This document shows, in pieces, positions 1 through 22,118 of a DNA stretch of 22,118 nt. Where the stretch lies: the IMG/VR virus record IMGVR_UViG_3300046028_005069, positions 1-22,118 of that record. One strand, written 5' to 3'. The position numbers and the translations under genes are program-made. A model generated the notes under the pieces. It was not told the DNA's origin and did not search any database. It saw only the letters and a list, made by a program, of their open reading frames with translations. The stretch is from a virus. How positions within the stretch are numbered: the first letter of the stretch is position 1; each line of letters begins with the position of its first letter.

Positions 1-399
1 AACAAAGATATTAAAGACGCTGTTGTTTCTGCAGGTGCTAAATACCATAAATCAATTTATGTTATGTTAGAAGATAACACACTTGCTAATCTACAATTAA
101 AAGGTGCAAGCGTAAAAGAATGGGGCGACTTCTTTAATAGAAACAAGTCAAGGCTTGCAGATGAATGGGTTGAGGTTGCAACTGCAAAAGCTGGAAAAAA
201 AGGTGCTGTTAAGTTTTGGACTCCAGAGTTTAAATTTCAAAGTTCAATTACAGATGAACAGGTTTTATCTGCAGATTCAATATTTGATGAATTAGATACA
301 TACTTACAACAATACCTTAAAAAGCCTACAATTGAAAATATTGAAGTGCAAGATGCTGAAGTTTTAGAAACTGAAAGCGATGAAGATTTAGATTTTTAA
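1..399 (+). CDS. Partial protein with SSB-like acidic C-terminal tail (5' end outside window)
   Basis: The frame is open from the first base, so the ATG at 64 is probably internal and 132 residues of a longer protein are visible. The middle is basic and mixed (GASVKEWGDFFNRNKSR, then KKGAVKFWTPEFKF). The end is strongly acidic and closes with ESDEDLDF. An acidic tail ending in an aromatic residue is the hallmark of ssDNA-binding proteins such as bacterial SSB and T7 gp2.5, where the tail recruits replication partners. The gene sits directly before the replication operon. I do not recognise an OB fold in the visible part. An ssDNA-binding role is therefore inference from the tail and position; a general phage replication accessory protein is the alternative. 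A terminator follows at 445-470. Confidence 0.6.
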   Translation, partial: NKDIKDAVVSAGAKYHKSIYVMLEDNTLANLQLKGASVKEWGDFFNRNKSRLADEWVEVATAKAGKKGAVKFWTPEFKFQSSITDEQVLSADSIFDELDTYLQQYLKKPTIENIEVQDAEVLETESDEDLDF

Positions 400-444
400 A
401 ATACATCAGTTTGCTGTTTGCGTGTCTAGCCAATAGTGAAGAAG

Positions 445-470
445 AAACCACCTTAACGGGTGGTTTTTTT
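445..470 (+). terminator. Rho-independent terminator
   Basis: Perfect 8-bp inverted repeat AAACCACC (445-452) / GGTGGTTT (459-466) with a 6-nt loop TTAACG, running into a T tract to 470. It ends the transcription unit of the partial left-edge gene. Confidence 0.8.
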
Positions 471-510
471 GTTATTATACGCAATACAGCAAAACACAGG
501 GAAACGCCCT

Positions 511-555
511 ATTCTTTATATATATTTTTAAAAAAGTATAAAAAAATTTTTTTTT
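511..555. other. AT-rich tract, possible DNA-unwinding element
   Basis: Forty-five bases with only one C and one G, including A and T homopolymer runs, lying between the inverted repeat at 483-496 and the direct repeats at 573-590. Such a tract next to iterons is where origin melting often begins. The function is inferred from position and composition only. Confidence 0.35.
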
Positions 556-720
556 GGTCAAAAGTTGAAAAAATGCTGTTTTGCTGTATTGTTTTTTGTT
601 AGGTATAATAAAATCAATACTTCGCACTATACAGCATTTTTTTTATTTGCTGTTTGAATGCTGTTTTGCTGTATTAAAATAAAAAAAATATAAATGTGTT
701 TTTTATATTAAATTATTTTG

Positions 721-728
721 TATATTTG
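721..728 (+). promoter_or_regulatory. Bacteroidetes-type -7 element for the replication operon
   Basis: TATATTTG matches the Bacteroidetes -7 consensus TAnnTTTG exactly and lies 28 nt before the ATG at 757. No clear -33 TTG was found at the expected distance. It lies just downstream of the GCTGT repeats, so binding there could also regulate it. Confidence 0.6.
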
Positions 729-756
729 CTTTTATTAATTATTAATTATTTATTCT

Positions 757-981
757 ATGAAATTATTTGTTTTAAACAAAGACGACTTTGATTTTGATAC
801 TACACATCAAAGCGTACAAAAAATGATACACTCAACTGCGTATCACATTCTTTTAAAAGATTTAGCTTTAAAAAAAGAACCACCAAAAAAAATTGAAGTA
901 AAAATAGACGGATTTGAAGAATACACCTTTGAATTTGTAAGTAATTCAAATGATGTTTATTTCTATAATTACATTTTGTAA
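757..981 (+). CDS. Small hypothetical protein, first gene of replication operon
   Basis: Seventy-four residues, not recognised. It starts with an acidic patch (NKDDFDFD), has a lysine-rich centre (KKEPPKKIEVKIDG) and ends in an aromatic, hydrophobic tail (VYFYNYIL). The stop overlaps the next start by one base (TAATG), so translation of the primase-helicase is probably coupled to it. It is the first gene after the TATATTTG promoter. A role in replication control is possible from position only. Confidence 0.65.
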   Translation: MKLFVLNKDDFDFDTTHQSVQKMIHSTAYHILLKDLALKKEPPKKIEVKIDGFEEYTFEFVSNSNDVYFYNYIL

Positions 982-3338
982 TGGTAACGGTTTTTGCACA
1001 CGTAAAGGATACTGAAAATCCTTTCTACAAAGATATTAACGAAGTTTTAATGTCTTTTAAAGATGGTTCTAATAAAAGCAAAATACAAGCTATTAGAAAA
1101 ATTGAAGATAAAAAAAACAGAAACATTGAAAAAGCTAAATTAAAATCAATTTGTTTTAGTGGCGAATTTTCAAGGCGAGCTGTAAAAAACATTATTAATC
1201 ATTCAGGGTTTGCTTGTTTAGATTTTGACGATGTTGGTACTATTGAAGATGCTAATTGTTTAAGGGATTCTTTAATGGATAATGAATATATTTATTCAGC
1301 ATTTGTAAGTCCATCTGGTGACGGAGTGAAAGCAATTGTAAAAGTTCCGAAAGATATAGCTAATTATAAAAAATATTACGAGGCAATTTGTGAAACTTTT
1401 GACTCTAAATTAGATACAGCTACAAAAGATATTTCAAGAGTATGTTACGAAAGTTACGATCCTGATTTGTTTATAAATGAAAACTCAAAAGAATGGGTTT
1501 TAATGAAAGAATATACAGAAGTAACTCGTAATAATAAGTTCCCTAAACACTTTGTAATTAACGATACTAATAAAAAAGTAGATGTTATTATCAAATGGTT
1601 TAATAAAAAGTTTACATTAAACGCAGGCGAAAGAAACAACAATCTTTTTAAATTGGCTGCTGGTTTAAATAGAGCTGGTTTGCAAAGTACTGAAGCATTA
1701 AATCTTTTTAAATCATTTTATAATGCTGGACTTGAAGATAGCGAACTTGAAACCATTATTAAATCTGCATATAAAAACACAAGCGAGTTTGATTCACTTA
1801 CATTAGTAGATGACAACAAAGTGAGGGAGGCACAGGATATTTTAAAAAAGGGGGTTCAGAAAGCGAAAAAGGAATTTCGAAAAGAAGGCTTGGAGGATTC
1901 AGATATTGAAGATATAATAGATTTTGATTTTGAAGATGATTTTTTAATATTCTGGGATACTGATAAAAATGGTAAACTATCTTTAAACGATTATAAATTT
2001 AAGTTGTTTTTAGAGAATAGAGGTTTTTATAAAGTGCAACTAAATGAAAAGGAATTTACATTTGTACGTGTTTATAATAATATCATAAACGAAACCAATG
2101 AAACTAATATAAAAGATTTTGTTTTAAACCACGTTGTTGAGGTTGATATGCACGTTTATAATTTCTTTGCAAAATCTACGGCTAAATTTACAGAGGGATA
2201 TTTAAACCAATTAGCAACTAAAGATTTGGCAATGATTAGAGATGATGAGTTTAATTCTTATCTATTCTTTAAAAATGGCGTTTTAAAAATTACAAAAGAC
2301 AAAACGGAATTAATTGATTATATTAATATTGGTGGTTTTGTTTGGGAAAAAAACATAATTGAACACGATTATATTTATAGCGATGAAACTTCAGATTTTG
2401 AAAAGTTTATTTTAAATGTTTCAAACCAAGAAGAAAAAAGAAAATTAATAATTGAAGCATCATTAGGATACCTTTTAAACAATTATAAGAAACAAGACGA
2501 GGGTTTAGCTATTGTGTTTTATGATGAAACTTTAAACGACAATCCAAGCGGTAGAACTGGTAAAACTTTAATATCAAAAGCATTAGGACAATGCAGAAAA
2601 TTAGTTACTTTAAACGGTAAGGAATTTAATAACAAAGGACAGTTCCCATATCAAACAATTAATTTAGATGATAACATTATTTGCTTTGATGATATGGATA
2701 GGTCTTTTAAATTTGAAACATTATTTTCTATTATTACTGGTAATTTAGTTTTAAATAAAAAGAACCTACAGCCAATTGAAATTCCATTTTCAAGAAGTCC
2801 TAAAATATTATTTACTTCAAATTATATTTTATCTGGAGTTGGGGATTCACACGATGCAAGGAAAATTGAAATTGAACTTTTTAGGCACTATTCTAAAACC
2901 TATAAACCCATTAATGAATTTGGTAAATTGTTTTTTAGTGGATGGAATACTCAAGAATGGAATGCATTTTTTAATTATATGGTTTGCAATATTCAAAAGT
3001 ATTTTATAAATGGTCTTTTGTTTTCAGAATTAAAAACAGGTAAAACTAAAAAGGTAATTGCAAACACTTGTGAGGATTTCTTTGACTTTTGCGAAAACGA
3101 GTTTTTATGGAAAAATAATCAATACTATACAACAAAAGAAATACTACAATCTTATTCAGATGGTACAAGAGAAATCCCACGTAATATGAATGCGAGTTGG
3201 TTTGGGCGTTGGCTAGGTATGTATTTTGATTATAAGCAATGGAAAAGAGAAGATACTACATACGGAGGTATTAGAAAATTTGTAATTACAAATTTAGAAG
3301 AAAAAATAATTGAAGATGATAACGGTATAGATTTTTAA
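981..3338 (+). CDS. Primase-helicase: BT4734-like (AEP) primase domain fused to SF3/D5-type helicase
   Basis: A 785-residue replication enzyme. The N-terminal part resembles the BT4734-like/VirE-N branch of archaeo-eukaryotic primases: metal-binding DFDD at 81-84, PSGDGVK at 111-117 and SRVCYESYDPD at 152-162. A helical linker (about 200-270) resembles primase C-terminal domains. The C-terminal half is an SF3/D5 helicase: Walker A NPSGRTGKT (521-529), Walker B NIICFDD (565-571), motif C KILFTSN (608-614) and a likely arginine finger in the DARK segment near 627. It should synthesise primers and unwind DNA at the phage fork. No separate DNA polymerase is visible, so a primase-polymerase role, as in phage NrS-1, is possible. 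It overlaps the upstream gene by one base and is followed two bases later by the SF2 helicase gene. Confidence 0.85.
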   Translation: MVTVFAHVKDTENPFYKDINEVLMSFKDGSNKSKIQAIRKIEDKKNRNIEKAKLKSICFSGEFSRRAVKNIINHSGFACLDFDDVGTIEDANCLRDSLMDNEYIYSAFVSPSGDGVKAIVKVPKDIANYKKYYEAICETFDSKLDTATKDISRVCYESYDPDLFINENSKEWVLMKEYTEVTRNNKFPKHFVINDTNKKVDVIIKWFNKKFTLNAGERNNNLFKLAAGLNRAGLQSTEALNLFKSFYNAGLEDSELETIIKSAYKNTSEFDSLTLVDDNKVREAQDILKKGVQKAKKEFRKEGLEDSDIEDIIDFDFEDDFLIFWDTDKNGKLSLNDYKFKLFLENRGFYKVQLNEKEFTFVRVYNNIINETNETNIKDFVLNHVVEVDMHVYNFFAKSTAKFTEGYLNQLATKDLAMIRDDEFNSYLFFKNGVLKITKDKTELIDYINIGGFVWEKNIIEHDYIYSDETSDFEKFILNVSNQEEKRKLIIEASLGYLLNNYKKQDEGLAIVFYDETLNDNPSGRTGKTLISKALGQCRKLVTLNGKEFNNKGQFPYQTINLDDNIICFDDMDRSFKFETLFSIITGNLVLNKKNLQPIEIPFSRSPKILFTSNYILSGVGDSHDARKIEIELFRHYSKTYKPINEFGKLFFSGWNTQEWNAFFNYMVCNIQKYFINGLLFSELKTGKTKKVIANTCEDFFDFCENEFLWKNNQYYTTKEILQSYSDGTREIPRNMNASWFGRWLGMYFDYKQWKREDTTYGGIRKFVITNLEEKIIEDDNGIDF

Positions 3339-3340
3339 TT

Positions 3341-4636
3341 ATGGGATTTGAATTAAGAGATTATCAGATAAAAATATCTACAGATATTGCAAACCTATTA
3401 CCAAGTAGAAAGATACATTATTTAAATGGTCAAGTACGTTGCGGAAAAAGTTTAATTGCATTAGAAGTAGCAAAAAAAGTAAATGCTAAAAAGGTTTTAT
3501 TCATTACTAAAATAAAAGCGTTTTCAAGTATTCAATCCGATTATAATAACTTTGGTTATGATTTTGAATTAACTATTATAAATAAAGAAAGTTTACATAC
3601 CATTTTAAATAATGATTTTGATATTGTAATTGTAGATGAAGCACACCAATACGCTGCATATCCAAAAGCAAGTAAGTATCAAAAAGATATAAGAAAAAGA
3701 TTTAATGAAAAAATGCTTTTACTTTTATCAGGAACGATGTCGCCAGAGTCTTATTCTCAAATATTCCACCAATTTCAATTGAGTAAACATTCTCCTTTTA
3801 GAAACTATATTAATTTTTATAAATGGGCGAATGATTTTGTTGAGGTTACAAAAAAGAATTTAGGCTATTCAATAGTAAATGATTATTCAAAAGGAAATGA
3901 AGCAAAGATAAAAGGAATGATTAGGCACTTTGTAAGCACCGTTACGCAAGCCGATGCACAATTTTATTCAGAAGTAAACGAATTTGTTTTAGAAGTTGAA
4001 ATGCAACCTATAACATATCAAATAATATCTAAACTTAAAAAGGATTTAGTTGTACGTGGTGCAAGTGGTGTTGAAATAATAGCCGATACAGGTGCTAAAT
4101 TAATGCAAAAGGTACACCAACTATCCAGCGGAACTATAAAAATAGATGAAAAGAAAAGTTTAATAATTGATAACACAAAAGCTATTTACGTTGCGGATCG
4201 ATTTAAAAATGAAAAGATAGCAATATTTTATAAGTACGTTGCACAATTGGAAAGTTTAAAAGAAGTATTAAAAGACAAATTAACAACCGATATTGATGAA
4301 TTTAATACTACAGATAAATGGCTTGCACTTCAGTTTATTAGTGGAAGGGAAGGAGTTAATTTAAGCAAAGCCGATGCACTTGTAATGATTGAAATAGATT
4401 TTAGTGCAACAACATATTTTCAAGCGAGGGATAGAATGACTATAAAGGAACGTTTAGAAAATAATGTATTTTGGATATTTGCAAAGAATACCATTGAATT
4501 AAATATTTACAAAAGGGTACAGAATAAAACACCATACACACTTAATCATTTTAAAAAAGAAACCGATGTCAAAATTTCAGACCAAAATAATAGAGGAATA
4601 TCAAGCAAAAGGGTATTTGGTATTAAAAACAATTAG
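3341..4636 (+). CDS. SF2 DEAH-box helicase / DNA translocase
   Basis: A 431-residue superfamily 2 helicase. Visible motifs in order: an N-terminal LRDYQ aromatic/Q segment (5-9), Walker A GQVRCGKS (30-37), DEAH at 99-102, motif III SGTMSP (130-135), a motif V-like SGREGVNLSKAD stretch, and motif VI QARDRM (361-366), which supplies the arginine finger. Such phage enzymes unwind or remodel replication and recombination intermediates. The gene begins two bases after the primase-helicase stop (TAATTATG). Its last 71 bases are also the first 71 bases of the VRR-NUC gene in another frame, so its final 23 codons are dual-coding. Confidence 0.88.
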   Translation: MGFELRDYQIKISTDIANLLPSRKIHYLNGQVRCGKSLIALEVAKKVNAKKVLFITKIKAFSSIQSDYNNFGYDFELTIINKESLHTILNNDFDIVIVDEAHQYAAYPKASKYQKDIRKRFNEKMLLLLSGTMSPESYSQIFHQFQLSKHSPFRNYINFYKWANDFVEVTKKNLGYSIVNDYSKGNEAKIKGMIRHFVSTVTQADAQFYSEVNEFVLEVEMQPITYQIISKLKKDLVVRGASGVEIIADTGAKLMQKVHQLSSGTIKIDEKKSLIIDNTKAIYVADRFKNEKIAIFYKYVAQLESLKEVLKDKLTTDIDEFNTTDKWLALQFISGREGVNLSKADALVMIEIDFSATTYFQARDRMTIKERLENNVFWIFAKNTIELNIYKRVQNKTPYTLNHFKKETDVKISDQNNRGISSKRVFGIKNN

Positions 4637-4850
4637 GTTAAATGTAAACGGATATCCTGATTTAATTTGTACAAAGCCAACGGAACCCACAATTTTTATT
4701 GAAATAAAAGAAGCAAAAGATACTTTAAAACCTTTGCAGAAATTAAGGATTGATCAATTAAATGAATTAGGCTTTGTTGCTTTTTGTTTACAAAATGGAA
4801 AAGGAAAAATATACCCAAATGAAAAAGTAAAAGAAGTTTTAAATTTTTAG
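4566..4850 (+). CDS. VRR-NUC domain nuclease
   Basis: A 94-residue stand-alone VRR-NUC domain, a PD-(D/E)xK-type nuclease. The active-site pattern is complete: NGYPD at 28-32, FIEIK at 44-48 (acidic E46, lysine K48) and Q58 in the following helix. The N-terminal helix before GYPD is part of the fold, which supports the ATG at 4566 although it lies 71 bases inside the helicase gene. VRR-NUC proteins cut branched or flap DNA; in phages they usually sit beside helicases, as here. It is likely to process replication or recombination intermediates with its neighbour. The next gene starts two bases after the stop. Confidence 0.88.
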   Translation: MSKFQTKIIEEYQAKGYLVLKTIRLNVNGYPDLICTKPTEPTIFIEIKEAKDTLKPLQKLRIDQLNELGFVAFCLQNGKGKIYPNEKVKEVLNF

Positions 4851-4852
4851 TT

Positions 4853-5110
4853 ATGAATAAAATAATAGGTAAAAATAACACGTTGGAAATTGTACCAAAT
4901 TTTGTACAAGATATAAACATAAAAGGCAATAATTATAAATGCGTTTTAAATTCAATATCTAAAAATTTACATATGAATAGTATTAAAATAGATAGAGTTG
5001 AAAAGTTTCATTGGTTTTATACGTTTAAAATTTTAGATGCACCAATTAAAAAAATAATATTTGAAATCGATTATAACGATAAATTAATAAAAACAATTAC
5101 AAATGATTGA
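4853..5110 (+). CDS. Hypothetical protein in replication operon
   Basis: Eighty-five residues, not recognised. It is rich in Asn, Lys and Ile with short alternating segments suggesting a small alpha/beta protein (for example FHWFYTFKILDAPIKKIIFE). No cysteine cluster, membrane span or nucleotide-binding motif is visible. It begins two bases after the VRR-NUC stop and overlaps the next start by eight bases, so it is a translated member of the operon. A replication accessory role is inference from context only. Confidence 0.65.
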   Translation: MNKIIGKNNTLEIVPNFVQDINIKGNNYKCVLNSISKNLHMNSIKIDRVEKFHWFYTFKILDAPIKKIIFEIDYNDKLIKTITND

Positions 5111-5450
5111 AACCACATTAAACGAATTAATAACAGTTGTAAGCACTTACTATAATCTAAATAATAAAGATTTAACAGGTAAGTCAAGGAAGCAACACAT
5201 AGCAAACGCAAGGTTTATTTACTTTTATTTAGCAAGAAAATACACAAAAGAAACATTAAGCGAAATAGGTGCCAAAGTAAATAGAGGACACGATACAGCA
5301 TTACACGGAATAAGAACAATTACAAACAGAAAAAATTTATATGCTGAAGATAAAAAAGAATTGTATCTTATTGAAAGAGGTATAAATATTCCATTAATTG
5401 CTAAAAATATTGACTTATTAGCTATGTGTAAAAGTTACGCTATTATTTAG
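5103..5450 (+). CDS. Stand-alone DnaA domain IV-like DNA-binding protein
   Basis: A 115-residue protein whose first 75 residues match the C-terminal DNA-binding domain of the initiator DnaA: YYNLNNKDLTGKSRKQHI with the basic helix KSRKQHIANAR (27-37), an LSEIG helix (52-56), and GHDTALHG (62-69), which corresponds to the DnaA signature RDHTTVLHA that contacts the DnaA box. No AAA+ domain is present (full DnaA is about 450-470 residues), so it binds DNA but cannot hydrolyse ATP. About 40 extra residues follow the domain. It could recognise phage origin sites, compete with host DnaA at DnaA boxes, or act as an operon regulator. It is the last gene of the replication operon. Confidence 0.8.
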   Translation: MIETTLNELITVVSTYYNLNNKDLTGKSRKQHIANARFIYFYLARKYTKETLSEIGAKVNRGHDTALHGIRTITNRKNLYAEDKKELYLIERGINIPLIAKNIDLLAMCKSYAII

Positions 5451-5509
5451 AATTATTATAAATTACAAAAATAATTGATAAAATATTTTTTTATTAGAAA
5501 GTAACCTTA

Positions 5510-5517
5510 TACATTTG
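5510..5517 (+). promoter_or_regulatory. Bacteroidetes-type -7 element for the small-gene cluster
   Basis: TACATTTG, an exact TAnnTTTG match, in the gap 5451-5552 and 36 nt before the ATG at 5553. It begins a second early unit of tiny genes. No terminator hairpin is seen between the replication operon and this site, so read-through is likely. Confidence 0.6.
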
Positions 5518-5552
5518 CTTCATCAAATAATAACAATTTAAAACAAAACATT

Positions 5553-5639
5553 ATGAAAACAAAACTAACATTATCAGACGTATTACTAATCACAGTTTAT
5601 TGGGTAGTATTTTTTACAATAACATTTTTTATTTTATAG
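5553..5639 (+). CDS. 28-residue single-span membrane peptide
   Basis: Starts at an ATG behind an A-rich leader (aacaaaacattATG) and ends TAG TT ATG into the next gene. After the short polar start MKTKLTLSD the rest is one hydrophobic, aromatic segment (VLLITVYWVVFFTITFFIL), enough for one membrane span with the N-terminus probably cytoplasmic. It is the first gene after the 5510 promoter. The function is unknown; phage micro-membrane proteins of this kind include exclusion and host-modifying factors, but nothing here identifies the role. Confidence 0.5.
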   Translation: MKTKLTLSDVLLITVYWVVFFTITFFIL

Positions 5640-5641
5640 TT

Positions 5642-6040
5642 ATGAAAAAAGAAAAAGAAAAAGGTATTACTATTACTCTCGTTGGTAAACAAGAACCTAA
5701 CATAATTAATAATTGGTTAAATGAAAATGGAAATATTGAAATAGCTAAACAAGTTGAAAAGGAAGCTAAAGATTTATGCGAACAAGAAACGCTTGAAGAA
5801 GCTGCAGAAAGAATATTATTTGAGAACACTAAAAATTTAGAAATAAGATACAGAGGTGGTAGAGATAGTGTTATTAAATCTATGTTAGATATTGCTAAAT
5901 GGCAACAAGAACAAGACAAGAAAATGTATAGTAAGGAAGAGGTAATAAAATTCGGGCAATGGCTAACCTTATTTGATAACTTACGAAACGAAAATAAATA
6001 TGTAATAAAACAACTACTTAAACAATTTAAAAACAAATAA
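5642..6040 (+). CDS. Conserved phage hypothetical protein with AKWQQE motif
   Basis: The ATG at 5642 is preferred over an in-frame ATG at 5600, because 5642 follows the upstream stop by two bases (TAG TT ATG) while the 14 extra residues would overlap the membrane peptide gene. The 132-residue product is charged and helical, with a segment ending AKWQQEQDKKMYSKEEV. That pattern is common in small early proteins of Bacteroidetes phages and prophages. No enzyme motif is visible and the function is unknown. Confidence 0.65.
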   Translation: MKKEKEKGITITLVGKQEPNIINNWLNENGNIEIAKQVEKEAKDLCEQETLEEAAERILFENTKNLEIRYRGGRDSVIKSMLDIAKWQQEQDKKMYSKEEVIKFGQWLTLFDNLRNENKYVIKQLLKQFKNK

Positions 6041-6043
6041 GAT

Positions 6044-6184
6044 ATGCCAACAACAAGATACGAAATTTACATTAAAGGATTATTATGCTTTGTAAATAAT
6101 ACTCGACAAGAGTTTGAAAAAGTTTGTTCAGATATGGATACACTAAAAATTGATTACACAGCTAAAATTATTAATTTAATTTAA
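6044..6184 (+). CDS. 46-residue hypothetical protein
   Basis: Begins three bases after the previous stop (TAAgatATG) and ends TAA. The sequence starts MPTTRYEIYIKGLLCFVNN, continues with an acidic middle (RQEFEKVCSDMDTLK) and ends KIINLI; it contains two cysteines. There is no recognised motif. Support comes from tight packing with its neighbours and an intact frame between them. Confidence 0.45.
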   Translation: MPTTRYEIYIKGLLCFVNNTRQEFEKVCSDMDTLKIDYTAKIINLI

Positions 6185-6198
6185 AAACAGATAACATT

Positions 6199-6360
6199 AT
6201 GAAACAGACAGACACATTTTACGAATTTTGCAACCGATTAAGAGGCTATAAAATTTACACACGAAAAGGAATTGAAGTACCTAAATTTCTGCTCTATTGG
6301 AATGGTTTAAACCCAATACAAGTAAGAGAAAAGTTTATATTAGAAGAACGAATTAGATAA
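6199..6360 (+). CDS. 53-residue hypothetical protein
   Basis: An intact small frame between neighbours, starting behind the A-rich leader aaaaacagataacattATG. It is basic and aromatic (FYEFCNRLRGYKIYTRKGIE) and ends in a charged helix (NPIQVREKFILEERIR). It has no homologue that I recognise. Part of the compact early small-gene cluster. Confidence 0.45.
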   Translation: MKQTDTFYEFCNRLRGYKIYTRKGIEVPKFLLYWNGLNPIQVREKFILEERIR

Positions 6361-6376
6361 GTAAATATTTAAAATT

Positions 6377-6493
6377 ATGGAACAATATGAAAAAATATTA
6401 AGTTTAGTGCTTCAAACAGCTTTTACAGTGTTAGTGCTAACTGCAGTAACAGCAGTAATAATTTCTGCTTACAATAATTTTAAAAACAAATAA
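6377..6493 (+). CDS. 38-residue single-span membrane peptide
   Basis: Starts MEQYEKILS, followed by a continuous hydrophobic stretch rich in Val, Leu, Ala and Thr (about residues 8-31) and a short polar, basic end (NNFKNK). This is a one-span membrane topology. It ends two bases before the next ATG (TAActATG). It is the second tiny membrane peptide in the cluster; the function is unknown. Confidence 0.5.
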   Translation: MEQYEKILSLVLQTAFTVLVLTAVTAVIISAYNNFKNK

Positions 6494-6495
6494 CT

Positions 6496-6618
6496 ATGGA
6501 ACAAGCAATCAAATTTAACGAATGGATGAAGAAGATTTGTAACATCCATTACAGCGACAACGAAAAAATGAATAAAGCATTTATTAAAATAACTGAAGAA
6601 GCAAAACTTAAAAATTAA
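6496..6618 (+). CDS. 40-residue hypothetical protein
   Basis: A short charged protein starting MEQAIKFNEWMKKICNIHY and ending in a lysine-rich helix. It is two bases from the upstream stop and four bases from the downstream start, with the recurrent TAAaactATG junction. Not recognised. Confidence 0.45.
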   Translation: MEQAIKFNEWMKKICNIHYSDNEKMNKAFIKITEEAKLKN

Positions 6619-6622
6619 AACT

Positions 6623-6700
6623 ATGGGAAATCAAACAACAACAACAACACAAAATTTAGAATACTTAAATTACATCTATATGATGAATAAAAAAAATTAA
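6623..6700 (+). CDS. 25-residue hypothetical peptide with poly-Thr run
   Basis: A very short frame beginning MGNQTTTTTQNLEYLNYIY, with five consecutive ACA codons. It is bounded on both sides by the same TAAaactATG junction, which is the main reason to think it is translated. It could instead be a spacer. Confidence 0.35.
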   Translation: MGNQTTTTTQNLEYLNYIYMMNKKN

Positions 6701-6704
6701 AACT

Positions 6705-6995
6705 ATGAAAATTATTAAAGAATACCCACATAGAAATATGAAAAGAATTCAATACGATGGAAATGATGTTGAATTATTAAAAGCAAGATTTTCTTTTAGA
6801 GTTAAACAAGAAACTATTGAAAAGTTATGCAACTGGCTTTTAAATAACAACGAAACAATAGACGCTGACGATTGTTATGACGGTGGAAGCGGATGGCAAG
6901 GAACAAATTTTCATATAAAAGGAGAAGATCTATCACTTAATGGTTATTGTTTAAGCGATAGCACAATTGAAAATTTTTTAAACAAACATAATTAA
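6705..6995 (+). CDS. Hypothetical protein, 96 aa
   Basis: Starts at the ATG of a TAAaactATG junction. It has a basic N-terminus (MKIIKEYPHRNMKRI), a helix (ETIEKLCNWLLNNNE), then an acidic, glycine-rich turn (DADDCYDGGSGWQGTNFH) and a C-terminal helix. No recognised domain. It is followed four bases later by the lipoprotein gene. Confidence 0.6.
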   Translation: MKIIKEYPHRNMKRIQYDGNDVELLKARFSFRVKQETIEKLCNWLLNNNETIDADDCYDGGSGWQGTNFHIKGEDLSLNGYCLSDSTIENFLNKHN

Positions 6996-6999
6996 AACT

Positions 7000-7272
7000 A
7001 TGAAAAAGATATTATTATTAGTAACATTAGCTATTGGAATGGTAGCGTGTTCAACAGATGATGCACCAACAACACCAACTACACCAGTTGATTGTAATTG
7101 TGATAGAGTAGTAGAAGTAAACACTTTTAACGTAGTAGGTAACCCACAAAACCCTGCTACTACATATCATTCAGTTTACATTACAATAAATGACTGCAGC
7201 CACATACAAAGACAAAAAACACATAACACAATATTTACAGCAGAAATTCCAAAAGTAGGAGATTGTAGATAA
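7000..7272 (+). CDS. Phage-encoded lipoprotein with possible surface-export signal
   Basis: Ninety residues with a classical lipoprotein signal peptide: basic MKK, a hydrophobic core (ILLLVTLAIG) and lipobox MVAC with the lipidated cysteine at 17. The mature start CSTDD places acidic residues right after the cysteine, resembling the S-(D/E)(D/E) export signal that sends flavobacterial lipoproteins to the outer face of the outer membrane. A Thr/Pro linker (APTTPTTP) follows, then a small domain with four cysteines (32, 34, 66, 89) that could form two disulfides. It is the last gene of the early small-gene unit, before a terminator. A role in superinfection exclusion or surface alteration is plausible. 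A spanin is less likely because no endolysin or Rz-like gene is next to it. Confidence 0.72.
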   Translation: MKKILLLVTLAIGMVACSTDDAPTTPTTPVDCNCDRVVEVNTFNVVGNPQNPATTYHSVYITINDCSHIQRQKTHNTIFTAEIPKVGDCR

Positions 7273-7279
7273 AAGTTTT

Positions 7280-7310
7280 AACCGAATTAATTTTTAGTTC
7301 GGTTTTTTTT
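7280..7310 (+). terminator. Strong Rho-independent terminator after lipoprotein gene
   Basis: An 11-bp stem, AACCGAATTAA (7280-7290) with TTAGTTCGGTT (7294-7304), containing one T·G wobble and a 3-nt TTT loop, runs directly into eight Ts. It ends the early small-gene unit and separates it from the sigma-factor promoter three bases downstream. Confidence 0.85.
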
Positions 7311-7312
7311 AT

Positions 7313-7320
7313 TACATTTG
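7313..7320 (+). promoter_or_regulatory. Host-type -7 promoter element for sigma factor/terminase unit
   Basis: TACATTTG (TAnnTTTG) lies between the terminator and the ATG at 7328. Only seven bases separate it from the start codon, so transcription would begin at or next to the ATG and the mRNA would be leaderless or nearly so. Confidence 0.65.
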
Positions 7321-7327
7321 CTTTTGT

Positions 7328-7819
7328 ATGTTAGAAAAACTTTTTAAATACCACAAGCTTTTGGTTGAAATGGCAAAGTTATTTGATAATAATAATGCCG
7401 AGGATATAGTACAGGATGCTTATATAAAGTTAGCAATGTACGCCACCGAAGAAAAATGTTTTATAAATGGTAAACCTAACAAAAACTATTTATTTATTGT
7501 AATTAGAAATACATACCTTTCACTTTACAAAGGTAAATTTATAGTAGTGGATTTTATAGATAGCGAAACAACTGAAGATTTTACAGAAACAGTTGAATTA
7601 GATTGGTATCGTTTCAGAACATTATGCGAAGCTGAAGTAAACAGTTGGGATGCATACGATAAAAAACTATTTACATTGTATCGTGATAGTGATATGTCAA
7701 TGCGAAAGTTAGCAAAAGAAACTGGTATAAGTTTTGTATCTATATTCCATTCATTAAAAGCACACAAGAAAAAATTAAGAGAATTATTTCAAGAAGATTA
7801 TAACAATTTAGAATTATGA
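7328..7819 (+). CDS. ECF-like RNA polymerase sigma factor, candidate late-gene activator
   Basis: A 163-residue protein with the two-domain layout of short sigma-70-family factors. Region 2 is residues 1-65, with the core-binding and -10 recognition helix AEDIVQDAYIKL (24-35) followed by YLFIVIRNTYLSLYKGK. Region 4 is residues 111-152: DKKLFTLYRDSDMSMRKLA, then the helix-turn-helix ETGISFVSIFHSLKAHKKKL. An acidic linker joins them. It would bind host core RNA polymerase and redirect it. It has its own host-type promoter, overlaps the next gene by four bases (ATGA) and lies just upstream of terminase and the late structural units, which share a distinct promoter-like element. A late-gene sigma role is inference; an Sfp/RinA-like helix-turn-helix activator is the alternative. 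Confidence 0.78.
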   Translation: MLEKLFKYHKLLVEMAKLFDNNNAEDIVQDAYIKLAMYATEEKCFINGKPNKNYLFIVIRNTYLSLYKGKFIVVDFIDSETTEDFTETVELDWYRFRTLCEAEVNSWDAYDKKLFTLYRDSDMSMRKLAKETGISFVSIFHSLKAHKKKLRELFQEDYNNLEL

Positions 7820-8016
7820 TAAAAGAAATAATATACAAAGATAGTAAAATAGTATCTTCTAAATTAGAGGATAAATCAATAAGTTGTTATATTTATAGAA
7901 AAGGCAGTAAATGGCAACCATTAAATTTAGGTGAATGTAATGATGGTAAAAAACTAACAGACATAAACCAAGCAATTAATCAAGCAAAACAATATATAGA
8001 TTTTTTTAATAAATAA
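7816..8016 (+). CDS. Hypothetical protein, 66 aa
   Basis: Overlaps the sigma-factor stop as ATGA, so it is probably translationally coupled to it. The small protein has beta-type segments (IIYKDSKIVSS, SCYIYRKGSKWQPLNLG) and a C-terminal helix (INQAINQAKQYIDFFNK). It is not recognised. Coupling suggests co-expression with, and possibly control of, the sigma factor; this is inference. Confidence 0.6.
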   Translation: MIKEIIYKDSKIVSSKLEDKSISCYIYRKGSKWQPLNLGECNDGKKLTDINQAINQAKQYIDFFNK

Positions 8017-8025
8017 TTATAAAAT

Positions 8026-8394
8026 ATGGCACGACCTAAAAAATCAAAAGGGATTGGCGATACTATAGAGAAAGTAACAAAAGCCACAGGAATAAAAGCA
8101 GTAGTAGATGTAATATCTGAAGTAACAGGTATTGATTGCAAATGTGAAGAAAGAAAAGAAGCACTTAATAAACTTTGGAGTTATAAAAAAGTTGAATGTA
8201 TCAACGAAAAAGATATGGAGTATCTTAACAGCTTCTTTGAACGTAACCCTGATACAATTACAATTAAAGCACAAGGAGAACTAAAAGCTATCTATAAAAA
8301 CATATTTAATATTAGTTTAGAAGATACAAGTTGTGCAAGTTGTTGGAGAGAATACATCGGAGAGATTAAACAAGTATATGATTTAAGCGTATAA
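8026..8394 (+). CDS. Conserved Bacteroidetes-phage protein with CxC and CxxC cysteines
   Basis: A 122-residue protein starting MARPKKSKGIGDTIEKVTKA, a basic start then a helix, followed by DVISEVTGIDCKCEERKEAL with cysteines 38 and 40, another at 58, and TSCASCW with cysteines at 103 and 106. The CxC...C...CxxC pattern suggests a metal site. From memory, proteins with the same layout recur beside terminase genes in Bacteroidetes phages; their role is unknown. The basic N-terminus and possible zinc site would suit nucleic-acid binding or packaging. Confidence 0.65.
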   Translation: MARPKKSKGIGDTIEKVTKATGIKAVVDVISEVTGIDCKCEERKEALNKLWSYKKVECINEKDMEYLNSFFERNPDTITIKAQGELKAIYKNIFNISLEDTSCASCWREYIGEIKQVYDLSV

Positions 8395-8419
8395 TCAATA
8401 ATGAATACTTTTTTGATTT

Positions 8420-8716
8420 ATGGAAGATAAAAGAAAATACAACGGAGGTAACAAATCTGCGGGTAGAAAACCTAAAGTAGAAGAAGAAAAAGTAAACAAT
8501 CTTTTTGTAAACGCTTTAAAGGAATTATATAAAACGGATAAAGATGATGCTGCTAAAATACTTTTTATTAAAGATAAGTTATTAGATAGCCAAAGAGGTC
8601 AGATATTTATTGCAGAGCATATATTTGGGAAACCAAAAGAAACAGTTGAAACTACGCACAACATTAATAATTTCGATATAAAAGAATTATTTAAGTTTGA
8701 TAACACTAAACAATAA
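8420..8716 (+). CDS. Terminase small subunit (candidate)
   Basis: Ninety-eight residues directly upstream of and overlapping the large terminase gene, the usual place for the DNA-recognition subunit. The N-terminus KYNGGNKSAGRKPK matches the glycine/lysine-rich start typical of small terminases and their relatives in Bacteroidetes phages. A helical middle (VNNLFVNALKELYKTDKDD) and a FGKPKE motif near residues 75-80 follow. The C-terminus (FDIKELFKFDNTKQ) is read in a frame overlapping the first 20 bases of terL. Assignment rests on position and the N-terminal pattern, so it is moderately sure. Confidence 0.65.
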   Translation: MEDKRKYNGGNKSAGRKPKVEEEKVNNLFVNALKELYKTDKDDAAKILFIKDKLLDSQRGQIFIAEHIFGKPKETVETTHNINNFDIKELFKFDNTKQ

Positions 8717-9899
8717 ATATAAACTACTTGGTTCAGATAGTAGATACTTTGTAATTACAGGGGGTAGGGGTTCTGGAAAATCTTACTCCCTTAATTCATT
8801 TTTATTACTTCTTACTTATGAAGTAGGACACGTTATTTTGTTTACACGTTATACACTTACATCAGCACATATATCTATTATACCTGAATTTATTGATAAG
8901 ATTGAAACAGCTAATTTAAACAACGATTTTTCTATAACTAAAGATGAAATCATAAATTTAAAAACAGGTTCTAAAATCTTATTTAAAGGTATCAAAACGA
9001 GTTCAGGAACTCAAACTGCAAACTTGAAATCACTTGCAGGAGTAACCACGTGGGTATTAGATGAAGCAGAAGAACTTAACGATGAAGATACTTTCGACAA
9101 GATAGACTTTTCTATTCGTGCAAAGAACGTACAGAATAGAGTTATATTAGTTTTAAACCCTGCTACAAAAGAGCATTTTATTTACAAAAGGTTCTACGAA
9201 AGTAAAGGGGTTGCTGATGGTAGTAACTTGGTTAAAGGAGATACAACGTACATACATACAACTTACGAGGATAACTACAAAAACCTTTCACAATCTTTTA
9301 TACTTCAGATTGAGGATATGAAAGTAAGACGCCCACAAAAGTATAAGCATCAAATTTTAGGGGGTTGGTTAGATAAAGCAGAGGGCGTTGTATTTAATAA
9401 TTGGAGTTTTGGTACATTCAATCCGAATAACTTACCTACTTCGTTTGGATTGGATTTTGGATTTTCTATAGATCCAGATACTTTAATTGAAGTAGCTATT
9501 GACAAAGACCATAAAAAGATATACGTTAAAGAGCATTTGTACCAAAATGGTTTACGAATGGAAGATTTAGCAAAGATATGTTTAGACAAAGCAACCAATA
9601 AATTAATAATAGCAGATAGTGCAGAGCAAAGACTTATAAGTGATTTAGCACACAAAGGATTAAACATCGAACCAATAAAAAAAGGTACTATTGAAAGCGG
9701 TGTTACTTTAATGCTTGACTTTGATATTATAGTTGATACAGATAGCAGTAACATAGCAAAGGAATTTAATAACTATGCATATCTGAATAAAGGCAGTAAA
9801 TTATATATCGATGATTTTAACCACGCTATCGATGCAATACGTTACAACGTTACATATCATTTAGACAACCCAAACAAAGGTAACTATTATGTCTACTAA
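8697..9899 (+). CDS. Terminase large subunit (packaging ATPase-nuclease)
   Basis: The DNA-packaging motor. The ATPase domain has Walker A GGRGSGKS (22-29), Walker B WVLDEAEE (119-126) with the catalytic glutamate, and the coupling segment LNPATKEHFIYKRF. The RNase H-like nuclease domain has GLDFGFSIDP (D253), IIADSAE (D307) and FNHAIDAIRY (D379), the three expected acidic positions. Length, 400 residues, is usual for the family. There is no ATG between the upstream stop and Walker A; TTG at 8697 is the best start and gives 21 residues before Walker A. It overlaps the small-subunit gene by 20 bases. Confidence 0.93.
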   Translation: MITLNNKYKLLGSDSRYFVITGGRGSGKSYSLNSFLLLLTYEVGHVILFTRYTLTSAHISIIPEFIDKIETANLNNDFSITKDEIINLKTGSKILFKGIKTSSGTQTANLKSLAGVTTWVLDEAEELNDEDTFDKIDFSIRAKNVQNRVILVLNPATKEHFIYKRFYESKGVADGSNLVKGDTTYIHTTYEDNYKNLSQSFILQIEDMKVRRPQKYKHQILGGWLDKAEGVVFNNWSFGTFNPNNLPTSFGLDFGFSIDPDTLIEVAIDKDHKKIYVKEHLYQNGLRMEDLAKICLDKATNKLIIADSAEQRLISDLAHKGLNIEPIKKGTIESGVTLMLDFDIIVDTDSSNIAKEFNNYAYLNKGSKLYIDDFNHAIDAIRYNVTYHLDNPNKGNYYVY

Positions 9900-10044
9900 C
9901 CCTACATACGGTGATATGATTTATATGGTAGAAGTATACATATTAAAAAAGACAGGCAAACACGTTAAAATTAATATGCCAAGAAACGTAGGAGAAATAA
10001 AAAAATTAGTACATTTGTATAAAGTAGCAACAAATCAAATTTAA
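9889..10044 (+). CDS. 51-residue hypothetical protein after terminase
   Basis: An intact small frame starting 11 bases inside the end of the terminase gene and ending before the GC-rich hairpins. It is basic, starting MSTNPTYGDMIYMVEVYILK and ending with a Lys/Val-rich helix (EIKKLVHLYKVATNQI). The overlap with terminase supports coupled translation. Not recognised. Confidence 0.5.
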   Translation: MSTNPTYGDMIYMVEVYILKKTGKHVKINMPRNVGEIKKLVHLYKVATNQI

Positions 10045-10045
10045 A

Positions 10046-10072
10046 AGGAGTGGGGTGTCCCTGCTCGAGCAG
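10046..10072. other. GC-rich segment with tandem small hairpins and a 12-bp perfect palindrome
   Basis: In very AT-rich DNA, a short stretch from GGAG (10048) holds a GGG/CCC mini-hairpin (10053-10061, loop TGT) followed at once by the palindrome CTGCTCGAGCAG (10061-10072). A third hairpin, the terminator, comes next. Three structures in a row just after terminase could be an mRNA element or a DNA site such as a packaging (cos/pac) site. Function unknown. Confidence 0.4.
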
Positions 10073-10105
10073 AAGCCAGACTAAATTGTTTGGCTTTTGT
10101 TTTTA
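10073..10105 (+). terminator. Rho-independent terminator after terminase unit
   Basis: A 9-bp stem, AAGCCAGAC (10073-10081) with GTTTGGCTT (10088-10096), has one G·T wobble and a 6-nt loop TAAATT. It is followed by the T-rich TTGTTTTTA. It ends the sigma/terminase unit immediately before the first late promoter-like element. Confidence 0.75.
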
Positions 10106-10110
10106 CTTTA

Positions 10111-10143
10111 TACAAAAAACCAACTTTAATGTTTTTAAATAAA
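10111..10143 (+). promoter_or_regulatory. Late promoter-like element, copy 1 (tail unit)
   Basis: TACAAA at 10111-10116, then 12 nt and ATGTTTTTAAATAAA at 10129-10143. Counting TTAAAT as a -10-like box, the spacer from the TACAAA box is 18 nt, a sigma-type spacing. It lies between the terminator and the first tail gene. The same 18 bases TTAATGTTTTTAAATAAA occur again exactly at 17291 and 18467. Confidence 0.6.
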
Positions 10144-10148
10144 TGAAT

Positions 10149-10832
10149 ATGAAGCTACAAATAGAAATACCTGAAACGCTAAACGAAATCAGATTAGAGC
10201 AGTACCAAAAGTACACTAAACTAATTGAGGATAACGAAGCATCTGAATTTGTAAATCAAAAGACAATAGAAATATTTTGTAATCTACCATTAAAAGATAT
10301 TGCAAAGATTAATTATAATTCGGTTAATGAAGTATTACAGCATTTAAACGAACTATTTGCAAAGAAGCAACTATTTAAACAAACGTTTGAATTAGGTGGA
10401 AAACAATTTGGTTTCATTCCTAATTTAGAAAATATATCTTTTGGCGAGTATGTAGATTTGGATTCGTATTTAAAAGACGTAAGCGACTGGCACAAAGCAA
10501 TGGCGGTAATGTTTAGACCAATTAAAAAAGATGTGAAAGGTTTGTATCTAATTGAAGATTATAACGGAACGGAACAATATGCTGAAGTAATGAAGTTCGC
10601 ACCTTTGGATGTTGTATTTGGTGCAATGGTTTTTTTTTACCATTTAAGCAACGAATTACTGAACGCTATGATAAACTATTTACAAGTAGCAGCAACGGAA
10701 CACTCGGAGACTATTCAAGAGAAAGCCAATTTGCTACCAAATGGGGTTGGTATCAATCAATATATGGAATCGCTAAAGGAGAACTTACAAAGTTTAACGA
10801 AGTTACAAGACTTTCACTACACGAATGTCTAA
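10149..10832 (+). CDS. Tail assembly chaperone-like protein (gpG-like, frame 0)
   Basis: The ATG at 10149 lies 5 nt after the late element, matching the spacing at 17314 and 20697; an in-frame ATG at 10143 overlaps that element and would add two residues. The product (227 residues) has LNEIRLEQYQKYTKLIE near its start, then FGFIPNLENISFGEYVDLDSY and KAMAVMFRPIKKD. From memory these patterns recur in proteins early in the tail module of Bacteroidetes siphophages. A -1 frame overlaps its last third and carries a protein-like extension, as in lambda gpG/gpGT chaperones, which guide tape-measure assembly. The chaperone call is inference from layout, since the tape measure is four genes downstream rather than adjacent. 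Confidence 0.6.
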   Translation: MKLQIEIPETLNEIRLEQYQKYTKLIEDNEASEFVNQKTIEIFCNLPLKDIAKINYNSVNEVLQHLNELFAKKQLFKQTFELGGKQFGFIPNLENISFGEYVDLDSYLKDVSDWHKAMAVMFRPIKKDVKGLYLIEDYNGTEQYAEVMKFAPLDVVFGAMVFFYHLSNELLNAMINYLQVAATEHSETIQEKANLLPNGVGINQYMESLKENLQSLTKLQDFHYTNV

Positions 10833-10900
10833 CGTGGCTTACATTTGAAAAAGAAAAAACTGAAATAGAAATAGCAAATATAAAACGAAATGGTGTATAG
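10586..10900 (+). CDS. -1 frame overlapping ORF, probable frameshift-made C-terminal extension (gpGT-like)
   Basis: This frame is open from just after a TGA at 10583 to TAG at 10898 and has no ATG. Its second half looks like genuine protein: WGWYQSIYGIAKGEL (from 10742), then FNEVTRLSLHECLTWLTFEK. It ends 11 bases inside the next gene, the tight overlap seen between real genes here; without it, a 57-base gap would break the packed unit. Because it lacks a start codon and overlaps the chaperone-like gene in the -1 frame for 247 bases, -1 frameshifting is the best explanation. Slippage at the T tract 10631-10637 would yield about 250 residues. The exact slip point is uncertain, because the extension is less protein-like between 10637 and about 10700. 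Confidence 0.55.
   Translation, partial: SNEVRTFGCCIWCNGFFLPFKQRITERYDKLFTSSSNGTLGDYSRESQFATKWGWYQSIYGIAKGELTKFNEVTRLSLHECLTWLTFEKEKTEIEIANIKRNGV
10631..10637 (+). other. Candidate -1 slippery heptamer T TTT TTT
   Basis: In frame 0 the codons read GTT TTT TTT TAC, giving the ideal X XXY YYZ heptamer T TTT TTT within nine Ts (10630-10638). It lies inside the stretch where both frames are open. A later, less canonical slip site near 10700-10745 cannot be excluded. Confidence 0.4.
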
Positions 10901-11312
10901 CATTATAAATAAGATTAAAGAAGCGTTACTTGAAGAACCTTTTGTAAACACAGCTACAGAGGGTGACATATTCGAAGTAGATTTAGCCAAGCGTACAATG
11001 TTTCCTTTGTCGCATATAATGGTAAACACTGCAACGCATTTAGGCAACGTAATTCAATTTAATATTACTATCTTAATGATGGATATATTAAACCAAAAAG
11101 ATGAAACGAATAAAATTGATATTTGGAACACGCAATTAGCAGTTGGTATACGTGTAATGGATAGGTTAAATCGTGGTGATTTGCGTGATGATTACTGGGA
11201 ACTAACAGGCAATCCAAGTTTTGAACCTTTTACTGAAAGATTTGAAAACGATTTAGCAGGTTGGGCTTTAACATTTGATGTAAGCGTTAAAAACGATGGT
11301 ACAATATGTTAG
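10890..11312 (+). CDS. Phage tail/neck protein (tail terminator- or completion-like)
   Basis: A 140-residue protein beginning MVYSIINKIKEALLEEPFVNT. Its middle, FPLSHIMVNTATH, is followed by beta strands and a C-terminal stretch with FEPFTERFENDLAGWALTF. From memory it resembles a family found between chaperone-like and gp10-like genes in Bacteroidetes siphophages. Size and place fit a tail-terminator or head-tail completion protein, but no diagnostic motif is seen. It overlaps the -1 frame ORF by 11 bases and the next gene by 7, so it is coupled within the tail unit. Confidence 0.55.
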   Translation: MVYSIINKIKEALLEEPFVNTATEGDIFEVDLAKRTMFPLSHIMVNTATHLGNVIQFNITILMMDILNQKDETNKIDIWNTQLAVGIRVMDRLNRGDLRDDYWELTGNPSFEPFTERFENDLAGWALTFDVSVKNDGTIC

Positions 11313-11815
11313 ATAACAAAAATACAAAAGGATATCTTAATTCGTTTGCAAAGTACGTTATACAACAAAGTAGAAGTAATTTAACAAAGGGCGGTAAAAA
11401 CGTAGATAAAAAGTTATACAATAGTTTAGATAGCCAAATTGAAGTTGGTGCAAATAGTTTTCGTATGGCTTTCTTAATGGAAAATTACGGGGAGTTTCAA
11501 GACAAAGGAGTTTCAGGAACGCAAAGAAAATATAACACACCATTTAGCTACAAAACAAAACGACCGCCTTTGAAACCTATTACCGAGTGGGTAAAGAAAA
11601 GACGTTTTCAATTTAGAAAAGAAGATGGTAAATTAATGAGTTATCAAAGCACAGCGTTTTTAGTTAGGCAAGGTATTTTTAAGAATGGAGTTAAACCCAG
11701 TTTATTTTTTACAAAACCATTTGAGAAAGCGTTTGAACGTTTGCCTGATGAATTAATTGAAGCATACGGTTTAGACGTTGAACAATTTTTACAATATACA
11801 ATTAACAAGAAATGA
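11306..11815 (+). CDS. HK97 gp10-like neck/tail completion protein (candidate)
   Basis: One hundred sixty-nine residues. The segment MENYGEFQDKGVSGTQRKY followed by SYKTKRPPLKPITEWV, and later IFKNGVKPSLFFTKPFEKAF, is like the gp10-type family: 'facing' residues, a KxRPPLxxI segment and an FFxKPFExAF C-terminal helix. These proteins join the tail to the head or complete the tail tip. It overlaps its neighbours by 7 and 4 bases. The assignment is by pattern and place in the operon, so the precise role is uncertain. Confidence 0.6.
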   Translation: MLDNKNTKGYLNSFAKYVIQQSRSNLTKGGKNVDKKLYNSLDSQIEVGANSFRMAFLMENYGEFQDKGVSGTQRKYNTPFSYKTKRPPLKPITEWVKKRRFQFRKEDGKLMSYQSTAFLVRQGIFKNGVKPSLFFTKPFEKAFERLPDELIEAYGLDVEQFLQYTINKK

Positions 11816-12831
11816 AAAAGATATTTGTTAGAAGTCCGTACTTTATTACAATAGATGAAGCAGGGCAAACAGGAAGTAAAATTGAAGTATTTATTTGGAA
11901 CAAAGGAACAACCGAACCAACTACGCCTACATATACTTTAACTAAAAACATTCCAAGCGTAGAGCAAACAGAAACGAATTATAATATAGCAAACTATGCA
12001 AAGGAATATATTAAACCTATTGCACCAACTTCTGTAACTGTACCAACGCAAGAAGAAAATAACACGTGGTGCTATTGCAAAGTAAAAAGATATAAGATTG
12101 TAAATACTACAGCAACGCTTTTAGATACTGAGACTTTTGTTTGCTTAAATGGTTACACGCAATATTCAAATGGATATAATCAATCAAATGTAGCTACTGC
12201 AACACCATTAGTAAACACAAATATTACATACTATAAAAGTTCTGCAAACAATTATATTAATGTTTTTATAGAAGATGTTCAAAGTGGTATTTATTGGAGT
12301 AATGGAAATGAAAGTCAATTTTTTGATAATACAGAATTTTCATTATGGAAGTTACCAATTTACGGAAATGCTTTTTTAGATTATGCACCTTACACAAACC
12401 CAAGAATATTTAGTTTAAAAGTTACAGAACTTTGCGAACCAAAATACACACCAATTATATGCACGTTTATAAATCGTTTTGGTGGTTGGCAATATCTTAC
12501 ATTCTTTAAAGCTAATTCGCAAAGCATAGAAACAACAAATAAAGAATTTCAACTACTACCAAGCAACGTAAATTATAATGCGTTACAAGGGCAGAAAAGA
12601 ACGTTTAACCAACAAGGTAAAAGAAAAGTAAAATGTAACACAGGTTGGGTTAATGAAAATTATTTCGATTTAATTCAGGATCTACTTTTAAGCGAAGTTG
12701 TTTTATTAGATGGCAAACCTGCAATAGTTAAAAGTCAAAGTACTGAATATAAAACGCATTTAAAAGATAAGAATATAAACTACGAAATTGATTTCGAATT
12801 TAACTACGGACTTATAAACGATGTAATATAA
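11812..12831 (+). CDS. Tail/baseplate structural protein
   Basis: A 339-residue protein rich in Thr, Asn and Tyr with mostly beta character, starting MKKIFVRSPYFITIDEAGQT, which opens an Ig-like or jelly-roll-type region. The C-terminal third contains FGGWQYLTFFKA and KVKCNTGWVNENYFDLIQDL, a pattern I associate with tail-tip/baseplate proteins of Flavobacterium prophages. It overlaps the upstream gene by four bases (ATGA) and the next by one. It probably packs with the 771-residue protein at the tail tip; this is inferred from adjacency. Confidence 0.6.
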   Translation: MKKIFVRSPYFITIDEAGQTGSKIEVFIWNKGTTEPTTPTYTLTKNIPSVEQTETNYNIANYAKEYIKPIAPTSVTVPTQEENNTWCYCKVKRYKIVNTTATLLDTETFVCLNGYTQYSNGYNQSNVATATPLVNTNITYYKSSANNYINVFIEDVQSGIYWSNGNESQFFDNTEFSLWKLPIYGNAFLDYAPYTNPRIFSLKVTELCEPKYTPIICTFINRFGGWQYLTFFKANSQSIETTNKEFQLLPSNVNYNALQGQKRTFNQQGKRKVKCNTGWVNENYFDLIQDLLLSEVVLLDGKPAIVKSQSTEYKTHLKDKNINYEIDFEFNYGLINDVI

Positions 12832-15146
12832 TGAAAGTTGCATTATACATATACACCGAAGATTACGGAAGTAATACTAATACTACAGTAAACGCTTTTA
12901 AAAGTCGTGTTATTGCAGATGGTGGAACGTTTGAAGCGTTTGGTTGTTGCGTAGAAGCTATAAACGATTTGGGCGGTTCGTTTGGTAATGTAACAACTGC
13001 AAAACGTATTGAGTTATTTGATGATGAAAAAATTAGTTTAACTTCTTCTATTCAAAACATAAACGATATATCAAAAGTATTTACAGATTATTCTCAATCG
13101 TTTACTATTCCTGCAAGTGAAACAAACAATCGTATATTTAAACATTGGTACGAAAACGCATTAGACAATGGTTTCGACCAACGACAAAGATATAAAGGAT
13201 ATATTGAAATTGATACGCAAGTATTTAGAACAGGGCAATGGCAGTTAGAAAGTGCAAGTGTAAAAAATAATCGTGTTGAAGATTATAAACTTACTTTTTA
13301 TGGAGTGCTAAAATCTTTAACGGATAAATTTGGTGAGGATAAATTAAAAGATTTAGAAACGTTAAACGATTACACTATCAATTACACAGGTGCAGTAGTA
13401 AAAGATAAAATTACAACTACATCTGATAGTAATGTTTTATTCCCATTAATTTCAAGTAATAGGGTTTGGCAGTACGGTGGTGGTGGCTCACAAGATATTA
13501 GTCAAAATTCACACCGCATACATTACACCGAATTATTCCCTGCATTAAAAGTAGCCAGAATATTTGATGCAATAGAAAGTAAATACAATATAAATTTTAA
13601 CGGAAACTTTTTAACACAATCAAGATTCCAAAAAGCTTATTTATGGTTAAAAAATAAGGATGCATTTACTCCATTAAGTAAAAAATTATTATTGAATTAT
13701 GAAAATATAAGCAATCAAAATTCAGTATTTGAAATATATGATGATTACTATGTTATAAATACCAATAATCTTACAGGTGGTAATACTTATGCAGGTGGTG
13801 CTGTTTTATTGACTTTGTCAGTTTCTACAAATTGGCAGGTAAGCATTTTTAAAGATGATGTTTTTTATTATGTTTTAAATGGTACAGGCACAGCAATTAA
13901 TATTAGTGCAGGTAATATAAACGGAACTTATAAAATATATTTAAGCACGGCTCAAGCGTGTACATATTCAGGAAGTATATATGGTATAGTACAAGAATAC
14001 GACTCAACAACTAATACACTTGTAAATATTACTTCTGATGCTTTAGTTATAGATGGTACAATTACGTCAGATTTAGATTTACCAAGTTTTACGCCTGATA
14101 TGAAAGTATCGGATTTCTTTAGTGGTATTTTAAAAATGTTTAATCTTACAGCGTTTAGTTTTGATGAAGAAAATTATACTTTAGAACAATTGGAAAACTG
14201 GTACTATCAAGGTGGTATAAAAGACTTTTCAGAATATTGCGTCACAGATTTTGATTACGAAAGAATTAAACCATACAAGAAAGTAAATTTTGAATACGAG
14301 AAAAGTGAAAGTTTTTTAAATAAAAATTATTCAAATGCTAATCAAAAAGAATATGGAAATTTAAGTTATCCGTTTAATAACGATGGTTCAGATTACAATA
14401 TTAAACTACCATTTGAAAATTTAATGTTTAATAAATTTACAGGTGAAAATTTACAAGTTGCTTATTCTTTAAAAAGTGATTTCACAAAGTACATACCAAA
14501 ACCAGTAATATTATATCAATACGAAAATACAAGTTGTGATTTTTATTTTAACAATGGAACTACAACAAGCAATATAACAAATTACAATGTTATGGGGCAG
14601 GATGTAAACTATCAATCTGAAATACATACTTTAAATTGGGGTGTTGAATTTAGTACATACACATTAAACGCAATTTCAAATACATTATTTAAAGATTATT
14701 ATTTTGACTATTTAAACAACTTATATTCTTTAAAGTCAAGAATGGTAAAAGTTGCAATGCGTTTACCTTATTCAGAGCTATTAGCGTTGCGTTTAAACGA
14801 TAGAATTGTAATACGAGATAAAAGATATATTATAAATAGTTTTACTACGGATTTAGACACGTTTGAAAGTAAGTTTGAATTGATACAAGATTTTAGAACT
14901 TTAACATTTAATAATTCGCTTTTTGTTGCATTGGATAATACTTCTAAAACATTTAGAATAAATACAACAAGCAGAGAACCTTTGACGTGGAGTATTTTAA
15001 ACGATCCAACTGGACAAATAATAACTATAACAAATGGTGCTGATTATGTAGAAGTAAGCACAAAAGCAAACACTACAGGAACGCAAAAGATTTATAGTAT
15101 AGAAAGCAATAATAACGATATAATTGTAATAACACAAACAGCGTAA
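12831..15146 (+). CDS. Large tail-tip/baseplate protein with C-terminal BACON-like domain
   Basis: A 771-residue protein. Residues 26-40 carry RVIADGGTFEAFGCC, a motif shared with the protein encoded at 20697. Residues of about 60-260 have a conserved-looking block (FTIPASETNNRIFKHWYENA, then VFRTGQWQLESASVKN) typical of phage tail-tip proteins in this host group, followed by beta-rich segments. Residues 700-771 resemble a BACON domain: a short strand, PLTWSIL with the conserved Trp, DYVEVSTKANTTG, and a final strand ending VITQTA. BACON domains are linked to glycan or mucin binding and occur in Bacteroidetes phages such as crAss-like phages. Host-surface recognition is therefore likely for the C-terminus. 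It overlaps the next small gene by one base. Confidence 0.65.
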   Translation: MKVALYIYTEDYGSNTNTTVNAFKSRVIADGGTFEAFGCCVEAINDLGGSFGNVTTAKRIELFDDEKISLTSSIQNINDISKVFTDYSQSFTIPASETNNRIFKHWYENALDNGFDQRQRYKGYIEIDTQVFRTGQWQLESASVKNNRVEDYKLTFYGVLKSLTDKFGEDKLKDLETLNDYTINYTGAVVKDKITTTSDSNVLFPLISSNRVWQYGGGGSQDISQNSHRIHYTELFPALKVARIFDAIESKYNINFNGNFLTQSRFQKAYLWLKNKDAFTPLSKKLLLNYENISNQNSVFEIYDDYYVINTNNLTGGNTYAGGAVLLTLSVSTNWQVSIFKDDVFYYVLNGTGTAINISAGNINGTYKIYLSTAQACTYSGSIYGIVQEYDSTTNTLVNITSDALVIDGTITSDLDLPSFTPDMKVSDFFSGILKMFNLTAFSFDEENYTLEQLENWYYQGGIKDFSEYCVTDFDYERIKPYKKVNFEYEKSESFLNKNYSNANQKEYGNLSYPFNNDGSDYNIKLPFENLMFNKFTGENLQVAYSLKSDFTKYIPKPVILYQYENTSCDFYFNNGTTTSNITNYNVMGQDVNYQSEIHTLNWGVEFSTYTLNAISNTLFKDYYFDYLNNLYSLKSRMVKVAMRLPYSELLALRLNDRIVIRDKRYIINSFTTDLDTFESKFELIQDFRTLTFNNSLFVALDNTSKTFRINTTSREPLTWSILNDPTGQIITITNGADYVEVSTKANTTGTQKIYSIESNNNDIIVITQTA

Positions 15147-15289
15147 TGATAAAGAATATTTTAGATATGCTACCCTATGCACAATTAGGACAAAGCGAAT
15201 TAATCGATATAGCAAAAGGAAAAAACAAACTACCTGAAAATTTAAAGGAACTTAAAAAAGCAATGCAATGGCAATTAAAAAGACAATAG
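15146..15289 (+). CDS. 47-residue hypothetical protein before tape measure
   Basis: Starts at the TAATG overlap with the tail-tip gene and overlaps the tape-measure start by 22 bases, so it is tightly packed between two clear genes. The protein starts MIKNILDMLPYAQLGQSELI and ends in a basic helix (NLKELKKAMQWQLKRQ). Proteins of this size occur just before tape-measure genes, but I do not recognise this one. Confidence 0.5.
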   Translation: MIKNILDMLPYAQLGQSELIDIAKGKNKLPENLKELKKAMQWQLKRQ

Positions 15290-17268
15290 AAATTGATGTA
15301 AGCAGTCAAGGTGCAGTAAGTGGAATTGATAATATTTCTAATTCTATTGAGCAAACAGATAAAGCCACGCAATCGTTAAGAAGTCAATTAAGACAAGCAC
15401 AAGCAGATGTAGCGGAGTTATCTGATAAATTCGGTGCTACTTCTAAAGAAGCTATTGAAGCTGCTAAACGTGCAGGGGAATTAAAAGACGCTATTGGCGA
15501 TGCAAAAGCCTTAACCGATGCGTTCAATCCTGATGCTAAATTTAATGCGTTAAGTGGTTCGTTAAGTGGTGTGGCAAGTGGTTTTAGTGCAGTCGAGGGT
15601 AGTTTAGCGTTAGCAGGTGTACAAAGTGAAAACCTACAGGAAACAATGGTACGTTTACAAGCTGCAATGGCACTTTCGCAAGGACTTCAAGGTTTAGGAG
15701 AAAGTATCGACAGCTTCAAACAAATGGGAGCTGTTGCAAAAAACGCATTAAGTGGTATTAGAACAGGAATTGCTGCAACAGGTATTGGTGTTTTGTTAAT
15801 TGCTTTGGGTGCGGTTGTTGCTTATTGGGATGATATCAAAGAAGCGGTTAATGGAGTAAGTGCAGAGCAAACAGCCTTAAATGAAAAAACGCAAGCCAAT
15901 TTAGATGCAGAGCAAAAGAAACTTGACACAATAGGTAGCCAAGATAACGTACTTAAATTACAAGGTAAGAGCGAAAAGGATATTTTAAAACTTAAAATTG
16001 CTCAAACAGACCAAGTAATTAAAGCAACTGAAAATCAAATTGTGCAAAATGATATAACTGCAAAGGCACAAATTGAAGCAGCAAAAAGAAACAAAGAAAT
16101 ATTAAAAGGTACACTTGAATTTTTATCTATTCCGTTTCAAGCAGTATTAAAAACTATTGATAGTATTGGTTCGGCTATTGGAAAAGATTTTGGTTTATCT
16201 GCTGGATTTAGCAAAATATTAGACAAGGGTTCAAGTTTAATATTTGATCCTGAAGCAGAAAAAGCAGCAGCAGAAGCAACAAGAAAAGAAAGTTTAAAAA
16301 ATATTGAGAAACTTAAAAATGATAAAGCAGGGATGCAATTATCATTACAAGGAATTGATAAACAAGCGAGTACAGATGCAGCGGCTAAAAGAAAAGAAGC
16401 TAACGATAAAGAAATACAAGACGCTAAAGACAAAGCCGATGCTTTAGAACGTATTAGACAAGGCGAAATTGATACAGAAAAAGAACGTAGAGCAGAACAA
16501 TTAAGACAAGTACAAGAGGAATATAAAAACTTAATTGCTGAAGCTACAAAATACGGACAAGATACAACTGCGTTAAAAGAAGCACAACGTACAAAAGAAA
16601 AAGAATTAACAGATAGGTTTGCTGCTGAAGATGCAGAAAAGAAATTAGCAGAAGATGAAAAAGCAAAAGCAGACGCTCAAAAGAAATTAGATGATGAAAA
16701 ATTACTTTCAGAAGAAAAAATAAGAATTGCACAAGCAGAAGCAGAAGCAAAAAAAGCAATACAAGACGCTTCATTTGATGTAGCATCGCAAGGTATTAAT
16801 TTAATAAAAGGATTGTTTGAAAAAAACAAAGGCATTCAAAAGGGTGCTATGATTGCAGAAAGTGCTTTAGGTATTGCAAAAATTATTGTGAATACTCAAA
16901 CTGCTAACGCTGTAGCTGCTGCTTCACCATTAAATGCGGTAGACCCTACTTATGGTATTAGAGCAAGAATTATAAATACTGTTAGTGCAGGTATTGGTAT
17001 TGCAGCAAATATAGCAGCGACTGCAAAAGGTTTAGCCGCTTTAGGTGGTGGTGGTGCTCCGAGTGGTGGTAATGTTGGTGGTGGTGGTGGACAAGCTGCT
17101 GCACCTGCTCCTGCTCCACAATTTAACGTAGTAGGAAACACAGGAATTAATCAAGTAGCTGCAACGTTAGGACAACAGCAACCAGTACAAGCATTCGTAG
17201 TAGCAAACCAAGTTACAAGCCAACAAGCGTTAGATAGGTCGATAGTAAATAACGCAAGTTTAGGATAA
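15268..17268 (+). CDS. Tail tape measure protein
   Basis: A 666-residue protein with the usual tape-measure layout. It starts MAIKKTIEIDVSSQGAVSGI with helical, Gln/Ala-rich heptads, and has a hydrophobic helical segment at about 168-187 that could insert in the membrane. Long Lys/Glu/Ala coiled coils occupy roughly 195-270 and 330-520. A glycine/alanine/proline linker (593-618) precedes a final helical tail. Tape measures set tail length at about 0.15 nm per residue, giving about 100 nm. No lytic transglycosylase or peptidase domain is visible. It is the last gene of the tail unit; promoter copy 2 follows. Confidence 0.88.
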   Translation: MAIKKTIEIDVSSQGAVSGIDNISNSIEQTDKATQSLRSQLRQAQADVAELSDKFGATSKEAIEAAKRAGELKDAIGDAKALTDAFNPDAKFNALSGSLSGVASGFSAVEGSLALAGVQSENLQETMVRLQAAMALSQGLQGLGESIDSFKQMGAVAKNALSGIRTGIAATGIGVLLIALGAVVAYWDDIKEAVNGVSAEQTALNEKTQANLDAEQKKLDTIGSQDNVLKLQGKSEKDILKLKIAQTDQVIKATENQIVQNDITAKAQIEAAKRNKEILKGTLEFLSIPFQAVLKTIDSIGSAIGKDFGLSAGFSKILDKGSSLIFDPEAEKAAAEATRKESLKNIEKLKNDKAGMQLSLQGIDKQASTDAAAKRKEANDKEIQDAKDKADALERIRQGEIDTEKERRAEQLRQVQEEYKNLIAEATKYGQDTTALKEAQRTKEKELTDRFAAEDAEKKLAEDEKAKADAQKKLDDEKLLSEEKIRIAQAEAEAKKAIQDASFDVASQGINLIKGLFEKNKGIQKGAMIAESALGIAKIIVNTQTANAVAAASPLNAVDPTYGIRARIINTVSAGIGIAANIAATAKGLAALGGGGAPSGGNVGGGGGQAAAPAPAPQFNVVGNTGINQVAATLGQQQPVQAFVVANQVTSQQALDRSIVNNASLG

Positions 17269-17275
17269 AAAATAA

Positions 17276-17308
17276 TACAAAAAATAAATATTAATGTTTT
17301 TAAATAAA
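17276..17308 (+). promoter_or_regulatory. Late promoter-like element, copy 2 (prohead protease unit)
   Basis: TACAAA at 17276-17281, 12 nt, then ATGTTTTTAAATAAA at 17294-17308; the ATG of the protease gene follows 5 nt later. It is the sole feature of the gap 17269-17313. Confidence 0.6.
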
Positions 17309-17313
17309 AGCAA

Positions 17314-17916
17314 ATGAATTTAATAGAATTAATCATAGATGAAAAAGACGATTTAAGTGGTGTTGATGCTATTAGCGTAGTAGAAAACCCTGCTATTCAA
17401 TCGAACTTTGTGGCTTTAAAATCTGAAGAAATCAAATTAGCACAAGTAGATACTGAAAAACGTATTTTAATGGGTGCAGTTTTAATTCCTGAAAAGCCAA
17501 TTTTTAGAAGAAATGGCGAAGATGAATATTATATTTACTTTTCAAAAGATACAGTAAACAAAGCAAGTCAATTATTCTTTAAAAATGGTAATCAAAATAA
17601 TTGGACTTTAGAACACGATAAACAAATACAAGGTTTAACCGTTGTTGAAAGTTGGATAGTTGAGGATACTCAAAAGGATAAAAGTGCTATCTATAATTTA
17701 AGCGTTCCTGTTGGTACGTGGATGGCTTCGGTAAAAGTTGAAGATGATAACATTTGGAACGATTTTGTCAAGACAGGAAAAGTCAAAGGGTTTAGCCTTG
17801 AAGGATATTTTGCCGACAAATTAGAAACTAAAAAAGAATTAAGTAAACAAAATAGAAAAGATGAAATTATTAACCAAATTAAAAAACTTATTTATGAGTC
17901 AGAACACAAAAAGTAA
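17314..17916 (+). CDS. XkdF-like prohead serine protease
   Basis: Two hundred residues matching the XkdF-type phage putative serine protease family: MNLIELIIDEKDDLSGVDAI, then VENPAIQSNF, ILMGAVLIPEKPIFRR, YIYFSKDTVNKASQLF, and TLEHD with the candidate catalytic histidine at 101. VKGFSLEG carries the candidate catalytic serine at 161. It would cleave scaffold and possibly capsid protein during head maturation. It lies just before the scaffold and capsid genes. The ATG is 5 nt after late element 2. The C-terminal Lys/Glu-rich helix overlaps the start of the next gene by 23 bases. Confidence 0.85.
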   Translation: MNLIELIIDEKDDLSGVDAISVVENPAIQSNFVALKSEEIKLAQVDTEKRILMGAVLIPEKPIFRRNGEDEYYIYFSKDTVNKASQLFFKNGNQNNWTLEHDKQIQGLTVVESWIVEDTQKDKSAIYNLSVPVGTWMASVKVEDDNIWNDFVKTGKVKGFSLEGYFADKLETKKELSKQNRKDEIINQIKKLIYESEHKK

Positions 17917-18088
17917 GACAAGTCCAGTAGGTGGTAATCGTGGTTGCTTATGCGATGATGATACCTATAGCAAAGAATGCTGTAATGGCGAATTATTGCA
18001 TCAAGGTATTGGCAGAGAGTCCGACCAATCAAATGCAATAGTTACAAACACAAACGAACCAAGAACAATAACTAACACAAGAGGATAA
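17894..18088 (+). CDS. Small Cys-rich conserved phage protein
   Basis: The ATG at 17894 is chosen over an in-frame ATG at 17861 because the 11 upstream residues (MKLLTKLKNLF) overlap the protease gene and do not look like part of the conserved core. The 64-residue product contains GCLCDDDTYSKECCNGELLH followed by QGIG: four cysteines (C-x-C, then C-C) in a pattern I recall from small proteins near capsid genes of Bacteroidetes phages. It may bind metal or form disulfides in the virion. The role is unknown. Its gene overlaps the protease gene by 23 bases and the next ATG follows one base after its stop. Confidence 0.65.
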   Translation: MSQNTKSKTSPVGGNRGCLCDDDTYSKECCNGELLHQGIGRESDQSNAIVTNTNEPRTITNTRG

Positions 18089-18089
18089 A

Positions 18090-18440
18090 ATGACAACAGA
18101 AAAATTAGTGTTAAGTAAGTTATTTACTAAAACTGAATTAGGAACGCATAAAATTGATTTAGCAGCTATTGATGATATTAATAAAATTTTAGATGGTGCT
18201 TTAGCTAAACAAAGAAGTTTAATCGCACAAGGTTTAAAAATATCTGAAGGCTTATTGTCTTTAACTTCTGATTATCAAAAAGCATTAAGTTTATCTATTG
18301 ATGCAGCAAACAAAGCAAAAGATTTAGGTATTCCTGAAGCTGAAAGATTATTTAGAGTTAGGGGTGATGAAGCAAAAGATTTTGGTGGAATTGTAGGTAA
18401 AGTTTCAAATCAAATTGAAGCTGCTTTACGTTCTATTTAA
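18090..18440 (+). CDS. Hypothetical helical protein in capsid module
   Basis: A 116-residue, mostly helical protein with no cysteine: MTTEKLVLSKLFTKTELG, then IDDINKILDGALAKQRSLI and LSIDAANKAKDLGIPEAE, ending IEAALRSI. The heptad-like spacing suggests an oligomer. Located between the Cys-rich protein and the scaffold gene, it is probably a minor head or assembly protein; I do not recognise the family. Confidence 0.6.
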   Translation: MTTEKLVLSKLFTKTELGTHKIDLAAIDDINKILDGALAKQRSLIAQGLKISEGLLSLTSDYQKALSLSIDAANKAKDLGIPEAERLFRVRGDEAKDFGGIVGKVSNQIEAALRSI

Positions 18441-18451
18441 TACAAAAATAC

Positions 18452-18484
18452 AACAAGTATTTAGTATTAATGTTTTTAAATAAA
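18452..18484 (+). promoter_or_regulatory. Late promoter-like element, copy 3 (scaffold/capsid unit)
   Basis: AACAAG at 18452-18457, 12 nt, then ATGTTTTTAAATAAA at 18470-18484. The scaffold ATG follows 11 nt later. A second ACAAAAA run occurs 11 nt further upstream (18442-18448), about one helical turn. Confidence 0.6.
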
Positions 18485-18495
18485 ATTAATTAAAT

Positions 18496-19059
18496 ATGTC
18501 AAACGTAATTACAGAAATCAAAAAATTGCTGGGTATGGAAATCAAACTTGAGCAAATGACATTAGATAATGGTACTGTAATCGAAGCAGAAATCTTCGAC
18601 GCAGGTCAACCAGTATTTATTGTCAACAATGAAGATAGAGTAGCATTGCCTATTGGCGAGTACACTCTTGATAACGGAATGATTTTAGTTGTTGAAGTTG
18701 AGGGCGAAATCAAAGAAATTCGAGAAATGGCAGAAGAAGCACCCGTAGAGGAAGCACCTGCAGTTGAAGAAGAAGTTGAAGCAGCACAAACTACAGCACC
18801 TAAAAAAGTAATCGAAAGCACAGTTAAAGAGTCGCACTTTTCACAAGAAGAAGTAGATGCTTTAAAAGCTGAAATCGAAACACTAAAAACAGAATTAGCA
18901 AAACAAGTAGTTGTTGAAGAAGTTGAAGAAAAAGTAGAGTTATCTACGCAACCCTTAACACACAATCCAGAAGCTAGATCTGAAGTAAAACTAAATTTAT
19001 ATGCTCAAGGTAGAAAAGAAACTACTTTAGACAGAGTAATGAGAAAAATCGCTAACTAA
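18496..19059 (+). CDS. Scaffold-like protein
   Basis: One hundred eighty-seven residues directly upstream of the major capsid gene. The N-terminus (ITEIKKLLGMEIKLEQM, then LDNGTVIEAEIFDAGQP) forms beta strands. The middle is a very acidic, Glu/Ala/Pro-rich linker (about 80-110), followed by a coiled coil (FSQEEVDALKAEIETLKTEL) and a basic end (RKETTLDRVMRKIAN). Acidic, coiled-coil, basic-ended proteins before the capsid gene are typical scaffolds; the XkdF-like protease nearby would process it. Acidic and compositionally biased, it has no single diagnostic motif. Confidence 0.7.
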   Translation: MSNVITEIKKLLGMEIKLEQMTLDNGTVIEAEIFDAGQPVFIVNNEDRVALPIGEYTLDNGMILVVEVEGEIKEIREMAEEAPVEEAPAVEEEVEAAQTTAPKKVIESTVKESHFSQEEVDALKAEIETLKTELAKQVVVEEVEEKVELSTQPLTHNPEARSEVKLNLYAQGRKETTLDRVMRKIAN

Positions 19060-19072
19060 AAAATAAAAAAAA

Positions 19073-20002
19073 ATGCCAACAACAACAAGTATTACAACAA
19101 CTTACGCTGGGGAATTTGCAAAAAAATATATCTCTGCAGCGTTATTATCGGCTAACACTATCGAAAAAGGTGGTATCGAAGTTAGACCAAACATTAAATT
19201 TAAAGAAGTAATCAAAAGAATTGCTACAGATGCGTTATTAAAAAACGCAACTTGTGATTTCGATGCTACTTCTACAGTTACTTTAACTGAAAGAATTTTA
19301 CAACCTGAAGAATTTCAAGTAAACTTACAACTTTGTAAAAAAGATTTCCGTTCAGATTGGGAAGCGGTATCTATGGGTTACTCTGCTTTTGACTCTTTAC
19401 CACCTGCTTTTGCAGATTACTTAATTGCACACGTAGCAGCTAAAGTTGCTGAAGCAATGGAAGTAAACATTTGGAGAGGTGCTAATGCTACTGCAGGACA
19501 ATTTGATGGATTTGTACCTTTGGCTACTGCTGATGCATCTGTTATCGATGTAGCTGGTACTACTATTACTGCTGCTAACGTATTAGCTGAAATGGGTAAA
19601 GTGGTAGATGCTATTCCTGCTGTATTATACGGAAAAGAAGATTTATCTATCTACGTTTCTCAAAACGTTTACAGAGCGTATGTACGTGCTTTAGGTGGAT
19701 TTGGTGCAGATGGTTTAGGTGCTAATGGTTACGATGGAAAAGGTAACAATCAAACTATTGGAGATGTTTACTTCGATGGTGTTAAAATTTTCGTTGCAAA
19801 CGGATTGGCTAACAACTATATGATGGCTGCTCAAAAATCTAACTTATTCTTTGCTACAGGTTTATTAAACGACCAAAACGAAGTTAAAGTAATTGATATG
19901 GCAGATATCGATGGATCACAAAATGTAAGAGTTGTAATGAGAATGACAGGTTCAGTAAACTACGGTATCGGTTCTGAAATTGTACTTTACACTCCAGCAT
20001 AA
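19073..20002 (+). CDS. Major capsid protein (HK97-fold type)
   Basis: Three hundred nine residues, in the expected place after the scaffold gene and before a terminator. It starts MPTTTSITTTYAGEFAKKYI. Helical P-domain-like segments follow (FADYLIAHVAAKVAEAMEVN then IWRGA), then glycine-rich loops (GGFGADGLGANGYDGKGNNQ) and a final beta segment (VRVVMRMTGSVNYGIGSEI). From memory it matches major capsid proteins of Bacteroidetes siphophages. Gene starts in an A-rich leader 13 bases after the scaffold stop. High expression is suggested by the regular codon use and the strong terminator that follows. Confidence 0.85.
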   Translation: MPTTTSITTTYAGEFAKKYISAALLSANTIEKGGIEVRPNIKFKEVIKRIATDALLKNATCDFDATSTVTLTERILQPEEFQVNLQLCKKDFRSDWEAVSMGYSAFDSLPPAFADYLIAHVAAKVAEAMEVNIWRGANATAGQFDGFVPLATADASVIDVAGTTITAANVLAEMGKVVDAIPAVLYGKEDLSIYVSQNVYRAYVRALGGFGADGLGANGYDGKGNNQTIGDVYFDGVKIFVANGLANNYMMAAQKSNLFFATGLLNDQNEVKVIDMADIDGSQNVRVVMRMTGSVNYGIGSEIVLYTPA

Positions 20003-20023
20003 TTTTAATTAATAAATAACTTT

Positions 20024-20058
20024 GAATAGGTGGTGCATAAACACCGCCTATTCTTTTT
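20024..20058 (+). terminator. Rho-independent terminator after major capsid gene
   Basis: A 12-bp stem, GAATAGGTGGTG (20024-20035) with CACCGCCTATTC (20042-20053), has one T·G wobble and a 6-nt loop CATAAA. It runs into TTTTT. It isolates capsid expression from the downstream tail gene, at least in part. Confidence 0.88.
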
Positions 20059-20071
20059 AAACTAAAAAAAT

Positions 20072-20599
20072 ATGAGTTGTGATTTAACACTAGGGCGTAA
20101 AGAAGTTTGTAAAAATTCAGTAGGGGGTTTAAAAGCTGTTTATTTCGTTAATTATGGTGATGCTACAACGTACACTTACGATGCAACGAATACAGATGTA
20201 ATCGATGCAGTTGGTGGTACGCCTACAGCTTACAAATACGAATTAAAAGGTGCTTCAACTTTTACGCAAAATATAACTGCTTCAAGAGAAAACGGAACAA
20301 CGTTTTTTGAGCAAGTTTTAGAAATAACATTTAAAAAATTAACACCAAAAGACCACAAAGAATTAAAACTTTTATCTTATGGTAGACCGCAAGTTATTGT
20401 AGAAGATAACAACGGTAACTTCTTTTACGCAGGTTTAGAAAACGGAATGGATGTTACAGGTGGTACTGTAGTAACAGGTGGTGCAATGGGTGATTTATCA
20501 GGATATACTTTGTCTTTAACAGGACAAGAAAAAGTACCTGCTAACTTTATTGGTGATACTTTAACTGCTGCAGGATTTACAGTAGTAGTTGGTTCATAA
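20072..20599 (+). CDS. Major tail (tube) protein
   Basis: One hundred seventy-five residues, mostly beta. It starts MSCDLTLGRKEVCKNSVGGL; later segments include KYELKGASTFTQNI, SRENGTTFFEQVLEITFKKL, YGRPQVIVEDNNGNFFYAGL and GDLSGYTLSLTGQEK. From memory this is the pattern of tail tube-like proteins of Bacteroidetes phages; their fold polymerises as rings around the tape measure. It has no clear late element copy, only a degenerate TCTTTTTAAACTAAA at 20052-20066 overlapping the preceding terminator. Read-through of the capsid terminator may supply its mRNA. A terminator follows at 20621. Confidence 0.75.
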   Translation: MSCDLTLGRKEVCKNSVGGLKAVYFVNYGDATTYTYDATNTDVIDAVGGTPTAYKYELKGASTFTQNITASRENGTTFFEQVLEITFKKLTPKDHKELKLLSYGRPQVIVEDNNGNFFYAGLENGMDVTGGTVVTGGAMGDLSGYTLSLTGQEKVPANFIGDTLTAAGFTVVVGS

Positions 20600-20620
20600 A
20601 TTAGATTAATAATTAATTTT

Positions 20621-20652
20621 AAAAGCGTATCTTAATTGATACGCTTTTTTTT
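20621..20652 (+). terminator. Rho-independent terminator after major tail gene
   Basis: A perfect 11-bp stem, AAAAGCGTATC (20621-20631) with GATACGCTTTT (20638-20648), has a 6-nt loop TTAATT. It is followed by more Ts to 20652. It lies 6 bases before late element 4. Confidence 0.88.
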
Positions 20653-20657
20653 GCTTT

Positions 20658-20690
20658 AACAAAAAATCGATTTCTTTGTTTTTAAATAAA
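20658..20690 (+). promoter_or_regulatory. Late promoter-like element, copy 4 (portal unit)
   Basis: AACAAA at 20658-20663, 12 nt, then TTGTTTTTAAATAAA at 20676-20690, six nt before the ATG at 20697. Unlike the other three, the first base of the second box is T. It directly follows a terminator. Confidence 0.55.
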
Positions 20691-20696
20691 AGTAAT

Positions 20697-21122
20697 ATGA
20701 TAATCTTAAAAGAGCAAACTACACCGCACACAATAAACGCTATTTTAGATGGCGATGCTGGTGATATGATTGTATTGAGGGATGAAGAAACAAATATATC
20801 TGTAACACTATTTGCAGATTTTGTAGCTAACTCGTATTATTCTACTGCAACTATATTACTACCAATAGTAAATGAAAAAACATACACTATTGAAATTTAC
20901 AAAACAGTTGCAGAAGATTTAGAAAACAGAGTAATTTTAGATGGTGGTGTATTTGAAGCAAAAGCTTGTTTAATGACTTTTTTAAATACTTTAGGTTACG
21001 ATGGTGTAAAAGTTTATAGAGATAAAATATTCTGTACAAATCAAACTATTGCAGAATACACAATAAACAAAGACCAATACATACAGCACACCACAATTAA
21101 CGAATACAAAATATTTGAATAA
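20697..21122 (+). CDS. Small virion-type protein with RVxxDGGxFEA motif
   Basis: The ATG at 20697 is preferred; a TTG at 20676 is in frame but would translate the repeated element itself as MFLNKSN. The 141-residue product has a beta-rich N-terminal half (TLFADFVANSYYSTATILL) and RVILDGGVFEAKAC at 78-91. The same motif is at the N-terminus of the large tail protein (residues 26-40 of the 12831 gene). The rest (VKVYRDKIFCTNQTIAEY) is not recognised. From memory the motif recurs in tail-fibre or virion proteins of Bacteroidetes phages. It sits one base before the portal gene, in the same unit. Confidence 0.65.
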   Translation: MIILKEQTTPHTINAILDGDAGDMIVLRDEETNISVTLFADFVANSYYSTATILLPIVNEKTYTIEIYKTVAEDLENRVILDGGVFEAKACLMTFLNTLGYDGVKVYRDKIFCTNQTIAEYTINKDQYIQHTTINEYKIFE

Positions 21123-21123
21123 T

Positions 21124-22118
21124 ATGTTTCATATAGTAAATTTAAGTGCTTATACAAGCCCACAAATAAACGAAAGTAAAAAAGGCGACTTTGTAGAGTA
21201 CGGTTCTGACAACAACTATTTTAATTTTCTTATTGAACGTTACCTATATAGCAATACAAATAACGCTATTATTACAGGTATTTCTAATATGATATACGGA
21301 AAAGGAATTGATGCGTTAGATAGCAATAAAAAGCCTGACGAGTACGCTAAAATGGTTTCAATGATTAAACCTAATTGTTTAAAGAAAATAGGTTTAGAAC
21401 GTAAACTTTTAGGAATGGCTGCTATTCAAGTTGGATATGATAAAGGCAATGTAGTTTTTATAGACCACTTCCCTATGCATACTTTACGAGCAGAAAAATG
21501 CAATGATAAAGGCGAAATTGAGGCTTGGTACTACCACCCTGATTGGAGTAAAAAGAAACCTAACGATGAGGTAAAAAGAATACCTGCTTTTGGTTTTGGT
21601 AATAAAAAAGATGTTGAAATATTTGTACTTAAGCCATACGTTAGTGGATATCATTATTACACGCCTATTGATTACAGCGGTGCGTTACCTTACGCAAAGT
21701 TAGAAGAAGAAATATCTGATTATTTAATTAACGATGTACAAAACGGATTCAGTGGTACAAAGATTATTAATTTCAATAATGGAATACCACCTGAAGAAAA
21801 ACGTGAGGAAATCGCTAACGATGTAAAACGTAAAGTAACAGGTGCAAAAGGACAAAAAACAATCGTTTCTTTTAGTAACAATAAAGAACAAGCAACAGAG
21901 GTAATTGATATACCATTAAACGATGCACCTGCACACTACGAATACTTATCTAAAGAATGTTTTGAAAAATTAGTTGTAGGGCATAGAGTTACTTCGCCAA
22001 TGCTTTTAGGAATACGTGATACAGGTGGCGGTTTCTCAAATAATGCAGATGAAATTAAAACCGCTACTTTATTATTTGACAATATCGTTATTAAACCATA
22101 TCAATTAGAAATTATTGA
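21124..22118 (+). CDS. Portal protein (3' end outside window)
   Basis: Starts at TAATATG, one base after the previous stop, and runs off the right edge without a stop: 331 complete codons are visible. The sequence begins MFHIVNLSAYTSPQINESKK, and later has FSGTKIINFNNGIPPEEKRE, KVTGAKGQKTIVSFSNNKE, then EVIDIPLNDAPAHYEYLSKE and HRVTSPMLLGIRDTGGG. From memory this is the pattern of Bacteroidetes phage portals, the dodecameric channel through which terminase packages DNA. A portal so far downstream of terminase and after the capsid gene is unusual. Confidence 0.82.
   Translation, partial: MFHIVNLSAYTSPQINESKKGDFVEYGSDNNYFNFLIERYLYSNTNNAIITGISNMIYGKGIDALDSNKKPDEYAKMVSMIKPNCLKKIGLERKLLGMAAIQVGYDKGNVVFIDHFPMHTLRAEKCNDKGEIEAWYYHPDWSKKKPNDEVKRIPAFGFGNKKDVEIFVLKPYVSGYHYYTPIDYSGALPYAKLEEEISDYLINDVQNGFSGTKIINFNNGIPPEEKREEIANDVKRKVTGAKGQKTIVSFSNNKEQATEVIDIPLNDAPAHYEYLSKECFEKLVVGHRVTSPMLLGIRDTGGGFSNNADEIKTATLLFDNIVIKPYQLEII

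Follow-up and report, generated by a model that had tools for sequence, protein, structure and literature searches.

A phage-encoded ECF-like sigma factor and its predicted late promoters in a group of Bacteroidota phages

We analyzed a 22,118-bp virus record, hereafter the window, around an open reading frame (ORF) predicted to encode an ECF-like sigma factor (Table 1). Directly upstream of this gene, and right after a hairpin that resembles an intrinsic terminator, lies the sequence TACATTTG. It fits the flavobacterial sigma-A promoter box TAnnTTTG, which is positioned at -12 to -5 (PMC9723704), in agreement with the initial annotation, which had assigned a host-type promoter to the gene; near-matches to this box are frequent by chance in the AT-rich DNA of the window. 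Taking the box as -12 to -5 places the start of the sigma transcript near 7325, and hence predicts a leader of about 3 nt. ORFs of 66 aa and 122 aa lie close behind the sigma gene; next are a probable small terminase gene and the gene for the terminase large subunit (TerL), and a second terminator-like hairpin completes the series. Given this layout (7280-10102), the terminase genes are probably transcribed together with the sigma gene from the host-type promoter, and the previously noted position of the sigma gene upstream of terminase is confirmed, probably within one operon. For the 66-aa ORF, we found no family match and detected no homology to gp34 of the isolated phage P12024S; it possibly encodes an anti-sigma factor or a co-activator.

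Table 1. Features of the sigma-terminase operon and the late elements in the window.
Feature	Position	Strand	Basis or remark
Intrinsic-terminator-like hairpin, closes the preceding transcription unit	7280-7304	+	11-pair stem and T run
Host-type (Bacteroidota sigma-A) -7 box TACATTTG	7313-7320	+	Fits the TAnnTTTG consensus
Predicted ECF-like sigma factor gene, 163 aa	7328-7819	+	ORF, profiles, predicted structure, fold matches
Sigma region 2 (residues 2-70; region 2.2 motif EDIVQ)	7331-7537	+	Sigma-70 region 2 alignment; model helices H2-6 to H52-70
Sigma region 4, residues 109-159, helix-turn-helix ISFVSIFHSLK	7652-7804	+	Model helices; region-4-only fold matches
66-aa ORF, overlaps the sigma stop codon (ATGA), candidate partner	7816-8016	+	Position kept in P12024S
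122-aa ORF of the sigma operon	8026-8394	+	Kept in P12024S, 30% identity
Probable small terminase subunit ORF, directly 5' of TerL	8420-8716	+	Inferred from position; PHROG 38011, a family to which no function is assigned
Terminase large subunit (PBSX type), final conserved gene of the sigma operon	8697-9899	+	Terminase_3, 2.5e-31
Terminator-like hairpin that separates late unit 1 from the sigma-terminase operon	10067-10102	+	Sequence
Late element P1 (ACAA-N14-TGTTTTTAAATAAA), ahead of the tail unit (most likely start of its first gene, ATG 10149)	10112-10143	+	
Late element P2, ahead of the XkdF-type protease gene 17314-17916	17277-17308	+	
Late element P3, ahead of the probable scaffold gene 18496 and the capsid-like gene 19073	18453-18484	+	
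Late element P4, ahead of ORF 20697 and the portal gene near 21124	20659-20690	+	

The product had been proposed to carry sigma regions 2 and 4, and both profile searches and structure prediction bear this out. The best profile matches were TIGR02985 (Sig70_bacteroi1, 4.4e-9), PHROG_1740 (sigma factor, 1.9e-8), and TIGR02937 (sigma70-ECF, 2.6e-8). The TIGR02985 match reached 36.8 bits against a curated cut-off of 126.4, and we do not assign the protein to that subfamily. Pfam Sigma70_r2, searched with the window protein alone, gave 17 bits, below the cut-off of 24. All 21 homologues matched both TIGR02985 and TIGR02937, 14 of the 21 matched Sigma70_r2, and 10 matched Sigma70_r4_2. Residues 24-35 read AEDIVQDAYIKL and include the EDIVQ core-binding motif of region 2.2 (residues 25-29), in which E25, D26, I27, and V28 are invariant across the 21 homologues. 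When a 36-member profile of the family was searched against the sequences of solved structures, it retrieved the ECF sigma factors 5uxx (2.4e-5) and SigL (6dv9, 1.3e-4).

Structure prediction against sigma domains, proposed earlier as a check on the gene, recovered both domains. The AlphaFold model built from the 36-member alignment (pLDDT 87) consists of two helical domains with a low-confidence linker between them (residues 71-82), with a pTM of 0.43 owing to the uncertain relative placement of the domains. The top-ranked Foldseek matches in the PDB were ECF sigma factors; whole-chain TM-scores stayed low (0.3-0.4), as model and matches differ in how they place the two domains. Matches confined to region 4 were 2h27, 3hug, and 8jzt (TMt 0.67-0.84), with region 4 of sigma-E and SigF (including 2h27 and 8jzt) fitting at a TMt of about 0.8. 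Among viral structure models, the majority of the named matches were annotated as sigma factors. The architecture is that of ECF (group IV) factors: a 163-aa protein of two linker-joined domains that lacks regions 1.1 and 3 and combines a core-binding motif in region 2 with a helix-turn-helix in region 4. As judged from sequence and model, ORF 7328-7819 encodes a two-domain ECF-like sigma factor with regions 2 and 4 only.

Downstream of the operon, the window contains four exact copies of ACAA-N14-TGTTTTTAAATAAA, all on the + strand, each at the head of a late unit. The expected number of exact copies by chance is 0.00 (none in 100 dinucleotide shuffles). When three mismatches are allowed, about one match is expected by chance in this AT-rich DNA, and the weight of the element therefore rests on its exactness and on its conservation in relatives. 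The predicted layout of these late promoters comprises ACAA as the -35 element, a 14-bp spacer, and a -10 element centered on TGTTTTTAAAT. The elements stop 5-12 nt before the start codon, which implies very short leaders, as for the sigma gene. This arrangement, with a few conserved phage promoter-like elements at late units that are distinct from host promoters, is the one expected of a phage late sigma factor.

Boxes resembling TAnnTTTG occur at 0.94 per non-coding kb in the late arc and 2.43 in the early arc, and with this 2.6-fold enrichment a strict division between host-type boxes in the early arc and late elements in the late arc is weak. A scan for E. coli-type sigma-70 promoters was set aside, since it returned fewer sites than were found in shuffled sequences. 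Three further observations concern the organization of the window. Its early region encodes a stand-alone protein with the DnaA C-terminal DNA-binding domain (5103-5450; PF08299, 1.9e-19). A long AT-rich non-coding region 5' of the first early gene carries repeated TGCTGTTTTGCTGTATT-like stretches (400-757), which are candidate operators or origin iterons. Between 8697 and 22118, tail and tape-measure genes precede the protease, capsid, and portal genes, which inverts the usual arrangement of head before tail.

We examined the element and the sigma gene across relatives, of which a terminase scan recovered at least 598. In near-clade genomes, the element occurs at the same four syntenic places, on one strand and with unchanged spacing, and the reversed-pattern control gave 0-1 matches per genome. 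Four contigs of the set (G001, G003, G011, and G013) carry end repeats and are thus probably complete; five elements were counted in G002 because the ends of its contig overlap. One locus, L023, holds a disturbed copy of the element, and in L026 the element was left unassigned by the automatic choice of start codon. In G002, G003, G005, and G008, a G014-type element (see below) with the sequence ACAAATATGTTACAATGATGTTTTAATAATATAAAA lies about 57 nt 5' of the sigma start and upstream of a host-type box; it possibly serves autoregulation, as inferred for the sigma factor of phage 7-11.

In more distant groups, ACAA and the 14-bp gap are kept at the same late units and the -10 half drifts, with the variants TGTTTTAATTTAAA, TATTAATATAAA, TATTATTAAATA, CGTTATATAA, and AGTTATAAT; some sites in these genomes depart from the ACAA-N14 pattern. 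After dereplication, the spacing was counted without preselection in 46 regions that precede late unit 1: ACAA-N14-n[GA]TTww was present in 38 of them (0.6 in shuffles, maximum 4), and each of the other spacings in at most 10. In four genomes (G017, G019, G020, and G022), the sigma gene lies apart from terminase, and an additional ACAA-N14 element precedes the small terminase gene. An iterated profile located the sigma gene in 116 loci, including TerL loci initially thought to lack it. We had considered relatives without a sigma gene as negative controls, and two loci (L122 and L163) appeared sigma-less by the first profile; the iterated profile found divergent copies in both, and presence or absence is therefore unusable as a test. 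A genome scan for the sigma gene returned one contig, CANHGM010000057.1 (5751 bp), binned in a Bacteroidetes MAG, which is perhaps a co-binned phage contig.

Two relatives have been isolated: P12024S and P12024L (genus Inhavirus), marine phages of the flavobacterium Nonlabens (Persicivirga), with strain IMCC12024 as host. They were found via terminase and capsid rather than via sigma: when only the window sigma was searched against proteins of cultured phages, no convincing relative emerged. Their proteins gp33 (P12024S) and gp35 (P12024L) are homologues of the window sigma (profile E 2.7e-19), annotated as hypothetical proteins "containing Sigma-70 region 2", and P12024S gp33 scores above the Pfam Sigma70_r2 cut-off. 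Both phages share the order sigma, small ORF, 120-aa ORF, small ORF, TerL with the window, whereas the similarity of the sigma factors is remote (27% identity in the profile alignment). Five of their late units begin with ACAA-N14/15-CGTTAATA, with none on the other strand and about 0.015 expected per strand (mononucleotide shuffles). In P12024S, the five copies are at 3000, 5381, 23931, 25170, and 26771. These elements differ from those of the window in their -10, an ECF-like CGTT, and in the 15-bp spacing of most copies. In Flavobacterium psychrophilum, CGT in the -10 region is taken as a mark of ECF promoters (PMC9723704). In the examined stretch of Riemerella phage RAP44 (TerL about 47%), the sigma gene and the late element were both absent. 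A flavobacterial host for the window contig would agree with its promoter type and its nearest isolates.

The distinct element that the initial annotation had noticed at the late units is well founded, and across relatives it co-varies with the sigma factor. G013 and G014 are 94% identical in TerL, 96% in protease, 95% in scaffold, and 98% in capsid, and 65% identical in sigma; all four elements read TGTTTTTAAATAAA in the former and are of the TGTTTTAAT type in the latter. The window has the G013-type element despite just 76% capsid identity to either genome, and another locus (L113) combines a G014-type sigma (92%) with a G014-type element. Across 51 loci, -10 distance correlated with sigma distance (Mantel test, r=0.68), in a test whose choice of sites favored the 14-bp spacing. 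The correlation persisted once TerL and unit 1 protein distances were controlled for (partial Mantel, r=0.31, p=0.0005), and neither TerL nor the unit 1 protein was significantly correlated with the -10 given sigma. Since Mantel permutations ignore phylogeny and shared ancestry, this co-variation is supporting rather than decisive.

The co-variation could not be assigned to one domain. The -10 tracked region 2 no better than region 4 (r=0.07, p=0.12 for region 2 given region 4), which runs counter to the simplest domain expectation, and the idea that the -10 tracks region 2 only, prompted by one locus (L114), was ruled out, as region 4 correlates more strongly in the Mantel test. ACAA is constant even in groups with a quite different recognition helix (L122 and L157). 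We tentatively suggest that the sigma factor and all its late promoters may switch specificity jointly, as between G013 and G014 with their nearly identical head genes, which could leave late programs unusable by co-infecting relatives.

We favor, with a probability of about 0.86, a reading in which the phage sigma, together with the host core polymerase, directs late transcription at the four virion-gene blocks. Infection would begin with transcription by host polymerase and host sigma-A, which would read the early genes as well as the sigma-terminase operon, the latter from its TAnnTTTG promoter. Once made, the phage sigma would bind the host core polymerase and direct it to the four late promoters, and these would drive the units for tail, protease, scaffold/capsid, and portal. 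Core binding, start sites, timing, the dependence of late transcription on the phage sigma, and its recognition of the elements are all steps that we infer. The gene had been described as a master late switch, but the word "master" is not supported: the terminase genes lie within the sigma operon under the host-type promoter, so the switch would cover the four virion units and not packaging.

The elements might alternatively be promoters used by host polymerase that carries one of the host's sigma factors (an ECF factor or a variant sigma-A), with the phage sigma redirecting transcription elsewhere, for example to host genes. Flavobacteria do have more than one ECF sigma factor whose promoters show a CGT-type -10 box (PMC9723704), and the -10 in more distant relatives is CGTTA. 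We nevertheless regard this as improbable: the -10 type changes with the phage sigma while late genes remain 94-98% identical, the sigma factor predicts -10 distance beyond what late genes predict, and it is a core gene adjoining the early-late boundary.

We give somewhat less credence still to the possibility that the protein is not a true sigma factor and instead, as RinA or Ltr do, works alongside host sigma-A as an activator with sigma-like DNA-binding parts. Its position would suit such a role, as staphylococcal phages encode small late-gene activators just 5' of terS (PMC13123087). Those proteins, however, activate promoters of the sigma-A type, whereas the element here has two parts at a fixed spacing and no TAnnTTTG box of its own. 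Moreover, the window protein has both sigma regions, including the EDIVQ core-binding motif, and no RinA, ArpU, or Ltr profile was among the NCBIfam and Pfam matches listed for it and its homologues. It is very unlikely that the elements serve translation starts or leaders, or act as some other DNA signal, rather than as promoters. They do end just 5-12 nt before the start codon, and start-codon-proximal sequence tunes translation in Flavobacterium (PMC6847099). Yet they precede the first gene of units and not internal starts, two of them directly follow terminator-like hairpins, and the conserved part extends 37 nt upstream with its fixed 14-bp gap.

Late transcription by a phage-encoded sigma factor in association with the host core polymerase, our preferred reading, has precedents. 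A phage-encoded sigma with dedicated late promoters is established for phiEco32 and inferred for phage 7-11 (PMC4331800). Like the proposed program, these phages use a phage sigma with host polymerase, a few well-conserved phage promoters, and host promoters for early genes (PMC4331800). They differ in infecting another host phylum (both are enterobacterial phages), in promoter sequence, and in pairing the sigma with a phage anti-sigma factor; no such factor was recognized in the window. Xpf, of the B. subtilis prophage PBSX, is a two-domain (sigma2, sigma4) group IV sigma-like positive control factor (PMC10141391, PMC9836290). It resembles the window sigma as a two-domain factor of a phage element, a likeness set at the level of the ECF superfamily, and its host is a Bacillus. 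With phiEco32, 7-11, and Xpf as precedents, and sigma-70 region 2 already annotated in P12024S and P12024L, the earlier suggestion of a new arrangement is too strong. No report of a late sigma in phages of Bacteroidota turned up in the open-access papers searched, an outcome that does not prove absence.

T4 gp55, which requires a co-activator and a sliding clamp, and SPO1 gp28 and gp33-34 act as phage sigma factors in late or middle transcription, a function resembling the one proposed for the window sigma.

Overall, the phage-encoded late sigma is a known phage strategy, here found across a large, uncharacterized Bacteroidota phage group. For this largely uncharacterized group, our analysis provides a concrete transcription program with predicted promoters, which the two isolated relatives make testable. 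The many diverged sigma-promoter pairs offer data on joint changes of specificity in a sigma factor and the entire regulon under it, and their co-variation is an unusually informative natural record. Such pairs could also supply orthogonal expression parts for Flavobacteria.

Follow-up and report, generated by a model that had tools for sequence, protein, structure and literature searches.

A putative late promoter class of Bacteroidota siphophages and the candidate ECF sigma factor that may read it

A two-box element placed a short distance before the late gene units of a large group of Bacteroidota siphophages is strongly supported, by comparison of related genomes, as a phage-specific late promoter class, and we regard it as very likely that these promoters are read by a small ECF-type sigma factor which the phages themselves encode and which would act with the core RNA polymerase of the host. 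The element was noticed in the window, by which we mean the whole 22,118-nt stretch of DNA analysed here, an IMG/VR fragment of a siphophage-type genome; the original prediction of a phage-specific late promoter class is borne out by the position, strand and geometry that the element retains in relatives. We infer the link between sigma factor and promoter, the start sites and the timing of transcription from comparisons at the sequence level. No report of this promoter class was found in the literature searched. The scheme would provide a transcription plan for a very common and hardly studied group of Bacteroidota phages. For Bacteroidota genetics it would supply promoters together with a small candidate orthogonal sigma factor, and its many natural pairs of sigma factor and promoter would lend themselves to the study of changes in promoter specificity.

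The element in the window and in related phages

The pattern WACAAR-N12-WTGTTTTTAAATAAA matches the window four times, always on the + strand and at exactly the predicted positions (Table 1), with no further match; shuffled controls, which had been proposed alongside the prediction, gave no match in 100 dinucleotide shuffles. The block TTAATGTTTTTAAATAAA is identical in copies 1-3, as had been noticed, and the distances of 5, 5, 11 and 6 nt from the end of the element to the start codon in copies 1 to 4 are also as described, with an additional in-frame ATG at 10143 that overlaps the element in copy 1. The units that follow are indeed late ones, beginning with the gene next after terL (phrog_32199), the head protease, a scaffold-like protein and the gene in the pre-portal position, whose downstream neighbour, the 21124 ORF, is called portal from its position; terminator-like hairpins lie directly 5' of copies 1 and 4, in agreement with the claim that two copies follow terminators.

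Table 1. Coordinates of predicted transcription signals and of the candidate sigma factor gene in the window
Feature	Position	Strand	Basis and details
Host-type TATATTTG before early primase unit	721..728	+	TAnnTTTG match
Host-type TACATTTG before early small-gene unit	5510..5517	+	TAnnTTTG match
Terminator before sigma unit	7280..7304	+	Hairpin prediction
Host-type -7 element TACATTTG directly 5' of sigma gene	7313..7320	+	TAnnTTTG match
Candidate phage-encoded ECF-type sigma factor (163 aa), proposed late-promoter reader	7328..7819	+	Family models, PDB profile and fold matches, orthologs
Terminator between terminase unit and late promoter 1	10067..10102	+	Hairpin prediction
Predicted late promoter, copy 1	10111..10143	+	ACAA 10112-10115, 15-nt spacer, core GTTT from 10131; predicted start 10142 (+/-1); ATG 10143 or 10149
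Predicted late promoter, copy 2	17276..17308	+	ACAA 17277-17280, core from 17296; predicted start 17307; head protease ATG 17314
Predicted late promoter, copy 3	18452..18484	+	ACAA 18453-18456, core from 18472; predicted start 18483; scaffold-like ATG 18496, then major capsid
Terminator directly 5' of late promoter 4	20621..20648	+	Hairpin prediction
Predicted late promoter, copy 4	20658..20690	+	ACAA 20659-20662, core from 20678; predicted start 20689; gene ATG 20697, then portal-position ORF

Relatives were gathered by means of the major capsid protein, yielding at least 80 related viral loci, 19 of them with whole or near-whole records; the closest relatives of the window among cultured phages are P12024L and P12024S, two Nonlabens (Persicivirga) phages with 63% identity in terL and 34% in the major capsid protein. 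When the element was sought in 20 related records, a search that had been suggested as a check, it occupied the same positions before late genes, again on the coding strand and close 5' of the start codon, and it is kept down to a capsid identity of 34%. Lineage-specific patterns match the coding strand mostly 3-5 times per genome (about 0-0.9 expected), the matches lying at orthologous late positions and nearly always just 5' of a start codon (2 matches in G006; 0-3 in GTTA-type genomes, for which a stricter pattern was used, with further sites recovered in G011 and G014), and almost never the reverse strand, with one such match each in G019 and P12024L. Counted over distinct upstream regions, an ACAA at 26-45 nt from the following ATG is present in 35 of 36 for the 20697 family, 49 of 56 for the protease and 38 of 44 for the 10149 family; the corresponding counts for inner genes of the late operons are only 1/64 (gene 20072) and 1/42 (gene 11306). 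P12024L carries seven elements, before gp01, gp05, gp08, gp37, gp42, gp45 and gp46. Many long loci picked by the sigma protein alone again have the element before the post-terL gene and bring in ATTG as one more type of second box. When such loci were counted blind, class by class, with patterns that did not include ATTG and other new second-box types, the result was diagonal for the window-like classes and thin elsewhere.

The alignment of all sites led us to redefine the element as ACAA, a 15-nt spacer with no strong sequence preference, RTT and an A/T-rich stretch. Its bipartite nature and the ACAA box thus stand as first described, but the second conserved box is RTT (the TGTT part), 15 nt after ACAA, and not TTAAAT. 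Over spacer lengths of 8 to 23 nt between ACAA and RTT, a histogram peaks sharply at 15 nt with 128 cases, every other length having 3-39; G014, with 14 nt, and P12024L, in which most spacers are of 16 nt, are exceptions. The first box, ACAA, is constant across lineages, whereas the second box varies between lineages at the same positions (GTTTTTAAAT, ATTTTTAAA, ATTAATATA, GTTA or ATTG) and is alike within one genome, all four copies being identical in three genomes; most simply, each phage would have one late reader, which drifts along with it. The host TAnnTTTG is unchanged between these phages, and a drifting second box next to a constant host element therefore makes it likely that the late reader is phage-encoded.

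Two further patterns were discarded. An ACAA-N15-ATTA match before gene 11812, present in several relatives and in the window, is a coding coincidence within the conserved C-terminus of gene 11306, and the exact core TGTTTTTAAATAAA, used as a probe against all viral contigs, was not specific among the matches listed. The terminase genes of the window lack a late element, and their transcription probably comes from the sigma unit; in P12024L the element before gp37 lies upstream of the terminase. In some lineages (loci L224, L226, L228, L250 and L252) the small terminase gene, a terS homolog, is preceded by a fifth element (ACAA-N15-ATTTTTAAATTGA...) with a longer leader, which the window does not have.

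The candidate sigma factor and competing readings

The ORF at 7328-7819, which was absent from the original prediction, encodes, to judge from profiles and a structural model, a divergent ECF sigma factor. TIGR02937 (sigma70-ECF) matches 16 of 16 family members and TIGR02985 (the Bacteroidota model) 15 of 16, the window protein itself falling below the curated cut-offs of both (33.6 bits against 42.9 and 36.8 against 126.4, respectively); for Pfam region 2 it scores 17, below the cut-off of 24, and its P12024L ortholog gp35, only 26% identical to it, scores 25.2, above the same cut-off. Against the PDB, the family profile finds ECF SigL as its best match and other ECF sigma factors too, and the best-ranked fold matches of the AlphaFold model (mean pLDDT 84, pTM 0.42) are likewise ECF sigma structures. 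The model comprises two helical domains and a low-confidence linker at residues 71-83, and the 163-aa protein has the ECF layout of region 2 and region 4 only, within about 160-200 aa and with a flexible linker.

Syntenic orthologs occur in 15 of the 20 related records searched, the five without one being shorter fragments. In the window the gene stands behind a terminator and a host promoter of its own, and its position upstream of the terminase genes is conserved. The sigma gene, the terminase region and the late genes are retained in these phages, nearly all of which are missing most of the early genes tested. A scan of viral contigs for the sigma factor found more than 500 relatives, a lower bound. 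A tblastn search of the cultured-phage collection with the window protein gave none, and with P12024L gp35 matched only P12024L and P12024S; a genome scan gave only distant matches among those listed, and no host or prophage was found.

The early units were said to carry a different, host-type element, TAnnTTTG, and this we recover before early or middle units at three positions (Table 1) and, in the relatives examined, upstream of early units; in the window, G007 and G014 it lies immediately in front of the sigma gene. None occurs at the four late elements of the window, either in the motif listing or in the alignment. The primary promoter of Bacteroidota consists of a -33 TTTG and a -7 TAnnTTTG (PMC6847099), and the type of promoter used by the host is present before the early units of these phages and absent at their late elements.

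Not every reading of these data involves the phage sigma factor. The late promoters might be read by host polymerase and a host sigma factor, aided by a phage activator that sits on one box. Such activator-aided schemes exist in other phages, the link between sigma factor and promoter is a proposed one, and the phage has other ORFs for DNA-binding proteins, e.g. one with a DnaA-type HTH at 5103-5450. We nonetheless judge this reading unlikely: the elements of the window lack the TAnnTTTG that early units of the same genomes have, the DnaA-like ORF, unlike the sigma gene, is missing from nearly all relatives, and two boxes in a fixed 15-nt geometry are the type of promoter that a sigma factor reads.

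It is very unlikely that the element is instead a translation signal or an RNA leader element, its A-rich TAAATAAA before the ATG being the non-Shine-Dalgarno initiation region of Bacteroidota. A-rich sequence before the ATG does promote initiation in Flavobacterium johnsoniae (PMC6847099), but across copies 1-4 the distance from this block to the ATG varies while its distance to ACAA is constant, predicted RNA structures at the four sites are no stronger than those of shuffles, and the inner late genes are without the element. Repeated, conserved and intergenic as it is, the element might also be taken for the site of a phage DNA-binding protein that serves replication, packaging or silencing and not for a transcription start, a proposal that its single orientation, its invariable place a short distance 5' of the first gene of a unit and the two copies directly after terminators render extremely improbable. 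Chance likeness in A/T-rich DNA such as that of the window, or duplication of an intergenic segment, has a probability close to nil, being refuted by the shuffles and by the relatives, with spacers that are unrelated between the copies and boxes that are conserved.

Reading by the phage sigma factor would proceed as follows. Early in infection, the RNA polymerase of the host, carrying the primary sigma factor, would read the TAnnTTTG promoters, including the one before the ORF at 7328-7819, whose product, a small ECF-type sigma factor, would join the host core RNA polymerase; region 4 would bind ACAA as the -35 box and region 2 the RTT-A/T box 15 nt downstream as the -10 box, transcription would start about 7 nt beyond the RTTx core, and the late head and tail units would thereby be switched on. 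The start would fall on the A of the ATG in many relatives, giving a leaderless mRNA, and would leave leaders of about 1-13 nt in the lineage of the window.

A co-evolution test of promoter core and sigma factor was rejected as proof of this link, given that it does not separate the link from shared descent: in a partial Mantel test the promoter core correlates alike with the sigma factor (0.76) and with structural proteins (0.79). One pair is suggestive, G012 and G005, both 83% identical to the window in structural proteins, in which the sigma factors have 68% and 58% identity, respectively, and the promoter cores 100% and 78%; the nearer sigma factor thus goes with the identical promoter core. 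A search for T7-type RNA polymerase (PF00940) had no match in 16 records, and the control genomes gave no match either.

Predicted start sites and possible leaderless late mRNAs

At 42 sites, which come from one large set of relatives, exactly 7 nt separate RTTx from the ATG; this set was selected for an ACAA-to-ATG distance of 30 nt, at which that histogram has its highest single peak. In P12024L the distance from CGTTA to the ATG is exactly 7 nt in six elements and 6 nt in one. A usual bacterial transcription start consists of a pyrimidine followed by a purine. The base at -1 is T in 42/42 of the leaderless-type sites and in 63/122 of the other starts at the same loci (p 2e-10, a value overstated by the relatedness of the sequences), and since T at -1 in all 42 fits a pyrimidine-purine start, the ATG itself is likely to provide the first transcribed base. 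The fixed distance thus appears to predict leaderless late mRNA in many relatives and in P12024L, and this prediction can be tested directly in the latter, a cultured phage.

The same ruler, i.e., the start of ACAA plus 30, places the starts in the window at the positions given in Table 1 and predicts leaders of about 1 nt (7 nt if the ATG at 10149 is used), 7, 13 and 8 nt for copies 1-4. The suggestion that the late mRNAs may be leaderless consequently fares well for those relatives in which box and ATG are 7 nt apart, and for copy 1 if its ATG is that at 10143, but not for copies 2-4, for which leaders of 7-13 nt are predicted.

On balance, we lean slightly towards a broader proposal, namely that an abundant group of Bacteroidota phages, whose hosts mostly make mRNAs with leaders, produces leaderless late mRNAs from a phage-sigma promoter locked 7 nt from the start codon, with short leaders in some lineages, and that these phages would form a natural series in which the -10 specificity of one sigma factor drifts (GTTA, ATTG, ATTA, ATTTTTAAA, GTTTTTAAAT) and its -35 specificity stays fixed. 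Long leaders have been called unusual for phage transcripts (PMC5312081), and leaderless late mRNA is therefore not unheard of; none of the papers searched was found to describe a fixed 7-nt distance that holds throughout a phage group. In F. johnsoniae the -7 element lies 4-5 nt from the start and most transcripts have leaders of more than 10 nt (PMC6847099), unlike most of those expected from the late starts predicted here.

Comparison with known systems and genome context

The closest precedent is Salmonella phage 7-11 of the phiEco32 group, whose sigma factor SaPh711_gp47 reads a late two-box element, GTAAtg-(16)-aCTA, with a start 6-9 bp from the element, and in which early genes use the primary sigma factor of the host, related phages changing the promoter sequences and keeping the positions (PMC8948821). 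The plan in common would be a phage sigma factor, two boxes, a similar gap and late genes: here too the phage encodes a sigma factor and a shared element stands before late units and is absent from early ones, and the 7 nt from RTTx to the ATG in leaderless-type sites agree with the start distance in 7-11, the start here being predicted from sequence alone. The differences lie in the sequence (ACAA-N15-RTT), the Bacteroidota hosts, the siphophage type and unrelated gene order, and in the closeness of the start codon, 0-13 nt from where transcription is predicted to begin, which would couple promoter and start codon tightly. In phiEco32 itself, gp36, which is without region 4, reads middle and late promoters that have a single element, tAATGTAtA (PMC8948821); our phages resemble it in having a candidate phage-encoded sigma factor for non-early genes and differ in the two boxes and in the presence of a region-4-like HTH. 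The A/T-rich TTTTTAAATA stretch and the late class also recall phage T4. The T4 late promoter, TATAAATA, is read by gp55 and has no -35 box, whereas ACAA is the most constant part of the element described here and is sharply preferred 15 nt from the second box.

As to genome context, nearly all relatives are without the early genes at 1-6999 of the window (primase, helicase, DnaA-like), many late genes being 60-90% identical, and the early half of these genomes is subject to rapid turnover. The DnaA-like gene is a stand-alone ORF of this early region that comprises only the C-terminal DNA-binding domain of DnaA (PF08299, E 2e-19) and can be recognised in no more than a few of the related phages. 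Within a late unit, a strong terminator-like hairpin at 20024-20053 separates the major capsid gene from gene 20072 and is followed by no late element. Finally, phrog_24921 matches the protease ORF (17314-17916) with its N part and the scaffold-like ORF (18496-19059) with its C part, which suggests that in the lineage of the window a protease-scaffold gene may have been split by two small genes and a promoter.
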